Part shown: positions 1 through 64,000 of the stretch, in pieces
Numbering within the stretch: position 1 is the stretch's first letter
Layout: each line of letters starts with the position of its first letter
NCBI GenBank assembly: GCA_039930045.1
Contig: JBDSQB010000023.1
Span: 1 to 64,000, forward strand
Direction of reading: 5' to 3'
Length of the DNA stretch: 64,000 bases
DNA from: Chthoniobacterales bacterium
GTDB taxonomy: Bacteria > Verrucomicrobiota > Verrucomicrobiia > Chthoniobacterales > DASVRZ01
Notes under the pieces: generated by a model
Database searches by the model: none
Told to the model about the DNA's origin: nothing
Seen by the model: the letters and a program-made list of their open reading frames with translations, nothing else
Program-made: the position numbers and the translations under genes

Positions 1-338
1 ATGTCGTGCGATTTCTGGGCGTAGGCGGTGTCGCCGGTGAGATACCACATGAGCGCCAGATTATACACGGCCTGCATGTCACTCTTCCATTGGTTGAGAT
101 TTACGTCAGGGGTGCGGGAGACCGTCGCAAACGGGCCTTGCATGGTATAGGTGAGTTTGGATTGAGAACTGCTCGAGAGCTTCGCGTAGCCGTCCTTCCA
201 AGGGTTCTGATTCAGGCTGGCCTTGAGAGTAGTCAGATCATCAAGGGAGAGCGGAACGCACGGATGGGTGTAGGCGTGGGAGGCGGAGACCATGCTGAAA
301 AGCATGGCTACCGCAAGGATTGCGGAGGTTATTTTCAT
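1..338 (-). CDS. Alginate-lyase-like secreted protein, N-terminal part (runs off the window)
   Basis: The first 112 residues are visible and the gene continues beyond base 1. A signal peptide covers about residues 1-22 (MKITSAILAVAMLFSMVSASHA). The mature start HPCVPLSLDDLTTLKASL followed by PWKDGY resembles the opening of the alginate lyase / polysaccharide lyase alpha-toroid family (PF05426-like), where a His-Pro and a 'D-L-x-x-L-K' helix precede 'PWK.AY'. The visible helices (MQAVYNLALMWYLTGD) also fit that fold. It would act in the periplasm on uronate polysaccharides. The catalytic residues lie outside the window, so the substrate is unknown. ATG at 338 is the only start ahead of the signal peptide. 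Confidence 0.6.
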   Translation of the reverse strand, partial: MKITSAILAVAMLFSMVSASHAYTHPCVPLSLDDLTTLKASLNQNPWKDGYAKLSSSSQSKLTYTMQGPFATVSRTPDVNLNQWKSDMQAVYNLALMWYLTGDTAYAQKSHD

Positions 339-554
339 GTTTGGGGGGATATGTTGAGCTTGCCACACAACCCTGAGACAGGTCTTGCAATGGCTGTTCG
401 CTCAAGCAGGGGGAACTACTTGGCGCCAACGTATTTGTTAAAAAATGCGAGACAACATCCTCAATATGTTCACGGTTAAACTGAATCACACTCCTGATTC
501 GACGCAGGTGGACTGTGGTGAAGCAGTGCGATGTGGATTGCCCGTGCAACAACC

Positions 555-1064
555 CTACGACTGCGGAAGGCGGAAGTCGGCGTCCAAGACGGCATCCAAG
601 TCTGCCATTTCGCGGGTGAGTTTTTGGTGGAGTTCCATCGCGATGGGGTCGAAGGCGGGTGTGGCGAGGATCTTTTCGACGCGTTTGGAGAGGGGGCGTT
701 TCTCGCTGGTGCTGCCGGCTTCGGCGAGCCAGGTGGTGATGCGGAGGACGCGCGCTTGCACGTCGCGGATTTTTTCCAAGGCAGCGGCTTCGGTGATTTC
801 CCCGGCAGCGACGCGCTGGAGCTGGCGGCACTCGAACAACCGGCAGCGCTCGGGGCGCGAGAGATAGATGGCGCACTGCGAGCCACACCAGGCGGGGCAC
901 GGTTGCTGGAAGAGATGATGGCCTTTTTTCCGCTGGATGTGGAGTCCAAGTTGAATGAAATCCTGCGGCACTTCGGCGGGTTGCAGGCGGACGTTGTGAA
1001 AGAGGACGCCGTTGCAGCAGAGGCCGCAGGCATTGCAAAGCCGGGACGCGGTGTCGGCGTCCAC
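555..1064 (-). CDS. YkgJ-type cysteine-cluster protein
   Basis: About 169 residues. The N-terminus holds CNACGLCCNG, the CxxCxxCC signature of the YkgJ/UPF0153 putative metal (Fe-S or zinc) binding family, followed by downstream cysteines in CPAWCGSQCAIYLSRPERC, the second half of the family's metal site. The C-terminal half is helical and less conserved. No ATG precedes the cluster; a GTG at 1064 lies one base after the TAA stop of the upstream gene (1066-1068) and is chosen as the start, implying translational coupling. The biochemical function of the family is not established. Confidence 0.75.
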   Translation of the reverse strand: MDADTASRLCNACGLCCNGVLFHNVRLQPAEVPQDFIQLGLHIQRKKGHHLFQQPCPAWCGSQCAIYLSRPERCRLFECRQLQRVAAGEITEAAALEKIRDVQARVLRITTWLAEAGSTSEKRPLSKRVEKILATPAFDPIAMELHQKLTREMADLDAVLDADFRLPQS

Positions 1065-1065
1065 T

Positions 1066-2097
1066 TTAGAAGCGGCCGTTGATCGAGAGCGAGAGGAAGG
1101 TCTCGTTTTTCGGACGATCGACGATGGGGTTTTCGTCCATTTTGTAGCGGACGCTAAGTCCGGCGCTGAGGGCTTGGGCGAGGGCGACCGTCGATCCAGC
1201 GGAAACGGCGAAACCCTGGCCCGGCATGTTGCGGTCGGCGTTGAGCATCGCAGCGCGGAGTTCCAGTGCGGTGCCGGGAAGGACGACGTGTTGCACGAGG
1301 AAGTAGCCGGACTCGGAGAGCGGGTTGTTTCTGCCCCCGGCAAATCCGCTGCCGACGGTAAGCGTGGTATTGGAGTCCACTTTGTAAATGACGGCGTTCT
1401 CGACAAAAGCGCGGATGGCTTGGGTGCTGTCCACGGCGGTGGCGGTCTCGTAGCCAGGGTTGAGTTGCAGGGTTATCGGACTGTCGGACATGGCGTATTC
1501 CGAGGTGAGTCGAGTGGAACTCAACCCGGTTTCGTCGCCGTTGGCGGCGGTGTTTTTTTGCTGGCTGTAAGCAAACCCGACGGTGGTCTTTGGGTTGACT
1601 TTCATTTTGCCCTGCAAGGTGGCGGTCTCGTTGTGATCGGCGGCGAGCTGGTCGCTGAGGTTTTCCTGGGTCTGATAGGCGGCCTCGACTTCGATGCCTT
1701 CGCGCGGCTTCCAGTCGAGTGCGGGCCGGTTCAGCATATTCAGGTAGGCGGAGGCTTGGTCGGTCTGCCGCAAGAGCTGGATTTCCTGGGTGCGAAATCC
1801 GGCGCCCGCGCCATAGGCCAGCGAGAGCCAGGGGGTGATGGCCTGCACGACGACGAGGTGCATTTGCTGTTGCAAGGAATTGGTGACGCCCCCATCCATG
1901 GGCTGCGAGGCGGCGGTGGCGGGATCGACGGTGACGGAGACGTTGCCCTGGCGATAGGCCAGGGTCTGCGGTTTCTGCTCCTGCTCAATGGGAATAGCCT
2001 TTTCGACGCTTTGCCCGAAGCCGGTGGAGATGGCGAGGCAGGCCGCGCTAACAGAAAAGAAGGTCGCTTTCACAAATGCTGCGCCACCAAACCACAT
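1066..2097 (-). CDS. Predicted outer-membrane beta-barrel protein
   Basis: 343 residues. A hydrophobic signal lies at about residues 10-29 (ATFFSVSAACLAISTGFGQS). The rest has alternating short amphipathic strands (TTVGFAYSQQ, TLTVGSGFAG, LSAGLSVRYKM) and ends in Phe (SLSINGRF), the usual C-terminal signature of BamA-inserted outer-membrane barrels. I do not recognise a named family. The start may be ATG at 2097 or GTG at 2073; the latter gives a more typical signal peptide. It is divergent from the DUF3857 gene at 2184, so roughly 90-110 bp must hold both promoters. The YkgJ gene follows immediately. Confidence 0.6.
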   Translation of the reverse strand: MWFGGAAFVKATFFSVSAACLAISTGFGQSVEKAIPIEQEQKPQTLAYRQGNVSVTVDPATAASQPMDGGVTNSLQQQMHLVVVQAITPWLSLAYGAGAGFRTQEIQLLRQTDQASAYLNMLNRPALDWKPREGIEVEAAYQTQENLSDQLAADHNETATLQGKMKVNPKTTVGFAYSQQKNTAANGDETGLSSTRLTSEYAMSDSPITLQLNPGYETATAVDSTQAIRAFVENAVIYKVDSNTTLTVGSGFAGGRNNPLSESGYFLVQHVVLPGTALELRAAMLNADRNMPGQGFAVSAGSTVALAQALSAGLSVRYKMDENPIVDRPKNETFLSLSINGRF

Positions 2098-2183
2098 CCA
2101 CCGGGCAGGCGCAATCTTCGGTTGATATTTCGTTGGCTGGACAAGGTTTGGATGTTAGTCATATCCCCTTTTTTCCGATCCTC

Positions 2184-4757
2184 ATGCCACTCCTTTTTCG
2201 CCTGCTCTTCCTCATTTGCATGGGCGGCGTTCTTCCCGCACTGGGGAAGGAAATGGCCCAAGAGGCAGTGACGTTTTCCATCGCGCCCGCCGGGGCTTGG
2301 GTGCGCGCGGTCACTCCGCCGAAGTCTGCGGAAAAGCCGCCGCAGGGAGACGGGATCGATTATCTGCTGGTGGACAACCAGGAAAATGTGGAGCCGCGCC
2401 AGTCGTATTATCATGAGGCGCACGCAGTTTATTCGGAAAACGGGGTGCAGAATGGCTCGTCTATCTCGGTGTCCTTCGATCCGACGTATCAGAAGCTGAC
2501 GCTTCACACGCTCACGGTCACCCGCAAAGGCCGCACGATGGACCGACTGGATCGCTCGAGGATCAAGCTCTATCAGCGCGAGGACGAGATGGATTATTTC
2601 CTCTACGACGGCACTTACACGGCGCAATGCCAGCTCGAGGACATCCGCGTGGGCGATGTAATCGAGTATGCCTACACCGTCGATGGCGCAAATCCGGTGT
2701 TGCAGGGGCACTACATGGATTTGTTTTCCACGAACTGGAGCAGCCCGGTGCATCGCGCCCTGGCCCGGGTGATTTATCCTTCGACGCGGAAGCTGAATTT
2801 CCAGATACGGAACAAAACCGTCGAGCCGGAAATCACGACGACCGCAGGTAAAACGGAGTGGGTCTGGGAGGAATCCGAGATTCCCGGGCGACAGGTCGAT
2901 GGCTCGCTGCCGACTGGCTACTCTCCGCTCGGGGTGGTGCAGGCGACGGATTTTGCGAGTTGGAGCGAGGTGGTGGATTGGGCGCTGCCCCTTTACGAAG
3001 TGAAGCCGCCGCTGTCGTCGGAGTTGCTGGACGAGATCGACACGCTTCGCACCATCCCGGACAAGGATCGGCGCGTGCTCGCGGCGCTGCGTTTCGTGCA
3101 GGATGAGGTGCGTTATCTGGGCATTGAAATCGGACCCGGCTCACACCAACCGACGCATCCCTCGGAGGTGCTGCGGCGGCGTTTTGGCGATTGCAAAGAC
3201 AAGACGCAACTCCTCGGCACGCTTCTGCGCGCGGTGGACATCGAGGCCTCGCCAGCGCTGGTCAGCACCGGGTTACAAAACGAAGTCCTCCACCGGCTGC
3301 CGTCGGCGGCGGTCTTTAATCACGTGATCCTCCGGGTGGTGACGCCGTCCGGCGTGCACTGGCTGGATGCCACGCGTTCGCAGCAGCGCGGGCCACTTTC
3401 GCAGATTTCGATTGGAGACTACGACTACGCCTTGGTGCTGCGGCTGGGCGAGACGGAGTTGACGAAATATTCTCCCCCACCCGCGTCGCTGCCGAAGACG
3501 AAAATCGTGGAAAAGTATCGCATCGGCACAGTCGGCTCAGAGTCGTTTCTCGATGTGACGAGCGAGTATCGCGGCCTGAATGCGGAACGCAGCCGGAGCT
3601 ACCACCAGGAGCACGACCCAGCCGAGCTGGACAAGCAATATCTGAAGTATTACGCGAAACGTTTTCCTGGAATCCAAATAGCCAAGCCGCATGGCTACGC
3701 CGAAATGCCCGGTGAGGAAGGCTGCATTCTCACAGAGCATTATCGCATTCCAAAGATTTGGGAGTTAGGCGACACTCCGGGGAAGTATTCCTTTACGGTT
3801 CATCCGACGGACTTGGACGACGCGATGGGCGACGCGGTGAGTCCACAGCGAGACGATCCTCTGGCGATTGGCCATCCGGTGAACATCGCAGAGGAGATTC
3901 ATCTGGAAATGTTTGAGGACTGGCCGCTCAACAGCAAGGACAGGCAGGTCTCAAACGCGTTTTTCCATTTTGAGCAGCACCCTAAACAACAGGGAAAACA
4001 GGTTAACATCGCCTACTCCTTTGAGTCGCTCACCGACCGTGTGGCGGTGGACGACTTGATCACATACAACGCCGCGCTCAGCCAGGCGAAAGACCACGTG
4101 GGCTACGTGTTGAGCTATACCGTCCCCACACCGCCGACGAATCGAACGACTCCCGATATAACCAAGATGAACTGGACACCGCTCCTGAGCGTCGGTTTCC
4201 TACTTATTGGCGTGTCTGTGGTACTCGCCAAACTCAACCGGGCAACGATTCGTCGCGGCCCACCGCCCCTGCCGTCGGACTACCTCCAGAATTATCACTC
4301 ACTGGAAGGGCTCAGCGGATGGCTGATCGTTCTCGGGTTCGGAATCTGTGTCCGGCCCATCTATCTGCTCGTGGTTGGAGGCCAGGCGGTGTCGCAGGTG
4401 TCCAAGCTGGAAACTTGGAATCAACTAACCACGCCTGGGCTTGGCGCGTATCATCCGCTCTGGGCACCGTGGCTGCTGTTTGAGCTGACTTTCAATGGTA
4501 TCGCGCTGGTCGCCAGCGTGTTTATCGCCATCTGGTTTTTTAAAAAAAGAGCCATCTTCCCGAGGAGCCTCATCATCTTCCTGAGTTACTGCATACTGGG
4601 CGCTTTGGTGGATTATTTGTTTGGCCTGAATATCCCTGCCGCCAAGACTTCGCTGCCAGAGTCTGCCAAAACTTTGGGTCAAAACGTCTTCGGAGCCGCG
4701 ATTTGGATTCCTTACCTGCTCGTCTCGCAACGCGTGAAGGAGACGTTCCGCTTCTGA
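2184..4757 (+). CDS. DUF3857 + transglutaminase-like + C-terminal membrane (DUF2569-like) protein
   Basis: About 857 residues from the ATG at 2184, which begins a clean signal peptide (MPLLFRLLFLICMGGVLPALG); an in-frame upstream ATG at 2076 would only add non-conserved sequence. The N-terminal third is the DUF3857 beta domain. The middle carries a transglutaminase-like core with the triad visible: Cys337 in GDCKDK, His380 in FNHVIL and Asp395 in WLDATR. The C-terminus (from about residue 665) has five membrane segments including SLEGLSGWLIVLGFG, which matches the DUF2569 family opening. Periplasmic peptidase/crosslinking activity is suggested by the family but not proven. A second DUF3857-transglutaminase protein lies at 17678-20263. 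Confidence 0.8.
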   Translation: MPLLFRLLFLICMGGVLPALGKEMAQEAVTFSIAPAGAWVRAVTPPKSAEKPPQGDGIDYLLVDNQENVEPRQSYYHEAHAVYSENGVQNGSSISVSFDPTYQKLTLHTLTVTRKGRTMDRLDRSRIKLYQREDEMDYFLYDGTYTAQCQLEDIRVGDVIEYAYTVDGANPVLQGHYMDLFSTNWSSPVHRALARVIYPSTRKLNFQIRNKTVEPEITTTAGKTEWVWEESEIPGRQVDGSLPTGYSPLGVVQATDFASWSEVVDWALPLYEVKPPLSSELLDEIDTLRTIPDKDRRVLAALRFVQDEVRYLGIEIGPGSHQPTHPSEVLRRRFGDCKDKTQLLGTLLRAVDIEASPALVSTGLQNEVLHRLPSAAVFNHVILRVVTPSGVHWLDATRSQQRGPLSQISIGDYDYALVLRLGETELTKYSPPPASLPKTKIVEKYRIGTVGSESFLDVTSEYRGLNAERSRSYHQEHDPAELDKQYLKYYAKRFPGIQIAKPHGYAEMPGEEGCILTEHYRIPKIWELGDTPGKYSFTVHPTDLDDAMGDAVSPQRDDPLAIGHPVNIAEEIHLEMFEDWPLNSKDRQVSNAFFHFEQHPKQQGKQVNIAYSFESLTDRVAVDDLITYNAALSQAKDHVGYVLSYTVPTPPTNRTTPDITKMNWTPLLSVGFLLIGVSVVLAKLNRATIRRGPPPLPSDYLQNYHSLEGLSGWLIVLGFGICVRPIYLLVVGGQAVSQVSKLETWNQLTTPGLGAYHPLWAPWLLFELTFNGIALVASVFIAIWFFKKRAIFPRSLIIFLSYCILGALVDYLFGLNIPAAKTSLPESAKTLGQNVFGAAIWIPYLLVSQRVKETFRF

Positions 4758-4830
4758 GCCATTTTTCCTCCTTGGCAGTGCCGCCGTTTTCGACAAACTG
4801 AACCCCTTTTTTCAACACCATCCAACTCCC

Positions 4831-5334
4831 ATGAAAGCCCACGAGATCTACCAACGCATTTCCCCCACCCTGAACGAGCAATTGCTGACTGCTCTTTTTG
4901 CCAGCGACAAGCCGGCTTACAAGGCGACTTTGGTCGCACTCGGCAACCAGCGGAAATTGCGCCCGGTCTATTTGGAGCGCAAGCCGCGCGCGGAGCGTCA
5001 CGCCTGGATGCAGACGGCGATGAGCCAGAAAGTGAGCGACGAAATTGCGCTGAATCTGCTCCAGTTCTGGCTGCTCACTTCGCAGCAACCGATGCTGACC
5101 GATTTCCTCGATGCGCTCGGCATCAAGCACGATGGAAAAGGCGCAGTCGAGGAAATGCCCGAGTCGCCGGACCGGGAAAAACTGGCGGGTGCGATTGAAA
5201 TCTTGCTCGGCAAATACCCGCACGAAAATGTGGCCGTCTATCTGCACACTTTCCAGAGCATGAACGATCCGCTCTGGGCTCCGCTGGATGAAATTCTGGC
5301 CAGCGAACCGCGGCTGGCATTGCCGTCAAAGTAA
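4831..5334 (+). CDS. Hypothetical helical protein
   Basis: 167 residues, no signal peptide or membrane segment, mostly alpha-helical by eye (repeated LL, EKLAGAIEILLG). I do not recognise a family. It lies 73 bp after the DUF3857 gene on the same strand and converges on the sulfate-binding protein gene, with a terminator hairpin between. Codon usage is like its neighbours and the start MKAHEIYQRI is unambiguous. Cytoplasmic location is inferred; no function can be assigned. Confidence 0.7.
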   Translation: MKAHEIYQRISPTLNEQLLTALFASDKPAYKATLVALGNQRKLRPVYLERKPRAERHAWMQTAMSQKVSDEIALNLLQFWLLTSQQPMLTDFLDALGIKHDGKGAVEEMPESPDREKLAGAIEILLGKYPHENVAVYLHTFQSMNDPLWAPLDEILASEPRLALPSK

Positions 5335-5353
5335 TCTAACTCGACTGAAAACG

Positions 5354-5386
5354 AAAAACCGGACGCAGGGTTTCCCCCACGTCCGG
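5354..5386 (-). terminator. Rho-independent terminator after the sulfate-binding protein gene
   Basis: CCGGACG (5359-5365) and CGTCCGG (5380-5386) form a perfect 7-bp stem. On the minus strand the stem is followed by TTTTT (5354-5358), the classic terminator arrangement for transcripts coming from sbp. It sits between two convergent genes. Confidence 0.75.
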
Positions 5387-5411
5387 AATCGTTACCTAAA
5401 TTAGTCAGACC

Positions 5412-6395
5412 TTACTTTTCGTAGATCTGATCGAAAGTCCCACCGTCGGCAAAGTGGGTTTTCTGAGCCTTCCCCCAGCCGCCGAAGTCGGCGATGGTGA
5501 CGAGCTTGAGCTTGGCAAACTTGTCAGCGTATTTTGCTGCGGCGGCTTCGGAGGTTGGGCGGTAGAAGTTTTTACCGATCAGATCCTGCGCCTCGTCGGA
5601 GTAGAGATATTTCAAATACTCACGAGCCGGAGCCAGAGTGTCGTGCTTGCCAACATTTTTGATGACCAAGGCCACGGGCGGCTCGGCGAGGATGCTAAGT
5701 GATGGGGTGATAATCTCAAACTTGTCGCTGCCGAATTCCTTCAATGACAGATAGGCCTCGTTTTCCCAGGCGAGCAAAACGTCGCCAATCCCGCGCTGGA
5801 CAAACGTGGTCGTCGAGCCGCGCGCGCCGGTGTCGAGCACGGGCACGTTTTTGTAGAGAGCCTTGATGAACTCCTTCACTTTGGCCTCGTCGCCGCCGGA
5901 TTTTTCTTTCTCATAAGCCCAGGCCGCGAGGTAGTTCCAGCGCGCGCCACCAGAAGTTTTCGGGTTGGGCGTGATGACGGAAATTCCGGGTTTCACAAGG
6001 TCGTCCCAGTCTTTGATGCCCTTCGGATTACCTTTCCGAACGAGGAAAACAATCGTCGAGGTGTAGGGCGAGCTGTTGTGCGGCAGGGTGCGCTCCCACT
6101 CTTTATAGACGAGACCTTTTTCTGCGAGGATGTCGATGTCGTAGCCGAGCGCGAGGGTGACGACGTCGGCTTGGAGACCGTCGAGAACGGCGCGGGCCTG
6201 CTTGCCGGAACCGCCGTGCGACTGATCGATCTTGATGTCCTGGCCGGTGGTCGCCTTGTAATGCGCGGCGAAGAGTTTGTTGTAGTCCGCGTAGAGTTCG
6301 CGGGTGGGATCGTAGGAGACGTTCAGGAGTTTAACCTGCGCCTGCGCCACCCCGGTGAGGGCGAGTAGAAGGGTTAGGATAATGAATTTTTTCAT
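5412..6395 (-). CDS. sbp: Periplasmic sulfate-binding protein of an ABC importer
   Basis: 327 residues with a signal peptide (residues 1-19, ending AQA). The sulfate/thiosulfate-binding family signatures are clear: [13 protein letters not shown] near the N-terminus, [42 protein letters not shown], and [18 protein letters not shown]. It delivers sulfate to a CysTWA permease, but no permease or ATPase gene is adjacent, so it must use components elsewhere. It lies 32 bp downstream of a porin gene and is probably co-transcribed with it. A terminator follows. Length matches the family. Confidence 0.92.
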
Positions 6396-6427
6396 GGGAT
6401 GATTTTGAGTTGAGTTAGGTTGTTATC

Positions 6428-7993
6428 TTAGAACTTAAAGTTGAGATCGACTTGCACGGCGTTGTAGGTGTTGCGATTGGCGAGTCCGAACTGATCGGAC
6501 AGGTTGTCGTCGAGGTTGTAGGTGACGAAGCCGGTGAGCGCGAGGGATACGGCGTCGGTGATGCCGTAGGTCGTGCCAAATTTGAAGCCGCGGGTGTTGA
6601 GTTTGCCGCCAGCGAAGTCGGAGTCGTTCAGGTTGGGATCGACTGAGGCGAGGCCGGTTTCGCGGTAATTTGCGAAGAGCGTCCAGGCGCCCTTGCCTTT
6701 GCCCGCACCGATTTCAAAGCCAGCCAGCCAGGCGAGCGCGTCCTGATCGGTAAAGCTCCGCTGCTGGGTTGTCGCAACGGGAGTCACCAGACCAGAGCCG
6801 GTCGGGATCTGCAAGCCGAAGCCATAGACATCATCATAACGTTTGTGGCCCGCGGTGTTGTAGGCGAAGTCCCAATAGAACCGGCCTTGGAGTGAGCCGA
6901 TCGGGAATTTGATCTCGCCCGGGGCGGTGACGATGGCCAGATCACGCGTTTCCCCCGAGACGGAACCCGTGGAAACGGTAATCGCACCCGTGACGGGGTC
7001 CGTGGTGAAGTCGGCGATGCCGTCGTTGTTCGCATCGATGCGACCCACAGCTCCGGTGAATGGCGTGGTGTTGTTCGCCTGAATGGCGGTGGCGCTGCCA
7101 TCACCGCCCACGTCGGCCGCGTTATAGATGATGAAGCCCGGAGCGAAGGTGATCGAGGTCTTGTTCTCAAAGGTGTAGCTGCCCACGAGCTGCGCGACGA
7201 ATTGGTAGGCGTCGTTCTTGGCGTCGCCATTGACGGCGGCCTCGTTGTTGTTCGTGTCATAGACGAATTGACCCGCTACGAGGGAGAGCTTGAAGTTGCC
7301 CCAGTCGCTGCCCGAAGTGCCAGCCGTGTAGCTTACGATGCGCTTGCCGTCCTTGCCGTAGCCGGCGGTTTCCTGTCCTGCGGAACCGCTGGAGCTAAAG
7401 ACTTTATCCAATGCGACGGACTCGGTCAGGCCGTAAGGGCTAATGTCTGGGTCCCAGACGAGGTCGGTGGTGTAGAAGGGATTTTTCTGCTTGCCTGCAA
7501 CCAAGGTGCCCCAGTCGCCGATGTTCACGCCGAGGAAGAGACGATTGATGAAGATCGCGGAATCGGTGTATGCTGGCTGTACAGTTTCATTGGCTCCGTC
7601 TGCCGCCTGACCGGTCTCGATCTGGACGCCGCCGAAGAAGTTGTTCGTCAATTTGAAGTCGGCATTCAAGCGCAGGCGATAACGGAAAAAGCTGCGTTGC
7701 GTGACATGATCCGCACCCGCGGTCTGGGTTTGCTGGTCGTCATACTGATAACGAAAACGTCCGTCGCCATAGAGTTTGAGCTCGGTCACCGGACTGGAGA
7801 TGTTCAGTTTTCCAGCGGAGGTGGTCTGATAATCTTTCACAAGATCCGCGCGCAAGTCCTCGGCTTCCTGATCATTGAGGATGCCTTTCTGGACGAGTTT
7901 GTCGATGAGTGGACCGCTGTCTTGTGCATGGATGGAGGCAATGCCGCCGGCCAGCAAGTTAATGGCGATGAGTGGGATGAGTTTACGTTTCAT
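6428..7993 (-). CDS. Outer-membrane porin, paired with sbp
   Basis: 521 residues: signal peptide (1-23, ending IHAQ), then a short helical segment (LIDKLVQKGILNDQEAEDLRADL) and a long beta-barrel of the 'putative porin' type ending in ...VQVDLNFKF with a terminal Phe. It is highly similar to the porin at 32175-33725 (same N-terminal SGPLIDKLVQKGILNDQEAE, same NFFGGVQIETGQA and WDPDISPYGLTES blocks), so the two are recent duplicates. Its location directly upstream of sbp suggests diffusion of sulfate or a related anion across the outer membrane; the specificity is inference from context. Confidence 0.85.
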   Translation of the reverse strand: MKRKLIPLIAINLLAGGIASIHAQDSGPLIDKLVQKGILNDQEAEDLRADLVKDYQTTSAGKLNISSPVTELKLYGDGRFRYQYDDQQTQTAGADHVTQRSFFRYRLRLNADFKLTNNFFGGVQIETGQAADGANETVQPAYTDSAIFINRLFLGVNIGDWGTLVAGKQKNPFYTTDLVWDPDISPYGLTESVALDKVFSSSGSAGQETAGYGKDGKRIVSYTAGTSGSDWGNFKLSLVAGQFVYDTNNNEAAVNGDAKNDAYQFVAQLVGSYTFENKTSITFAPGFIIYNAADVGGDGSATAIQANNTTPFTGAVGRIDANNDGIADFTTDPVTGAITVSTGSVSGETRDLAIVTAPGEIKFPIGSLQGRFYWDFAYNTAGHKRYDDVYGFGLQIPTGSGLVTPVATTQQRSFTDQDALAWLAGFEIGAGKGKGAWTLFANYRETGLASVDPNLNDSDFAGGKLNTRGFKFGTTYGITDAVSLALTGFVTYNLDDNLSDQFGLANRNTYNAVQVDLNFKF

Positions 7994-8024
7994 GAAGTTG
8001 AGGTTGTGTTTTGTTGATTAGGCA

Positions 8025-8046
8025 GAGAGTCGCTTTAGCAACTCTC
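8025..8046. repeat. Small inverted repeat upstream of the porin gene
   Basis: GAGAGT (8025-8030) and ACTCTC (8041-8046) form a perfect 6-bp inverted repeat with a 10-bp spacer, 32 bp ahead of the porin start codon. It could be an operator or a leader hairpin. There is no T-run, so a terminator is unlikely. No regulator can be named. Confidence 0.35.
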
Positions 8047-8125
8047 CTGTTGTAATCATCACCAGTTTAGTAGTCTTTGCAAACAGAAAGTTTTCGCTTT
8101 TTATTTGATGCCTGTTTTGCTGCTC

Positions 8126-8821
8126 TTATTGCGTCCGCAGCATCGCGTAAACGTAGATGTTCACCAGCATCCGCATGCTGTCCCGGCGCGACGTCCGGGT
8201 CTCCTCCATTCCATCCCAGCCACATTGCAAACCGCTGAAACTGATCACGCCGACCAGACGTGAGTTCCATTCGATTCCGTAGAGTCCGCGACGCACCCAT
8301 TCGTAAGTCACGTTCGTGTGCGGCGGTCCGCCTGGAATGTGGAAAAAAGCATCGTAAATCGGGTGATTATTCGGCAGCGATACCACGTGCGCCTCGGGAA
8401 GAATCACCGCGAGCGCGCGGACTTGATCGTCATAAAACCCGTCCACGGAGGGAGTCACATCGTGATTGATGCAGGCGTCGATCAGCAGAAAGCCGCCGCG
8501 CCGAATGTATTCGCCGATGTTGTGCTGCGCGGTGGCTGACCGGACGGTGTGAATCCCCTGCGTGAAAAGAAATGGGTAGGCACACATTTCCTCGAGGTTC
8601 TCGACATCGGCCGTCTCCCAGTTTGGGGCGATGTTCAGCGTCGTGTTCTCCCGAAAAAACCGCATCAGCAGCGGGTCGCCAGTGGAATGACGCATCCAAT
8701 GCGGACTCGACGTTTTTAGCCGGGCCCAACCCACGCTGTCGCCTCGCAACTGATCCATGTCCGCCGCACGGCCACTCGTGAAAACCGTCAGCAAAACCAA
8801 AGTGAAAATCTTCCAGTTCAT
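8126..8821 (-). CDS. DUF4159 domain protein, last gene of the MoxR operon
   Basis: 231 residues from the ATG at 8821, which overlaps the stop of the upstream VWA gene (ATGA). A signal peptide covers about residues 1-20 (MNWKIFTLVLLTVFTSGRAA). The DUF4159 domain fills the rest: YPFLFTQGIHTV, RRGGFLLIDACIN, and a Rossmann/GATase-like fold. DUF4159 is a standing partner of MoxR/DUF58/BatA operons in Planctomycetes and Verrucomicrobia; its molecular role is unknown. The predicted location is periplasmic. Confidence 0.85.
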   Translation of the reverse strand: MNWKIFTLVLLTVFTSGRAADMDQLRGDSVGWARLKTSSPHWMRHSTGDPLLMRFFRENTTLNIAPNWETADVENLEEMCAYPFLFTQGIHTVRSATAQHNIGEYIRRGGFLLIDACINHDVTPSVDGFYDDQVRALAVILPEAHVVSLPNNHPIYDAFFHIPGGPPHTNVTYEWVRRGLYGIEWNSRLVGVISFSGLQCGWDGMEETRTSRRDSMRMLVNIYVYAMLRTQ

Positions 8822-11096
8822 AATAATTTCATCCAGCGGCGAGTGAGTAATTCTGTGCCATAAATCACGAGTAGCAGCCCTAGAAACCATTTCTGATTCC
8901 AAAGTGGACTGGAATGTTTCTCCTCAGCCGCGATCACTGCGGACTGCTGTTGAAACACCGGATCGTCCTCGATTAATTTTCCGCCGGTGCTCTCCGCCAG
9001 CCGTCGCAAACCCTCCACATCGGCGGGCAGATTGGCAGTTTCCATCGTTTGCGGCTGCTTCGTCACCGCGAGGGAAATGCGGGCCTGGCCACCTGTGGCA
9101 TCGACAGCGCGGATTTCCCAGCGACCGTCCAGATCGGGATTTAACTCGACTTGCCAGCCCGCCGACGCGCCGCTGGATCGCACGGGAAGCGGCTGCGGAT
9201 CGCCATTTGGAGCCACCGCAATGACCTTTGGCAACGCCACGGCTGAAGCACCCTCCAGTCGGAAAGTTATCGGATGATTCACCGTCGCCGGTGCCGAGTC
9301 TTTCACCAGTCGCAGCCCCTGCCCGCTCGCAGGTGTGAGCGACAGAAAAAGCTGCTGCCAGAACTTCTCCACGGCTTTGCTCTCGTGCGGCAGCGACATT
9401 TTCCAGCGCCAGAGCAGATCGGTCGTGAGCGCCACGGTAAAGCCATCGCCAAATTGCTCACGCGCCAGCAGCACACGGTGCGTGCGCCCGTCGGCCTCGA
9501 CATCTTTCGGGTGCACCGCAAGCACTTCCGCGCCAGCCTTCACGTGACGGACCGGCGCGTATTCGCTGAAGTGCGGGATGCTCGCGGGTCCTTGCCGGAA
9601 AACAGTTCGCCTATTCGCGAGCGCGCGCCGCCCGGCGGGAGCGTGTAAGGGAGTAATTTCGCCGCATCGCGATGGTACTCGCCATTGTTAAAACCCTGAT
9701 AGGCCTGGCGCACATTCCTTATTTGCTCATCAAACCCGCGCGAGGCCGCGTCCTCCGGCGACGCGGTTTTCGCGGACTCGAAGATCACCGGCAGCATCTG
9801 CTCCACGGCCGTTCCAGCGTAACGCGCGGTCGCATTCGCATCGGGCGCGATGAACAGCACCCCGCCGCCACCCCGGGCGTATTCGAGAAGCGCCTGCTGC
9901 TGCGGCATGGAAAGTTGATCAGCAAAAACGTGGGCCAGCACGACGATTTGATATTTCTGCAAGTCCTCCGCGCGGCTGGGCAAGTCGCTCAACGTCGCCA
10001 GTTCACTGGAAGTCGAGGCCGACATTTTCAAGCCCAGTGCCGGGTTGATGATGCTCGTCACGCGAAAGCTGTCGTCGTCGCACAGGGCGGAAAGGAGGAA
10101 GCGATAACCCCATTGCAGCGCGCCCTGATAATACAAAATATCCACCTTGGCCGCGTTGACGACTTGAGTGGTGCCGCCGGCCATTTGCTGATTCGTCCCC
10201 GACCCGATGCGAAATTCGAGCGGAAGCGGACCCGGCTCGGCGGCGGTCACGGGCACCGACCACGGGAAGGTGTTCAGACCCGGATGAACCTTGAATTTTT
10301 GCGACGCGAGCAGAGTCGGGCCGCTCCAGAGTTCCGCCGGAATCTCGTGCTCGCGCGAGGTGGCGATTTGGAGAACGCTCTGCGCGGTAAACTTCGTCTG
10401 GCGCAACACTTTGGCCGGGAGGCGGATGTCGCTGATGCCCATGAATTCGCTCACTCGCAGGCGGTTTGTTCCGGGCACGAAATAGAGCGGCACCGCCCGG
10501 CGCTGGGCTTCGGCGGTCAGTTTTTGGGCGTCAGTTCCAGTCGTATCGAGGCCATCGGTCAGGCAGACGACCGCGCCCGGACCGGACTCCAGCGCCTGGG
10601 TCAGCGCCTGATAGAGATGCGTCTCGGGTCCGGGCTGCGAATCGTTTGTTGCCTTTTCCAGGCTGCCAGTTTCCTGCAGACCGCTGCTGAAACGATACCA
10701 GGCCGTCTTGGAAAACTTTTCCTGCGCCTCGGAAATGTGACGCGCCCAGATGCGGCTGGCGTTTTTCAGCCGCAACTCGCCACGTTGATCGGCGGTGTTC
10801 ATGCTGTCGGAGCGATCCACCACGACCGCGAGCGTGCTGTGATCCGGCTGGATCGGTTCCGTGGAAATCACGCGGGTGGGATTCGCCAGACAGAGGAGCA
10901 AGGCCAGAACCAGAGCGATGCGAAATGCCGCCAATATCCAGCGGGCGGCCGGGCTCAACTGGCGCAAAGTATGACGATACAAACAGACGACGAGCACGCT
11001 GCCCGCCACGGCGATCACCCCGAAAATGCTCCAGGCCAGCCACGGGGAAAGACCGCCGAGCCAGCCGCCAAACTGCCATTCGAGTGCGATCTTCAT
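8818..11096 (-). CDS. Membrane-anchored VWA / GATase-like protein, interrupted by a one-base frameshift
   Basis: Reads as one gene split into two frames: the N-terminal part from ATG 11096 (overlapping the upstream stop as ATGA) and the C-terminal part ending at 8818. Features in order: two membrane helices (residues about 12-34 and 50-70), a VWA domain with the metal-site-like VVVDRSDSMNTA, Ig-like domains, a GATase1-like domain (YQIVVLAHVFADQLS, GGGGVLFIAPD), and a C-terminal membrane helix (WFLGLLLVIYG). The frames join if one base is added to the GGG run at 9586-9588, giving continuous DPASIPHFSEYAPVRHVKAG. So the gene is either recently broken or carries a sequencing indel. It belongs to the MoxR operon. 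Confidence 0.75.
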
Positions 11097-13732
11097 GGCG
11101 TGGGCGTGGGCGTCGCCTCCGTCGGTATGGGCGTGGCTGAGTAGTCGCGGGAGAGCCATTCAAAGTAATCCGCCACCGCGCCCCGATAGGCGGCGGGAGC
11201 CAGAGCCGGATCGGCGGTGGTGAGCTGGTACTGACGCTGCATGGTCTGGAGGTGGGCTCGCAGGAGGGCGATGGCACCTTGCAGCGGCGTCTCGATAATG
11301 GGGTAAACCTTCTGAAAACGCCCAAACCCGGAAGTGATGTCGCGGGGGGCCGTTTTTATGGCCGCATGCAGGGCGGAACCCTGCGGGACTTCGTCCTCGA
11401 CGGCGAGACTTTCCTGCTGGAGCTCGTTCATAAGCTGATCGGCAAATTCATCGAGTTGAGTCGTGCTGGCAGAGCCGCCGTTCCCACCCCCTCCCTGGCC
11501 TTGTCCCTGTCCCTCTGAGCCTTTTCCCTGACCTTCGGAACCCTGGCCTTGTCCTTCTGAATCTTTGCCGGTGCCAGGCTGATCCGAGTTTGGTTTCAAT
11601 CCGTTTTCAGCCAGACGCTGCATGTTGGCTTGGGTGCGCTCCATTTGTTGAATCAACTTGGCGAGCTGTTCAGGCGAAAGTGGACCCGGAGCCCGGGTCT
11701 TCGCGGCGCGCTCCGCCAAGGCATCCAGCCGGGTGGCGGCGGTCTGGCCGGGAGCCTCGTCGCGCGGGTGTTTGCGCAACTCATCGAGCGCTTTTTGGAG
11801 ATCCTTGTCGTTGAGCGCCTTCGCCAATTCCATCATGCGCGCCGCGGCTTCGGCGCTTCCGGTCTCCTGCTGCCGGGCGGCGGCTTCGGCGAGAGCGGCC
11901 CGCGTTTCAGCCGCTTTCTTCGCCGCTTGATCGACCTTTTCCTGCGCGCTCTCCTGCGATTTTTGACCGGCGGCACTACGGGCGTCATAGGCGGCGTCGT
12001 TGAGATTTTTCATCGCTTCGGCAAGTTGCTTTTTGGCCTCTTCCTGGCCCTGACGATTCATGGCTTCGAGCGCCAGCTTCAGCTCGCGGGCCGTCAGCGC
12101 CGCCGGTTCGCGAGCGGCGGGAACATCCGCAGCATCGAGCATTCGCAGCGCATTCATTGCCGCATCGCGCCCCTGGGTGAGATGGCCCACGATCTCGGCG
12201 GTGAACACTTTCCCATTGAGCAACGCCCCAACGCGCTGGCTGATCTGCGTCTCGCGCTCCGGAAATGTGCCGTCGATGGTGTTCGGATTTTTCTTCGCCT
12301 CAGGCGTCGCGGCTGGAGTCGGTTCGGCGTCCACTTGGGAAAGATCGCCCGCAAGACGGATTTGCTCCTTAACGAGAAGATCGAGTTCGCCCGCCTTGGT
12401 CTCGAAACGCTGCTTCAACTCCAGTTCCTGCTGCCGTTTGAAAGGATCCTCGGGCCCTTTCGGAGGCTTGCCGCGGCCTTTGGCGACGACTTTGACAAAA
12501 AACTTTTCCACCTCGGTGATCAACCCCAATGCCTTTCCCTGCGGCACCTGCGCAGGTTGGTTCTGCGTCGCGGTGATTTTTTTCGCCGCATCGGCCATAA
12601 AGGGACGCGTCTGAGTGATGAGATGGACGATTTCCGCAGGCGCACCAAGCTCGATGAGTTGCTGAATGACCTCGCCGGTCTTGGTGTCGAGTGCTGCCTG
12701 ATCGGTGCCGACGCGGGTGTTTTCCTTGCGCCAGCCGGGATTTTCGTGGCCGAGATCGGTGTGGCCGAGGAGGAAATTTTCCTTAATCAGCCGGAGTTGA
12801 GCTACTTTTAGTGCCGCGATCAGCGCCTGTCCGGAGTTCCCATCGCCGCCGGGTATCTCGGCGATATCCTCGCGGAAGGGTTTCACTTGGATGAATTGCA
12901 CCGGGGAATTCGTCGTAGGCAGCGCCCGGGGATCGATCCGCTGCGCCCGCAAATGATACGAGACGATGTCGAACGGCTGCACTTCGAGCTGATCGAGATA
13001 AATGGAGGCGTCGATGGCGTGGCTGCCTTTTTTGGAAAGTTCGGGAATGCCCACCGGCACTTTCAGCTTGGGCTCGCCGTTCACTTCCATCTCCAAAACA
13101 AGGTCGCGCAAACCGGTTGCGGAGTCGGCGACGGCTTGCAAAGGCACCTCCTCGATGGGCGACGCCTTGGTTTCCGCCTCGGGCGTTTTCCAAGTGATGC
13201 TGGCTTTCGGCAACGCGGCTGGCGGCGGCGTTTTCGGGGCCACCACGACGGGGCGCACCCAGGGCCGGGTCCAGCAAACGAGTGTGACGAAGTGCCCGAG
13301 AAGAAGGAGAAAAATCGCGGCGGCCAGCAGGAAAAGAGGCCAGCGATGCGGGCGCACCGGCGTGTGACTGAGAAATCCGTCGGTCTCCTCGCGCTGCACG
13401 CGGGCGATGGGACTCGTGTCGTGGCGGAGCGCGGCGGCGGTCTCGATCCGGTTTTTGGCGTTGAGCGTGGCGTCGAGTTTTTGGGCGGTCCGCGCGAGGC
13501 TGTGACTCCGCACGAGCCAGACGACGAAGGCAGCGATCACAGTCAGTCCGACTCCGCCAGCCCACCAAGCCGGCAGGTGCTGCCAGCGCTCGATTTTTGT
13601 CCAACTCGGATGCAGTTTCCACGATAGGGCGAGCGTCGTGGCCAGTCCGCCAGTCAGAATGCCCAGCGGCCAGCCGAGTCGCATCCAGCGGTATTGCTGG
13701 CGAAGCCATTGTTCGGTTTGGGGAGTGCTCAT
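11093..13732 (-). CDS. DUF4175-like membrane protein with long coiled coil and Gly/Gln-rich linker
   Basis: 879 residues. Two or three membrane helices lie in the first 150 residues (about 20-38, 53-74, 133-152). A large periplasmic region follows with Ig-like and long Ala/Glu/Lys-rich coiled-coil segments (about 380-700), then a low-complexity GQGQGSEGQGKGSEGQ stretch, and a C-terminal helical domain ending PTEATPTPTP. The layout matches DUF4175-type proteins found in MoxR/BatA operons. It starts 3 bp after the BatA-like stop, and its own stop overlaps the next start. The role may be as a scaffold for the VWA proteins; that is inference. Confidence 0.75.
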   Translation of the reverse strand: MSTPQTEQWLRQQYRWMRLGWPLGILTGGLATTLALSWKLHPSWTKIERWQHLPAWWAGGVGLTVIAAFVVWLVRSHSLARTAQKLDATLNAKNRIETAAALRHDTSPIARVQREETDGFLSHTPVRPHRWPLFLLAAAIFLLLLGHFVTLVCWTRPWVRPVVVAPKTPPPAALPKASITWKTPEAETKASPIEEVPLQAVADSATGLRDLVLEMEVNGEPKLKVPVGIPELSKKGSHAIDASIYLDQLEVQPFDIVSYHLRAQRIDPRALPTTNSPVQFIQVKPFREDIAEIPGGDGNSGQALIAALKVAQLRLIKENFLLGHTDLGHENPGWRKENTRVGTDQAALDTKTGEVIQQLIELGAPAEIVHLITQTRPFMADAAKKITATQNQPAQVPQGKALGLITEVEKFFVKVVAKGRGKPPKGPEDPFKRQQELELKQRFETKAGELDLLVKEQIRLAGDLSQVDAEPTPAATPEAKKNPNTIDGTFPERETQISQRVGALLNGKVFTAEIVGHLTQGRDAAMNALRMLDAADVPAAREPAALTARELKLALEAMNRQGQEEAKKQLAEAMKNLNDAAYDARSAAGQKSQESAQEKVDQAAKKAAETRAALAEAAARQQETGSAEAAARMMELAKALNDKDLQKALDELRKHPRDEAPGQTAATRLDALAERAAKTRAPGPLSPEQLAKLIQQMERTQANMQRLAENGLKPNSDQPGTGKDSEGQGQGSEGQGKGSEGQGQGQGGGGNGGSASTTQLDEFADQLMNELQQESLAVEDEVPQGSALHAAIKTAPRDITSGFGRFQKVYPIIETPLQGAIALLRAHLQTMQRQYQLTTADPALAPAAYRGAVADYFEWLSRDYSATPIPTEATPTPTP

Positions 13733-13735
13733 GAG

Positions 13736-15669
13736 TTACATTGAGGTGCGATTGGCGAGGGCGAGTTCGGCAAGCAGGGCGGCTCCGCAGAGGGCGAGCA
13801 GCCACCACCAGAGGCGCTGCTGGTTCTCGGCGATCTCGCTGCTCACGGGCAAAACGGTACTTTGAGTGGACTGCGGTTTCGCCGGTTCGGTGGATTGCAT
13901 ACTGGCGAGCTGGCCAATGTTCGGCCATGGAGCGAGATCAGATTCTTCAGCGGGAACATTCACCGCAAAGACGCGCCGCGTGGAGCCACTGACAAATTCA
14001 TAGAGCCCCGGCACCTCGGCTCGCACGCTCCCATTTACCGGACGCGGCGGCTGCGAAACGGGCCCGTCGATGGCAGTCCAGGTCCCCTCACCCGCGATTG
14101 GAATGGAACTCCCGACCCGCCAGTCTGCGCGCGTGCCGCCGAACGAACCCAGCCAGCGCACGGTCTGGTGAACGAACGGCACAAACGATGGCTGCGTCGT
14201 CCAGTTGGTGGACTCGCGGTCCAATGAAAAACCAGCCAGAAAAATGCGGCGTCCGTGGTCGTTGCAGGAGGCCAGCGCCATCACGCCGTCAGACCAGTTC
14301 GCCACTGCGGACAACGCGTCGCCGCTGAGATTAAACCCGCGCTTGAACTCCACCTCCAGCAGCGGAACCAGACTGTCCCCGGCGAAGGCGGTGAGAATCG
14401 GATGCTCCGGGTCCCAGTCCTGCAAATGCCCCGGAATTTCCGTCTCGGGACGAGCCGTGACTTGGATGCCGCGGGCCTTCAGCCAAGCCGTCTGCTCGGG
14501 CGAGCCATCGAGAAAAATCCAGAGCGCACCACCGGCATCCGCGAAATGATTCAGCCGCGCCGGATCGCGAAAAGCGTCGCTGCCGCGCAAGATGACGACC
14601 GCCCCGGCGGGCCATTCTGCGGCGGGTAATTTGCCAGGAGCCATCGCGCCCGCACCGAGGCGTTTCGTGGAGTTGAGCGCGTGTTCGAGGAAGTCGGTGC
14701 CGCTGGTGGAATCGAGCAGAACGGGACTTGCATGGGGATCAGCGCGGGCCAGCCAGAAGGTGTTGTCGGCGGCCAGATCGTCGTCATCGAGCGCCACGTG
14801 CCATCCATCCACGGGCGATTTCGGCAAGGGAACGACGATTCTGTTTTCGCCTTTCTGGAGCGAGATTTTTTGGGTCGCGATCAACTGTTTTCCCGAGGAA
14901 ATCGTGAGCCGCCGTGACTGCTCTTCCGGCTCGAAAAGTTTCACAGTCACCCGCAACTCGTCCCGGCCTGCCGCCGAACTTTTTTCCACCGCAGTGATCG
15001 CGGCCTGACTCGTGGACTCCCGCGGCATTGGCGAAAAGCGGAGTTGGATTCCATTCGGCAGCGGCTTTTTTAGGTCCGCGCCCATCCAACCGAGGCGCTG
15101 CTCGTCGGCCACCCAGATGAGTGTTTTCGATTCCGCTGGGTGCGCCTCCAATGCCTTCGCCGCCATCCGCAATGCCTCGGAATAATGCGTTTTCTCGAAC
15201 CCGGGCTTGGCATCAATCAAGGCCGAACCCACAGCGCTGAGATTCTCCGTCACCGGCACGAGCCAGCTCGGATTCGGATGCATCAGGAGGACGCCCGCCT
15301 GATCGCCGGGATGGAGTTCGCCGAGTTGATCGAGCGCCCAGGCGCGGCCCTGACTCCAGCGCTCGCCCGCCTGCATGCTCATGGAATTATCCATGGCGAT
15401 CACCATCACCCGTCCATGAGTCGTGCGCGCATCCTGCCAAAATGGCCGGGCAAACGCGGCCGCGAGCAGACCGAGAATGAGGCAGCGCAAAGCTAGCGTG
15501 AGCCAGCGCATGAGCCGGTGACGATTCGTATCGCGGACGGCGCTCGGGCCGAGAAAACGCAGCGTGGAAAAGCGCACAATAGCCTTGGGCCGGCTGCGCA
15601 GAAAATGCAGCGCGATGGGCAGCCCACCAAGAGTCCGCCCGCCAAAAATCCGGGAAAAAGCCAGTTCAT
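13736..15669 (-). CDS. BatA-like N-terminal domain + VWA membrane protein, frameshifted near its N-terminus
   Basis: The ATG at 15669 overlaps the DUF58 stop (ATGA) and starts MNWLFPGFLAGGLLVG, the typical BatA N-terminal helix; the family continuation LPIALHFLRSRPKAIVRFST is in another frame. Adding one base to the CCC run at 15623-15625 (GGG on the coding strand) joins them. Then follow a second membrane helix (LALRCLILGLLAAAFARPFW), a VWA domain (VMVIAMDNSMSMQAGERW), a GATase-like region and a C-terminal membrane helix (LWWWLLALCGAALLAELALA). BatA proteins assemble with MoxR and DUF58 partners in the envelope. The open part without the shift begins upstream at 15832 in a non-homologous frame. 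Confidence 0.8.
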
Positions 15670-16649
15670 CGGCGCGGCCTCCGTTGCGCCAGATAGCTGG
15701 CGAGCGCGTCGATCGGAGTACGGTCGGTGCGCAGCCGGCAGGTTTCGCCTCCGACACCACGAAACAGCTCGTCGAGGTCGGTGCAAAATGCACCGAAACG
15801 TTCCAGGTAACCTTTCCGAACCGACGGCGCATCGAGCTTCAACTCGGCCCCGGTTTCGGCGTCAGTAAATTTCCCGCCGGCAGTGAAATCGAAGTCCACT
15901 TCCTGCGGGTCGAGCACGTGCAGGCCGATGGTTTCGTGATGATCGTAGCGCAATCGTCGCAGGGCCGCGGCCAGCAGCGCAGGCTCCTCGTAGAAATCAC
16001 TGGCGATCACCACCATCGAGCGTGCCGGGATGACTTCGGCGAGATCCTCGAGGGACTTGGCGAGGGCGGTTTTCCCACCCGTTTTGACGACTTCCAAGCG
16101 ACCCACGAAGGACCGCCAGTGCGGCACGGAAGAACGGGCGCGCATGAAATCGCTCAGCTCCGTGCCCGCCAGCCCCAGGCCAAAAGCGTCGCCCTGGCGC
16201 TGGGCCAGAAGTCCGATCGCAGCGAGGACGATCCGGGCGTATTCCACTTTGCGCAGCAGGCCGGGCTGGGTGGAAAAATCCATTGAGCCGCTGGTGTCGA
16301 GCACTAGGAATACGCGCAACTGCGTTTCCTCCTCGTATTGCTTGATGTGCAGCCGATCCGTCCGGCCATAGAGCCGCCAGTCCACCCGGCGCAAATCGTC
16401 GCCGAGCTGGTAATCGCGATATTCCGCAAACTCGACCGACGAGCCTTTCTGCGGGCTGCGATGTTTCCCACTTAGGAAACCCTGCATCATATAACGCGCC
16501 TGCAATTCGAGCGTGGGCAACTCGGCCAGCAGCTTCAAATCCAATGGCGGCAACGACTGGAGCGGCACCTCATTCGGCAACGGCGGCGGCCTGCGCGTGC
16601 CCCGGACGGCAGCGCTAAAATGCGGCAGCGGTGGAGGTTGCGCGGGCAT
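15666..16649 (-). CDS. DUF58 domain protein
   Basis: 327 residues from ATG 16649, 16 bp after the MoxR stop. The DUF58 signature is clear: GSSVEFAEYRDYQLGDDLRRVDWRLYGRTDRLHIKQYEEE, followed by a VWA-like fold (VFLVLDTSGSMDFS with the DxSGS metal site). There is no membrane segment, unlike some DUF58 proteins. It is the standard partner of MoxR AAA+ ATPases and probably binds VWA proteins or targets for chaperone action. The MPAQPPPLPHF start is preferred to an upstream in-frame ATG at 16718 that would overlap MoxR. Confidence 0.9.
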   Translation of the reverse strand: MPAQPPPLPHFSAAVRGTRRPPPLPNEVPLQSLPPLDLKLLAELPTLELQARYMMQGFLSGKHRSPQKGSSVEFAEYRDYQLGDDLRRVDWRLYGRTDRLHIKQYEEETQLRVFLVLDTSGSMDFSTQPGLLRKVEYARIVLAAIGLLAQRQGDAFGLGLAGTELSDFMRARSSVPHWRSFVGRLEVVKTGGKTALAKSLEDLAEVIPARSMVVIASDFYEEPALLAAALRRLRYDHHETIGLHVLDPQEVDFDFTAGGKFTDAETGAELKLDAPSVRKGYLERFGAFCTDLDELFRGVGGETCRLRTDRTPIDALASYLAQRRPRR

Positions 16650-16665
16650 CGGAGTTGGAGCGTTT

Positions 16666-17658
16666 CTAGCGGACAGTTTGCAGCAGCTTGTCGATGATCG
16701 TGTCCACGGTCTGGCCATCGGCCTCGGCGCGATAATTTGTGATCAGGCGATGGCGCAGGACGAGCTTGGCGGCGCGCTGAATGTCCTCTTTGGCGACGTT
16801 GAAACGCCCGTCGAGCACGGCGAACCCTTTCCCCGCCAGCGCCAGATATTGCGACGCGCGCGGACCCGCGCCCCATTGCACGTAGCGTTTCACAAAATCG
16901 GGAACGCCGTTTTCCCCGGCGCGGGTGGCCTGCACGAGCGACACGGCATATTGTGCGACCGACGGCGCGACCGGCACCTGGCGGACGGCTTTTTGGAGAG
17001 CCAGCATCTCGGGTCCGGTCCAGACTTTTTGCAGAGTCGCTTCGGAGTCGCTGGTCGTTTCCAGCAGGATGCGCACCTCCTCGGCGTGCGACGGGTAGCC
17101 GACCTGGAGGTTAAACATAAACCGGTCGAGCTGGGCCTCGGGCAGCGGATATGTGCCCTCCTGCTCGATGGGATTTTGCGTGGCCAAAACGAAGAATGGC
17201 GCAGGCAGATCGTAGGTGCGACCGGCCACGGTCACGCGGCGTTCCTGCATCGCCTCGAGCAAAGCCGCCTGCGTTTTGGGCGGAGTTCGATTGATCTCAT
17301 CGGCCAGCAGCAGGCTCGCAAAAATCGGTCCCGGAACGAACCGGAACTGACGCTGGCCGCCGTCTTTTTCCTCAAGAATTTCCGTGCCCGTGATGTCACT
17401 TGGCATGAGGTCGGGCGTGAATTGGATGCGCTGAAATGGCAGGTCGAGGATCTCGCCGAGGCAGCGTACGAGAAGCGTTTTGGCCAAGCCCGGAACGCCG
17501 ATCATGAGGACGTGGCCTTGCACCGAGAGGGCGACGAAGAGGTCGCGAATGATTTCCTCCTGGCCGATGATGCGTTTGCCGAGTTGCTCGGTTAGCTGGC
17601 GATAACGCTCCGGGACGGTGCGCAGGATTTCGATGTCGGCTTCAGTGGCTTGGCTCAT
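16666..17658 (-). CDS. MoxR-family AAA+ ATPase
   Basis: 330 residues from ATG 17658. The Walker A motif is the MoxR type GVPGLAKT (residues 54-61), Walker B is LLLADEINR, and the sensor/arginine region ATQNPIEQEGTYPLPEAQLDRFM is textbook MoxR. A C-terminal lid domain follows (DIQRAAKLVLRHRLITNYRAEA). MoxR ATPases act as chaperones that mature or insert cofactors into client complexes together with VWA proteins. It lies 19 bp after the caspase-like/transglutaminase gene and leads directly into DUF58. An upstream in-frame ATG at 17826 is inside the previous gene and is rejected. Confidence 0.93.
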   Translation of the reverse strand: MSQATEADIEILRTVPERYRQLTEQLGKRIIGQEEIIRDLFVALSVQGHVLMIGVPGLAKTLLVRCLGEILDLPFQRIQFTPDLMPSDITGTEILEEKDGGQRQFRFVPGPIFASLLLADEINRTPPKTQAALLEAMQERRVTVAGRTYDLPAPFFVLATQNPIEQEGTYPLPEAQLDRFMFNLQVGYPSHAEEVRILLETTSDSEATLQKVWTGPEMLALQKAVRQVPVAPSVAQYAVSLVQATRAGENGVPDFVKRYVQWGAGPRASQYLALAGKGFAVLDGRFNVAKEDIQRAAKLVLRHRLITNYRAEADGQTVDTIIDKLLQTVR

Positions 17659-17677
17659 AATGGTGTGTGGGAAAATG

Positions 17678-20263
17678 TTAGTGCTGGGCGGCGTCCCACT
17701 CGCGGAGCGCTTGACGCAACGCCGCGTAATCGGCGGCGGGGACGAGGGGTTGATGGAGTTCGAGAAGGGCGGTGCGTTCGATGGTGTTCGCATCGACCTG
17801 TCGCCAGGTGATGCTGAGTTTTTCACCTGCCACTTCCTTTTGCCAGGCAGCCGGGAGCGCGGGCGGCTTCGCTGTATAACGCAGCAAAACGGTTTGTCTT
17901 AGAGACATCGGCTGGCCGTCGTTCAGGAGCAGCGGACGATCCCGTTGCGGCGGACTGAAAAGGGCGCGGTCGCTGAAGTTCGCCGGCGGGAGTGCAGCGG
18001 AGCCAGAGACGACTTTGGTTCGTATCTGGGCGGCGGCGCGCAGGTCGCTCACGTCGCCGATGACTGCATCGGAAAAGTCTGCGGCGGGCCAGAGTTCGGT
18101 GGCGATGTGATAAATATTAAACTGCCGTTGCTGCGGTGTGATGCCGCGAAACTGCCGACGCAATCCGTCTTCCGCAAAACCCGTCGCGACGCGCGTCCAG
18201 GTGCCCGACCAGCCACCGTTTTCCAGTTGAGTTAGATTCCAATCATCGTGCGTTTCGCTGCCACTTTTGTTCTGACTGGAGACGGTTTTGAACTCCGCCT
18301 TCGTCGGAGTGAAAACGAGTCCGGCGCGTCCGTAATCACCCGGCGGCACAAATCCGAAGGGTGCCGTGCTGTCGGTCGAGTCGAGCCAGAGATCGTCCGG
18401 CTGGTCGGTTCCGGGCGCTCCGGGAACGAGGCAAATGGCGTGGTTAAATTGCCAGCTTGGAAAATTCACATCGGTAAACGAGCCGCGATTCAGCAGGACG
18501 AAACGCGCGTCGATTCCCTGCGAACGCAGCATCGCGCCGAGGAGATTGGCCTTGTCCTTGCAGTCGCCGTAACGATTCGCCAGCACTCGCGCCGGGGTGC
18601 GCGGACGGAACCCTTGGACTCCGATCTCGACCGCGATGTAACGCAGGGCGGAAACAAACTCGAATGAGCGGTGAATCTTTTCCCGTCGCGAGGGAGCGTT
18701 CGTCACAATGGACGCGGCGGCCTTTTTTACGGTGTCGTCGATGGCGTCCGAGTCCTGCGCCAGGCGCCGATACCAGGCGGCAAATTCCTCCCACGACGGC
18801 AGCGAACTGATCCCGAGCGACACTTCCCAAAGCGGTGCGGGCGGGTCGCCGGGGAGATTCTCGGCGGCGGGCAAATGGTCGAGTTGCCAGCTAAAAATGC
18901 GGCGTCCATTTTCCACGCGTTCATTGGATTTCGACTCGAAATGATTCAGCGCCACGCGATAGGCGGGCTTCTCCGGCACGCGCACGTCGAGGCTGGTTTT
19001 AAGGATGGGCACGGCGCGTTGCAGTGGCAGATTTACGGAAACGTGCGGCAACGTCGCGTCCAGAATCTGACGCGTGCGCCAGCCGACTTCGACCACGCAA
19101 CCAGCTCCGGTTTCGGGCAGATAAACCATCGGGGCCGCCGAGTCTCCGCTCTCATCAGGCGTGGTCGTGCCGGGGAGTTTGGCCGGGTTGAAAGCAATGG
19201 AACTCCCATCGGGATGAATCACTCGCGCGTATTCGAGTTTGGTCGTAATGGCGGGCGGAGCCTGCGGCAGAAAATAGTTCGCCCAGTCATCAGCGGCGTC
19301 CTCGCGGGCAATGAAAACGCGCATTTTCGTCAGTTGATCCGTGGTGCGATCCTCCTCAACGGTGAACCCGAGTTTTTGCTCGAGCACGATGGCGGAGTAA
19401 CCTTCCGGATTCGGCACCGCCCGCGCCTCGGCGATGATTTTCTGGGTTTCCGCAGTCGCGGGCTGATGCTCCCATTCGGCGGTGGGGTCCTTGATTTTAA
19501 CCTGAATGTCCTGCGCGCTCGGGGCGTCGTCACCGGAACTGACGGTGAAAGTGGTTTCTGGTGCAGCCTCCAGATTCACCCCAAACGGTGGCTCCAGGAT
19601 TTTGCCCGTGGCCGGGTCCGCGAGCCGTGCGTGCTCGATTTGAGCCAGACTCGAATGGGTGTATTCCTGACTGGTTAATTCCGCCGCACGCGCCGCCGTC
19701 CAGGCGATGGACGCCTTGGGATTTTCCGCCAAGGCCTCGATCCAATGCGCCGGGAAACGCGGTTGATCCGATTCGCCGCCGCCTTTGGTCGCGGAAATCA
19801 CGGTGCGTTTCGGGTTCTGCAAAAGCGGCAAAAAAGCCCCGCTCTCGCTCGTGGCGATGAAGACCGTTTGCCGCGCTGGAATCGCGTCGAGCGTTTCCTG
19901 AATATCCTTCGCGGTGAGTCGCGGTCCGCTCACCTGAAACGCCGGAACTCCGCCCTGCGACTTTCCAGAATGCCCGTAAAGCACCAGCCAGAATTCGTCC
20001 GACTCGGGAGTGTCGGCGGCAGCGCGCAGTTTTTCCAAAATCTGGTCACGGCTGACTTTGCCGGTCAGGAGTTCGATTCGATTCGCCGGAATGCCGCGTT
20101 CGGCGAGGAGGCGTTTCGTTTCGAGTGCAAGCCGCTGAAATTCCTCGGCGTTGGCGGAGTTGCCCGCGATGCCGGTGACGATCAATGCCTGTGACGCCGC
20201 CATCGAAACGCATGGCAGTGCGACGAGAAAAACTGCCAGCAATCGGGGGAACGACTTGATCAC
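17678..20263 (-). CDS. Caspase-like (C13-type, degenerate) + DUF3857 + transglutaminase-like protein
   Basis: 861 residues. A signal peptide (1-23, ending SMAAS) is followed by a caspase/legumain-like domain: ALIVTGIAGN, FWLVLYGHSG (His site present) and VFIATSESGAFLP, where the catalytic Cys position appears to be Ser or Thr, then VISATKGGGESDQPRF. The middle is DUF3857, then a transglutaminase core with YGDCKDK, FNHAICLV and LWLDSTDS giving the Cys-His-Asp triad. It is likely a periplasmic, envelope-associated enzyme. It is first in the MoxR operon and divergent from arsR. The peptidase half is probably inactive; the transglutaminase half looks intact. Confidence 0.82.
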   Translation of the reverse strand: MIKSFPRLLAVFLVALPCVSMAASQALIVTGIAGNSANAEEFQRLALETKRLLAERGIPANRIELLTGKVSRDQILEKLRAAADTPESDEFWLVLYGHSGKSQGGVPAFQVSGPRLTAKDIQETLDAIPARQTVFIATSESGAFLPLLQNPKRTVISATKGGGESDQPRFPAHWIEALAENPKASIAWTAARAAELTSQEYTHSSLAQIEHARLADPATGKILEPPFGVNLEAAPETTFTVSSGDDAPSAQDIQVKIKDPTAEWEHQPATAETQKIIAEARAVPNPEGYSAIVLEQKLGFTVEEDRTTDQLTKMRVFIAREDAADDWANYFLPQAPPAITTKLEYARVIHPDGSSIAFNPAKLPGTTTPDESGDSAAPMVYLPETGAGCVVEVGWRTRQILDATLPHVSVNLPLQRAVPILKTSLDVRVPEKPAYRVALNHFESKSNERVENGRRIFSWQLDHLPAAENLPGDPPAPLWEVSLGISSLPSWEEFAAWYRRLAQDSDAIDDTVKKAAASIVTNAPSRREKIHRSFEFVSALRYIAVEIGVQGFRPRTPARVLANRYGDCKDKANLLGAMLRSQGIDARFVLLNRGSFTDVNFPSWQFNHAICLVPGAPGTDQPDDLWLDSTDSTAPFGFVPPGDYGRAGLVFTPTKAEFKTVSSQNKSGSETHDDWNLTQLENGGWSGTWTRVATGFAEDGLRRQFRGITPQQRQFNIYHIATELWPAADFSDAVIGDVSDLRAAAQIRTKVVSGSAALPPANFSDRALFSPPQRDRPLLLNDGQPMSLRQTVLLRYTAKPPALPAAWQKEVAGEKLSITWRQVDANTIERTALLELHQPLVPAADYAALRQALREWDAAQH

Positions 20264-20339
20264 TGAATCGGATTACAGACTCCGCCTTCGGTACGCAAGC
20301 CGCGACTGGGGAAAATGCGTCGAAATGAAGTTCTTTGGC

Positions 20340-20371
20340 TTGACATATATTGATACTTTGCCAATTATACA
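20340..20371 (+). promoter_or_regulatory. Promoter of the ars cluster abutting the arsR start codon
   Basis: TTGACA (20340-20345) is a perfect -35 element; TATACA (20366-20371), or the overlapping ATTATA two bases earlier, is the best -10, with spacing of 18-20 bp. The arsR ATG is at 20375, so transcription would start at or within a few bases of the start codon. The AT-rich segment between (ATATATTGATAC...) is a plausible ArsR operator, but no perfect dyad is present. Confidence 0.55.
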
Positions 20372-20374
20372 ATT

Positions 20375-20686
20375 ATGCCAACCGTCAACGCTTCGGTTCC
20401 TCAAAAGACTTCGGCTGACTTCCAAAACGCTGCTCTTGTCTTCAAAGCTCTGAGCAACCCACATCGACTCCTGATCGTGGATGCTTTGGGACGCGGAGAA
20501 CGTTCGGTCGCTGAATTAACCGCTCTCGTAAGCATCGATATGTCCACCGTTTCCAACCACCTCTCTGTTTTGCGCAATGTTGGCATCGTCACTGCCGACC
20601 GCCGCGGCACTCAGATTTTTTACTCACTTCGGAAACCGTGCCTGCTGAACATCTTTTGCTGCCTTGAGGAATTTCATGGGGAGTAA
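20375..20686 (+). CDS. arsR: ArsR-family winged-helix repressor
   Basis: 103 residues. The ArsR fold is clear: ALSNPHRLLIVDALGRGERSVAEL, then the recognition helix MSTVSNHLSVLRNVGIV and the wing ADRRGTQIFYSLR. The classical alpha-3 cysteine motif (CxC in 'ELCVCDL') is missing. Instead a C-terminal cluster Cys89, Cys95, Cys96 (PCLLNIFCCLEE) could bind As(III), as in the AfArsR subgroup. It is the first gene of the arsenic cluster and would repress it until arsenite binds. Confidence 0.9.
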   Translation: MPTVNASVPQKTSADFQNAALVFKALSNPHRLLIVDALGRGERSVAELTALVSIDMSTVSNHLSVLRNVGIVTADRRGTQIFYSLRKPCLLNIFCCLEEFHGE

Positions 20687-20703
20687 CGCAAACAGCTAAT
20701 ACT

Positions 20704-21036
20704 ATGAAAACCATCCAAGTCTATGACCCGCCCATGTGCTGCTCGACCGGCATTTGCGGCACCGACATTGATCCTGATCTCGTGAACTTCGCCGCGATGC
20801 TCGCGCAACTCGGCGCGCGCGGCCTCAAAATCGAACGCTACAATCTCGGCCAGCAGCCGATGGCTTTCGCGCAGAATCCCGCGGTCAAGTCGCTACTGGA
20901 GAAGGAAGGCACGGAGGCGCTGCCGGTCATCTTTCTCGATGGAGAGATTTACTTAAAGGGGCGCTATCCGACGAAGGAAGAGCGGCCGGCTTTGTTTCGC
21001 ACGGCGCTCGGCGAGGAAGCTGAGGTGGCACCGTGA
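20704..21036 (+). CDS. arsD: Arsenite metallochaperone ArsD
   Basis: 110 residues. The N-terminal MCCSTGICG carries Cys12, Cys13 and Cys18, the three thiols that bind As(III) in ArsD and pass it to ArsA. The remainder has the thioredoxin-like ArsD fold with ALPVIFLDGEIYLKGRYPT. The stop overlaps the arsA start (GTGA), which couples translation of the donor and acceptor proteins. It lies 17 bp after arsR. Confidence 0.95.
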   Translation: MKTIQVYDPPMCCSTGICGTDIDPDLVNFAAMLAQLGARGLKIERYNLGQQPMAFAQNPAVKSLLEKEGTEALPVIFLDGEIYLKGRYPTKEERPALFRTALGEEAEVAP

Positions 21037-22832
21037 ATCTGCCGAACTACCAGCCCGATCCCTCCCTTACCACGCGCTACCTCTTCTTCACCGGCAAGGG
21101 TGGAGTGGGCAAAACGTCGCTCTCCTGCGCAACGGCGCTCAAGCTCGCCGAGGCGGGTAAGCGCGTGCTGCTGGTGAGTACGGACCCGGCTTCCAATCTG
21201 GATGAAGTGCTGGAAACCAAGCTCACGAACGCGCCCACGCCCATCGCGGGTGCCCCGGGGCTCGACGCGCTGAACATCAACCCGGTCGAGGCGGCAGCGG
21301 CGTATCGCGAGCGCTTGATCGGCCCGATGCGCGGACTGCTGCCGGAGGCGGCGCTGCGCAGCATGGAGGAGCAGCTCTCGGGATCATGCACGGTCGAGAT
21401 CGCAGCATTTGATGAGTTCTCGGGTTTGATCGGAAATCCGGAAGCTGTGAAGGGCTACGACCACGTCATCTTCGACACCGCGCCGACCGGCCACACGCTG
21501 CGGCTGATGAGTCTGGCGAAAGCGTGGGATCAATTCCTCGACACCAACACCAGCGGCACGTCCTGCCTTGGCCCGCTGGCGGGTTTGGAAAAGCAGCGCG
21601 TCATTTATGAAGGCACGGTCAAGACGCTAGCCGATGCGTCCGCGACGACGCTGCTGCTGGTCAGCCGTCCGCAACTCGCCGCTCTGCGCGAGGCGGAGCG
21701 AACCTCCAAGGAACTGCGCGCTCTCGGCGTGGGCAATCAGCGGCTCGTCATCAACGGCGTTTTTGAAACGAAGTGCCCGGACGATCTGACCTCACAAGCC
21801 ATGCAACAGCGCGGGCTGGCCGCTTTGGCTGCTGCGCAGGAGTTCATCAGCAGCCTGCCGAGTTTCATCGTGCCGCTGAGGCCGATCAACATTCTCGGAA
21901 TCGGCGGGCTGCGCGTGCTGCTGGATGGCCATGGCCAAGCAGCGGAGGTGACACCGCAGCGCAATGACTGGTCGCTGCCAGAGATGGGGAGCCTCCAAGA
22001 CCTCGTGGCCGACATCGAAAAGCAAGGCAGCGGCGTCATCATGACGATGGGCAAAGGCGGCGTGGGCAAGACCACCGTGGCCGCTGCCATCGCGGTGATG
22101 CTCGCGCGGCGTGGGCATTCCGTGCATCTCAGCACCACCGATCCCGCCGCGCATGTGGCCCAGACTTTGGCGGGTCAGGTGGATGGGCTCACGCTCAGCA
22201 AGATCGACCCCGCGGCGGAGACGGCGGCCTACCAGGCTGAAGTCATGAATGCGCAAGGCGCCGCGATGGACGAGGCCGGACGATCCTTGCTGGAGGAAGA
22301 TCTGCGCTCACCCTGCACCGAAGAAATCGCCGTGTTCCGCGCCTTCGCCCGCGAGGTCGGACAAGGCACGAACCGCTTCGTCGTGCTCGACACCGCACCG
22401 ACCGGCCACACGTTGCTCCTGCTCGACGCCAGCGAGGCTTATCAGCGCGAACTGGAGCGCCAGGCGCGCAGCACCCAGCCGGAGGAAGTGCTGCGTCTGC
22501 TGGAACGTCTGCGCGATCCGGCGTTCACCCGCATCCTGCTCGTCACCCTGCCCGAAGCCACGCCGGTCCATGAAGCAGCCGCGTTGCAGGAAGATCTGCG
22601 CCGCGCGCGCATCGAACCGTTTGCGTGGATCATCAATCAAAGCCTGCTGCAAAGCGGCTCGTGCGATCCGCTGCTGCAACGCCGCGAAGAGGCCGAGCAC
22701 CCCTACCTCCGCGAGGTGGTGGAAAAGCACGCCACCCGCACCGCGTGGCTCCCCTGGCAGCCGGAAGAACCCACCGGCCCGGAAGCCCTCGCCCGTCTGG
22801 CCGCATCCAGCCTCGAACCCGCACTAATATGA
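21033..22832 (+). CDS. arsA: Arsenite-translocating ATPase ArsA, duplicated form
   Basis: 599 residues with two homologous halves. Each has a P-loop (GKGGVGKTS at about 21-29 and GKGGVGKTT at about 340-348) and a DTAPTGHTL switch. The three cysteines that form the metalloid site in E. coli ArsA are conserved here as Cys119 (SGSCTVEIAAF), Cys178 (GTSCLGP) and Cys428 (SPCTEEIAVF). It powers arsenite extrusion with a membrane permease, which is not intact in the window. The GTG start overlaps the arsD stop, and the ArsA stop overlaps the next start (ATGA). Confidence 0.95.
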   Translation: MNLPNYQPDPSLTTRYLFFTGKGGVGKTSLSCATALKLAEAGKRVLLVSTDPASNLDEVLETKLTNAPTPIAGAPGLDALNINPVEAAAAYRERLIGPMRGLLPEAALRSMEEQLSGSCTVEIAAFDEFSGLIGNPEAVKGYDHVIFDTAPTGHTLRLMSLAKAWDQFLDTNTSGTSCLGPLAGLEKQRVIYEGTVKTLADASATTLLLVSRPQLAALREAERTSKELRALGVGNQRLVINGVFETKCPDDLTSQAMQQRGLAALAAAQEFISSLPSFIVPLRPINILGIGGLRVLLDGHGQAAEVTPQRNDWSLPEMGSLQDLVADIEKQGSGVIMTMGKGGVGKTTVAAAIAVMLARRGHSVHLSTTDPAAHVAQTLAGQVDGLTLSKIDPAAETAAYQAEVMNAQGAAMDEAGRSLLEEDLRSPCTEEIAVFRAFAREVGQGTNRFVVLDTAPTGHTLLLLDASEAYQRELERQARSTQPEEVLRLLERLRDPAFTRILLVTLPEATPVHEAAALQEDLRRARIEPFAWIINQSLLQSGSCDPLLQRREEAEHPYLREVVEKHATRTAWLPWQPEEPTGPEALARLAASSLEPALI

Positions 22833-23380
22833 AAACCATCACACCAACCCAGCTCAACAAACGCCTCCAGGCCGGCGAAAAACTTCACCTCCTCGATGTC
22901 CGCACCCCGGCGGAACATGCCGAAGTCCATGTCCCCGGCGTGCATCTCGCGCCGCTGGACCGGCTCGATCCAGCGCAGCTCGCCGACGTGAACGGCTTTG
23001 CCAAGGACCAGCCAGTCTTCGTCCTTTGCCGCTCGGGCAGCCGCGCGAAACAGGCTGCGGAGAAGCTCGAAAAGAACGGCTTCACACACTGCGAAGTAGT
23101 CGAGGGCGGCACGCTGGCTTGGGCCGAAGCCGGGCTCCCGGTAAATCGCGGCACGACCAGCGTCATGTCGCTGGAGCGTCAGGTGCGCATCGCCGCCGGG
23201 GCCATCGTGCTGACCGGTGCGCTACTCGCGCAGTTCGTCAATCCGGCCTTCATCTGGCTCTCCGGCTTCGTCGGCGCGGGGCTGATGTTCGCCGGTATCA
23301 CAGACACCTGCGCCATGGGCATGCTAATCTCGAAGCTGCCTTGGAACCAACGCGGCTGCGGCTCCTGCTGCGCAAGGTAA
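22829..23380 (+). CDS. Rhodanese domain + DUF2892-like membrane protein
   Basis: 183 residues from the ATG at 22829, overlapping the arsA stop. Residues 1-105 form a rhodanese domain with HLLDVRTPAEH and the active-site loop VLCRSGSRA (catalytic Cys). Residues 120-170 contain two membrane helices (AAGAIVLTGALLAQFVNPAFIWLSGFVGAGLMFAGI) of the DUF2892 type, then a cysteine-rich tail NQRGCGSCCAR. It probably moves persulfide sulfur near the membrane. The CGSCC tail could bind metalloid or sulfur; that is inference. Its position in the ars cluster suggests arsenite-responsive expression. Confidence 0.88.
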   Translation: MKTITPTQLNKRLQAGEKLHLLDVRTPAEHAEVHVPGVHLAPLDRLDPAQLADVNGFAKDQPVFVLCRSGSRAKQAAEKLEKNGFTHCEVVEGGTLAWAEAGLPVNRGTTSVMSLERQVRIAAGAIVLTGALLAQFVNPAFIWLSGFVGAGLMFAGITDTCAMGMLISKLPWNQRGCGSCCAR

Positions 23381-23464
23381 CCACCATCTTGCTCGCATGT
23401 TTTACGCTAAATCTACGACCCGTAGCGCGACATCGACCCCGGCTTTCTCATTTCCTGAATTTTT

Positions 23465-25138
23465 ATGAAATCCTCATCTCCCAAAACCATCATCATCATC
23501 GGCGGCGTCGCGGGCGGCGCATCGTGTGCCGCGCGCCTGCGCCGCATGGATGAATCCGCCGAGATCATCGTACTCGAACGCGGACCCTATGCCTCATTCG
23601 CCAACTGCGGACTGCCCTATCACATCGGCGGGATCATTGAGAAGGAAGACTCTCTGTTAGTCGCCAAGGGACCCGTCTTCAAGGAACGCTACGCCATCGA
23701 TTTGCGCACGCGTCACGAAGCCGTGTCGATTGATCGCGGAGCCGGCGAAGTGGAAGTGCGTGATCTCGCGGGGGATCTAACTTATCGCCTGCGCTATGAC
23801 GCGCTGGTCCTCGCGCCAGGCGCGGCCCCGCTGCGGCCGCCGTTGCCAGGGATCGATCTGCCCGGAATTTTCACCCTCCGCAGCATCCCCGACACGCGGC
23901 TCATCAATGGATGGATCGCGCAACACGCCGCGAAGACCTCTGTGATCGTCGGCGGCGGATTCATCGGTCTGGAGATGGCGGAGAATCTCAAACATCTGGG
24001 CTTGGAAGTAACCATCGTGGAAATGCTCCCGCAAGTCATGCCGCCCATCGATGTGGAAATGGTTACCCCGGTGCATGAATATCTAACGGCGAAGGGAATC
24101 AAGCTTGCCCTCGGTGCCGCCGTCGCCGGTTTTGCGGAAAAAGACGGCCGGCTCGAGGTTCTAACCAAGGACGGTCCGGCACATCCTGCGGACATCGTCA
24201 TTCTCGCCATCGGCGTCCGCCCGGAAACGTCGCTTGCCAAAGCCGCGGGCCTGACGCTCGGCGAGCGCGGCGGCATCCGCGTGGACGAACAGATGCGCAC
24301 GAGCGATCCTAACATCTTCGCCGTCGGCGATGCGGTGGAAGTGCGCGATCGCGTCACCGGCGCGTGGACGCTGCTCGCCCTTGCCGGCCCCGCGAACCGC
24401 CAGGGCCGCATCGCTGCCGATGCCATCTGCGGGCGCGACGTTGCTTTCCACGGCACCCAAGGCACCGCGATTTGCGGGATCTTCGACCTTGCCGTCGGCT
24501 CCACCGGTACGAGCGAAAAGGTGCTGCAACGCGCCGGCATTACGGATTACGAGAAAATCTATCTGCACGCCGGCAGCCACGCCGGCTACTACCCCGGTGC
24601 GGAGAAGATCCACCTCAAGCTGATTTTCCGCACTGCGGACGGCCTCATCCTCGGCGCGCAGGCCGTCGGCCTGGCGGGCGTGGACAAGCGTATCGATGTC
24701 ATCGCGATGGCGATCCAGAAAGGCGCGACCGTTTACGATCTCGAAGAGGCGGAACTCTGTTATGCGCCGCAGTTCGGCTCCGCCAAGGACCCGGTCAACT
24801 TCGCCGGCATGATCGCCGCCAACCACCTGCGAGGCGACGATCCGATCATCCACTGGCAAGGTCCGCAACTAACGGATTTCGACCTGCTGGACGTGCGCGA
24901 TCCGGATGAGTTCGCCGTAGGCCATGCGCCCGGCGCGAGAAACATCCCACTCAACTCGCTCCGTGCGTCGCTCGACGACTTGCCCAAAGACCGCCCGCTC
25001 GCCGTCTATTGCGCCGTCGGTGGCCGCGCCCACAACGCCGTGCGGCTCCTGCGCCAGCATGGGTACAACGCCTCGAATCTATCCGGCGGCTACACCACTT
25101 ATTGCCACGTCACTGCGGCCACGAATTCCGTGCAGTAA
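23465..25138 (+). CDS. CoA-disulfide reductase with C-terminal rhodanese domain
   Basis: 557 residues. N-terminal FAD site (IIIIGGVAGGASCAARLRR), the single redox cysteine of CoA-disulfide reductases in FANCGLPYHIGG, NAD(P)H site (VIVGGGFIGLEMAENL), and the FAD site NIFAVGDAVEV. The C-terminal 100 residues are a rhodanese domain (LLDVRDPDEFAVGHAPGARNIPL, active Cys in YCAVGGRAH). Such fusions reduce CoA disulfide, persulfides or polysulfides. In this cluster it could repair arsenite- or sulfide-damaged thiols. It follows the previous gene by 84 bp. Confidence 0.9.
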   Translation: MKSSSPKTIIIIGGVAGGASCAARLRRMDESAEIIVLERGPYASFANCGLPYHIGGIIEKEDSLLVAKGPVFKERYAIDLRTRHEAVSIDRGAGEVEVRDLAGDLTYRLRYDALVLAPGAAPLRPPLPGIDLPGIFTLRSIPDTRLINGWIAQHAAKTSVIVGGGFIGLEMAENLKHLGLEVTIVEMLPQVMPPIDVEMVTPVHEYLTAKGIKLALGAAVAGFAEKDGRLEVLTKDGPAHPADIVILAIGVRPETSLAKAAGLTLGERGGIRVDEQMRTSDPNIFAVGDAVEVRDRVTGAWTLLALAGPANRQGRIAADAICGRDVAFHGTQGTAICGIFDLAVGSTGTSEKVLQRAGITDYEKIYLHAGSHAGYYPGAEKIHLKLIFRTADGLILGAQAVGLAGVDKRIDVIAMAIQKGATVYDLEEAELCYAPQFGSAKDPVNFAGMIAANHLRGDDPIIHWQGPQLTDFDLLDVRDPDEFAVGHAPGARNIPLNSLRASLDDLPKDRPLAVYCAVGGRAHNAVRLLRQHGYNASNLSGGYTTYCHVTAATNSVQ

Positions 25139-25204
25139 ACTTGGAAGATTTTCCAATTACAAAATAAAACCAACGAAACAAATCCTTGGCACTGGTCGAG
25201 CTAA

Positions 25205-25300
25205 ATCCAGCCAACTAAAGCCACTGCTAATCGGCATCTCTTTGGCGCGGTGGCTTCCGGCATCATGCTCGCGGGCTATTTGTTTAACGCCATCCTCTAA
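25205..25300 (+). pseudogene. C-terminal remnant of a membrane permease
   Basis: The frame ending with TAA at 25298-25300 reads KATANRHLFGAVASGIMLAGYLFNAIL, a membrane helix with the GYLFN ending typical of COG0701/ArsP-type permeases. The TAA is directly followed by the ATG of the next gene, as in an operon junction. Upstream the frame is closed by a stop at 25202-25204 and no start exists, so only about 32 codons survive. Assignment to the permease family is by eye and moderate. Confidence 0.5.
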
Positions 25301-26083
25301 ATGAAACGAGGACTCCTTAATCTGCTTATTGACCTGCTGGCCGCAATCGCATTGCTGGTCATGATCGCAACAGGTTACATTCTGCGCTTCCCGTTGCCGC
25401 CAACCACGAATCGCACGCACGAGTTGTGGGGGTTGTCGCGACACGAGTGGGGGACGGTTCATTCATGGGCAAGTATCGGTTTGCTGGGGGTGTTGTTACT
25501 ACACGTTATCCTGCATTGGGAGTGGATATTAACAACGATCCGCCGTCGTTTCGCAAGTACTAACAAGGCTGTGTCCAGGCAAAGGTTTCTCGCCGGGATC
25601 ATCACGCTGGCGGTGCTTGTGATGGCGGGTGGATTGTTTGCCTGGCTAACGCGCCTTGGTGTTAGGGAATTGGATACTCCGTTGCATCCCTTGCGCGGGC
25701 GCACGGACGTGATGACTCTTCCCGCGGTCATTTTGCCGACTAACCTGACTGTGGTGCGGACAGTGGATTTTCAGAGGGACGTGCTCCCGGTATTTGAAGC
25801 CTCCTGCATCGGCTGTCATGGCCCGAAGAAGAAGCGTGCCAACTTTCGCGCGGACCGGCGGGAGAATTTCTTCGCGACCGCAAACGGGACGCCCCTCATC
25901 GTGCCGGGTGACGCCGCAAAGAGCCGGCTCATAGCCATCGTTTCCGGCGAAGTGAAGGATATGAAATCCGCCGAGGATCATCTCCTGCCGCCATCTGAAA
26001 TCGAGCTTCTGAAGACCTGGATCAACGCGGGTGCGGACTGGCCAAGCAAACAACCTGCAAATCAATCCACGAAAAACCCATGA
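25301..26083 (+). CDS. DUF4405-like membrane domain + c-type cytochrome domain
   Basis: 260 residues. The N-terminal half has three or four membrane helices (LIDLLAAIALLVMIATGYILRF, VHSWASIGLLGVLLLHVILHWEW, FLAGIITLAVLVMAGGLFAWL) with paired histidines that fit a DUF4405 b-heme bundle. The C-terminal half is a Planctomycete-type cytochrome c domain with CIGCHG (CxxCH heme site) and PPSEIELLKTWINAGADWP. It would carry electrons across or at the cytoplasmic membrane. The start is placed at ATG 25301, directly after the permease-remnant stop. The stop overlaps the Nramp-like start (ATGA). Confidence 0.82.
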   Translation: MKRGLLNLLIDLLAAIALLVMIATGYILRFPLPPTTNRTHELWGLSRHEWGTVHSWASIGLLGVLLLHVILHWEWILTTIRRRFASTNKAVSRQRFLAGIITLAVLVMAGGLFAWLTRLGVRELDTPLHPLRGRTDVMTLPAVILPTNLTVVRTVDFQRDVLPVFEASCIGCHGPKKKRANFRADRRENFFATANGTPLIVPGDAAKSRLIAIVSGEVKDMKSAEDHLLPPSEIELLKTWINAGADWPSKQPANQSTKNP

Positions 26084-27435
26084 GCACGCCTTCGACACAA
26101 TTTGCCGTTGCCTCGCTGAACCTCAGCGCTACGGTTGAAGATGTGAAGGGAGATAGCAGTGTTGCACATCGCCCTCCAGCGCGTGCGACCAAATTACGTT
26201 CCTCGCGATGGTTTGGTTCCGGACTCATCATGGCGGCCAGTGGCATCGGCGCGAGTGACATCATTACCGCCACAGTCGGAGGGGCAACCTATGGAGTAAC
26301 GCTCTTGTGGGCGCTGGCGCTCGGGGCATTCTTCAAATTTGTCCTGAGCGAGGGGCTGGCCCGTTGGCAACTCGCCACCGGCACCACGCTGTTGGAGGGT
26401 TGGGCATGTTACCTTCCGCGCTGGGTGCTGGCTGTTTTCATGGGCTACCTCGTCCTATGGGCGATTGCGGTGAGCGGCGCACTCGTGAGCGGCTGCGGAT
26501 TGGCGATTGAGAATATCACCCGCGGTGCGGTTCCACGATCTTGGGGTGCGCTCGCACAAGCGGTCGTTGCGTTCGGGTTTATTTACGCAGACCGAACCGG
26601 TGGATTTTCGCGGGTGATGAAGCCCCTCATTGTCGTCATGTTCATCAGCATCGTCGTATGCGCCGTGTTGACTTTTCGCGAACCGGTTTCCGCGCTCAAA
26701 GGATTTCTTGTTCCCCGGATTCCAGCCAATGGCGGTGCTTATGTGCTGTCCATTATCGGAGGCATCGGCGGATCGTTGACGCTGCTGAGCTACAACTATC
26801 TTTTGCGTGGTGACAATAAAGTCGACCCGGCCAACCTTCGGAGCGTGCGGATGGATCTCGCGGTGGCCTATCTGTTCACTGCGGTATTCGGCGTCTCGGT
26901 GATGCTCATCGCCAATCGGGTCTTCCACTCGGCGGGTGTGGCCATCACGGATCGGGAGGCCGTCTCACGCATGGCTGGGCTGCTCGCGGAAATCACGGGG
27001 CCGGCCGGCTTTTATATTTACTCGATTGGCTTCTGGGCTGCGGTGCTGGCTTCGTTGATCGGCGTGTGGCAAACCGTGCCAACCATCTTCGCGGATGGCT
27101 CCAGCCTGCTCCGGCGGATACCGCAATCGGCGCGTGACGCCGCGATGCAACCGTCGTCATGGCAATATCGAACGGGGCTGGCGTTCATGGCGCTGGTGTC
27201 CGTTCCGTTTGCGTTCCTCGGACGACCGCTGCTGGTGGTGGTGGCGTTTACCATCATTGGCAGTCTGTTCATCCCGTTTCTCGCCGCCACGCTTCTTTAT
27301 CTGAACAACCGTGCCCCGTGGCCCGGGCCCATCCGACGCAACAACGCGGCAACGAACGCGGTGCTCGTGCTCGTATTGCTGCTGTTCGCAGTGACGGGCG
27401 GGCTGGAAATTTTCCGCGCTCTTTCGAGGCCATGA
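26080..27435 (+). CDS. Nramp-related divalent-metal/proton transporter, divergent
   Basis: 451 residues with about 11 membrane helices. Overall order and conserved pieces fit Nramp (FFKFVLSEGLARWQLATGTTLLEGW, FADGSSLLRR). However, the TM1 motif that is DPGN in true Nramp reads GIGASDII, and the TM6 metal motif MPH is replaced by ...GGSLTLLSYNYLL. These are the residues that bind Mn/Fe, so substrate choice must differ. The N-terminal 45 residues are hydrophilic. It overlaps the preceding cytochrome gene by 4 bp and seems co-transcribed. Confidence 0.8.
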   Translation: MSTPSTQFAVASLNLSATVEDVKGDSSVAHRPPARATKLRSSRWFGSGLIMAASGIGASDIITATVGGATYGVTLLWALALGAFFKFVLSEGLARWQLATGTTLLEGWACYLPRWVLAVFMGYLVLWAIAVSGALVSGCGLAIENITRGAVPRSWGALAQAVVAFGFIYADRTGGFSRVMKPLIVVMFISIVVCAVLTFREPVSALKGFLVPRIPANGGAYVLSIIGGIGGSLTLLSYNYLLRGDNKVDPANLRSVRMDLAVAYLFTAVFGVSVMLIANRVFHSAGVAITDREAVSRMAGLLAEITGPAGFYIYSIGFWAAVLASLIGVWQTVPTIFADGSSLLRRIPQSARDAAMQPSSWQYRTGLAFMALVSVPFAFLGRPLLVVVAFTIIGSLFIPFLAATLLYLNNRAPWPGPIRRNNAATNAVLVLVLLLFAVTGGLEIFRALSRP

Positions 27436-27439
27436 ATTG

Positions 27440-27609
27440 ATGTCCGGCCCCTTCTGCGTCGGCGGCGGATTCATCATCGTGCCCGCCTGCTCTACGTCAC
27501 ATGAGCGTCCACCTCGCTGCTCGTTATCTTCCTCATCTCGCTCTCCGGCGGCGCGGCGCACGTCGCGCACGGCCAGCAATTTCCCATGCCGGTCACCGCG
27601 CTCAACTGA
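27440..27609 (+). pseudogene. Remnant of a TauE/SafE-type permease
   Basis: From 27440 one frame reads SGPFCVGGGFIIVPA, and from about 27505 another frame reads STSLLVIFLISLSGGAAHVAHGQQFPMPVTALN before TGA at 27607-27609. Together these match two consecutive conserved blocks of TauE/SafE exporters (GxGGGFxIVPA then GTSLLVI..NSLSG). A deletion plus frame change between them means only a fragment is left. It follows the Nramp-like gene on the same strand. An intact TauE/SafE gene is at 46367. Confidence 0.55.
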
Positions 27610-27624
27610 GCTGCCACAGTTGAG
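27601..27624. repeat. Hairpin between the ars cluster and the pst operon
   Basis: CTCAACTG (27601-27608) and CAGTTGAG (27617-27624) form a perfect 8-bp stem with an 8-bp loop, between convergent genes. No T-run follows on either strand, so it is a weak terminator candidate only. Confidence 0.4.
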
Positions 27625-27635
27625 TTAGGTTCGAC

Positions 27636-28469
27636 TCAGCCGAAGCGGCCGGAGATATAATCTTCAGTCTGCTTCTGGGCGGGGTTGCGGAAAATTTTCT
27701 CGGTCTGGCTCATTTCAATGAGGCGGCCGAGATAGAAAAAGGCCGTGATGTCGGAGCAACGGCTGGCCTGCTGCATGTTGTGCGTGACGATGACTATGGT
27801 GTATTTCTCGCGCAAGGTGGCGATGAGTTCCTCGACCTTCATCGTGGCTATCGGATCGAGCGCGGCGCACGGTTCGTCCATCAGGAGAATCTCGGGTTCC
27901 ACGGCAATGGCGCGGGCGATGCACAGACGCTGCATTTGGCCGCCGGAAAGTCCCAAGGCGCTGGAGTCGAGACGGTCTTTCACCTCATCCCAGAGGGCGG
28001 CGCCGCGCAGGCTTTTTTCCACAATCGGATCTAACTCGGATCGGTTGTTTTTGCCTTGGAGACGCAGGCCGTAAACGATGTTTTCGTAGATCGACTTGGG
28101 AAACGGATTCGATTTTTGAAAGACCATGCCGACGCGTTTGCGGAGTTCCAATACACTCACACTCGGATCGAAAATGTTCACGCCGTGGATGCGGATTTCG
28201 CCGCTGTCCACGCGGGCGATGGGCACGAGGTCGTTCATGCGGTTGAAGTTCCGCAGCAGGGTCGATTTTCCACAGCCAGACGGCCCGATGAAAGCGGTGA
28301 CTTTTTTCTCCGGAATGCTGAGGCTGATCTCGTGCAGCGCCCGGCTTTTGCCGTAGGAAAAGCTCAGTTGATCGACTTCGATGATATTGGGTAACGGCTC
28401 GTTCATGATCGGTGCGATGGCAGAGGATGTGGTCCGGGTCGTTTCCATAGTTTTAGAGAAAGCAGGCAT
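27636..28469 (-). CDS. pstB: Phosphate ABC transporter ATP-binding protein PstB
   Basis: 277 residues. Walker [10 protein letters not shown], signature [16 protein letters not shown] and Walker [16 protein letters not shown] are all present, with the PstB-specific blocks [15 protein letters not shown] and [22 protein letters not shown]. It hydrolyses ATP to drive phosphate import through PstCA. About 20 poorly conserved residues precede [19 protein letters not shown], so a start at 28406 is also possible. It is the last gene of the operon; no phoU follows. Confidence 0.95.
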
Positions 28470-28487
28470 GGTGGCGAGGCTGGAATT

Positions 28488-29522
28488 TTACCATTTGTAA
28501 GCTTTGCGCAGCCGCGTGCGCAGAACCATGGAAGTCATGGCGATGGAGGCGACGACGAGGAGGAAAACGAAGGCCGAGCCGTATTGCATGCGCTCGGTAA
28601 ATTCATTTTGCGGAATCTTCGAGCTGACCACGTAAATGTGATACGGCAGCGCCATCACGCCCCGAAAAAAGAAGTCGGTGACGTGCGCCAGTCCCTGCCA
28701 GGGAAGCTGGTCGGTTTTTACAAAAGCCGCCGTGAACATGATCGGAGCGGTCTCGCCGGCGACGCGGGCGATGCCGAGGATCGACGATGTGAGAATGCCG
28801 GGCAGCGCATAGGGCAACACATTGCTGCGGATCGTCTGCCATTTCGTGGCGCCAAGCGCGAGCGAACCTTCGCGAAAGCCTTGCGGCACGGCGCGGAGCG
28901 ATTCCTCGGCGGCGGTGATAATCACGGGCATGACCATAAACGCCAGTGTGAACCAGCCGGCAATGAGCGAGACGTTCCACTTAAAGAAAATCACGAACAT
29001 GGCAAAGCCGAAGAGCCCGAAGACGATGGACGGCACGCCCGCGAGATTGAGGATGGCGAGGCGCAGGGTTTCGACGATGCGACCAGAGCCGCCGTATTCG
29101 CTGAGATAAATCGCCGACGACACGCCGAGTACGAGTGCGATCACCATGGAGCCGACCACGAGCAAAACAGTGCCGACGATGCAGGGAAAAATGCCGCCCG
29201 CCGAATGCGCGACCGTGCTTTCATTGGGATCGTTGACGGTGCGAGTGGCCGTAAACTGGCGGTATTCCGTGTCGCCGAGTTGCATCGGTTTTCCTTCAAA
29301 CTGGAAGACGTGGAGCGTTTCCGGCGACTCGGTGAGAAACGGGATGTCGATGAACGGCGGCGACAGTTTCACGACGGAGCCGATGCCTTTGAACGTGATC
29401 GTGAGCAGGATGTAAGCGGAAAAAATCAGGACGACATAGGTCGCGACGCGGAAGAGCCAGAAGACGATTTTTTCCACCGTGAGAATGGCGGAGCTTTTTT
29501 CCTGAAAGATGTGGGCGCTCAT
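28488..29522 (-). CDS. pstA: Phosphate ABC transporter permease PstA
   Basis: 344 residues with six membrane helices and the permease EAA loop ([26 protein letters not shown]). The first helix is followed by an extracytoplasmic insertion of about 65 residues ([13 protein letters not shown]...[11 protein letters not shown]), longer than in E. coli PstA. It forms the membrane channel with PstC. It starts 3 bp after pstC and is followed by pstB after 18 bp. Confidence 0.94.
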
Positions 29523-29525
29523 GAT

Positions 29526-31130
29526 TTAGCCGATGGAGATTTTGAAGCGGCGGACGATGCGCTGTGCGAGGAAATTGATCCCGAGCGCGAGCAGGAAAAG
29601 CAGGATCGCGACCATGAACAAGGCGCGGTAATGGATCGAGCCGGACGGCACCTCGCCCATTTCCTGCGCGATGATACCTGTCATGGTGTGGACGGGCTGG
29701 AAAAACGCGCCGAGGCCCTCGGTAAAGTCGGGGATTTTGATGCGGTTGCCGGCGCAGAGGAGAACGACCATGGTTTCGCCGATGACGCGTCCGAAGCCGA
29801 GCAGGACGGCGGCGATGATGCCGGAAAGCGCGGCGGGAATGATGATTTTGACGAGCGTTTGCAGCTTCGACGCGCCGAGCGCGAAGGAGGCTTCCTTGAA
29901 GTGGACCGGGACGTTGTTGATCGCGTCCTCGGCCAGTGAAAAAATCGTCGGAACCGCCATCAGCCCGAGAAGAATGCCAGCGGTGGTGGCGTTGAGGCGC
30001 TCGGCAATCGGGAAGAATGAAATCCAACTCAGAAAGTGCCAGCCGGAGATGGCCCGGATGGTTTCGCCGAGGATGGCGACGCCGAAGAAACCGAGGACGA
30101 CGGAGGGAAAGGCGGCGATAAATTCGATCGCGGGTTTGATGTAACTCGCCTCACGATTTCCTGCGATTTGGTTGACGTAGATCGCGGCGCTCACGCCGAG
30201 CGGCACGGCGAGCAGGAGCGCGATCACGGAAACGAAAAGTGAGCCGACAAAGAGCGGAATCACCCCATACCAATCCTGCCAAAAACTCGCGGTGAGCCAT
30301 TCCGGATGCGTCAGAAAACTGGCGAGTCCATCGAGGTAGCCGACCGGTTTGTCGGGGTTCCAGGCGGTCAGCTCGGATTTGCCCTGATCGAGGTAATCGA
30401 GGAAAGCCAGCGTGTCGGTTTTGAAACGTGAGCGGACTTCCAATGGAATCATCTCGTAACCGGGATTGGGCGTGTTAATGAGTGCGATCAAAGTCGAACG
30501 CATTGCGCCGCAGAGTTCGGCGTATTGCGGTTCCGAATCGAGAATGACTTTGCGAGCGCTGGGGAAATCAATCACCGGAACGACGACTTTTTCGGCCTGG
30601 TCTCGCTTGCCCGCGTCGATGAGCATTTCCTTTTCCTCCAAGCGATCCTGGATCTCGGACGCGCTCTGCTTGATGGTCGCCGCAGCGTCGCCGTAATCGG
30701 AAACCAGCCCGCGCAAGGTCTCCGCGGCGTCACTAAATTTGCCGGAAAACTCATCCAGCGGAGCGAGCATCGCGTTGATCTCGTCGAGCGATTTCCCTTG
30801 TTTTTGCAGGTCCTTAAAAAGATTCAATCGGGCCGCATTGACCTGGCGTCCGAGCTTCGTGTGGGCGTCCATCCGGGAGCGCATGATGTCCACGTATTCG
30901 AGGCCGGCCTGGCGATAGACCTGCAAGTTGCGCCGGTTTTGCGAGATGAAGCCGAAGCCTTCCTTGAAAAGAAAAATGGTGATCAGCGCCAGCACGACGA
31001 CGGCGACAAACGCGTTGCCGCCGAAGAAATATTTGATCGCCGAATCGAAATCGAGCCCGAGAAAACGAAAGCCCTGCGGCTTCGTCAAGGCATCGCGCAT
31101 GGTCGATTTGTTGCTCGATGGAGTGCTCAT
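29526..31130 (-). CDS. pstC: Phosphate ABC transporter permease PstC with a large periplasmic coiled-coil insertion
   Basis: 534 residues, far above the usual roughly 300. TM1 (AFVAVVVLALITIFLFKEGF) is followed by about 215 residues of charged, helical, probably coiled-coil sequence (EIQDRLEEKEMLIDAGKRDQAEK) before the conserved core VIPLFVGSLFVSVIALLLAVPLGVSAAIYV. The EAA loop (NNVPVHFKEASFALGASKLQTL) and the GRVIGETMVVLL segment are typical PstC. It pairs with PstA. A terminator hairpin separates it from pstS. Confidence 0.93.
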   Translation of the reverse strand: MSTPSSNKSTMRDALTKPQGFRFLGLDFDSAIKYFFGGNAFVAVVVLALITIFLFKEGFGFISQNRRNLQVYRQAGLEYVDIMRSRMDAHTKLGRQVNAARLNLFKDLQKQGKSLDEINAMLAPLDEFSGKFSDAAETLRGLVSDYGDAAATIKQSASEIQDRLEEKEMLIDAGKRDQAEKVVVPVIDFPSARKVILDSEPQYAELCGAMRSTLIALINTPNPGYEMIPLEVRSRFKTDTLAFLDYLDQGKSELTAWNPDKPVGYLDGLASFLTHPEWLTASFWQDWYGVIPLFVGSLFVSVIALLLAVPLGVSAAIYVNQIAGNREASYIKPAIEFIAAFPSVVLGFFGVAILGETIRAISGWHFLSWISFFPIAERLNATTAGILLGLMAVPTIFSLAEDAINNVPVHFKEASFALGASKLQTLVKIIIPAALSGIIAAVLLGFGRVIGETMVVLLCAGNRIKIPDFTEGLGAFFQPVHTMTGIIAQEMGEVPSGSIHYRALFMVAILLFLLALGINFLAQRIVRRFKISIG

Positions 31131-31227
31131 GGAAATCTCGGGACGGTGCAGTTACACACTGGTCAAAACGACGGATTCAAGGCAAGGCAATCCGCCGTTT
31201 GGAAACTAATGGGGTTCGTTTCCGCAG

Positions 31228-31263
31228 AAAAAGCTCGCCGGGTATCGCACCGACGAGCTTTTT
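31228..31263 (-). terminator. Terminator/attenuator between pstS and pstC
   Basis: AAAAAGCTCG (31228-31237) and CGAGCTTTTT (31254-31263) form a perfect 10-bp inverted repeat with a U-run on both strands. On the minus strand it lies 18 bp after the pstS stop and about 97 bp before pstC. It would let pstS be made in excess of pstCAB, the usual stoichiometry. Confidence 0.8.
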
Positions 31264-31281
31264 GCAGACGAGGATCGCGGC

Positions 31282-32097
31282 TTAGTTGATCTTGACGAAT
31301 CCGACTTGTTTCACGATGGCCTGACCGGCAGGACTGAGGGTGAAATTGAGGAACGCGCCGGCCTCACCAGCGGGGGCGCCGTTGGTGTAGTAGAACGTCG
31401 GACGGCTGTAAGGCCAGACCTTGGATTTGACATTCGCTTCTGTAGGCTCGGCACCATCCACGGAGACGGCATGAACTCCCGCTTCGTGGCTGTAGGCAAT
31501 GCCCACGTAGCCGATGCCGTTCGGGTTTTTGGCGACTTCGGCGACGATCTGCTCGTTGCCCGCCAGCTTCTGGGCGGAAGGAGCGTAGTCGCGTTTTTTC
31601 ATCGCGAGTTCTTTCCAATCGGAGTAGGTGCCGGAAGAGGTGTTGCGGGTGTAAACGGAGATTTTACCAGCGGCACCGCCGACGGCGCTCCAGTCGGTAA
31701 CGTCACCGGTGAAGATCTGCTCGACCTGCTGTTTGGTGAGTTTTTTAACGGGGCTGTTGGCGTTGACGACGACGGTGATGCCGTCGTAAGCCACGATGGT
31801 TGGCTTGAGGTTGAGTCCCTTGGAAGTCGCTGCGGAAATTTCCGCTGGCTTGGCGCGTCGGCTGGCCATGCCGATGTCGGCGGTGCCGTCGATGAGGGCG
31901 GCGAAACCGGTGGTGGAGCCTTCGGCGGCAATCTCAAACTTGGTGTCGGGATTGGCGGCCTTGAAGGCTTCGGCGAGTTGCGGAACGAGCTTGGAACCGA
32001 GGGTGTCGGAGCCTTTGATGACGACTTTCCCGGCGTGCGCCACGGAGGCGACGCTCAGGGAAGCGAGGATGGAGAGGACGAGTTTGGTGGTTTTCAT
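31282..32097 (-). CDS. pstS: Periplasmic phosphate-binding protein PstS
   Basis: 271 residues from ATG 32097 with a signal peptide (1-22, ending AHA). Family motifs: VVIKGSDTLGSKLVPQLAEAF, EGSTTGFAALIDGTADIGMASR, TVVVNANSPVKKLT, FTGDVTDWSAVGG, RNTSSGTYSDWKEL and GIGYVGIAY. The S-G-T and GST loops bind phosphate. It follows the porin gene by 77 bp and is followed by a terminator. An upstream in-frame ATG at 32148 is rejected because it would spoil the signal peptide. Confidence 0.95.
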   Translation of the reverse strand: MKTTKLVLSILASLSVASVAHAGKVVIKGSDTLGSKLVPQLAEAFKAANPDTKFEIAAEGSTTGFAALIDGTADIGMASRRAKPAEISAATSKGLNLKPTIVAYDGITVVVNANSPVKKLTKQQVEQIFTGDVTDWSAVGGAAGKISVYTRNTSSGTYSDWKELAMKKRDYAPSAQKLAGNEQIVAEVAKNPNGIGYVGIAYSHEAGVHAVSVDGAEPTEANVKSKVWPYSRPTFYYTNGAPAGEAGAFLNFTLSPAGQAIVKQVGFVKIN

Positions 32098-32174
32098 TGG
32101 GTGTTTTTGAGTGGTTTCACGATGGGCCGGAGAACAGCTCCAGCCCATCGCACTTAACCTAGGGACTGAAATAG

Positions 32175-33725
32175 TTAGAACTTGAAGTTAACGTCGAACT
32201 GCACGGTGTTGACCGCGTTGCGATTGGCGAGGCCAAACTGGTCAGCCAGATTGTCATCGAGGTTGTAGGTCACGAAGCCCGTCAGCGCGATGGAAACGGC
32301 GTCGGAGATGCCGTAAGTCGTGCCGAACTTAAAGCCGCGGCTGTTCAACTTGCCGAGAGCGAAATCGGAGTCGTTCAAGTTAGGATCGACTGCAGCGAGA
32401 CCGGTTTCGCGGTAGTTGGCGAAAATGGTCCAGGCTCCCTGTCCCTTGCCCGCGCCGATTTCCAGACCAGCCAGCCACGCCATGGCGTCCTGGTCGGTGA
32501 AGCTGCGCTGCTGGGTTGTGGCGATTGGCGTGCCGACTCCGGTGCTGCTCGGAAGGAGCAGGCCAAACCCGTAAACGTCGTCATAACGCTTGTGGCCAGA
32601 GGTGTTGTAAGCAAAATCCCAATAGAACCGGCCATTGAGCGAGCCGATCGGGAATTTGAATTCGCCGGGTGCGGTGACGATGGCGAGGTCGCGAGTTTCT
32701 CCCGAGACATTGCCCGTGGAAACGGTGACTGCGCCGGTGACTGGATCTTGCGTGAAGTCAGCGATGCCGTCGTTGTTCGCATCGATGCGGCCCGAAGCTC
32801 CGGTAAAGGCAGTTTCGTTGTTCGCCTGAATGTCGCCGCCGACGTCGGCTGCGTTGTAGATCATGAAGCCGGGCGCAAAGGTCACGGACGTTTTGCTGTT
32901 CACCTCATAGCTTGCGACGAGCTGGCCCACGAATTGGAAGCCATCGTTCTTCGCATCGCCATCGACAGCAGCCTCGTTGTTGTTGGTCTCGTAAACGAGC
33001 TGACCTGCAACGAGCGAGAGCTTGAATCCACCCCAACTGCTGCCAGCGGTGGCCCCGGTGAAGCTGGTGACGGTTTTGCCATCCTTGCTATAGCTGGAAG
33101 GACTGCCCGCACTGCCTTCGGACTTGAACGCCTTGTCGAAGGAGATCGACTCGGTCAGACCGTAAGGGCTGATGTCCGGGTCCCAGACGAGGTCGGTAGT
33201 GTAGAAAGGATTCTTTTGCTTGCCTGCAACGACGGTCGCCCAGTCGCCGATATTAAGACCGAGGAAAACGCGGTTGATGTAAATCCCGGAATCGCCGTAA
33301 GCGGGCTGCACGGTTTCGTTGGCCGAATCGGAAGCTTGGCCGGTCTCAACCTGGACGCCGCCGAAGAAGTTGTTGGTCAGGCGGAAGTCGGCATTCAAGC
33401 GCAAGCGATAACGGAAACGGCTGCGTTGCGTCACGTGCTCGGGACCAGCGGTCTGCGCCTGCTGGTCGTCATATTGATAACGGAGGCGGCCGTCGCCATA
33501 GAGCTTCAACTCGGTCACGGGACTGGAAATGTTCAATTTTCCGGCAGACGAGGATTGGAAATCCTTCACCATGTCGGCGCGGAGATCTTCAGCTTCCTGA
33601 TCATTCAGGATGCCTTTTTGCACCAGCTTGTCGATCAACGGACCGCTGTCCTGGGCATGTAGTTCACTGTTAATGAAGGGAAGTGCTGCGGCAGCTGCCA
33701 GCAACAAACGTGGGATACGAATCAT
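32175..33725 (-). CDS. Outer-membrane porin, paired with pstS
   Basis: 516 residues from ATG 33725 (signal peptide MIRIPRLLLAAAAALPFINSELHAQ); the long upstream extension to 33875 has no signal character. A short helix (LIDKLVQKGILNDQEAEDLRADM) leads into a beta-barrel ending FDVNFKF. It is a close paralogue of the porin at 6428-7993; differences cluster in surface-loop-like parts and the signal peptide. It lies between the phoB-like regulator and pstS, so a phosphate-starvation porin is the natural inference. Confidence 0.87.
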   Translation of the reverse strand: MIRIPRLLLAAAAALPFINSELHAQDSGPLIDKLVQKGILNDQEAEDLRADMVKDFQSSSAGKLNISSPVTELKLYGDGRLRYQYDDQQAQTAGPEHVTQRSRFRYRLRLNADFRLTNNFFGGVQVETGQASDSANETVQPAYGDSGIYINRVFLGLNIGDWATVVAGKQKNPFYTTDLVWDPDISPYGLTESISFDKAFKSEGSAGSPSSYSKDGKTVTSFTGATAGSSWGGFKLSLVAGQLVYETNNNEAAVDGDAKNDGFQFVGQLVASYEVNSKTSVTFAPGFMIYNAADVGGDIQANNETAFTGASGRIDANNDGIADFTQDPVTGAVTVSTGNVSGETRDLAIVTAPGEFKFPIGSLNGRFYWDFAYNTSGHKRYDDVYGFGLLLPSSTGVGTPIATTQQRSFTDQDAMAWLAGLEIGAGKGQGAWTIFANYRETGLAAVDPNLNDSDFALGKLNSRGFKFGTTYGISDAVSIALTGFVTYNLDDNLADQFGLANRNAVNTVQFDVNFKF

Positions 33726-33849
33726 AGGTTTTAGTTGGTTAGGGTTTAGGCAAATCGCAGGGGTTGGCAGCGACTTGGACAAAGATTTAACGCAACCGTG
33801 AAATAGCGAAACACCGGAATTGTTACAATCACGTGACGGAAACTCGCTC

Positions 33850-34542
33850 TCACACTTCCGGCAAAATCTCGCCAATCCGATAGCCGAAACCCCGCACCGT
33901 CTCTAGATACGCCCCATATCGCCCCAACTTCTCGCGCAGCCGCCGCATGTGCGTGTCCACCGTCCGCGTGTCGATCGCCGCCTCATAACCCCAGACATCG
34001 GAGAGCAACCTGTCCCGGCTCTGCACCCGCCCCCGGCGCTCGATCAGGATCGAGATCAGCTTAAACTCCGTCGCTGTGCAATCCACCGGACGCCCCGCCA
34101 CCAGCACCGTGTGCTTCGTGCGATCCACCGCGATTTCGCCCGCCACCAGCCGGTCGGGCACACTGCCGGGGGCATTTCTCCGCACTACCGCATTCACCCG
34201 CAGGACAAATTCCCGGGGACTAAACGGCTTCACCACATAATCATCCGCGCCCAACTCGAAACCGACGATCCGATCCACCTCCTCCGCCTTCGCCGTGAGC
34301 ATGATCACCGGGATGCGCGCCAGCTTCGGATCACTCTTCAGCACCCGGCAAATCTCCAGGCCCGACACTCCCGGCAGCATCAGATCCAACACCACCAGCG
34401 CGGGCATTTCCTCCCGGATCAGCGGCAGCGCGGCCGCTCCGTCGGCCACTGTCAGCACCGTGTATTTCGCCTTTTGCAGATGAAACGCGATCAGGTCCGC
34501 CACATCCACTTCATCATCGACGACAATTATTTTTTCGCTCAT
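33850..34542 (-). CDS. phoB: PhoB-like response regulator (OmpR family)
   Basis: 230 residues. Receiver domain: acidic pair in VVDDEVD, phosphoacceptor Asp in LVVLDLMLPG, Thr/Lys switch in IMLTAKA and DYVVKPFSPRE. C-terminal winged helix: TATEFKLISILIERRGRVQSRDRLLSDVWGY and VDTHMRRLREKLG...IETVRGFGYR-like ending. It is first in the pst operon direction, so it probably controls the porin and pst genes. No histidine kinase is adjacent. PhoB identity rests on context; other OmpR-type regulators look alike. Confidence 0.85.
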   Translation of the reverse strand: MSEKIIVVDDEVDVADLIAFHLQKAKYTVLTVADGAAALPLIREEMPALVVLDLMLPGVSGLEICRVLKSDPKLARIPVIMLTAKAEEVDRIVGFELGADDYVVKPFSPREFVLRVNAVVRRNAPGSVPDRLVAGEIAVDRTKHTVLVAGRPVDCTATEFKLISILIERRGRVQSRDRLLSDVWGYEAAIDTRTVDTHMRRLREKLGRYGAYLETVRGFGYRIGEILPEV

Positions 34543-34762
34543 TGGAGGTCAGTTGCCCCACCGTATAGACCGCCCTTTTTCAGGAGCAAGAGCAAAGAAA
34601 ACTCCCTGTCTCACACGTCGCCACCGTCCCGCAGCCGACTTCCATTCGACTCCAACTCCCGCTTTTACGAGGGGAACGCCTGAGTCGAATGCGACTCCCC
34701 TCACCGCTTTCACCGGCTCTTTTGGCCCGGTTCCGTCACGCAAATGTTACATTCGCGGGCCG

Positions 34763-35797
34763 CTAGAAACTGACGTTGATCGACACCGTGCCGAAAACCT
34801 GGCCGCCGCCTTGCTCGGAAAATTCCTTCGTCCGATAGACCAATGCGTAGGCCAGCTTGGTGTTGCCATAGTTCACCGCGACTCCCGCGCTGAGGTCGCC
34901 GACCAGCCATTCGCGATCGACCGACTGACTGTTGGCGAAGGTGTTTCCATCGAGAAAAATGTTGTGCGCCACGACGCGTCCATCCGCCCGGGCAAACAGA
35001 TAGAGACCCAAGTCAAACCGGGAACGCGTCGCGCTTTCACGTCCATCCACCGGAGTGGAAGTCGTCGCGCTCGGCCCAATCGCGGCGGTGCCAAAATCAT
35101 CCGGCAAATTCACGCCCACACGCAATTCCCCACCGAGATTGGCGTAAGTCTGCACGTTGCCTAGGGCGAGCCCGGCGTGTGGAATGAGTTCCCAATTGAT
35201 GCCTGCGCGTTTCTCGTGCTTAGGCCAGCGCCACTCGCGCTCGTACACGGCGATCAGACCCAGCTCGTTGGAAAGCTGATTGTCCCAGCCATTTGGATGA
35301 GCGAAACCGCGGGCGTCGTGCACCAGCCGCTGCGTCTCCTGAGCGTAGGACCACGAACCGACCACACCCACATTGAGCACGAGTGTGTTGCGAACCTCGG
35401 CGTCCTTCCAGGCGACTCCGACTCCGATGTAAAGCCAGCCCGCATAGGGACGATCATTCGGCTGTGGCTCGTAAGTCTCGGTATTGTCCGGCGTGTAAAT
35501 GTTCTGGCCGAGACCGAAAAGGAGGTTCTTCTGGTAGGCCTTTTCGTTGATATAAGGCAGGGCATTGAAGAGCGGCAGAAACGGCGCCGCATAGGGCGAA
35601 TCGCTGTAATTTTCGAGGTTGCCGGAACTCCATCCGACTTTCACTCCACTGGTGTAATAGCGATCCGTGCCCGCAAAAAGATCGTTCTCCATGTAGAGGC
35701 TGACCGTGCCTGGGGACACCTCCTTGTCTGCCGCGTGCAATGACAGGTGCAAGAGCGTGGTAAAAGCAGCAGTGGCGAGAAGGAGGGAACGATTCAT
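34763..35797 (-). CDS. lpxR: Lipid A deacylase LpxR family (DUF2219) outer-membrane protein
   Basis: 344 residues, signal peptide 1-22 (ending HAA), beta-barrel ending VFGTVSINVSF with terminal Phe. The LpxR active-site block is present: SLYMENDLFAGTDRYYTSG with Asn38-Asp39, plus His160 in ETQRLVHDARG. LpxR removes the 3'-acyloxyacyl group from lipid A in the outer membrane, using calcium. It is a single gene with about 220 bp to phoB and 173 bp to the next divergent gene. Enzyme activity is inferred from family. Confidence 0.87.
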   Translation of the reverse strand: MNRSLLLATAAFTTLLHLSLHAADKEVSPGTVSLYMENDLFAGTDRYYTSGVKVGWSSGNLENYSDSPYAAPFLPLFNALPYINEKAYQKNLLFGLGQNIYTPDNTETYEPQPNDRPYAGWLYIGVGVAWKDAEVRNTLVLNVGVVGSWSYAQETQRLVHDARGFAHPNGWDNQLSNELGLIAVYEREWRWPKHEKRAGINWELIPHAGLALGNVQTYANLGGELRVGVNLPDDFGTAAIGPSATTSTPVDGRESATRSRFDLGLYLFARADGRVVAHNIFLDGNTFANSQSVDREWLVGDLSAGVAVNYGNTKLAYALVYRTKEFSEQGGGQVFGTVSINVSF

Positions 35798-35970
35798 GGG
35801 GACGGAGAGTCACAGGCCCACCAAACGAGCGCAAGGGCTAATGCCAGACGGAACGCGAACCGTTCGCGAGAAAAATGTGAGTCAAGTTGCAGTCCAATAG
35901 GCGCTTCCGCCCTTTGCGTGAAGCCATTTTTTGATTTCGTTTTGCAGCGGAGTTCGATAGGAATCTCGGA

Positions 35971-37035
35971 ATGTTCACGTTGTTAGTCGGAACGAAAAAG
36001 GGGCTCTTCATTCTCAACAGCCCAGATCGGGGCAAATGGGCGATCCGTGGTCCGTTTCTGCCGGGGAAATCCATCTACCACGCCGTGCGCGATCCGCGCA
36101 GTGGACGCATTTTTGCCACGTCGAATGACGCTTGGTTCGGTTCCGAAATCGTGTGGTCGGATGACGAGGGCGCGACTTGGACGCCGGCGAAAAGCGGTCC
36201 GGCATTTACCGAGGAATCGGGCCAGAAGCTCGACCTCATCTGGCACATCGAGCCGGGTCCGGCGTCAGCTCCGGGCGTCGTTTATGCGGGCGTGGCTCCG
36301 GCGGCGCTCTTCCGCAGCGAGGACAACGGTGTGACGTGGACGGAATTGACTGGACTCACATCGCATCCCACGCGCGACCGCTGGCATCCCGGTGCGGGCG
36401 GGCTCTGCCTGCATTCGATCCAAGTCGAGCCGCAAAATCCACTGCACCTCTACGTCGGCATCTCGGCGGTGGGCGTTTTCCGCAGCGACGACGGCGGGCA
36501 GACTTGGACGACGAAAAACCGGGGCACGCGGGCCGATTTCATGCCCGACAAACTCCCGGAGTTTGGCCAGTGCGTGCACAAATTGCTTCTCTCGCCCGCC
36601 GATGGAACGACGCTCTTTCAGCAGAATCATTGCGGCGTTTATCGCAGCACAGACGGCGGCGATAGCTGGCAGGAAATCACAAGCGGACTTCCATCCGACT
36701 TCGGGTTTCCGCTGGCGGTGCATCCGCGCGAGGCCGGCACGATCTATGTGCTGCCGTTGCAGGGCGGCGAATTTCGGTGTCCGCCCGAGGCGAAATTGCG
36801 CGTCTTCCGCACCCGCGATGCCGGTGAAACCTGGGAGCCGCTGACGAATGGTCTGCCGCAGGAAAATGCGTTTCCCAATGTCCTGCGCGAGGGCATGGCG
36901 TCGGATTCCGGCACGCCGCTGGGGATCTATTTCGGGACGAACACAGGGAAACTCTATGCCTCCATCGACGAGGGTGACACCTGGCGCGTGATCGCCGACA
37001 ACCTCGCACCGATCAATTCGGTGTCCGCCGGCTGA
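35971..37035 (+). CDS. BNR/Asp-box beta-propeller (sortilin-like) protein
   Basis: 354 residues with no signal peptide. Six Asp-box repeats (S-x-D-x-G-x-T-W) are visible: SDDEGATW, SEDNGVTW, SDDGGQTW, STDGGDSW, TRDAGETW and SIDEGDTW, spaced as blades of a six- or seven-bladed propeller. The opening FTLLVGTKKGLFIL and DRWHPGAGGLCLHSI are shared by a widespread bacterial 'exo-alpha-sialidase/glycosyl hydrolase-like' family of unknown activity. I cannot assign a substrate. It stands alone on the plus strand ahead of the aminotransferase. Confidence 0.82.
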   Translation: MFTLLVGTKKGLFILNSPDRGKWAIRGPFLPGKSIYHAVRDPRSGRIFATSNDAWFGSEIVWSDDEGATWTPAKSGPAFTEESGQKLDLIWHIEPGPASAPGVVYAGVAPAALFRSEDNGVTWTELTGLTSHPTRDRWHPGAGGLCLHSIQVEPQNPLHLYVGISAVGVFRSDDGGQTWTTKNRGTRADFMPDKLPEFGQCVHKLLLSPADGTTLFQQNHCGVYRSTDGGDSWQEITSGLPSDFGFPLAVHPREAGTIYVLPLQGGEFRCPPEAKLRVFRTRDAGETWEPLTNGLPQENAFPNVLREGMASDSGTPLGIYFGTNTGKLYASIDEGDTWRVIADNLAPINSVSAG

Positions 37036-37117
37036 GTCGAGTTCCGTTCGACTCTGGAACTGCGGGTTATTTACGCTTGAGAGTTCGGGCTCGGCGTTTA
37101 ACCTTGCGATCCTTTCT

Positions 37118-38194
37118 ATGACGCCACACATCAAGCTCTACATCCCCGGTCCGGTCGAAGTCTCGGCCAAAACCTCCGCCGCTTTTACCCTGCCGATGAT
37201 CGGCCATCGCAGCGCGGATTTTAAGGCGCTCTACGAGTCCATTTACACGCAACTCCAGACGCTTTTCTACACGAAACAGCCGGTCCTGCTCTCGACCTCC
37301 TCGGCTTGGGGCGTGATGGAAGGGGCGATCCGCAACCTCGTTTCCAAGCGCGTGCTGAACTGCATGAACGGCGCATTTTCCGACAAATGGCTCGATGTCT
37401 CGAAGCGTTGCGGCAAGGAGGCCGACGGGCTGCAAGTCCCCTGGGGCCAGCCGATTCTGCCGGAGCTGCTCGATGAAAAACTCGCGAACGGCGCCTACGA
37501 TGTCGTGACGGTGATTCACAATGAAACGTCCACCGGCGTGATGAGTCCGCTGAAGGATCTCTGCGCTGTGGTGAAGAAATACCCCGATGTTTTGTTAGTC
37601 GTGGACACGGTTTCGTCGTTCTCCGTCGTGCCGATTCCGATGGATGAATGGGGCATCGACGTGTTGCTCACCGGCAGCCAGAAAGCGCTCGCCTTGCCGC
37701 CGGGTTTGGCTTTGTTTGCGGTCAGCGAAAAGGCCTATGCGAAAGCGGCGACGATGAAGGATCGCGGCTACTATTTTGACTTCGTCGAGTTTAAGAAAAA
37801 CGCCGCCGAGTTCATGACTCCGAGCACTCCCACGATCGGGCACATCTACGCGTTGCGCTCGAAGCTGGAGGACATCTTCGCCGAGGGAGTCGAGGCGCGT
37901 TATGCCCGCCATGCGACTCTGAATGCCATGGTCCACGACTGGATCGCGGCGAACGGCTTTGAGTTCTTTGCGCCGGAAGGCTACCGCTCGAAGTCGCTCA
38001 CGTGCGTGAAGAATAATCGCGAGCTAGACATCGCCGCGTGGATCAAACGCACCCGCACGAAACACAGCTTTGTCTTCGACGGCGGCTACGGCAAAATCAA
38101 GGGCACGACCTTCCGCATTTCTAACATGGGCGACGAAACCACGGAGTCGATTCAGGCGGTGCTCGACGGCTTGAGCGATACGCTGGAAGGTTAG
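37118..38194 (+). CDS. Class V PLP aminotransferase (alanine/serine-glyoxylate type)
   Basis: 358 residues. The start IKLYIPGPVEVSAKTSAAF and IGHRSADF fit the serine-pyruvate/alanine-glyoxylate branch. The PLP lysine is Lys189 in LLTGSQKALALPPGLAL; the aspartate holding the pyridine nitrogen is in LLVVDTVSSF. The C-terminus GTTFRISNMGDET is the substrate-carboxylate region. It would transfer amino groups between glyoxylate/pyruvate and serine/alanine in the cytoplasm; the exact substrate pair is not decidable. It precedes lspA by 24 bp. Confidence 0.87.
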   Translation: MTPHIKLYIPGPVEVSAKTSAAFTLPMIGHRSADFKALYESIYTQLQTLFYTKQPVLLSTSSAWGVMEGAIRNLVSKRVLNCMNGAFSDKWLDVSKRCGKEADGLQVPWGQPILPELLDEKLANGAYDVVTVIHNETSTGVMSPLKDLCAVVKKYPDVLLVVDTVSSFSVVPIPMDEWGIDVLLTGSQKALALPPGLALFAVSEKAYAKAATMKDRGYYFDFVEFKKNAAEFMTPSTPTIGHIYALRSKLEDIFAEGVEARYARHATLNAMVHDWIAANGFEFFAPEGYRSKSLTCVKNNRELDIAAWIKRTRTKHSFVFDGGYGKIKGTTFRISNMGDETTESIQAVLDGLSDTLEG

Positions 38195-38218
38195 AAAACA
38201 ACCTAACTCCGCTCTAAC

Positions 38219-38686
38219 ATGAAGTATATTTTCGGATTGTTAGTGCCGTTCTATGCGCTCGACCAGCTCACCAAGCTCTGGGTGAGCCGCAGGCTGGAGT
38301 TTGGCGGCGAGGAAACGATCATCCCGGGTTTCTTCCAGCTCGTCCATTGGGGAAACACCGGCGCCGCCTTCAGCATGATGCAGGGCCAGGGCTGGTTTTT
38401 CATCGTTCTGGCGACTGCCGCCATCGCGACGATGTCCTGGATGGCCTGGAAAGGTCATGTGCGCGACACGCTTTCCAAAGTTGCCTTTGCGCTGCTCGCA
38501 TCGGGCATTCTCGGCAACCTCACCGACCGTCTCGTGCACGGGCACGTGATCGATTTCCTACTCTTCTATCTGCACGTTCCTTTTGCGAATCCGTGGCCGG
38601 CATTCAATGTCGCCGACAGTTGCATCTGCGTCGCCGCCGGGCTGCTGATCTGGCAATCGATTCGCTCAGAAAAGATTTCCAAATAA
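38219..38686 (+). CDS. lspA: Lipoprotein signal peptidase LspA
   Basis: 155 residues with four membrane helices. All family motifs are visible: DQLTKLWV, HWGNTGAAFSM, GNLTDRLVHGHVIDFLLF and WPAFNVADSCI, with the two catalytic aspartates in GNLTDR and NVADS. It cleaves signal peptides from diacylglyceryl-modified prolipoproteins in the inner membrane. The start ATG is 24 bp downstream of the aminotransferase stop. Normal length for the family. Confidence 0.96.
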   Translation: MKYIFGLLVPFYALDQLTKLWVSRRLEFGGEETIIPGFFQLVHWGNTGAAFSMMQGQGWFFIVLATAAIATMSWMAWKGHVRDTLSKVAFALLASGILGNLTDRLVHGHVIDFLLFYLHVPFANPWPAFNVADSCICVAAGLLIWQSIRSEKISK

Positions 38687-38726
38687 AAAGTGAACAGATT
38701 ATATTGAAGACCGTCTCAACATCATT

Positions 38727-39161
38727 ATGAAACTCATCACCAAACTCACCCTCCTGCTCACCTTAACCGCCGCCCCGCTTGCGCTCATTCATGCGCAGGA
38801 CGCGTCCCCGGTTCCAGCTGAATCCTCCCCGTCCACCAAAGTCGCCCAAGCTCCCAAGGCTGTTCCTTTCCGCGGCACCGTCAGCGCTGTTGACGCTGGT
38901 GCGAAGACGTTCACCATCTCCAGCAAAGACGGCAGCAAGGTCCGCAACTTTAGCCTGTCTGCCGCTGCGAAAGTGACCAAGGATGGCAAGGACATCACTC
39001 TCGCCGACGTGAAGGCCGGTGATTATGCCCGCGGTTCAGGCGTCAAAGTTGACGAGAACAAGACCGAGGTCAACTCCGTCAAATTCGGCCCTAAGTCCGC
39101 TGAGGAAATCGCTGCCGACCAGAAGAAAAAGGAAGCTCGCGAAGCCAAGAAAAAAGAATAA
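38727..39161 (+). CDS. Small secreted basic protein, unknown function
   Basis: 144 residues: signal peptide 1-23 (ending IHAQ), a Ser/Pro/Ala linker, then a compact beta domain (FRGTVSAVDAGAKTFTISSKDG...VTKDGKDITLADVKAGDYARG) resembling DUF5666/OB-like repeats, and a strongly charged Lys/Glu tail (DQKKKEAREAKKKE). Probably periplasmic. It lies 40 bp after lspA and ends in a terminator. No function assigned. Confidence 0.75.
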   Translation: MKLITKLTLLLTLTAAPLALIHAQDASPVPAESSPSTKVAQAPKAVPFRGTVSAVDAGAKTFTISSKDGSKVRNFSLSAAAKVTKDGKDITLADVKAGDYARGSGVKVDENKTEVNSVKFGPKSAEEIAADQKKKEAREAKKKE

Positions 39162-39184
39162 TCCGAGTTAGACTCAACTCATCA

Positions 39185-39222
39185 GGCACCGTGGAGAAAC
39201 CCTTCACGGTGCCTTTTCTTTT
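39185..39222 (+). terminator. Rho-independent terminator
   Basis: GGCACCGTG (39185-39193) and CACGGTGCC (39205-39213) form a perfect 9-bp stem followed by TTTTCTTTTCT. It ends the lspA/secreted-protein transcript, 24 bp after the stop. Confidence 0.85.
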
Positions 39223-39237
39223 CTGCTAACCTTCCCC

Positions 39238-40566
39238 ATGTCCTCACGCCCAGAAGCCGCCGCCCGGCGCATCGCCGCTCGCCTGCACGAGGCTGGTCAC
39301 ATCGCGTGGCTGGCGGGTGGGTCTGTGCGCGACCAGTTGCGCGGAGTCGCGCCGCACGACTTCGACATCGCCACGAACGCGCGGCCGGAGGAAGTGCAGC
39401 GATTGTTCCCGAGAAACGTGGCCGTCGGCGCGCAGTTTGGCGTGATCGTGGTGCTCTATGGCGACCTTTCGTTTGAGGTTGCCACCTTTCGCTCCGACGA
39501 GGCTTACGTCGATGGACGGCGGCCGAGTTCCATTCGATTCACCACGGCTCGCGAGGATGCGGCGCGGCGCGATTTTACGATCAATGCCATGTTCTACGAT
39601 CCGGTCGCCGATGAAGTCGTCGATTACGTAGAAGGCCGCACCGATCTGGAAAAGAAAATCATCCGTGCGGTCGGTGATGCGGGCGCACGGTTTGCGGAAG
39701 ATAAACTGCGTATGTTGCGGGCGATCCGTTTTGCCACCACGCTCGACTTCGAGATCGAAGCTAGTACCTGGGCGGCGCTCCAGTCGAATGCGAGTCAAAT
39801 CAGCGTGGTGAGTGCCGAGCGCATTCGCGATGAATTGCTGAAAATCTTCCGTTCGCCGCATCGTGTGCGCGGTCTGGATTTGCTCGACCAGAGCGGATTG
39901 TTAGGAGTCATTCTTCCCGAAGTCGCCGCACTGCATGGCTGCGAGCAACCGCCGCAATTTCATCCCGAGGGCGACGTCTTTGTCCACACGCGGCTGATGT
40001 TAGAAATGCTCGCGCCCGAGGTGCCGGATTCGATTTTTCTCTCAGTGCTTCTCCACGACATTGGGAAGCCGCCGACGTTTTCCTTCGACCCGGAGGAGGG
40101 CCGTATTCGCTTCAACGGCCACGACGCCGTGGGCGCGCGCATGACTCTGGAAGTGATGCAACGGCTGCGTTTTTCCAATGAGGAAACCGAGCGCGTCGTT
40201 GCCGCGGTGGCGAATCACATGGTCTTCAAGGACGTGACCAAAATGCGCGTGTCGAAGTTAAAACGCTTCATGGCGCGGCCCGATTTCGACCGCGAGATCG
40301 AGTTGCATCGCGTCGATTGCGGGAGCAGCCACGGCGATTTGACTAACATTGAATTCTTGCGCGAAAAAGCGGAGGAATTTGCCAGCGAGCCGCTCATTCC
40401 CCCACCCCTTATCACTGGGCGCGACCTGATTTCACTCGGACTCCGGCCCGGACCGGAGTTCAAATCGATTCTGGAAATGGTGGAGACGGCGCAGTTAGAA
40501 AACCGCATTTCCACTCGTGAGGAAGCGCTGCAACTCGTCCGTGAACAGTTCGACTTAGACTGTTAG
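39238..40566 (+). CDS. cca: CCA tRNA nucleotidyltransferase (HD-domain class II)
   Basis: 442 residues. N-terminal nucleotidyltransferase with GGSVRDQL and DFDIATNARPEEV (catalytic DxD), FEVATFRSDEAYVDGRRP, RRDFTINAMFYDP and the RMLRAIRFA helix. The C-terminal half has an HD domain (FLSVLLHDIGKPPTF with HD). It adds or repairs the 3' CCA of tRNAs; poly(A) polymerase is the close alternative in this family. The tail overlaps the convergent doxX gene by 12 bp. Confidence 0.92.
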   Translation: MSSRPEAAARRIAARLHEAGHIAWLAGGSVRDQLRGVAPHDFDIATNARPEEVQRLFPRNVAVGAQFGVIVVLYGDLSFEVATFRSDEAYVDGRRPSSIRFTTAREDAARRDFTINAMFYDPVADEVVDYVEGRTDLEKKIIRAVGDAGARFAEDKLRMLRAIRFATTLDFEIEASTWAALQSNASQISVVSAERIRDELLKIFRSPHRVRGLDLLDQSGLLGVILPEVAALHGCEQPPQFHPEGDVFVHTRLMLEMLAPEVPDSIFLSVLLHDIGKPPTFSFDPEEGRIRFNGHDAVGARMTLEVMQRLRFSNEETERVVAAVANHMVFKDVTKMRVSKLKRFMARPDFDREIELHRVDCGSSHGDLTNIEFLREKAEEFASEPLIPPPLITGRDLISLGLRPGPEFKSILEMVETAQLENRISTREEALQLVREQFDLDC

Positions 40567-40926
40567 CAATCCGGCAAACGACGCCCAGTAACGGCGCAGA
40601 AGAAAGAGCGCCAACACCGAGACCACAATCGCCATCGGCAATCCTGCGGGCGCCATGAAGACGTGGAAGAGAACGATGTTAACAATCACCGGACCTAACA
40701 AAGTGAGCCCGAGTGGAATGCAGCGGCCCGACAACAGGAGCAAGCCTCCTAACACTTCCAGCGTGACGATGACGTTTAGGTAATGCGTCGTAAACAGCGC
40801 GCCCATGAAGGCGGCGGCCTGCCCCGTCGGCGGCGGCATCGGGATGAAGTGCAGGAAGATGTTCAATCCGAAGACGGTGAAGATGAGCCCGAGCAAAACA
40901 CGGGCGATGATGGTGGTGATTTTCAT
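40555..40926 (-). CDS. DoxX-like small membrane protein
   Basis: 123 residues with four membrane helices: IARVLLGLIFTVFGLNIFLHF, YLNVIVTLEVLGGLLLL, LGLTLLGPVIVNIVLFHVFM and PMAIVVSVLALFLLRRYWA. The opening and the 'E-V-x-G-G-L-L-L' helix fit the DoxX/DoxD family. It follows wrbA on the minus strand by 13 bp, so the two are a small operon, possibly linked to quinone or oxidative stress. Function is unknown. Confidence 0.8.
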   Translation of the reverse strand: MKITTIIARVLLGLIFTVFGLNIFLHFIPMPPPTGQAAAFMGALFTTHYLNVIVTLEVLGGLLLLSGRCIPLGLTLLGPVIVNIVLFHVFMAPAGLPMAIVVSVLALFLLRRYWASFAGLLTV

Positions 40927-40939
40927 TTGAGTTAGAAGG

Positions 40940-41536
40940 TTATCTGCGGAGTTTGGACGCGATCTCAGCGACGTGTTTTCCCTGGAAGCGGGCCATGGCG
41001 AGTTCCTTCACGGAAGGCTGGCGCGAGCCGTCGGGGCCAGCGATGGTTCCCGCGCCGTAGGGGCTGCCGCCCTTTAGTTCGCTAATGTCCGTGAGTTCGG
41101 GGCAGGAATAAGGCAGGCCGACGTAAACCATGCCGTGATGCAGCAATGTCGGGATGAAGGTTAGGATGGTGGATTCGTTGCCGCCGCCGGTGCCGGTGCT
41201 GGTGAAGACGCTGCCGACTTTGCCCACGAGCGCGCCAGACATCCAGAGGCTTCCGGTTTGATCGAGGAAATTGCGCATCTGCGCGGCCATGTTTCCGAAG
41301 CGGGTCGGTGTGCCGAAAATGATCGCGTCGTAGTCGCCGAGTTCCTTGGGCGAGGCGACGGGCGCGCCCTGGTCGAGCTTGGCGCCGTGTTGCTGGACAG
41401 CTTCCTCGGACATGATTTCCGGGACGCGTTTGATGGTGACTTCGACATCGCTGACAGAGCGCGCGCCCTCGGCGATGGCACCGGCCATGGTTTCGATGTG
41501 GCCATACATGGAGTAGTAAAGGACGAGTAGTTTCAT
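40940..41536 (-). CDS. wrbA: NAD(P)H:quinone oxidoreductase WrbA
   Basis: 198 residues of the flavodoxin-like fold. FMN phosphate loop [43 protein letters not shown] and [31 protein letters not shown] are all textbook WrbA type IV. It reduces quinones by two electrons. It is divergent from a LysR-type regulator with 81 bp between start codons, a layout that suggests direct control. Confidence 0.95.
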
Positions 41537-41593
41537 GAGCGCAGCCTAAGTCCGGTTTTCACGCGGTGGAAATATCATCTTTCTTGGCTACTC

Positions 41594-41608
41594 ATGCCTT
41601 TAGGGTAT
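41594..41608. promoter_or_regulatory. Candidate LysR operator (T-N11-A) between wrbA and lysR
   Basis: ATGCCTTTAGGGTAT is an imperfect dyad (ATGCC/GGTAT) with the T-N11-A pattern (T41595, A41607) that LysR-type regulators bind. It lies 10 bp ahead of the preferred lysR start and about 58 bp from wrbA. It also contains an alternative in-frame ATG for the regulator. Confidence 0.4.
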
Positions 41609-41617
41609 GCTCGGGCG

Positions 41618-42550
41618 ATGGAACTGCGCCACCTTCGCTATTTTGTCGCCGTGGCCGAGGAGGAAAATGTGACTCGTGCCGCCGCGAAGCTGTACGTCTC
41701 GCAGCCCGCGCTGAGCCGTCAGATTCGCGACTTGGAGAATGAACTGGATCTGCTCCTTTTCCAGCGCGGCGCGAAGACGGTGCGACTGACAGCGGCGGGC
41801 CGGATCTTTCTCATTGAGGCCAAGGCCGTGCTGGAGCGGGCCGAGGCGGCGATTCGGAATGTTCACGAGGCAGCGGGCGGTTTGAATGGAGAAATCCACG
41901 TTGGCTATTCGCCCTCGCTGACGGTGCAAATTCTCCCGCGCGCGCTGCGAGTCTTTCAGGAGAAATTTCCCGCCGTCCGAGTCACGCTGCACGATCTTTC
42001 CAACGGCGAAATGATGACAGGTCTGCGCGACGGCCAGTTGCATCTCGCGCTGACCGCCCAGCGCGAGCGAGCCGCCGGACTGGAGTCGCGCTTGATCGAA
42101 AGTTACGAATTGAATGTCGCCGTGCCCCCGTCGCATCCGCTGGCGCAAGCGGGTGTGATCACTCTTCACCAGCTCGCCGCCGAACGCATCATCGGCTACA
42201 CGCGCAAAAATTACCCCGGCTACTATGCGCATCTGGGGCAGCTTTTTGGCACCATCGGAAAGAAACCTAACATCGTCGAGGAGCACGAGAGCGTGAGCAG
42301 CCTGATGGCCGCCGTGGAGGCTTCGCGCGGAGTATCGCTGGTGCCGAGTTGCATCGCCTGCATGGCCGGGCCGCGCCTGACTTTGCTAACCATCGATCCG
42401 CCGCAGCCGGAGATTGCCGTGAGTGCGATCCATCTCGAGGGCGTCCTGCCAGCGGTCGTGAAAAACTTCATCGCCGCCGCCCAGAGCGAGCCTTCTGAAA
42501 AGCTAGTGGTGCGCGAATCGCGGCTTACGTCCGCGGCTCGCCGCCGGTGA
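41618..42550 (+). CDS. LysR-family transcriptional regulator
   Basis: 310 residues from ATG 41618 (MELRHLRYFVAVAEEENVTRAAAKLYVSQPALSRQIRDLE, the standard LysR helix-turn-helix). An in-frame ATG at 41594 would add eight residues not seen in the family. The effector-binding domain follows (GEIHVGYSPSLTVQILPRAL, DGQLHLALTAQ). It is divergent from wrbA-doxX and probably regulates them. Its 3' end overlaps the convergent DUF4864 gene by 26 bp. Confidence 0.93.
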   Translation: MELRHLRYFVAVAEEENVTRAAAKLYVSQPALSRQIRDLENELDLLLFQRGAKTVRLTAAGRIFLIEAKAVLERAEAAIRNVHEAAGGLNGEIHVGYSPSLTVQILPRALRVFQEKFPAVRVTLHDLSNGEMMTGLRDGQLHLALTAQRERAAGLESRLIESYELNVAVPPSHPLAQAGVITLHQLAAERIIGYTRKNYPGYYAHLGQLFGTIGKKPNIVEEHESVSSLMAAVEASRGVSLVPSCIACMAGPRLTLLTIDPPQPEIAVSAIHLEGVLPAVVKNFIAAAQSEPSEKLVVRESRLTSAARRR

Positions 42551-43001
42551 AATCAGACTGGCCTGTTCGCAGCATTTGCACGCCCTCGATCTTCCATTTC
42601 CCCTGCTCTTTTACAAACGTGTAGATCATCGGCACAGACTCGCGGCCATTGCTCACATAGATCATCGCCGAGGCCCGCACATTTGCCGCAAACTGGGTCT
42701 GGCCGAAATTCAGCCGGCCCGAACGCGTAAGATGCGGATATGTTTTCCTAACCATTTCGCTGAATTGATCGAGCGGAAATTTCTGCCGGATGCCGCTGGC
42801 CGCGTAAGTGTAGGCCGTGGGAAAATCGTTCCGCCGAAACGCGGAAATCTGACTCTCCGCCAGACTGTAAAGTTCCCGCGGGTTTTCCGGCGGGACTAAC
42901 ACAGCAATCACTTTCTCGGAACGCAATATCCAGATCGATAGAAACCCGGCAGCCACTCCGAGCGCGGCGCCGGAGAGCCAGGAACGCGGACGCCAGTTCA
43001 T
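42525..43001 (-). CDS. DUF4864-type membrane-anchored protein
   Basis: 158 residues from ATG 43001, overlapping the DUF971 stop (ATGA). A single N-terminal membrane helix (WLSGAALGVAAGFLSIWIL) is followed by a domain with LAESQISAFRRNDFPTAYTYAASGIRQKFP and FSEMVRKTYPHL, the DUF4864 pattern. That family resembles NTF2-like folds. Likely faces the periplasm. Function unknown. Confidence 0.75.
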   Translation of the reverse strand: MNWRPRSWLSGAALGVAAGFLSIWILRSEKVIAVLVPPENPRELYSLAESQISAFRRNDFPTAYTYAASGIRQKFPLDQFSEMVRKTYPHLTRSGRLNFGQTQFAANVRASAMIYVSNGRESVPMIYTFVKEQGKWKIEGVQMLRTGQSDFTGGEPRT

Positions 43002-43309
43002 GGCGCAGCCTCCGCCAGACGCCGGAGATATTGATAGGAGTAAATGCCAGTCGCATGGCCGTCGGCCCAAGTGGGCTGCCAGCCGTAGCCGCCGACGTTT
43101 TGATGGCTGCGCAGGCTGAAACTATTCGGCTGATAAATCACCTCGGGCTGGAGCACATGGCCGAGAACATCGGGTTCGCCGCCGCAGGTCGCGCAGGGGC
43201 AGGCGCGACGGAGATATTCCAGCGCCAGATAGCTTTCCGTGCCGTCGGACCAGGCAAAGGCCACCTCGCCGCCGATGGGCTGGATGTTGGTTAATTCAAG
43301 TCGCGCCAT
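42998..43309 (-). CDS. DUF971 family protein
   Basis: 103 residues. LTNIQPIGGEVAFAWSDGTESYLALEYLRRACPCATC is the DUF971 (gamma-butyrobetaine hydroxylase N-terminal-like) signature, with CPCATC as a likely zinc site, and VGGYGWQPTWADGHATGIYSYQYLR at the end. DUF971 proteins often sit with Fe-S assembly genes, but none is here. It lies 6 bp after dgt and overlaps the DUF4864 gene. Confidence 0.88.
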   Translation of the reverse strand: MARLELTNIQPIGGEVAFAWSDGTESYLALEYLRRACPCATCGGEPDVLGHVLQPEVIYQPNSFSLRSHQNVGGYGWQPTWADGHATGIYSYQYLRRLAEAAP

Positions 43310-43315
43310 GTTAGA

Positions 43316-44503
43316 TTATTCCGTAAGTCGACTCGAGTGGATTTCGCGTCCGCCACGCAGCGCGCGCAGCATTCCTTCCTGGAGAAACAACTTCTGGTGC
43401 TCCTCCATCAGGTAGCGATCCGTCATGCCGGAAAGATAGTCGCAGATGGTGCGATGCAGGCCCTCTTTTTTCACGCGGGCAGCCGCCGCTTTTCCTAACA
43501 AAGCCGGGCACGACACGTAGGCGTTGAAAACATTGCGCAGCATGGTGCAGGCGCGTTTGTTAACATCGGCCACCTTCGGATGGTAGTAGAGATTGTGGTA
43601 AAGAAATTTCCGCAACTGCTGCGTCGCCTTGCGCATGATTGGACTGTAACTCACCAGCGGCTTCTTCTGATTTCTAACATCGTCCAGCGAGGTTAGTTTC
43701 GCCTTCTCGATCAGCTCGGAACTCATCAAAATCACGTCCTCCACCAGCCGATCGATCAAGCAGCGGATCACGAACGTCCGAAACTCCGCGCCCTTCAGCT
43801 TCGGATAATCCTTCTGCACGAGGGCGCTCGTGTCGCTCCAGAGCGTGATCTTTTCCAGTTGATCCACGGCCAGCAGATCGAAGTCCATGCCGTCGTCGAG
43901 ATCGTGGCTGTAATAGGTGATCTCGTCGGCGATGTTAGCAATCTGCGCCTCCAGCGACGACGAGGTGCCGGGCTTTGCTCCAGAACGAAATGCCTCGTGT
44001 TTGCGCAGACCTTGCAGCACCTCGGAGGTTAGATTGAGACCGGGGAAACGCGGGTATTTGTTTTCCAATAACTCGACCACGCGCAGGCTTTGCTGATTGT
44101 GCTCAAACCCGCCGTGCTCGTGCATCAGTTCGTCGAGCATTTCCTCGCCGGAATGCCCAAATGGCGCGTGCCCGAGGTCGTGAGCGAGCGCGATGACCTC
44201 GGCGAGATCCTCATTCAACGAGAGCGCGCGGGCTATCGTCCGGCTAATCGAAGCGACCTCGATGGTGTGCGTCATGCGCGTGCGCAGATGGTCGCCAGTG
44301 CCGTTGAGGAAGACTTGTGTCTTGTATTCGAGCCGGCGAAAAGCGCGTGAGTGGATGATTCGGGCCCGATCTCGTTGAAACTCGGTGCGAAATGGGTGCG
44401 ACGCTTCCGGGTAATGCCGGCCTGCGGACAGTGCCGACTTCTGGGCATACGGCGCGAGGGTGGCCAGCTCGATCTCCTGATATTTCTCGCGGGTGCGCAG
44501 CAT
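43316..44503 (-). CDS. dgt: dGTP triphosphohydrolase-like protein
   Basis: 395 residues. HD phosphohydrolase signatures: FRTEFQRDRARIIHSRAFRRLEYKTQVF, RMTHTIEVASISRTIARAL (first His) and VIALAHDLGHAPFGHSGEEML (HD), then FEHNQQSLRVVE. It hydrolyses dNTPs to deoxynucleosides and triphosphate; this short form is the 'dgt type 2' group. It is cytoplasmic. It is preceded 13 bp upstream by a small membrane protein gene and followed by the DUF971 gene. Confidence 0.92.
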   Translation of the reverse strand: MLRTREKYQEIELATLAPYAQKSALSAGRHYPEASHPFRTEFQRDRARIIHSRAFRRLEYKTQVFLNGTGDHLRTRMTHTIEVASISRTIARALSLNEDLAEVIALAHDLGHAPFGHSGEEMLDELMHEHGGFEHNQQSLRVVELLENKYPRFPGLNLTSEVLQGLRKHEAFRSGAKPGTSSSLEAQIANIADEITYYSHDLDDGMDFDLLAVDQLEKITLWSDTSALVQKDYPKLKGAEFRTFVIRCLIDRLVEDVILMSSELIEKAKLTSLDDVRNQKKPLVSYSPIMRKATQQLRKFLYHNLYYHPKVADVNKRACTMLRNVFNAYVSCPALLGKAAAARVKKEGLHRTICDYLSGMTDRYLMEEHQKLFLQEGMLRALRGGREIHSSRLTE

Positions 44504-44516
44504 GTTGGGCCGCAGT

Positions 44517-44813
44517 TTACTCGTCTTCGGGCTGGGTGAGAATCTGTTTTCTCAAGCGCCGCTGTGCCTCGCGACCGGCCTTGCGCACGACGAGCAAATC
44601 GTAGGCGGCGAGGAGAAAAATCAGGATCGTCAGCCACATGCAGGCGAACCAGAAAATGAAAAACCAGACCACATGCGTCATCAGCCACGGCGCGAGAAAC
44701 GTCGAGCCGACGAAGAGCATGACCAGCGCAACAACGACAAAAATCGAGAGCGCATGACGTCGCTGCGTCTGGTCGCGCACAAGCCCGAGGCACACTTGGA
44801 GGAGGAAACGCAC
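44517..44813 (-). CDS. Small two-helix membrane protein
   Basis: 98 residues with two membrane helices (ALSIFVVVALVMLFVGSTFLAPWL and VVWFFIFWFACMWLTILIFLLAAYDLLVV) and a basic C-terminal tail (RKAGREAQRRLRKQ). The start is a GTG at 44813; no better start exists. It precedes dgt by 13 bp. I do not recognise a family. Confidence 0.6.
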   Translation of the reverse strand: MRFLLQVCLGLVRDQTQRRHALSIFVVVALVMLFVGSTFLAPWLMTHVVWFFIFWFACMWLTILIFLLAAYDLLVVRKAGREAQRRLRKQILTQPEDE

Positions 44814-44887
44814 CCGGCTAACTTTGCCGCGAGTCGGGCTCGAATCAAGAACCGTGTGAGTCGGGTTTGGCTCCGATCTTTGTGGAT

Positions 44888-45013
44888 CTCGTTCCCAAAC
44901 TCCGTTTGGGAATGCCTTGTCCCCGAAACTGTGTTTCGTCGGGGAACTTCGCAGCAGGGAAACTGGAGTTTCCGGAGCAAGTGCGTTCCCAAACTGGAGT
45001 TTGGGAACGAGGA
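44888..45013. repeat. Dispersed palindromic repeat, copy A (full length)
   Basis: 126 bp bounded by two hairpins: CTCGTTCCCAAACTCC/GTTTGGGAA at the left (44888-44912) and GTTCCCAAACT/AGTTTGGGAACGAGG at the right (44985-45013). Inside are further short dyads (GAAACTGTGTTTC and GAAACTGGAGTTTC). Near-identical ends occur in copies at 61963 and 62860. It lies between a small membrane gene and argG and holds no gene. Confidence 0.8.
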
Positions 45014-45068
45014 AGCCCCAATCAACCCGCGAGGCGCGTGTGCTCCCCTAAAGAAAGACTAGCAGGCG

Positions 45069-46361
45069 CTAACCTTTATTATGCACCTGCGCGGCCACCT
45101 TCAGCCGCAACGCATTCAGTCGGATGAAACCCGTGGCGTCGCTCTGGTTGTAAGCCTGGGTCGGGTCGGCTTCCATCGTGGCGATGTGCGGATTGTAAAG
45201 GCTCACCGGGGATTTGCGGCCGGCGGTGATGATGTTGCCTTTGTAAAGTTTCAGCCGCGCCGTGCCGGTGACGTTTTTCTGGCTCTCAGTGATCAGCGCC
45301 TGGATTAATTCGCGCTCCGGCGCATACCAGAAGCCGTTGTAGATCAGCTCCGCATATTTCGGCTGGAGACCGTCGCGAATCCGCATGACTTCGCGATCCA
45401 TCGTGAGCGTTTCCACCTGACGATGCGCTGCGTAGAGAATGCTGCCGCCAGGAGTCTCGTAAACGCCGCGGCTCTTCATGCCGACAAAGCGGTTTTCCAC
45501 CAAATCGACGCGTCCGACGCCATTGCGGCCGCCGAGTTTGTTCAGCACGCGCATGATCCAGAGCGGGCTGAGAAGCACGTGGCCCTCGCCGGTTTTGATC
45601 GGAGTTTGATCGTAATGGAGGCCGGCCAGAATCTCTTCAATGGCGTCGCCGCCCAGCGAAACGCAATTTCCCGCGAGGAAGCCGAGTTCGATTACTTCGG
45701 GCGCATCGGGAGCGTCTTCTGGAGCCACGCTGAGCTTATACATGTCGCGCATTTCACTGGCACTCGCATCAAACCACGGATCCTCGAGAATGCCGCTCTC
45801 GAAGGAAATATGCAGGAGGTTGCGATCCATCGAGTAGGATTTCTTCGCGCTGGCCGTGATCGGAATCTGATGTTTCTCCGCATAGGCAATCATCTCCGCG
45901 CGACCGGGAAATTCCTCCCGAAAACGCTCCTGACGCCACGGGGCGATGACCTCGATCTCCGGTGCCAGCGCGGCGGCGGTGAGCTCGAAACGCACCTGAT
46001 CGTTGCCCTTCCCCGTCGCGCCGTGCGCCACGGCCTGAGCGTTTTCGGCGCGGCAGATTTCCACCATGCGCTTGGCAATGAGCGGACGCGCAATGCTCGT
46101 GCCGAGGTAGTATTGGTTCTCGTAAAGCGCCCCGCCCTGCACCATCGGGAAAATGAAATCGCTGGCAAACTCCGCCTGCAGATTGTCGATGTAACATTTC
46201 GACGCGCCGGTGTTCAACGCCTTGGCTTCGAGGCCGTCGAGCTCTTCCTCCTGCCCGATGTCGGCGCAGAAAGCGATGACTTCGGCGCTGTATTTTTCGC
46301 GGAGCCAGGTGAGGAGGACGGAGGTGTCGAGACCGCCGGAATAGGCGCAAACAATTTTCAT
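45069..46361 (-). CDS. argG: Argininosuccinate synthase
   Basis: 430 residues from ATG 46361. The ATP pyrophosphatase loop [12 protein letters not shown], the [13 protein letters not shown] block, [20 protein letters not shown], and the C-terminal [27 protein letters not shown] all match the family. It joins citrulline and aspartate in arginine synthesis. A 21-codon in-frame extension to 46424 is not conserved. It is divergent from a TauE/SafE gene, with only 5 bp between starts if the GTG at 46367 is used. Confidence 0.95.
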
Positions 46362-46366
46362 AAGGG

Positions 46367-47173
46367 GTGCTTTCCTACGTTGCGCGGAGGGAGTCGTCGA
46401 GTCAGTTTCGCATCGGACTTCCATTTATTTTGCCGCACCTCACCCCGCTCCAATGGATTTGCACCGCGCTCGCCGCACTCTGCATCGGGATGTCGAAGAG
46501 CGGCCTCTCGGGCATCAGCCTTGCCACGATTCTCCTGATGGCCCGGGTCTTTCCCCCGCGCGAATCCACCGGGATCATCCTGCCCATGCTCATCGCCGCC
46601 GACTTCCTCGCCTGCAGGGCGTTTCGACTCCACGCGCAATGGCGTCACGTCTGGCGGCTGCTCCCGGCGACCGTCGTGGGCGTGGTCCTCGGCTACTTCG
46701 CTATGCGGGCGATTCCCGAGGGAAACTACCGCCAGCTCATCGGCTGGATCATTCTCGTAATGGCGTTGCTGCAAGGGCTGAAAATGCGTTACCGCGAGCT
46801 TCCCCTGCCCGCGCTGCATCGCGCGCCGTTTGCGATAACGATGGGAGTCACCACCGGCGTCACGACGATGCTGGCCAATGCCGCCGGCCCCGTCGCCGCG
46901 CTCTACATGACGGCGGTGGACCTCCCGAAAATGCAATTCATCGCCACCTCGGCGTTCCTCTTTCTCATCGTGAACCTCATCAAAGTCCCCTTCAGCGCGA
47001 GCCAGGGGTTGATCACGGCGGACACGCTCCTTTTCAATGCGACTTGCATTCCATTCATCGCCATCGGCGTCTTCGGCGGCCGCTGGATCATTCACCGCCT
47101 CTCGCAGCGCGTTTTTGAAACGTGGGTGTTGGTTTTCTCCATCGCCGCAGCGCTGCGGTTGATCTGGATTTAA
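46367..47173 (+). CDS. TauE/SafE-family permease
   Basis: About 268 residues with eight membrane helices. Family blocks: [57 protein letters not shown] and [19 protein letters not shown]. These proteins export sulfite or related anions. The start is uncertain: GTG 46367 gives about 20 extra residues; TTG at 46430 gives [13 protein letters not shown], which fits the family better and leaves room for an argG promoter. Followed by a 21-bp tandem repeat. Confidence 0.85.
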
Positions 47174-47216
47174 GTTCCATTCGACTGAGAAACGCCCAAC
47201 AGCCGCTCGGAAAGAA

Positions 47217-47386
47217 ACGTCTCAGGCCCAAACATGGCCGTCTCTCATCCAAACATAGCGGTCTTTTCCCAAAACATAGTCATCTCTCACTCAAACATGG
47301 TCGTCTCTGATTCAAACACAGCTTTTGCCAGCTTAAACATAGCTGCCTCCCACTCAGACATAGCGTTCCTCGATTCAGACATAGCC
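47217..47386. repeat. Degenerate 21-bp tandem repeat, eight units
   Basis: The word AAACAT (or AGACAT/AAACAC) recurs at exactly 21-bp steps: 47230, 47251, 47272, 47293, 47314, 47335, 47356 and 47377. Each unit has a variable GTCTCTC-like half then TCAAACATAGC. It fills most of the 279-bp gap between the TauE/SafE gene and the TPR gene. There are no spacers, so it is not CRISPR. No long conserved reading frame runs through it on either strand. Confidence 0.85.
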
Positions 47387-47452
47387 TCGTCGCGGCGCAG
47401 GACTTCCAAATAATCCATCGTCAGCCTCGCGGTGCTCCGCTAATTTCCCCCG

Positions 47453-47785
47453 ATGGACTCTCTGGACGAACTCTTTGACGACGCGAGCGGCGACATCGCG
47501 CTTGGCGAACTCGACGCGGCGGCGGAGAAATACCGGCGCTGCGTGGAGCTGGACCCGGCTTTTTTCGACGGCTGGCACGCGCTCGGCATGACTCTGATGA
47601 AACTCGGACGTTACCCGGAGGCGATCGAGGCGGGGCTGAAGGCGACTGAGTTAAAGCCCAATGACCTGCTCGGGTGGTCGAGTCTGTCGATGTTTTACGT
47701 GCGCAACGGCCAGATCAAAGAAGCCGAGGCCGCCGGTGCGAAAGCGAAGATTTTGTCTTGGGGCGGCAAGATCGCGCGTGAATAA
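47453..47785 (+). CDS. TPR-repeat protein
   Basis: 110 residues with about two and a half tetratricopeptide repeats: GDIALGELDAAAEKYRRCVELDPAFFDGWHALGMTLMKLGRYPEAIEAGLKATELKPNDLLGWSSLSMFYVRNGQIKEAEAAG. No signal peptide. It lies 16 bp before metG and is probably co-transcribed. Likely a cytoplasmic protein-binding module; partner unknown. Confidence 0.82.
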   Translation: MDSLDELFDDASGDIALGELDAAAEKYRRCVELDPAFFDGWHALGMTLMKLGRYPEAIEAGLKATELKPNDLLGWSSLSMFYVRNGQIKEAEAAGAKAKILSWGGKIARE

Positions 47786-47801
47786 TCAGCGGCCCATTCC
47801 C

Positions 47802-49442
47802 ATGCAACCCGAATCATTTTTCATCACCACCGCCATTGATTACACGAACGGCGCACCGCACATCGGCCACGCCTACGAGAAGGTGCTCGCCGACGTGATC
47901 GCGCGGTATCAACGGATGGCCGGGCGCGAGGTTTTCTTCCTCACCGGGGTCGATCAGCACGGGCAAAAGGTCCAGCAATCAGCCGAGAAACAAGGCGTCG
48001 CGCCGCAGGAATTCGTCGATGGCGTGACCGCGAAATTCCGTGCCCTCTGGGACAAACTCGACGTGCGCTACGACGCCTGGGCCGCGACGACGGACGACCT
48101 CCATAAAGAATGCGTTCGCGCCAATCTCCAGATGCTTTGGGACGACAAAGACCCCGCCACGGGTGAGTCGCGCTGGATTTACAAAAAGAGCGAAGGCGGC
48201 TACTACAGCGTCCGCCAGGAGCAATTTCTCACCGATAAAGAGCGTGGCGAAGACGGCGAATTTGGCCCGGAGTGGCAGCCCGTTGAGTTTCGCGAAGAGG
48301 AAAATTTCTACTTCCGCCTGAAGGACCACAAACAATGGCTCCTCAACTTCATCGACAAACGCAGCGCCGATGGAAAACCCTTCGTCGTGCCCGACTTTCG
48401 CGTCGGCGAACTCCGCAACGCCGTGGAAAAACTCGATGGCGACCTCTGTATTTCGCGTCCCGTCGCGCGGCTCCAGTGGGGCATTCCCTTCCCTGAGAGC
48501 TTCGGCGCGGGCTTTGTCACCTACGTCTGGTTCGATGCGTTGGTAAACTACATCAGCTTCGTCCCCGGCCACGATCCCAAAGCGAAGGCTGGCTCCGACT
48601 CCGAGTTCGCCCGCTGGTGGCCCGCGCTCCACGTCATCGGCAAGGACATCATGATCCCCGCGCACGGCGTTTATTGGCCCATCATGCTGAAAGCGCTAGG
48701 CTACAAAGACGAAGAAATGCCCACCCTCCTCGTCCACGGCTGGTGGAACATCTCCGGCGCCAAGATGAGCAAAAGCCTCGGCAACGTCATCGACCCCGAT
48801 GTCCTCGCCGACAAATACGGAGCCGAAGCCGTGCGCTATTATCTGATGAGCGACATCGCGACTGGCAAGGACTCGGATTTTTCTGAGGAACGTCTCATAC
48901 AGCGATACAATTCCGACCTAGCTAACAGCCTGGGCAACCTGCTCAACCGCACGCTCAACATGGTGGCGAAGTATCGGGAAGGGAAACTCAAACTAAATAG
49001 CGATGTCCCGAATGACATCATGTCAGGAGTAGTTCGCTATCGTCTTCGCATGGAATCTTCTGGTTCAGATTCACCAGTAAACGTCGACCTAACGGATCAG
49101 CCGCTCTACCAGGTAAACAACTGCCTCGCTTGCGTCATCGAAATGACAAATTGGTGCAATCAATTTATTGATTCAAAGGCGCCATGGAAACTCGCCAAAG
49201 ACCCAGCTCAAGCGGACCAACTCGACGCCGTTCTTTACACTCTCGCTGAATCGCTCCGCATCATCGCCATCCTTATTTCTCCCGTGCTTCCGAAGGCGGC
49301 GGCGGCGATCTTTATGCAACTCAACCGGGACGGCCCGATGACTCTCGCTGAGGCGACTTGGGGCAAACTTCCCGACGGTCATATCCTTGGAACTCCCACT
49401 CCGATCTTCCCTCGCATTCAGCCGCCGGAAACGGCGAGTTGA
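47802..49442 (+). CDS. metG: Methionyl-tRNA synthetase
   Basis: 546 residues from ATG 47802. The class I HIGH motif is APHIGHAYEK and KMSKS is GAKMSKSLGNVIDPD. The connective-peptide region reads EGGYYSVRQEQFLTD and lacks the zinc-knuckle cysteines of the long type, so this is a zinc-free, short form. The C-terminal anticodon-binding helices are present (CVIEMTNWCNQFID). No C-terminal tRNA-binding extension. An in-frame extension to 47661 overlaps the TPR gene and is rejected. Confidence 0.95.
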   Translation: MQPESFFITTAIDYTNGAPHIGHAYEKVLADVIARYQRMAGREVFFLTGVDQHGQKVQQSAEKQGVAPQEFVDGVTAKFRALWDKLDVRYDAWAATTDDLHKECVRANLQMLWDDKDPATGESRWIYKKSEGGYYSVRQEQFLTDKERGEDGEFGPEWQPVEFREEENFYFRLKDHKQWLLNFIDKRSADGKPFVVPDFRVGELRNAVEKLDGDLCISRPVARLQWGIPFPESFGAGFVTYVWFDALVNYISFVPGHDPKAKAGSDSEFARWWPALHVIGKDIMIPAHGVYWPIMLKALGYKDEEMPTLLVHGWWNISGAKMSKSLGNVIDPDVLADKYGAEAVRYYLMSDIATGKDSDFSEERLIQRYNSDLANSLGNLLNRTLNMVAKYREGKLKLNSDVPNDIMSGVVRYRLRMESSGSDSPVNVDLTDQPLYQVNNCLACVIEMTNWCNQFIDSKAPWKLAKDPAQADQLDAVLYTLAESLRIIAILISPVLPKAAAAIFMQLNRDGPMTLAEATWGKLPDGHILGTPTPIFPRIQPPETAS

Positions 49443-49451
49443 GTCAGGTTG

Positions 49452-50948
49452 TTATTTGGCCAGCGGCTGGCGCACTTCGCCGATTTCGATGGTGAGCCCG
49501 CGGTCCAGATTGGTCCAACTGATCACCCAAGTGTCGGACGGTTTCTTTCGCGAGAAGCGATATTTCAGCAGGCCGTAGTCGTCGTAGAAGCCCTGCCGGG
49601 GACGGGCGCTCTTGGCCTGCAGGCTGACTTTGTTTCTCGTTCGGCTGAGGGACAAGGCGACTTCTAGGTCACTCACCGGCGCGGGCAATTTGAGTTCGAG
49701 CGAAGCCTCTTTTTCCGTGACGGTGAAATGTTTGCCGTCACCGGTCGCAGTCATGCCCCGGAGTTTTTTCAGCTCCACCTTGAGCGGTTCGGAGGCTGCT
49801 TTCCAAGGCGGTGGCCCGAGGTCGAGCCGATCAAAACCCGCCTGCCGCCCCGCCACTCCGAGCAGGTGATATTCGGGGATTTCCAAGACGACGAGCGGCG
49901 GCTTCGGGCCCGCGAGTGACTCGTAATATTTGAGCCCAGCCCCGGAACTGAAGAGCGAACCTTTCGCCGGACGGTCGAGCCGGCGGACTTCCATTCCAGC
50001 GGCGTTGGCGAAAAATTCCGCAGAGTTAAACCCCGTGAAACTCGTGCCCAGCCAGCCAGCCTCCGTCGGAGCCGTGCGCAGTCGGGTGAAAGTCGGATCG
50101 TCCACCGAATCGGAGAAACGATTATCCGTGGGACTGTCCTGCCAAAAGCCAAATTTCCGGGCGGCTGATCCGGTGCGAAAATCGCGTTTCGCCCAATCCA
50201 CCCGGTAAATCGGCTGGCCGTCGGCGACGGTTTTCATCTCGGGCCAGGTCTGCCGGAGGTAGCCTGCGAGTCCCTCCGACGCCGCCTGCGCACCACGGAA
50301 AGTCCAATGGTGGTCGCCTTTAAAATAGACCTGCGCACCCCGCGCGGCGGCGGCGCGCATGGCGTCGGTGGAGTTGAAAACGAGGAGGCCCTTTTGCCGG
50401 AGTTTCCCGGTCATCTCGGGAAGGAAGGCGAGGCGCTCGTGCTCCTTCTCGATCCAACCGGGGGTTTGGTCCGCGTAAAGCGTCGCGGCGTTGGGGATGA
50501 GTAAAATCACCAGTCGCATTCCCATGGCGCGGTAACGCAGGTCAAACTCGGCCAGCTTGTCGGCAACAGTCGCGGCTTGTTTCTGATAAAAAGTGGCGGA
50601 CCGCGCCTCGACGGTTTCGGGGGAAAACAGCCAGTCATTTTTGCCCACGATCACGCCACTCGGGTTGCGTCCGGCCCAGGTGAAGGCGAGTTCGCGGTAG
50701 CGTGCGCCGGTGCCGTGGACGAGCCAGGAGCGGTTGCGCAGCCAGGCTTCGCAGTCGGTGGTCCATTCGCCTTTCCAGAGCAGCTTCGGGCGAAACTCGG
50801 GTCGCGGCATGTTGGGTTCGACGCCGGTGCCAGGCGGCTTTTTACCCATCCAGGAAAGGGCGGCATCGCTGATTCCCACGGCGAGGATGACGGCGAAAAA
50901 GAGGAAAAGGCAGATTCTTTGGATGGCGTGCGTGTGGGAATGCGACAT
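49452..50948 (-). CDS. AlgJ/AlgX-like SGNH O-acetyltransferase
   Basis: 498 residues with an N-terminal membrane anchor (ICLFLFFAVILAVGISDAAL). The AlgX/AlgJ-type SGNH fold shows GVIVGKNDWLFSPE, MRLVILLIPNAATLYAD and YFKGDHHWTFRGAQAASEGLA (the catalytic Asp-His region). It starts 4 bp after the MBOAT gene, and the pair would O-acetylate an exported polysaccharide: MBOAT passes acetyl across the membrane, this protein transfers it. The polymer is unknown. Confidence 0.82.
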   Translation of the reverse strand: MSHSHTHAIQRICLFLFFAVILAVGISDAALSWMGKKPPGTGVEPNMPRPEFRPKLLWKGEWTTDCEAWLRNRSWLVHGTGARYRELAFTWAGRNPSGVIVGKNDWLFSPETVEARSATFYQKQAATVADKLAEFDLRYRAMGMRLVILLIPNAATLYADQTPGWIEKEHERLAFLPEMTGKLRQKGLLVFNSTDAMRAAAARGAQVYFKGDHHWTFRGAQAASEGLAGYLRQTWPEMKTVADGQPIYRVDWAKRDFRTGSAARKFGFWQDSPTDNRFSDSVDDPTFTRLRTAPTEAGWLGTSFTGFNSAEFFANAAGMEVRRLDRPAKGSLFSSGAGLKYYESLAGPKPPLVVLEIPEYHLLGVAGRQAGFDRLDLGPPPWKAASEPLKVELKKLRGMTATGDGKHFTVTEKEASLELKLPAPVSDLEVALSLSRTRNKVSLQAKSARPRQGFYDDYGLLKYRFSRKKPSDTWVISWTNLDRGLTIEIGEVRQPLAK

Positions 50949-50952
50949 GGCC

Positions 50953-52347
50953 TTAGAACTGAAAATAGAGGAAAGGATTCAACTCCTGCGAGGCGAGTTC
51001 GTGCAGGGCGAGGAGGAAGAGCAGGAGCATCGCGAGGGTGAGCCACGGGCGTCTTTTGCGCTCGGCAAACTGGTTGGAGTTCTTTGCAAAGAGAGCGATC
51101 AGCCAGCCGGTGCCGAAGAAAAACCAAAACCACGGCTGATGCAAACTGGCGATTTGCTCGTGCCACAAAGCCGGGCCGTGCGGCAGCAAATCGCGCACGA
51201 AATCCTTCATCTGGGCCACCGTTCCGACTCGGAAAGGAATCCAACTCAGCAGGATCAGGAGCAGGACGAAGAGGCGGTTTAACCACGCTGGGACGCGGTC
51301 TTGCAGGAGGGAGCGGCCTCCATTCCACCGCTCAATGGCGAGCCAGATGCCGTGATACGCGCCCCAGACGACGAAGGTCCAGTTGGCCCCGTGCCAGAGG
51401 CCGCCTAGGAGCATGACGATGATGAGGTTGATGCAGGTGCGGCGCAATCCCTGGCGGCTGCCGCCGAGGGGGAAATAGAGGTAGTCGCGCAGCCAGTTCG
51501 ACAAGGTGATGTGCCAGCGACGCCAGAAATTGGTGATGCTCGTAGCTTGGTAAGGCGAGTCGAAGTTGACCGGAAATTTGAACCCAATCATGTAGCCGAG
51601 CCCGATCGCCATGTCGGAGTAACCGGAGAAATCGAAGTATATCTGCAACGCGTAAGAGGCGAGTCCGATCCAAGTCCCGGCGGCTCCGGCAGCGCCCGTG
51701 TCGAAGACGGCGTCGGCTGCGATGGCGACGTTGTTGGCGATGAGGACTTTTTTGCAAAAGCCGGTCATGAAAAGGAATGCGCCGCGCTCCAGCAGCTCGA
51801 GTCCGAGCACGGGCGACTTGAGTTCGTGGATGATGTTGACGTAGCGAACAATCGGCCCGGCGACGTGGGTGAAGAGCGCCAGATAACACGCAAAGTCGGT
51901 CCAGCGGTGCGCGGGCTCGACGGTTTTCCGATGGACATCGACGAGGTAGGAGATCGCCTGAAAGGTGTAAAACGATATGCCGACCGGGAGCACCATTGTT
52001 TCCCATCCCATGGTTTTCCAGCCGAGGCCGGACATGAGCGCGTTCCAATTGGCGACGCCGAAGTTGGCGTATTTGAAGTAAGCGAGAACGGCGAGGTTGA
52101 GCGTGACGGCGAGCGTCAGTGGGATGCGACTCGACTCATTTTTCCTGCGGGCGATCCACGAGCCGGCGTGATAATTGAAAATGCTCGACGCGATGAAGAG
52201 CAGCATAAAATCCGCCCGCCACCAGCCGTAAAACGCGAAGCTGGTGATGACCAGGCAAAGGTTTCGCGCCTGCCCGCGAAACAGCCGCGACGCCACGATG
52301 ATGAGCGGCAGAAAGAAAAAGAGAAAGGCGTAGGACGTGAACAGCAT
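50953..52347 (-). CDS. MBOAT-family O-acyltransferase, AlgI-like
   Basis: 464 residues from ATG 52347 with about ten membrane helices. Signatures: MLFTSYAFLFFFLPLI, VLPVGISFYTFQAISYLVDV, FFDFSGYSDMAIGLG-type block (YFDFSGYSDMAIGLGYMIGF), NFWRRWHITLSNWLRDYLYFPLGG and the catalytic His in GGLWHGANWTFVVWG. It is the partner of the AlgJ-like gene. A TTG five codons upstream is in frame but less likely. Confidence 0.92.
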   Translation of the reverse strand: MLFTSYAFLFFFLPLIIVASRLFRGQARNLCLVITSFAFYGWWRADFMLLFIASSIFNYHAGSWIARRKNESSRIPLTLAVTLNLAVLAYFKYANFGVANWNALMSGLGWKTMGWETMVLPVGISFYTFQAISYLVDVHRKTVEPAHRWTDFACYLALFTHVAGPIVRYVNIIHELKSPVLGLELLERGAFLFMTGFCKKVLIANNVAIAADAVFDTGAAGAAGTWIGLASYALQIYFDFSGYSDMAIGLGYMIGFKFPVNFDSPYQATSITNFWRRWHITLSNWLRDYLYFPLGGSRQGLRRTCINLIIVMLLGGLWHGANWTFVVWGAYHGIWLAIERWNGGRSLLQDRVPAWLNRLFVLLLILLSWIPFRVGTVAQMKDFVRDLLPHGPALWHEQIASLHQPWFWFFFGTGWLIALFAKNSNQFAERKRRPWLTLAMLLLFLLALHELASQELNPFLYFQF

Positions 52348-52360
52348 CGGCGGGTGGCGC

Positions 52361-52389
52361 AAAAACTAAATCAAAGCGTCCCGCTTTGA
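52361..52389 (-). terminator. Rho-independent terminator after the PEP-CTERM gene
   Basis: TCAAAGCG (52371-52378) and CGCTTTGA (52382-52389) form a perfect 8-bp stem with a 3-base loop. On the minus strand it is followed by TTTAGTTTTT (52361-52370). It separates the PEP-CTERM gene from the acetylation pair. Confidence 0.8.
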
Positions 52390-52424
52390 CCAGCCATCTC
52401 ACTCCAAGTCGAGTTGGATTCGAC

Positions 52425-53135
52425 TCAGGCCCGTTTGCGCCGGTAAAGGACGCCGCCACCGCAGAGAGCCAGGGCCGCCAGGCCGATGGTCGAGGGCTCG
52501 GGCACAGCGGTGTAGGCAAAGTTGTCGGTTTCAAAAGCCGCATTCGGCGAAGAGAAGACTGCCGAGGTGATCACGTCGCTGCCGGTGGTATTGAAATTGG
52601 CGTAACCCGTGGCGCTGCCCGTCGTGAGCCCAGGGGTGTTCGTGCCGGGAACAAAGGTGCCGAGCGACGTGGAGCCATTGAAAAGTTGCACCGAGTTATA
52701 CGTGTCGGGAGTCGTCCAGGAGAACCCGAAATAACTCACCGCCGTGCCGAAGGTGACCGTCACCGGACCAGGACGACCGGTGCCTCCGACCGCCACGTAA
52801 ACGCTCGTGTCCCCACCCGGCGTGGTATATTGGCCGCCTACGGAACCCTGCACAAAAGTGCCCGCCGTGCTGCCCGATCCGGCTGTGACTCCCGTCATCG
52901 TGATGTTGCTGGAAACGTAGGTCGTTCCCTGCGAGAGGATGACGACGTCGTTGAAATCCACGGTCGTTGCACCGGCGACACTCGTCTGCTGGCCCTGATT
53001 CGTCACGGCGGTTCCGGCATTCGAGAAAACGACTCCGGCGGAAACACAGGCGAGCGGAAGGCCGAGAAGCTGGATCAGGAGGGAAGAGGTTTTCAAGGTG
53101 CGGAGGTTATGCCGATGAACGGTGGCGGGTGTCAA
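52425..53135 (-). CDS. PEP-CTERM sorted exported protein
   Basis: About 236 residues. The C-terminus is a classic PEP-CTERM signal: VPEPSTIGLAALALCGGGVLYRRKRA (Pro-Glu-Pro, membrane helix, Arg-rich tail). The N-terminal signal peptide begins at about residue 14 (LKTSSLLIQLLGLPLACVSAG), so the true start may be the TTG at 53096. The mature part is Gly/Ser/Thr-rich beta sequence. An exosortase elsewhere in the genome would process it. It follows lysS by 9 bp and lies next to polysaccharide acetylation genes. Confidence 0.87.
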   Translation of the reverse strand: MTPATVHRHNLRTLKTSSLLIQLLGLPLACVSAGVVFSNAGTAVTNQGQQTSVAGATTVDFNDVVILSQGTTYVSSNITMTGVTAGSGSTAGTFVQGSVGGQYTTPGGDTSVYVAVGGTGRPGPVTVTFGTAVSYFGFSWTTPDTYNSVQLFNGSTSLGTFVPGTNTPGLTTGSATGYANFNTTGSDVITSAVFSSPNAAFETDNFAYTAVPEPSTIGLAALALCGGGVLYRRKRA

Positions 53136-53144
53136 AGGATTTCT

Positions 53145-54614
53145 TCAGGACGCCCGCGGCTTCAGATGTGGGAAAAGGATGACATCGCGGATCGATTCGG
53201 CGCCCGTCAGCATCATCGCCAGGCGGTCGATGCCGAGTCCGATGCCACCGGCGGGCGGCATGCCGTGTTCCAGCGCGAGGAGAAATTCCTCGTCGATGCT
53301 CTGGATTTCCTCGCCGGCCTGCTCCTCCAGCCGCGCGCGTTGGGCGATGGGGTCATTCAATTCACTGTAACCGGGGGCGATTTCCTGGCCATTGATGATC
53401 AACTCAAAAACGTCCACGACGCTGCCGTCGGCGGCGTTTTGCTTGGCCAGCGGCACGAGCTGGCTCGGCACGTGCGTGACGAAAAGCGGGTTGAGCGATT
53501 TCTCCTCGATGAGCTTCTCGAAGAACTGCTGGGTCATCTCAAAATCTTCCATCGCGGGACTGACCTCGAAGCCGAGTTCGTGGGCGCGGGCGCGTTTCGC
53601 CTCGGCGCTGAGCGCGCTCCAACCCGGATCGCGCGCCTCGATGAGTTCGTGATAGCGGGCGCGTTTCCACGGGCGCGTGAGGTCGATGGTCTTGGTGATT
53701 TCGCCCTCGGAGTTTTTGTGTTCTAGAACCAGCGTGCCGCAAACCGTCTCCGCCAGGTGGCAGATGAGCGACTCCATGAGTTCGGCCATCAGCTCGAAAT
53801 CGGCATAGGCCCAATACGCCTCCAGCATGGTGAATTCCGGGTTGTGCCGACGCGAAACGCCCTCGTTGCGGAAATTGCGATTCAACTCAAACACCTTATC
53901 GAAGCCGCCCACGAGTAGCCGCTTCAGATACAACTCCGGGGCGATTCGCAAAAACAAATCCACTCCCATCGCATTGTGATGCGTCTTAAATGGCTGTGCC
54001 GCCGCGCCGCCCGCGATGGTCTGCATCATGGGCGTTTCGACTTCGAGGAAGCCGCGATCCTGGAGGAAACGGCGGATGCCCGAGACGATCTGGATGCGTT
54101 TCAAAAAGACCTCGCGCGACTCCGCGTTGGCGATCAAATCGAGGTAGCGCTGACGATATTTCGTCTCGACATCGGTCACGCCGTGCCATTTCTCGGGCAG
54201 CGGACGAAGCGACTTCGCGAGCACGGTGAAGGCTTTGACATGGATGCTTTTCTCGCCGGTGCGCGTGACGAAGCAAAAGCCCTCGACGCCGATGAAATCG
54301 CCCATGTCGAGCAACTTGAAAATCTCCGTGAGCTCGGGTCCGAGTTCCTTCGTGCTGACGTAAAGCTGGATGCGTTCGCCGCTCGACGACAGATCGAGAA
54401 AGTGGCTTTTCCCCATGTCGCGATGCGCCGTGAGCCGTCCCGCGAGCCGCACTTCGAGCCCTGGCTGCTCAGGAGTCTGCGCGACAAATTTTTCCCGCGC
54501 CTCGGCAATCGTGTGAGTCGTATCAAACCGCGCCCCGAAGGGATCGACACCGAGTTCGCGGAGTTTGGCCAGCTTCTCGCGGCGGATGGTGAGGAGTTCG
54601 CTGAGTTCTTCCAT
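53145..54614 (-). CDS. lysS: Lysyl-tRNA synthetase, class II
   Basis: 489 residues. OB-fold anticodon domain (VRLAGRLTAHRDMGKSHFLDL), class II motif 2 (FRNEGVSRRHNPEFTMLEAYWAY) and motif 3 (GMPPAGGIGLGIDRLAMML), plus TKYRQRYLDLI (motif 1 region). It charges tRNA-Lys. The start ATG 54614 has an 8-bp triple repeat just upstream where a ribosome-binding site would be. Followed by the PEP-CTERM gene. Confidence 0.95.
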   Translation of the reverse strand: MEELSELLTIRREKLAKLRELGVDPFGARFDTTHTIAEAREKFVAQTPEQPGLEVRLAGRLTAHRDMGKSHFLDLSSSGERIQLYVSTKELGPELTEIFKLLDMGDFIGVEGFCFVTRTGEKSIHVKAFTVLAKSLRPLPEKWHGVTDVETKYRQRYLDLIANAESREVFLKRIQIVSGIRRFLQDRGFLEVETPMMQTIAGGAAAQPFKTHHNAMGVDLFLRIAPELYLKRLLVGGFDKVFELNRNFRNEGVSRRHNPEFTMLEAYWAYADFELMAELMESLICHLAETVCGTLVLEHKNSEGEITKTIDLTRPWKRARYHELIEARDPGWSALSAEAKRARAHELGFEVSPAMEDFEMTQQFFEKLIEEKSLNPLFVTHVPSQLVPLAKQNAADGSVVDVFELIINGQEIAPGYSELNDPIAQRARLEEQAGEEIQSIDEEFLLALEHGMPPAGGIGLGIDRLAMMLTGAESIRDVILFPHLKPRAS

Positions 54615-54622
54615 AGAGGGGA

Positions 54623-54646
54623 ATCAGGAAATCAGGAAATCAGGAA
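54623..54646. repeat. Three 8-bp direct repeats at the lysS ribosome-binding region
   Basis: ATCAGGAA is repeated three times in tandem (TTCCTGAT on the coding strand), 9 to 32 bp ahead of the lysS ATG. A change in copy number would alter the leader length. Also lies 36 bp from the stop of the Tgt fusion gene. Confidence 0.7.
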
Positions 54647-54682
54647 AGGGAAAGCCGGGAATGAAAAAAGCTGGGTGATGAG

Positions 54683-56689
54683 TTAAGTGTCGGCGTGGAA
54701 CTGCGGGTGCTGGAGGATGAGTTCGCGGAGGGTGGACACGGTCTCGGGCGGCGTGTCGGTGGGGAATGGGGTGTCGGAGCGTTGCCATTTTTCCAGCCAG
54801 TCGAGTCCCAATGGAATGAAGTCGGCTGCTGCGGAGGGGGTGAAGGCGACGGTGGTTTCCAGGCGAGTTCCAGTCGATTGGCCGGCGGCGATGTGGAAGC
54901 CGGCGGCGAGCAGGGCGGCCCGGGCGGCGGTGGAATAGCTGTAGGTGAAGAGGGCGCACGGATGCTGTCCGCAGACGGCGAAGAGGCGACGGAAGGCGTC
55001 GATGCTCCAGGCTCCGGGGTTGGTTTTTCCGGAGAAGAGGTCGTAATAGATGAGGTCGGGAGGCGGACCGGAGAGGTTTTCGAGGAAGTCACCCGTGATG
55101 AGTGTCCAAGTGAGGCCGGGGTGGGTGCGCGATTGCCATTTCCCCTTTTCGAGGAGGGCGATGGGGCCGCCGTGGCGCAGATAATGAAAGAGGTCGCGGT
55201 GGCTGAGGGCGAGTCGCAGGGCGTCGAGGTCGTTTTCAAAGCTGACGATGTGCAACGGGCGCACGGGGTGAAGCTGGCTTTCGTAGCATTCGATGGCGGC
55301 CATGGCGTTGGCGCCGGCTCCGAGCCCGATGTCCCAGAGAGTCAGGGGCGTTTCTGAGTGGAGTTGCAGTTGATTGGCGAGGCCGGATTGGCGAACGTAG
55401 AGTTCCCGCGCCTCCTCGATCGGCGGCAGGCGGCCATGCATGATTTCTCCGGACTCGCTGTGGCGGATGCTGGCTCCGCTTTGTTCATCGAGATGGACCT
55501 CAAACGCGCCAAGCTGGAGGACGGGCCGCTTCGGTTTCCGACGAACGGGAGCGACGGGATTGTCGAGGTCGGTGACGTGCAGAAAGGCGCGTTTCTCTTG
55601 ATAGAGCGTGAAGAAGCGGTCCTCGAGAATGCTCTGCCGGATGTCGCGCATGAGCTGATGGTAGAAATGGAAATTATGCTGCCCGATGAGTTGCCAGCCG
55701 AGGACTTCGCCCGTTTTCGTGAGGTGATGCAGGTAGGCGCGGGAGAAGCGCGCGCAGGTGGGGCACGGGCAATCGGGGTCGAGGGCTTCCTGGGAAAATT
55801 TGTAAACGCCGCGCCGCAGTTGCAGGAAGCCGCGCGAGGTAAAGGCCCCGCCGCGCTGGGCGACTTGGGTGGGAATAATGCAATCAAACATGTCCACGCC
55901 GCGATGGACGGCTTCCAAAATATCGAGCGGGGTGCCGACGCCCATCAGGTAGCGTGGACGGTCGGCAGGGAGGAGTCCGGCGGTGAATTCGCACATGTCC
56001 TCGCGCTCGCCGCGCGTTTCCCCGACGGCCAGGCCGCCAATGGCGAATCCATCGAAGGGGAGTTCGCAAAGACCGGCGGCGCTTTCTTTTCTCAAGTGCG
56101 GAAAGAGCGCGCCCTGGATGATGCCAAACATGGATTGCGGGGAGTCGCCGCGGGCGGCCAGGCTGCGCTCGGCCCAGCGTTGGGTGATGCCGAGGGCGGC
56201 GCGCGCGGCGGCCTCATCGGCGGTGGAAGGGATGCATTGGTCGAGGGCCATCATGATGTCGCTGCCGATGGCGACCTGCGTTTCAATGCTCCGTTCGGGG
56301 CTGAGGAGGATGGTGCGTCCGTCGAGATACGACTTAAACTCCGCCCCGTCCTCGCTCATGGAGCGGGAGTGCGGCAGGGAGAAAATCTGGAAGCCGCCGC
56401 TGTCGGTGAGGACGGATTTTTTCCAATTCATGAACCCGTGAATGCCGCCCGAGCGCCGGAAAACCTCGGCTCCAGGTCGCAGCAGAAGGTGGTAGGTGTT
56501 GGCCAGAAGAATCTTCGAGCCGGAGTCTTCCAGCGTCTGCGGGAGCTGGGCTTTCACCGTGGCCTGCGTGCCGACGGGCATGAAAAGCGGCGTGAGGACT
56601 TCGTTGTGGAGGGTCTGAAACCGGGCCGCGCGCGCTGCCGAGCCGGTGGCTTGGGCCTGGAGTTGGAAGTGGAGGCGCGATTCGGTCAT
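54683..56689 (-). CDS. tgt: tRNA-guanine transglycosylase fused to an MnmC-like methyltransferase domain
   Basis: 668 residues from ATG 56689. Residues 1-380 are Tgt: MPVGTQATVKAQ, LLANTYHLLLRPG, VLTDSGGFQIFSL, GGLAVGE, the nucleophile region GVDMFDCIIPT at about 265, and a zinc site CPCPTC...H near 306. The segment usually TRxARNG reads TQVAQRGGAFT. Residues 420-650 are a Rossmann methyltransferase of the MnmC/DUF752 type: IGLGAGANAMAAIE near 453 and LIYYDLFSGKTNPGAW near 547, ending RLETTVAFTP. It may both insert queuosine base and methylate tRNA. An in-frame extension to 56851 is not conserved. Confidence 0.88.
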   Translation of the reverse strand: MTESRLHFQLQAQATGSAARAARFQTLHNEVLTPLFMPVGTQATVKAQLPQTLEDSGSKILLANTYHLLLRPGAEVFRRSGGIHGFMNWKKSVLTDSGGFQIFSLPHSRSMSEDGAEFKSYLDGRTILLSPERSIETQVAIGSDIMMALDQCIPSTADEAAARAALGITQRWAERSLAARGDSPQSMFGIIQGALFPHLRKESAAGLCELPFDGFAIGGLAVGETRGEREDMCEFTAGLLPADRPRYLMGVGTPLDILEAVHRGVDMFDCIIPTQVAQRGGAFTSRGFLQLRRGVYKFSQEALDPDCPCPTCARFSRAYLHHLTKTGEVLGWQLIGQHNFHFYHQLMRDIRQSILEDRFFTLYQEKRAFLHVTDLDNPVAPVRRKPKRPVLQLGAFEVHLDEQSGASIRHSESGEIMHGRLPPIEEARELYVRQSGLANQLQLHSETPLTLWDIGLGAGANAMAAIECYESQLHPVRPLHIVSFENDLDALRLALSHRDLFHYLRHGGPIALLEKGKWQSRTHPGLTWTLITGDFLENLSGPPPDLIYYDLFSGKTNPGAWSIDAFRRLFAVCGQHPCALFTYSYSTAARAALLAAGFHIAAGQSTGTRLETTVAFTPSAAADFIPLGLDWLEKWQRSDTPFPTDTPPETVSTLRELILQHPQFHADT

Positions 56690-56782
56690 GGGAAAGGCGG
56701 GGACTGTAAAACGAGCCGGGTGCCAGTGCGATGGGGAAGTTTGGTTGCCTTTCGCCGCCGGGTCACCCACGCTGCCGCGGAC

Positions 56783-57526
56783 ATGATTCCCACGAACCAA
56801 CTCGGCGAGACGCGCACCCCGGACGGCAGCCGTTTCAGCCTGCACGAACACGACGGCGAGTTCTTTCTGAAGCTCAACGGACGCCAGCTTATGAGCACGA
56901 CTTCGACGGTTTCGGAGCTGCTCCTGGCCGATCTCGCCTGCCCGCTGCTCGGCGCGAAGACCAACGCCCGCGTCCTCATCGGCGGGCTCGGGCTGGGCTA
57001 CAGCCTCAAGCGCGTGCTGGAATTAGTCGGGCCCGGCGCCACCGTGCATGTGGCCGAGTTGCTGCCCGATGTGGTGCAGTGGAACCGTGAATTTCTTCAA
57101 AAAATCAATGGCCCACTGCTCGACGACCCGCGCGTGAGCGTGATCGTGGCGGATGTTTTCCAAGTGATCAGCGATGCGGGCAGCGAGCGTTACGATGCGA
57201 TCCTACTCGATGTGGACAACGGGCCGACGTCGTTTGTGCAGGCGCAGAACTCCCGACTCTACGACCGCAGCGGTTTCGGTCTGATCCGTCGCGCGCTAAA
57301 CGCCGACGGCTGTGTGACATTCTGGTCCGCCGCGCCGGAACCCGGCTTCGTTGGCCGGTTGCAGAGGGCAAGATTTTTGGTGAATTCCGTCCCGTGCAAA
57401 GCCCACGAGCGCGCGAAACGCCTGGAGCATGTCATCTACGTGGCGAAGCGGGACGAGCGTCCACCGGCGGCCAAACCCGTCGTCCACGTGCAGCCCTCGC
57501 GCTTCAAAAAGCCGCACCGAAAATAG
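56783..57526 (+). CDS. Spermidine-synthase-like methyltransferase-fold protein
   Basis: 247 residues from ATG 56783. It has the spermidine synthase core: VLIGGLGLGYSLKRVLELV (nucleotide loop), VHVAELLPDVVQWNREFL, DDPRVSVIVADVFQVI and YDAILLDVDNGPT, where the catalytic Asp region is present. It lacks the full N-terminal tetramerisation domain, so polyamine synthesis is not certain. Divergent from the Tgt fusion gene, 93 bp between starts. The long upstream in-frame extension (to 55358) runs antisense through tgt and is not real. Confidence 0.8.
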   Translation: MIPTNQLGETRTPDGSRFSLHEHDGEFFLKLNGRQLMSTTSTVSELLLADLACPLLGAKTNARVLIGGLGLGYSLKRVLELVGPGATVHVAELLPDVVQWNREFLQKINGPLLDDPRVSVIVADVFQVISDAGSERYDAILLDVDNGPTSFVQAQNSRLYDRSGFGLIRRALNADGCVTFWSAAPEPGFVGRLQRARFLVNSVPCKAHERAKRLEHVIYVAKRDERPPAAKPVVHVQPSRFKKPHRK

Positions 57527-57539
57527 CGCCGGGTGTAAT

Positions 57540-58436
57540 TTATTCCTGGTGACGTCCGGGAAAGGTCAGCTCTGCGATGCCGCTCTTGTCGAGATCGCCG
57601 AGGCCGAGGGAAATCATCCGGTCGAATTGGGCCTTGGCCGCGGCAGCGAGGGGAAGCTGGAGACCTTGTTCGACGCCGAGCGCCAGGGCGATGCCGCTGT
57701 CTTTGGCGGCGTGCGCGGCTGAGAAGAAACAGGCGTGATCGCGGTTCACCATGTCCTCGCCATCAGTGGCGACGACGCGGGAGTTGGCTCCGGTTTGGGA
57801 GAAAATCTCCAGGAGCATCCGGGGATCAAGCCCAAGGGCGGCACCGAGTCCGAGCCCTTCGGCGAGCCCTGCGGTGTTGATGTTCATGACCATGTTGACG
57901 AGCGCCTTCACCTGACCCGCGCTGCCCGCCGGGCCGATGTAACGCAGGAGCTGGCCGCCGTCGCTGAGTTCGGCGAGGAGGGGTTGAAGCCGGTCGAAAG
58001 TGGTTTTTTCTCCGCCGCACATGAGGTAAAGCGTCCCGGCCCGAGCTTGGGGAATGCTGGAGGCCATGCAAGCTTCGAGGGACGCGGCACCGGCCAGAGC
58101 GACAGCAGATTCGACTTCAATATGGATCTGCGGGCTGACGGTGGCGCAGTTGACGAACGTCTTACCAGCCGCGTCGATGAGCAGACTGTCCCCGCTGGCG
58201 GCAAAGATCGCCCGCTGCGCTGCGTCATCGGTGACGACCGTAAAAATAACGTCCGCCGCCGCAGTGACATCGGCCAGCGCGCTGCAAACTTTTGCGCCCA
58301 ACTCGTCAGCGACTCCCTGCGCCGAGGCTGCATGACGGTCGTAGATTGCCGTGACAGGGTAACCCTGTTCGTGGAGCCGCCGGACCATGTTCGCGCCCAT
58401 CCGACCAACGCCGACAAACGCAATTCTGGGTTTCAT
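57540..58436 (-). CDS. NAD(P)-dependent beta-hydroxyacid dehydrogenase
   Basis: 298 residues. Dinucleotide fold IAFVGVGRMGANMVRRLHEQGYPV, then LIDAAGKTFVNCATVSP, LEACMASSIPQARAGTLYLMCGG, and the catalytic lysine region AGQVKALVNMVMNINTAGLAEGL. It belongs to the 3-hydroxyisobutyrate / tartronate-semialdehyde reductase group (usual length about 295). The substrate cannot be told from sequence. It lies 40 bp from tRNA-Ser on the same strand. Confidence 0.88.
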   Translation of the reverse strand: MKPRIAFVGVGRMGANMVRRLHEQGYPVTAIYDRHAASAQGVADELGAKVCSALADVTAAADVIFTVVTDDAAQRAIFAASGDSLLIDAAGKTFVNCATVSPQIHIEVESAVALAGAASLEACMASSIPQARAGTLYLMCGGEKTTFDRLQPLLAELSDGGQLLRYIGPAGSAGQVKALVNMVMNINTAGLAEGLGLGAALGLDPRMLLEIFSQTGANSRVVATDGEDMVNRDHACFFSAAHAAKDSGIALALGVEQGLQLPLAAAAKAQFDRMISLGLGDLDKSGIAELTFPGRHQE

Positions 58437-58476
58437 AAAAGTCGCGGGCAGCGAAAGCGTTGCAGCTAGAAAAAAG

Positions 58477-58568
58477 TGGCGGAAGGGGTGGGATTTGAAC
58501 CCACGATGCCTTTAACAGCATGCTCGATTTCGAGTCGAGTACATTCAACCAAGCTCTGCCACCCTTCC
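58477..58568 (-). tRNA. tRNA-Ser (anticodon CGA)
   Basis: 92 nt including encoded CCA. Acceptor arms GGAAGGG and CCCTTCC pair perfectly; the anticodon stem CTCGA/TCGAG encloses loop CTCGAAA with CGA as anticodon, reading UCG. A long variable arm follows (class II tRNA) and the T-loop GGTTCAAATCC is present. The G73 discriminator is normal for serine. Confidence 0.95.
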
Positions 58569-58654
58569 GTTATTGGCGGAATGTGCGTGTTTCGCCGGTG
58601 CTTTGCAAGCGAGAAAGCTTGTTATTCAGCCCTCGTGGATTTGTAATTTCCGCC

Positions 58655-59143
58655 ATGTTCCCCCAAATCCCCCCGGATGTGGCTGCCGCAAAAAAGACCT
58701 TCCCCTGGTGCATCGCGCTGGGGCTTGTTCTGGGCTGGCCTGCTCTTCTGATTGCTGCCGACCCCACCCCCGAGGCGATGCCCTCCGCCACGGTTAGCAG
58801 TGCCACTGGAGCAGACAAACTGCCCGCATGGATTCCGATTTATCCCGGCTGGACACTTACCTCGGACGGTGGTTTCCATGTGAAATCGGGTGAAGACGCC
58901 ACCGGTTCCATCGCCGGGACGACGAAGGATGCCGTCACGAAAGTGAGCGGTTATTACAAGGACACGCTGGAGAAAGCGGGGTTCAAATGCACGGAGACCA
59001 ACACCCGCGTCGGAGCCGTCGAGATGAGTTCGGTCTCAGCCAAAAACGAAAGTCTCGGACAGGAAATCACCGTGAGCATTCAGAAAGATCAAGCCCGCCC
59101 CGATGCGCAGGTGACGCTGGTTTACCAAAGCAAAAAGCCCTGA
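58655..59143 (+). CDS. Exported hypothetical protein
   Basis: 162 residues from ATG 58655. A membrane or signal helix (WCIALGLVLGWPALLIAA) precedes a mature domain: PAWIPIYPGWTLTSDGGFHVKSGEDATGSIAGTTKDAVTKVSGYYKDTLEKAGFKCTETN. The 'IPIYPG...' and 'V..YY...L...GF' pattern is shared by many small periplasmic proteins of unknown role. A longer in-frame start at 58520 would run through the tRNA and is rejected. Confidence 0.75.
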   Translation: MFPQIPPDVAAAKKTFPWCIALGLVLGWPALLIAADPTPEAMPSATVSSATGADKLPAWIPIYPGWTLTSDGGFHVKSGEDATGSIAGTTKDAVTKVSGYYKDTLEKAGFKCTETNTRVGAVEMSSVSAKNESLGQEITVSIQKDQARPDAQVTLVYQSKKP

Positions 59144-59305
59144 ACTGGACATTCGGAGTTGCATTCAACTGTCCCGCGTCCAGAAGCCAATGCGGCTCGC
59201 TGAAAACGATGAAATGGCCGCATTATTCAGTTCCGGCTTCAAAAGTTGCAAAAAAAGGGCATTTGCCCCCTAGCCAAACCACCGGAAGCGCAATACAGTT
59301 CAAAC

Positions 59306-60328
59306 GTGCAAAGACCTAGAATGCAGGACATCGCCACCCAAGCAGGGGTGGGAAAAGCCACGGTTTCTCTCGCTTTAAGAGACGATCCCAGAATCCGCCC
59401 CGAGACGCGCCGCAAGATCAAGGAAGTGGCAGATCGCCTTGGCTACCGAAGCAATCCGACCGTCGCTAATCTCATGGCGCAGCTTCGGGCCAGCCGCGAA
59501 CCCAAGTTCCAGGCGACTCTGGCTTTTCTCAACGCCTCGCCTCGCGACGCCGAACTCAAGTCCGAGTCCACTTTCCAAAACTGGCTGCGCGGTGCCAAGG
59601 AGCGCGCCCACGTTCTCGGCTATGAAATCGACTACTTCTGGCTACACGAGCCGGAAATTACCTCGGTCCGGCGTCTGAAAATCCTCCAGTCCCGCAACAT
59701 TCGCGGAATGATCCTCGCCGCTCCTTTCGACGAATCCTCCATCAATCTCGACGATCACATTCTTTTTCCCGGCTTCGCCAGCGTCGCGCTCGGCCGCAAA
59801 CTCGTCGAGCCCTCCCCTCACTACGCCTGCAACGACCAATACGACACCGCCATCACCGCCATGTCGCACATCTATAAGAAAGGCTACTCGCGTCCGGGCC
59901 TCGTTATTTCCGAGCAGTTGGATCGTGCTGTGGAATATCGTTTCTCCGCCGGCTACACCTCCGCGCAGAAAATTCCCGACGCGAAGACCGTTCTCCCCGT
60001 GCTCTATTTTGGCGACGAGGCCGCCTTCGGAAACTGGTTCCGCAAAACGCAGCCTGACTCGATTCTCACCGACAAAGTCATCCTGCGCGAATGGATCAAA
60101 AAACTTCCTGGCGGCGAAAAAGTCGGCTTCGTCCACATGGATTGGGACCCGACGCTCACCGACTGGGCGGGCACCAACCAGAACAACGACAAAGTCGGCG
60201 CTGCCGCGGTGGACATCCTCATCGGGCAAATCCATCGCAACGAATCCGGCCTGCCTCCGTTCCCACGGTCGATCATGATTGGCAGCACGTGGGTCGATGG
60301 AGACAGCCTCCCGCAGAAAAACGCCTAA
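59306..60328 (+). CDS. LacI-family transcriptional regulator
   Basis: 340 residues from GTG 59306 (MQRPRMQDIATQAGVGKATVSLALRDDPRIRPETRRKIKEVADRLGYRSN); ATG 59321 is the alternative and would cut close to the first helix. The N-terminal HTH and hinge are typical. The effector domain is a periplasmic-binding-protein fold but divergent (LKILQSRNIRGMILAAPFD, AVEYRFSAGYTSAQ), as in Verrucomicrobia-type LacI expansions. No sugar gene is adjacent, so the target is unknown. A terminator follows. Confidence 0.88.
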   Translation: MQRPRMQDIATQAGVGKATVSLALRDDPRIRPETRRKIKEVADRLGYRSNPTVANLMAQLRASREPKFQATLAFLNASPRDAELKSESTFQNWLRGAKERAHVLGYEIDYFWLHEPEITSVRRLKILQSRNIRGMILAAPFDESSINLDDHILFPGFASVALGRKLVEPSPHYACNDQYDTAITAMSHIYKKGYSRPGLVISEQLDRAVEYRFSAGYTSAQKIPDAKTVLPVLYFGDEAAFGNWFRKTQPDSILTDKVILREWIKKLPGGEKVGFVHMDWDPTLTDWAGTNQNNDKVGAAAVDILIGQIHRNESGLPPFPRSIMIGSTWVDGDSLPQKNA

Positions 60329-60350
60329 CTCCGCATCTTCCCAATCGAAC

Positions 60351-60390
60351 ACCGCGATCCGCTCTCAGAGTTGATTCGCGGTTTTCTTTT
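60351..60390 (+). terminator. Rho-independent terminator after the LacI gene
   Basis: ACCGCGA (60351-60357) and TCGCGGT (60376-60382) form a perfect 7-bp stem, followed by TTTCTTTT. It ends 27 bp before the pafA-like start codon. Confidence 0.75.
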
Positions 60391-60416
60391 GCCCCGGCGC
60401 GGGTAATTTCCCGGCC

Positions 60417-61804
60417 ATGGATCGCATCGTCGGGATCGAGATCGAATACGGCTGCCTCGCCACCGGCCCCCTCGCCGCCTCCTGGCCAGCGCGGGTGAGA
60501 AATTTCCTCTTCGCCGAACGCCAGCGCGGCCTCATTGACCAGCATTACCGCGATTACGAGGAGCCTCCCGGCAACGGCGGATTCCTCTTCAATGGCGGCC
60601 GCCTCTACCTCGACATGGGCCACCTCGAATACGCCACCGCCGAGTGCCTCGACCTCCATGATCTCGTCGCCCACGAGCTCGCCGGCGACCAGCTCATCCT
60701 CGAAGCCCTCCAATGCCTGAGTGAAATGGAACCCGACTCTGACGTTTCCTTCCTCAAAAACAACATCGACCACTTCACCGACGCCACCTTTGGCTGCCAT
60801 GAAAACTACCTCATGCAGCGCGACGCCCTTTTACCGACGGTGCCCTCGGAGCCCTCCTCGCCTTCCTCGCCACCCGGCAAATCTTCACCGGCAGCGGACG
60901 CATCGGCAGCGCCGCCCCACAATTCTACACCGACCCCGAGGAGCCCCTCCTCACCCCGCAGTTCCAGATGAGCCAGCGCGCCGACCACATGGTCAACGAC
61001 ATCTACCAGTGGGTGCAATTTAACCGCTCCATCATCAACGCCCGCGACGAACCCCTCGCCGACCCGCGCCGCTACCGCCGCCTCCACCTCCTCATCGGCG
61101 ACTCGAATATGAGCCCCTACGCCATCGCCCTCAAAGTCGGCACCACCGCCCTCATCCTCCGGCTCCTCGAAGAACAGGCCCTCCCCACCGACCTCGCCCT
61201 CCTCGACGCCGTCCATACCACCCGCACCCTCTCGCGCGACATCGGCGGCGCCTGGCTCGTCCGCTTGGAAAATGGGGAAACGATCAGCGCCATCGACCTG
61301 CAACTCGCCTTTCTCCGCGCCGCCCGCGACCGCTTTGCCCACGAAAACCCCGAGACCGACTGGGTCCTTGCCCAGTGGGAATACGTTCTCACCCATCTGC
61401 GCAGCGACCCCGAGAGCCTCCTCGGCGGCGTGGACTGGCTCACGAAACACTGGCTGCTCCAGCTCTTTGCCGACGCCGAACACCTCGCCTTCGACGATCC
61501 GTGGATGCTCAGCCAGGACCTCGAATACCACAACATCGACCCCGCGCGCGGCCTCTTCCACTCCATCGAGAGCGCCGGGGAGATCCGCCGCTTTAACGAC
61601 TCCGCCCGCCGCGCCAACGCCCTCGGCGAGCCCCCGGCCAACACCCGCGCTGCGGGTCGTTCCACCGCCATGCACCGCATCCGGGAGCGCGGCCTTCCCT
61701 ATTTTCTCAACTGGGACGCCGTCGCCCTCGACGAACACCGTACCCTGCTCCTGCCCGACCCATTCCGCCCTTACTCGACTGAAGCCGCCGCCTTCCTGCC
61801 CTAA
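60417..61804 (+). CDS. pafA: Pup-ligase (PafA)-like protein, interrupted by a one-base frameshift
   Basis: Two frames join into about 462 residues, the normal PafA length, if one base is added to the TTTT run at 60829-60832. Part 1 has MDRIVGIEIEYG (metal-binding Glu), GGRLYLDMGHLEYATAEC (catalytic Asp) and LKNNIDHFTDATFGCHENYLMQRDA. Part 2 (new frame) has LLAFLATRQIFTGSGRIG, MSQRADHM, IINARDEPLADPRRYRRLHLLIGDSNMS, KVGTTALIL and ends with DPFRPY. The short N-terminal region lacks the Dop loop, and GCHENYL and the ending favour the ligase PafA over the deamidase Dop. No Pup, Dop or proteasome gene is in the window. The LacI gene upstream is separated by a terminator. Confidence 0.87.
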
Positions 61805-62124
61805 AGAACGCCCTTTCGGCCTCCCAGGCATTTGCCCTCCAGAAGCGGTCCATGGAGCGCATCTGTCCTCAGATGCCACATGTGCCCGACTCCCCCCTTC
61901 CGGCCAGCGATACGCCTTCTGCCACTCCGCAGCCGACCCGGCTCCAGCCAACCGACCCGCCTCTCGTTCCCAAACTCCGTTTGGGAATGCTACTATCCCG
62001 TGAAACTCCCAATTCGCCTGCACGCGCACCAAGAACAGAGATGAAGGCCTGTTCGAGTGAATCTGTCTCAGTGTTTGACCGATAACTTTCGTCTATAATA
62101 GGTTAGGCATTCGGGTATTTTTCC
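61805..62124. other. Intergenic stretch with truncated repeat copy B
   Basis: 320 bp with no gene. The part 61963-62010 starts like repeat copy A (CTCGTTCCCAAACTCC...TTTGGGAATGC, then CCCGTGAAACT) but stops after about 48 bp, so it is a truncated copy. The rest shows no open frame with coding character; 62050-62124 becomes AT-richer and probably holds the promoter of the next gene (TTGACC...TATAAT-like segment around 62077-62098). Confidence 0.6.
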
Positions 62125-62568
62125 ATGAAGCGAACGATTTCATCCGCTGCCCACTCGGCATTCAAGATGCTTATGTTGTTTTTCTCCTTCTTGTTCGTTC
62201 TGATGTTCATTGTCTCGAGTATCGACTCAGGTCGAATTCGCTGGGACCGAGTTTTATTCCCAGGAGGAGTTCTGGCGCTTTTTCTTTGGTTTGCTATTTC
62301 ACGCAAGACTATCCAGATGGATGACCATTTTTTGTATGCTTCTGTTTTTCGTCGCGTTGCTGTCATCCCACTTGAGCAGATTTCCTCCGTTCGCGAATCC
62401 ATTGGCATGAGAGATCGATCTGTAACGATTCATTTTCACAACACCACACCTTTCGGTCGTTCTATTACCTTTTCTCCGACCTATAAGCTTACTGGGAAGC
62501 CACATCCGATCGTTACCGAGCTTTCGGCATATGCTCATGCACCAACCAACGCACCTTATGAGCATTGA
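62125..62568 (+). CDS. Hypothetical membrane protein
   Basis: 147 residues with two membrane helices (FKMLMLFFSFLFVLMFIVSSI and VLFPGGVLALFLWFAIS) followed by a beta-rich domain (KTIQMDDHFLYASVFRRVAVIPLEQISSV) that resembles small bacterial PH-like domains. Codons are AT-richer than in neighbouring genes. It overlaps the next gene's likely start by about 11 bp. No family is certain. Confidence 0.7.
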   Translation: MKRTISSAAHSAFKMLMLFFSFLFVLMFIVSSIDSGRIRWDRVLFPGGVLALFLWFAISRKTIQMDDHFLYASVFRRVAVIPLEQISSVRESIGMRDRSVTIHFHNTTPFGRSITFSPTYKLTGKPHPIVTELSAYAHAPTNAPYEH

Positions 62569-62851
62569 TATTGAAGAGAAACTTCTACGGATGGATAAGA
62601 AGCTTGAATCCAAGTGGCGATATATTTTCATACATGGCGTTCTGGTTTGTGGTCTGCCATTTTGGGGCATTGGGTTTGCAAATCGCTATTTCTTCCACCA
62701 CGACCAGCATTTGATACGGAACTCAATAATAGGATTGCCTTTTGCCTTAGTGTTGAGCTTTGCCTATGGATATTATCAGTGGCTATTTCCTTTTTGGCGG
62801 ACTGGCTGGCTTCATTGGGTTCTCAAGATCACGCACCCTGAAGCCAAGTAA
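62558..62851 (+). CDS. Hypothetical small membrane protein
   Basis: 97 residues from ATG 62558 (MSIDIEEKLLRMDKKLESKW); an upstream in-frame ATG at 62531 lies deeper in the previous gene. Two membrane helices (YIFIHGVLVCGLPFWGIGFA and SIIGLPFALVLSFAYGYYQWLF). AT-rich like its partner gene. No family recognised. Confidence 0.6.
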   Translation: MSIDIEEKLLRMDKKLESKWRYIFIHGVLVCGLPFWGIGFANRYFFHHDQHLIRNSIIGLPFALVLSFAYGYYQWLFPFWRTGWLHWVLKITHPEAK

Positions 62852-62859
62852 TAGGTTCC

Positions 62860-62989
62860 CTCGTTCCCAAACTTCTCTTTGGGAACGCCGTTATCCGGCG
62901 AATCTCCTGATTTGCCAGTGACGCGGGTATGGGAAGGAAACAGAATTTCCCAGCCAAGTGCGTTTCCAAACAGGAGTTTGGGAACGAGG
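62860..62989. repeat. Dispersed palindromic repeat, copy C (full length)
   Basis: 130 bp with the same ends as copy A: CTCGTTCCCAAAC...TTTGGGAACG at the left and GTTTCCAAAC...GTTTGGGAACGAGG at the right. The interior has diverged but keeps short dyads and the shared CAAGTGCGTT before the right hairpin. It lies 8 bp after the AT-rich gene pair. Confidence 0.78.
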
Positions 62990-63102
62990 GTGTGCGAAGG
63001 AGGCTGGTATTTGAAGGCAAGGTCACTTTTGCACCTCTACGAACCCAAGAAGGCATTTTTTCTTCGCGTCTTTCTGGCTTCTTGGTTTAACTTTTCTCCC
63101 CA

Positions 63103-64000
63103 ATGCCTGCGGCCAAGTCTTCTTCTATTTATGCTGTCGTCGGGAGTGATGAGGCGAAGATCAAGCTGGCGGCTCGGGCGCTGGCGGAGAAGCTCTCGCC
63201 GCCGGATGCGGGGGAGTTTGGCCTGGAGATTGTGGATGGGTGTGTGGAGGGAGCGGAGGCGGCGCGCGCGAAGATACTGGAGGCGGTGCAGGCGCTGTTG
63301 ACGCTGCCGTTTTTTGGCGGCGGGAAGCTGGTCTGGCTGAAGAATGCGACGTTTTTTGCGGATTCGGTGACGGGCCGGGCGGAGGCGGTGCTGGAGGCGG
63401 TGGAGTCGTTTTCGGAGTTGCTGAAGAAGGGCTTGCCGCCGGATGTGGTGCTCTTAATTAGTGCGCTGGACATCGACAAGCGGCGTTCGTTTTACAAGTC
63501 GCTCGGGAAGCTGGGTGAGGTGCAGGTGTTTGATAAGATTGAGACCGGACGTGGCAACTGGGAGGAGCAGGTGGAGGCGCTGGTGATGACGGAGGCGCGG
63601 CGGCTGGGGCTGCGGATGGAGCGGGATGCGCTGGAGTTGTTTGTGCAACTCGTGGGCGCGGACACGGGGCAGATGGGGAATGAGCTGGAGAAGCTGGATT
63701 TGTTTTTCGGGACTACGGAACCGAAGCTGGTGACGGCGGATTTGGTGCGAAGTCTAGTGGCGCGCACGAAGGAGGGGGTGGTCTTTGATTTGGGCAATGC
63801 CATTGCGCGGCGCGACTTGCGGAGTGCGCTGCGGCTGGTGGATCTGTTGTTGCGCCAGGGGGAGTCGGCGGTGGGGATCTTGCTGGTGGCGGTGATTCCA
63901 ACGGTGCGGAATCTGTTGGTAGTGAAGGATCTGATGGTGCGGCACAAGTTGCGTCCACCGGAGCAGCCGTTCTTTTTTGGCAAGACGCTGGAGCGGTTGT
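63103..64000 (+). CDS. holA: DNA polymerase III delta subunit, N-terminal part (runs off the window)
   Basis: 299 codons are visible from ATG 63103 and the frame is open to the end. The delta-subunit fold is recognisable: SSIYAVVGSDEAKIKLAARALAEKL, LLTLPFFGGGKLVWLKNATFF, LPPDVVLLISALDIDKRRSFYKSL, the lid region LFVQLVGADTGQMGNELEKLDLFFG and the C-terminal helices GVVFDLGNAIARRDLRSALRLVDLLLRQGESAVGIL. It opens the sliding clamp in the clamp loader. G-rich coding strand. Confidence 0.9.
   Translation, partial: MPAAKSSSIYAVVGSDEAKIKLAARALAEKLSPPDAGEFGLEIVDGCVEGAEAARAKILEAVQALLTLPFFGGGKLVWLKNATFFADSVTGRAEAVLEAVESFSELLKKGLPPDVVLLISALDIDKRRSFYKSLGKLGEVQVFDKIETGRGNWEEQVEALVMTEARRLGLRMERDALELFVQLVGADTGQMGNELEKLDLFFGTTEPKLVTADLVRSLVARTKEGVVFDLGNAIARRDLRSALRLVDLLLRQGESAVGILLVAVIPTVRNLLVVKDLMVRHKLRPPEQPFFFGKTLERL

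Follow-up and report, generated by a model that had tools for sequence, protein, structure and literature searches.

An enzyme fold stripped of its catalysis has been kept in a MoxR operon across the phylum Verrucomicrobiota, where it occurs fused to an enzyme, on its own or fused to a sigma factor. In the DNA analysed here (the window: 64,000 nucleotides of contig JBDSQB010000023.1 from a Chthoniobacterales bacterium) this legumain/caspase-type domain forms the N-terminal part of a protein, pCTG, whose second half is a DUF3857-transglutaminase protein with an intact catalytic triad. On balance, we favour the view that pCTG is exported and belongs, as an accessory subunit, to a Bat/MoxR membrane machine of Verrucomicrobiota, in which the dead N-terminal domain would serve for binding, docking or sensing and the second half, probably an active thiol enzyme, would act on the bound target. 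The dead domain and the MoxR operon are the constant elements of this arrangement, and the part attached to the domain is the variable one.

Layout of the protein and fold of its N-terminal domain

The pCTG gene (Table 1) is a complete open reading frame with a GTG start at 20263 and a stop at 17678, as the first-pass annotation had it, in the correct frame and with the correct length. The hydropathy across residues 1-19 is 1.88, and a hydrophobic segment immediately precedes the clan-CD domain in 55 of the 57 family sequences (window included). Because of this stretch and the signal-peptide-like start, export of pCTG to the periplasm is predicted to be likely. Pfam models recognised DUF3857 (E 2.8e-10; 40.9 bits against a cut-off of 24.6) and Transglut_core (E 2.7e-8), and had no match in the first 240 residues. 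An artefactual joining of the dead domain to the transglutaminase was rejected, since 28 fusions, from many families, have it.

Table 1. Features of the pCTG gene, its product and the adjoining gene cluster (window coordinates).
Feature	Position	Strand	Remarks
pCTG gene: signal peptide, pseudo-legumain/caspase domain, DUF3857, transglutaminase-like domain and C-terminal domain	17678..20263	-	861 aa
Predicted signal peptide, residues ~1-22 (hydrophobic 1-19, then SMA-A)	20198..20263	-	hydropathy
Predicted clan-CD (legumain/caspase-type) domain without catalytic Cys, residues 24-236	19556..20194	-	AlphaFold2 model, structure matches, alignment
His98, catalytic His position (YGHSG)	19970..19972	-	His in 45/57 family sequences
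Ser139 at catalytic Cys position (TSESG)	19847..19849	-	Cys in 0/57 family sequences at this column
DUF3857, residues 316-467	18863..19318	-	Pfam
Transglut_core, residues 514-590	18494..18724	-	Pfam
Cys568, thiol-enzyme triad	18560..18562	-	28/28 fusions
His608, thiol-enzyme triad	18440..18442	-	28/28 fusions
Asp628, thiol-enzyme triad	18380..18382	-	28/28 fusions
MoxR-type AAA+ ATPase (AAA_3, 7.2e-64)	16666..17658	-	ATG ~20 bases past the pCTG stop
DUF58 protein	15666..16718	-	Pfam; overlaps MoxR end as listed, start provisional
BatA-type membrane protein with VWA domain	13736..15832	-	overlaps DUF58 as listed, start provisional
g5, large protein with two predicted membrane segments	11093..13732	-	no Pfam family over cut-off
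g6, VWA/GATase1-like membrane protein (weak Pfam matches)	8818..11159	-	two ORFs: 9540-11159 and 8818-9543
DUF4159 protein, last gene of the cluster	8126..8902	-	4.5e-28

The N-terminal domain (residues 23-246) was modelled with AlphaFold2 on an alignment of three sequences (window, L034 and L035). The model is of moderate confidence (pLDDT 67.6, pTM 0.66), with residues up to about 130 mostly above 70 and the last third mostly around 60 or lower; a model of full-length pCTG (pLDDT 49.1, pTM 0.28) was too poor to use. The order of strands and helices in the domain model is that of clan CD. Foldseek returned legumain 4awb as the top match (E 2.8e-6) among 183 matches at E <= 0.001, and VIA-align ranked plant legumain 5obt first (Z 14.2, rmsd 2.1 A, 136 aligned residues), with metacaspases, caspases and GPI transamidase tied with it or close behind; the structure-search rows shown consist of legumains, metacaspases, caspases or GPI transamidase. 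The caspase-type fold that the first-pass annotation had proposed is borne out by the model and by these matches, and the structure without caspase topology against which that proposal was to be measured did not occur, the predicted alpha/beta topology being that of clan CD. At this moderate model confidence, membership of clan CD by fold is well supported; the matches fit both C13 and C14, and the predicted fold does not decide between these two families.

Neither Pfam nor NCBIfam holds a family that matches the N-terminal domain of the window protein, and NCBIfam yielded no match for the protein as a whole. PF01650 (Peptidase C13) over its cut-off is absent from the protein and from its genome, in which Peptidase_C14 and C13 found no match; the dead domain is the sole caspase-type domain there that is visible to the C13 and C14 models and the family profile. 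Among 38 relatives, weak Peptidase_C13 matches were obtained in five (best 4.8e-4) and weak NCBIfam matches of the EACC1 caspase type in two (best 0.0089), and PDB sequences searched with the family profile gave chance-level matches only (best E 0.054). A C13 search of 113 genomes of the class produced matches in two of them, so that near relatives provided no good set of active C13 enzymes for comparison.

The MoxR operon and the recurrence of the domain

The cluster in the window has the order pCTG, MoxR, DUF58, BatA, g5, g6 and DUF4159, with all genes on the minus strand and separated by short gaps or overlapping. It thus contains the adjacent, co-directional MoxR, DUF58 and BatA-type VWA genes of a Bat/MoxR operon, and its MoxR gene accounts for one of the four strong AAA_3 (MoxR-type) matches of the genome. 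The g6 gene, which most relatives have as a single open reading frame, switches frame near 9540 in the window, and similarity to the L056 homologue carries on in the second frame; this reflects either an assembly error or a real frameshift. On the other side of pCTG, at 20375-22832 (plus strand), lie divergent ORFs that we take to be arsR-, arsD- and arsA-like. A promoter scan detected no consensus-like site for the pCTG operon; the one sigma-70-like site between it and the ars-like ORFs is on the plus strand, on the divergent ars-like side. Elsewhere in the window, the minus-strand genes at 6428-7993 and 32175-33875 encode paralogous proteins (81% identical over the match) that are porin-like by eye.

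Profiles of the operon genes were run on all fetched loci. The resulting set, window included, comprises 62 distinct domain copies for which DNA was retrieved (the best matches and chosen stand-alone ones) and is a part of the copies in the searched genomes. Fifty-nine of these directly adjoin operon genes: 24 fusions and 6 stand-alone copies immediately before MoxR (head-type), 27 stand-alone copies and one fusion immediately after g6 or DUF4159 (tail-type), and one fusion immediately before DUF4159. Within 250 bases on their own strand, the other three (L038, L072 and L116) lack an operon neighbour; L116 sits on a contig of 5.3 kb, and L072 has g5-g6 further upstream. Wherever longer DNA (14.5 to 19 kb) was available for tail-type copies, MoxR-DUF58-BatA was present upstream in this order (14/14). 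A pCTG homologue, 57% identical in the best segment, is also encoded by Spartobacteria bacterium LR76.

The same association was evident at the genome level. Out of 369 genomes drawn from the class, 165 carry DUF4159 and 80 carry the domain, and all 80 are within the 165 (Fisher p 9e-35, with no correction for common ancestry). The other 85 have DUF4159 without the dead domain, which indicates that the machine, or at least DUF4159, can do without it. The link to a MoxR operon drawn in the first-pass annotation is therefore real and conserved. Its picture of a dead peptidase placed ahead of a cysteine enzyme has to be amended in that the transglutaminase is optional, whereas the dead domain itself is constant and is often encoded by a separate last gene.

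A tree of 57 domains, whose bootstrap had not fully settled, separates the head-type (fusion) copies from the tail-type (stand-alone) ones. On this tree the 28 fusions need 4 changes, compared with 19.3 in shuffles, and the 23 tail-type copies need 2, compared with 18.1. Fusions are present in the class of the window, and other classes of the phylum contribute an 11-row group of them, which points to an old origin of the fusion. Those head-type copies that lack the enzyme are divided between the fusion part (three) and the stand-alone part (three) of the class. An EF-hand-like loop (DxDxDGxxSxxE-type), possibly able to bind Ca2+ in the tail-type proteins, is found in 20 of the 23 tail-type domains, in two of the six head-type stand-alone ones and in none of the 28 fusion domains; the product of L054:5122-6072 (plus strand) is an example of a stand-alone pseudo-caspase with this loop.

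A further architecture is encoded by a single ORF, L070:9590-11119 (minus strand), located directly upstream of MoxR at the head of the same type of operon. Its sigma-70 regions 2 and 4 are followed by a membrane segment near residue 254 and, after it, by the pseudo-caspase domain. A sigma factor being cytoplasmic, one crossing of the membrane would place the domain outside, and we predict that it forms the extracytoplasmic end of a membrane-anchored ECF-type sigma factor. The role in binding or sensing that the first-pass annotation had suggested gains support from this arrangement, in one genome.

The architectures also bear on how the domain would act in pCTG itself. The conservation of the fusion in 28 sequences, including the 11-row group mentioned above, is what would be expected if the N-terminal domain were an inhibitor or a pro-domain-like regulator working intramolecularly on its own thiol enzyme, and not a partner-binding module of the MoxR machine. 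We consider such a role unlikely, given that stand-alone copies occur in the same operon without the enzyme.

The two active sites

Residues of the N-terminal active site were compared in a 57-row profile alignment, window included. This set lacks L052 (a copy found by a later profile) and L134-L137 (fetched later), which are present in the 62-copy set, and both sets exclude L117, a protein over the C13/C14 cut-offs and apparently active. The latter (L117:7405-9558, plus strand; 717 aa) has a caspase/legumain domain that exceeds the cut-offs of both Pfam models and in which the His-Cys pair is apparently intact. It scores 37.9 bits against the family profile, and its GHG falls on the His column and the Cys of its DACNSGG(F) exactly on Ser139. 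Because the DACNSGG motif aligns over the Ser139 motif, we assign Ser139 to the position of the catalytic Cys.

The motifs YGHSG and TSESG are present as originally described, and the window protein therefore has His98 but, in place of the Cys that an active peptidase would carry, Ser139. The His, though present in the window, is not fixed across the family: the 57 sequences have H 45, Y 3, D 2 and one each of V, F, L, Q, T, C and R. This is also not the Tyr plus Ser dyad of YS-type pseudo-orthocaspases, the window having His and Ser. The loss of the catalytic Cys is supported, as none of the 57 sequences has Cys at the column and the mature N-terminal domain of the window protein contains no Cys at all. 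Other positions are strongly retained (Gly97 is invariant in 57/57 sequences, and Glu210 is found in 53/57). A conserved Cys elsewhere in the pocket, which had been named as evidence against a dead domain, is absent from the window protein, with the caveat that in three stand-alone proteins (L039, L055 and L121) the column next after the Ser139 position holds a Cys (C-x-G) and the His is kept; these might be active exceptions.

These exceptions, the presence of His98 and the fact that Ser is the commonest residue at the column (25/57) are the observations that speak for an active peptidase using Ser139, or a residue elsewhere in the pocket, as its nucleophile. Such activity nevertheless appears highly improbable, as the column is also occupied by T 10, R 5, N 4, G 4, E 3, A 3, P 2 and D 1, and close relatives have S or N there; in L056, L057 and L061 the His has given way to V, L or F. 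An active serine peptidase was rejected since the Ser139 column is not conserved, and a nucleophile elsewhere in the pocket since the window domain is devoid of Cys and C-x-G is confined to the three proteins named.

The second active site presents a different picture. Transglut_core is over its cut-off and the Cys-His-Asp triad (Table 1) is kept in every fusion, so the intact triad reported in the first-pass annotation stands, and pCTG falls within the transglutaminase-like superfamily. Judged from its sequence, the DUF3857-transglutaminase half is probably catalytically active, as a thiol peptidase or an acyltransferase. In pCTG, as in other DUF3857-transglutaminase proteins, DUF3857 comes before a Transglut_core that has a GDCKD motif, and phmmer matched it to PDB 3kd4, a DUF3857-transglutaminase protein described as "Putative protease" (E 4.2e-6). 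Unlike pCTG as a whole, 3kd4 has no counterpart of the pseudo-caspase part, the match spanning only residues 405-594. The window encodes a second DUF3857-transglutaminase protein about 13 kb away (2076-4757, plus strand), which has a C-terminal DUF2569 and is without the pseudo-caspase.

The contrast between the two sites, catalytic residues gone from the first and a triad retained in the second, would suit a protein in which the N-terminal domain is a decaying relic and the DUF3857-transglutaminase half alone matters. However, conservation of the N-terminal domain equals or exceeds that of the rest of the protein: identity to L056 is 63.7% for the N-terminal query and 59.7% for the rest, and identity to L059 is 64.7% and 54.4%, respectively. 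Since the N-terminal identity is the higher in both comparisons, the dead domain is suggested to be still under selection. Moreover, it persists in the operon without a fused transglutaminase in 27 tail-type and 6 head-type copies, which is the reverse of how a relic behaves; on this ground the relic reading was rejected, and we regard it as scarcely credible.

Proposed role and relation to known systems

In the reading that we prefer, that of an accessory subunit of the Bat/MoxR machine, the dead legumain/caspase-type domain would bind a peptide or protein partner in the envelope and link it with BatA, g5 and g6, membrane proteins with which the domain would be in contact. MoxR and DUF58 would provide ATP-driven remodelling from inside, by analogy with NorQ/NorD as presented in the available part of PMC9976466. 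In the window protein, the attached thiol enzyme, whose activity and substrate we likewise infer, would then receive the bound target. That such a machine might serve envelope quality control, as the first-pass annotation proposed, is a conjecture. A wider and rather doubtful extension of this reading is that a MoxR membrane machine present throughout the Verrucomicrobiota may have the dead legumain/caspase domain as its dedicated subunit, an interchangeable input device that would read an envelope peptide or protein signal and relay it to a transglutaminase-type enzyme in one branch, to an EF-hand-like loop in another and to a membrane-anchored sigma factor in one genome.

With Peptidase C13 (legumain and GPI transamidase; clan CD) pCTG shares the predicted fold (Z 14.2 to 5obt) and the motif layout, His-Gly followed by (S for C)-x-S-G; it differs in the missing catalytic Cys, the missing C13 match, the fusion to DUF3857-transglutaminase and the location in a MoxR operon. 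Pseudo-orthocaspases are bacterial caspase-type domains in which the catalytic pair is Tyr/Ser and which are presumed inactive yet conserved; alphaproteobacteria and cyanobacteria are named as carriers in the available part of the source (Klemencic et al. 2019, PMC6426788). The pCTG family resembles the domains described there in being a conserved bacterial caspase-type domain with a replaced catalytic residue. Unlike them, as far as that description extends, it mostly keeps the His, has many residues in place of the Cys, and belongs to a MoxR operon in Verrucomicrobiota; "Verrucomicrob", transglutaminase, legumain and operon are not mentioned in the PMC6426788 text. Our data therefore extend pseudo-caspases beyond the groups named in the cited papers.

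The window has MoxR, DUF58 and a BatA-type VWA protein in the order known from Bat (MoxR-DUF58-BatA) operons, to which it adds the pseudo-peptidase, g5, g6 and DUF4159. Operons of this kind are widespread and their function is unsettled; according to the available part of PMC3557215, deletion of bat in Leptospira biflexa caused no growth, morphology or oxidative-stress phenotype. Finding what the dead subunit binds should reveal what the machine handles. Pseudo-caspases, MoxR-vWA conflict systems and Bat operons are each already known; the open-access literature searched yielded no example of a dead legumain-type subunit in a Bat-type MoxR operon, and within it the combination is new.

The MoxR-vWA ternary conflict systems (Kaur et al. 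2020, PMC7159879) call for separate comparison. Their third core protein is a VMAP, iSTAND, FtsH or beta-propeller-vWA protein. In the available part of that description they combine, as the window does, MoxR and VWA with a caspase-superfamily partner or, rarely, a transglutaminase-like peptidase; unlike the situation in the window, the caspase is the peptidase domain of VMAP-type proteins, and that part of the text contains no exported dead caspase fused to DUF3857-transglutaminase. The pCTG cluster could on these grounds be seen as a defence or conflict system with a caspase-like effector, and its MoxR exceeds the cut-off of the bpMoxR Pfam model (40.1 bits), albeit far below its AAA_3 score of 214. 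We give this interpretation very little credence: PADLOC matched none of the nine proteins tested, the peptidase is dead and preceded by a signal-peptide-like start, and the operon is of the Bat/DUF58/DUF4159 type that is kept across the phylum.

Follow-up and report, generated by a model that had tools for sequence, protein, structure and literature searches.

A PafA-type ligase gene with a broken reading frame and its probable place in a dispersed UBact–proteasome system of a Chthoniobacterales bacterium

At positions 60417-61804 (+) of the window (the whole 64-kb stretch of DNA analyzed here) lies a gene for a PafA-type (Pup/UBact) ligase, a protein outside Actinobacteria, whose frame is interrupted partway through and beside which no gene of a tagging pathway is apparent. 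The locus thus raises the question of whether we are looking at an isolated ligase, at a decaying relic, or at one part of a larger system in which a single gene is disrupted, either in the organism or in the assembly.

The motifs GIEIEYG, RLYLDMG, YATAEC, GCHENYL, RDEP..RRYRRLH, and GDSN occur in this order in the open reading frames and sequence of the gene. The Pfam family PF03136 matches it twice, at 60423-60836 (102 bits) and, in a different frame, at 60839-61723 (287 bits), such that positions 1-440 of the profile are covered completely and contiguously but across two frames (Table 1). A homology-free hidden Markov model (HMM) of coding potential, trained on the bacterium's own genome, likewise places a frame switch at 60830, inside the run of four T residues where the initial annotation had located a break; both lines of evidence confirm that location. 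The first frame stops at 60971 (TGA 60969-60971), whereas the second is open up to the stop at 61804, and the gene as written yields no full-length ligase. The sole tRNA in the window, a tRNA-Ser (CGA), is found at 58477-58568 (-).

Table 1. Coordinates of the parts of the ligase gene and of its frame break in the window
Feature	Position	Strand	Evidence and remarks
5' part of the pafA-type UBact ligase gene, residues 1-138	60417..60830	+	Glu-x-Glu motif and predicted catalytic-base Asp (RLYLDMG); PF03136 positions 1-154; TIGR03686 80 bits vs TIGR03688 62 bits
TTTT run, site of the frame break	60829..60832	+	Net -1 base vs relatives; HMM switch at 60830; contiguous PF03136 positions in two frames; relatives unbroken
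3' part of the ligase gene, in the shifted frame up to the stop; remaining ligase and C-terminal domain	60830..61804	+	PF03136 positions 155-440; TIGR03686 230 bits vs TIGR03688 210 bits
Out-of-frame extension of about 46 codons that translation would add past the break, ending in a TGA shared in part with a downstream-frame ATG (ATGA, 60968-60971)	60831..60971	+	Open reading frame list and sequence

Because PF03136 includes both PafA and the depupylase/deamidase Dop, the type of the protein must be settled within the family. In our tree, the window protein groups within the clade formed by PafA proteins from UBact genomes (support 100/100), and the topology in which it groups with Dop is rejected (p-AU 0.0004). 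When two actinobacterial PafA sequences are included, the division of all PafA from all Dop has support of 95/86; in the same setting, an arrangement in which the actinobacterial PafA and Dop group apart from the UBact ones (that is, a separate duplication) is not rejected (p-AU 0.2). These comparisons make the window protein a likely strict ortholog of actinobacterial PafA, rather than the product of an independent duplication. The Dop-loop, which has been described as a feature separating Dop from PafA (PMC7947786), was not found in the window protein upon alignment, and a paralogue encoded on another contig of the genome (C18) carries the Dop-loop region.

Summed over its pieces, the window protein reaches 310 bits with the PafA model TIGR03686 vs 272 bits with the Dop model TIGR03688, and its fragments (80 and 230 bits) miss the TIGR03686 equivalog cut-off of 551 bits. 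The NCBIfam models look tuned to other lineages, as the intact Dop, Mpa, and proteasome subunits of the same genome are likewise below their cut-offs. In a phmmer search against the PDB, Dop (4b0r, 231 bits) scores slightly above PafA (4b0t, 220 bits). The protein has in common with actinobacterial PafA the PF03136 domain, the Glu-x-Glu motif, the RLYLD catalytic region, GCHENYL, RDEP, GDSN, and a lack of the Dop-loop, and differs from it in its model score, in its alpha-loop, and in having UBact instead of Pup as partner tag; with Dop it shares the family and the slightly higher phmmer score, but the missing loop, the tree, and the presence of a separate Dop on C18 set it apart.

The alpha-loop of the window protein (VNDIYQWVQFNRSIIN) is unlike those of actinobacterial PafA and Dop: It has VNDIYQWVQFNRS where PafA has WEGVSSATTRSRP, and the actinobacterial residues are absent. 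Since order-level relatives have the same form, it marks the UBact branch and does not exclude a PafA type. Across the window (60993-61040) and the relatives, the loop of this branch, VNDIYQWVQFNRxIINARDEP, is nearly invariant. Taken together, the safest statement is that the gene encodes a PafA-type ligase of the UBact branch. Membership in some other carboxylate–amine ligase family unrelated to protein tagging is extremely improbable: The superfamily is wide, but we found no support for such a reading, and it is contradicted by matches to PF03136 and TIGR03686 along the entire length, by the position in the tree, and by relatives that carry UBact, Mpa, and Dop as well. The initial annotation had proposed a PafA-type ligase outside Actinobacteria with a link to UBact; the motifs, the domain, a placement within PafA rather than outside PafA/Dop, and the UBact gene of the same genome all bear this out.

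Whole-genome searches show where that UBact gene and the other partners are. As had been observed from the window alone, the 64 kb contain no Pup/UBact, Dop, proteasome, or Mpa gene; UBact, the proteasome subunits, Mpa, and the second PF03136 protein are found only on contigs C15 and C18. Contig C15 encodes a UBact of 58 residues (MPDRLQKPLVP...LLKRMRKVDPEQSKRYRQRTGQ, with the C-terminus ...RYRQRTGQ), which matches Pfam PF20513 with 68.9 bits and NCBIfam NF033388 with 74.6 bits (cut-off 35) and lies directly upstream of adjacent genes for proteasome beta (TIGR03690, 171 bits) and alpha (TIGR03691, 84 bits); in the translated beta subunit, Thr1, Asp17, and Lys33 are in place. The PF03136 protein on C18 is intact and full-length (542.9 bits) and scores as Dop (TIGR03688, 487 bits, vs 370 bits with the PafA model); its best PDB matches, over nearly its whole length, are the Dop structures 4b0r/5lrt (401 bits, vs 260 bits for PafA 4b0t), and it carries a stretch corresponding to the Dop-loop. 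Its gene comes directly after that of a proteasomal AAA ATPase, Mpa (TIGR03689, 460 bits; OB domains PF17758 and PF16450). With the tag, dop, prcA, prcB, and mpa all recovered from one genome, the suggestion of an isolated ligase does not survive, and the window gene very probably supplies the ligase to a UBact–proteasome system that is complete but has its parts spread over three loci.

The components correspond to those of the UBact conjugation system of Gram-negative bacteria (PF20513, NF033388), namely a UBact ending in Gly-Gln, a PafA-type ligase, Dop, a proteasomal ATPase, and proteasome alpha and beta; the differences are that they are spread over three loci rather than clustered, an arrangement common to most of the order, and that the ligase frame is broken in the assembly. 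Such systems in Gram-negative phyla, among them Verrucomicrobia, were already known, as the existing Pfam and NCBIfam families attest, and Lehmann et al. in 2017 reportedly described them. What is uncommon here is only the scattered gene order and a possible fresh loss of the ligase.

To place the locus among its relatives, we considered 57 order-level genomes, with named matches from Chthoniobacterales, Spartobacteria, Udaeobacter, and Chthoniobacter. PF03136 is present in 23 of these genomes, UBact in 23, and Mpa in 21, with the three sets overlapping almost entirely, and about 20 of the relatives have the same UBact–proteasome set; a Pup-like substrate, which the initial annotation had called for in related genomes, thus occurs in 23/57. 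Most genomes bearing PF03136 have exactly two copies, a Dop scoring ~545 bits and a protein of the window's type scoring ~420 bits, and the UBact of relatives ends in RTGQ or RTGE. One genome, G003, has a second, divergent UBact gene, whose product is 45% identical to the UBact of the window's genome and which, within the stretch read, has no proteasome gene as a neighbor (the two loci are L162 6609-6782 on G003:C227 and L040 on G003:C5). Relatives of the window protein are encoded in 562 candidate stretches on contigs of species-level genomes, with the best matches mostly from Chthoniobacterales; the best 80 of the 562 were retained and are referred to below as the named relatives. PafA/Dop in Verrucomicrobia were called very sporadic in a 2020 study (PMC7947786), but the UBact ligase is not sporadic here. 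Two database labels deserve mention in passing: The 11.85-Mb Nonomuraea replicon with pafA in L160 (NZ_LT559118.1) is filed as a plasmid but is evidently a chromosome, and two metagenome-assembled genome (MAG) contigs labeled Prosthecobacter debontii (L124, L127) may be mislabeled, their ligase grouping with that of a genome of the window's order (G014).

Gene order in these stretches accounts for the solitary appearance of the window gene. Four loci of other Verrucomicrobia and of Latescibacteria, namely L129, L133, L141, and L142, show the order mpa-dop-UBact-prcB-prcA-pafA, and dop-UBact-prcB-prcA-pafA is seen, without Mpa within the stretch read, in L128; in Chthoniobacter flavus (L108), UBact-prcB-prcA follows 1.6 kb after pafA. 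Among loci with at least 8 kb on either side, a partner gene is near pafA in 8/27 and none is near in 19/27, so a separated pafA is the usual state in this order. An ancestral mpa-dop-UBact-prcB-prcA-pafA cluster appears to have survived in other Verrucomicrobia and Latescibacteria and to have been broken up, in this order, into loci that lie apart, and it is because of this splitting that the window ligase looks lone. According to Iyer et al. 2008 (PMC2588565), every lineage known at the time had Pup and PafA as genomic neighbors; that one-neighborhood arrangement is not seen here, where the genes are on three contigs. A search around pafA in the 80 named relatives (best 80 of 562) did not turn up the window's LacI-type regulator or its HolA-like gene.

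We turn now to the frame break itself. At the corresponding site, the named relatives (again the best 80 of 562 stretches) mostly read (K/R)REAQFTP, with T runs 2-4 long, and all 80 have a single unbroken frame; as the residue preceding the conserved Phe differs in the window (it is mostly Gln in relatives), the exact base lost is not readable from the comparison. Reading through the break, one finds 154/160 near-invariant residues kept (the columns in question have a conservation of 98% or more among 82 relatives), with mild substitutions at the other six. The Dop of the same genome deviates at 15/198 such residues vs 6/160 for the ligase, with the Dop comparison set being the smaller. GC3 is 0.80 before the break and 0.86 after it. 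This degree of preservation speaks against an old pseudogene and lends no support to the decaying relic that the initial annotation had entertained, and the conservation suggests that the gene was under selection until very recently. With coding sequence conserved on both sides, the break must be either very recent or an assembly error. At a separate locus, L129 (6551-8118) of a bog Verrucomicrobia MAG, dop matches in two overlapping pieces, suggesting a frame break in the UBact pathway there too.

Scanning 427 kb of the genome (383 kb called coding) with the same HMM revealed no other frame switch away from an upstream gene end, at a sensitivity, estimated from simulated one-base deletions, of 127/300 (42%). 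At this sensitivity, the scan lends no support to an error-rich assembly; the assembly does not seem riddled with indel errors, but isolated ones may occur.

We see about an even chance that the organism has an intact, working ligase and that the break arose in sequencing or assembly or is a within-population error. Indel errors often take the form of one base lost in or beside a T run, the remainder of the ligase gene is conserved with similar GC3 on its two sides, Dop, Mpa, UBact, and the proteasome genes are all intact, and none of the 80 named relatives is broken; on the other hand, the T run is short, and an assembly that looks good (23 contigs), with no other clear break in the 427 kb scanned at 127/300 sensitivity, implies that indel errors are uncommon. 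That same solitary status of the break favors a real and recent mutation, by which the UBact ligase would only lately have disappeared from a lineage that still has the tag, Dop, Mpa, and proteasome, an account that we consider well within reach although somewhat short of even. The terminal branch of the window PafA (0.94) is longer than that of the own-genome Dop (0.53), in a tree for which no close relative of this lineage is sampled, and loss does occur in the order: Many relatives are without the system, and one (G022) retains UBact-prcB-prcA with no detectable PafA, Dop, or Mpa. Against a real loss, the ligase gene has no further inactivating change, and its near-invariant residues are better kept than those of Dop, with no period of relaxed selection visible.

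It is very unlikely that the ligase is instead made by recoding (-1 ribosomal frameshifting) or as two separately translated fragments with a restart at the ATGA. The site, C CTT TTA C, does contain a short stretch of T, and the downstream-frame ATG does overlap the upstream stop, but the site does not conform to the standard X XXY YYZ heptamer, and the ATG is explained by an ordinary Leu/Ile-to-Met difference. A run of four T is too short for transcription slippage. Translated separately, the pieces would divide the catalytic domain between them and leave out about 48 residues, a product begun at the ATGA would miss the first ~183 residues, including the predicted catalytic Asp, and 0/80 of the named relatives (best 80 of 562) have a break at the site.

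If the homologous Pup pathway is a guide, Dop would deamidate the C-terminal Gln of UBact to Glu, after which the ligase, with ATP, would form a gamma-glutamyl phosphate on this Glu and join it to lysines of target proteins; Mpa would then recognize the tag and feed tagged proteins to the PrcA/PrcB proteasome, and Dop may also remove or recycle the tag. ATP-dependent conjugation of the tag to lysine is in this sense a prediction, and we found no biochemical test of a UBact ligase in the literature searched. Should the break be real, this strain would lack the step that follows UBact deamidation; a PF03136 search of the 99.9%-complete assembly found no second ligase gene. A comparable case may be G022 (96% complete), in which profile searches did not detect PafA, Dop, or Mpa and in which UBact, PrcB, and PrcA are encoded at 8555-8337, 8193-7402, and 7259-6504 of L161 (G022:C66); either two loci are missing from that draft, or the conjugation half has been lost.

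For this order, then, a missing neighborhood is no evidence for a missing system. The alpha-loop, which in actinobacterial PafA and Dop helps set ligase vs hydrolase activity (PMC7947786), offers in its UBact-branch form a specific target for mutagenesis. Less likely than not, but conceivable, is that the break is real and that this organism represents a natural UBact system just after loss of its sole ligase, with the tag, deamidase, ATPase, and proteasome remaining and the proteasome then used without tagging, as may be so in G022; were the break real, the strain would be a natural test of the role of the proteasome in the absence of tagging.
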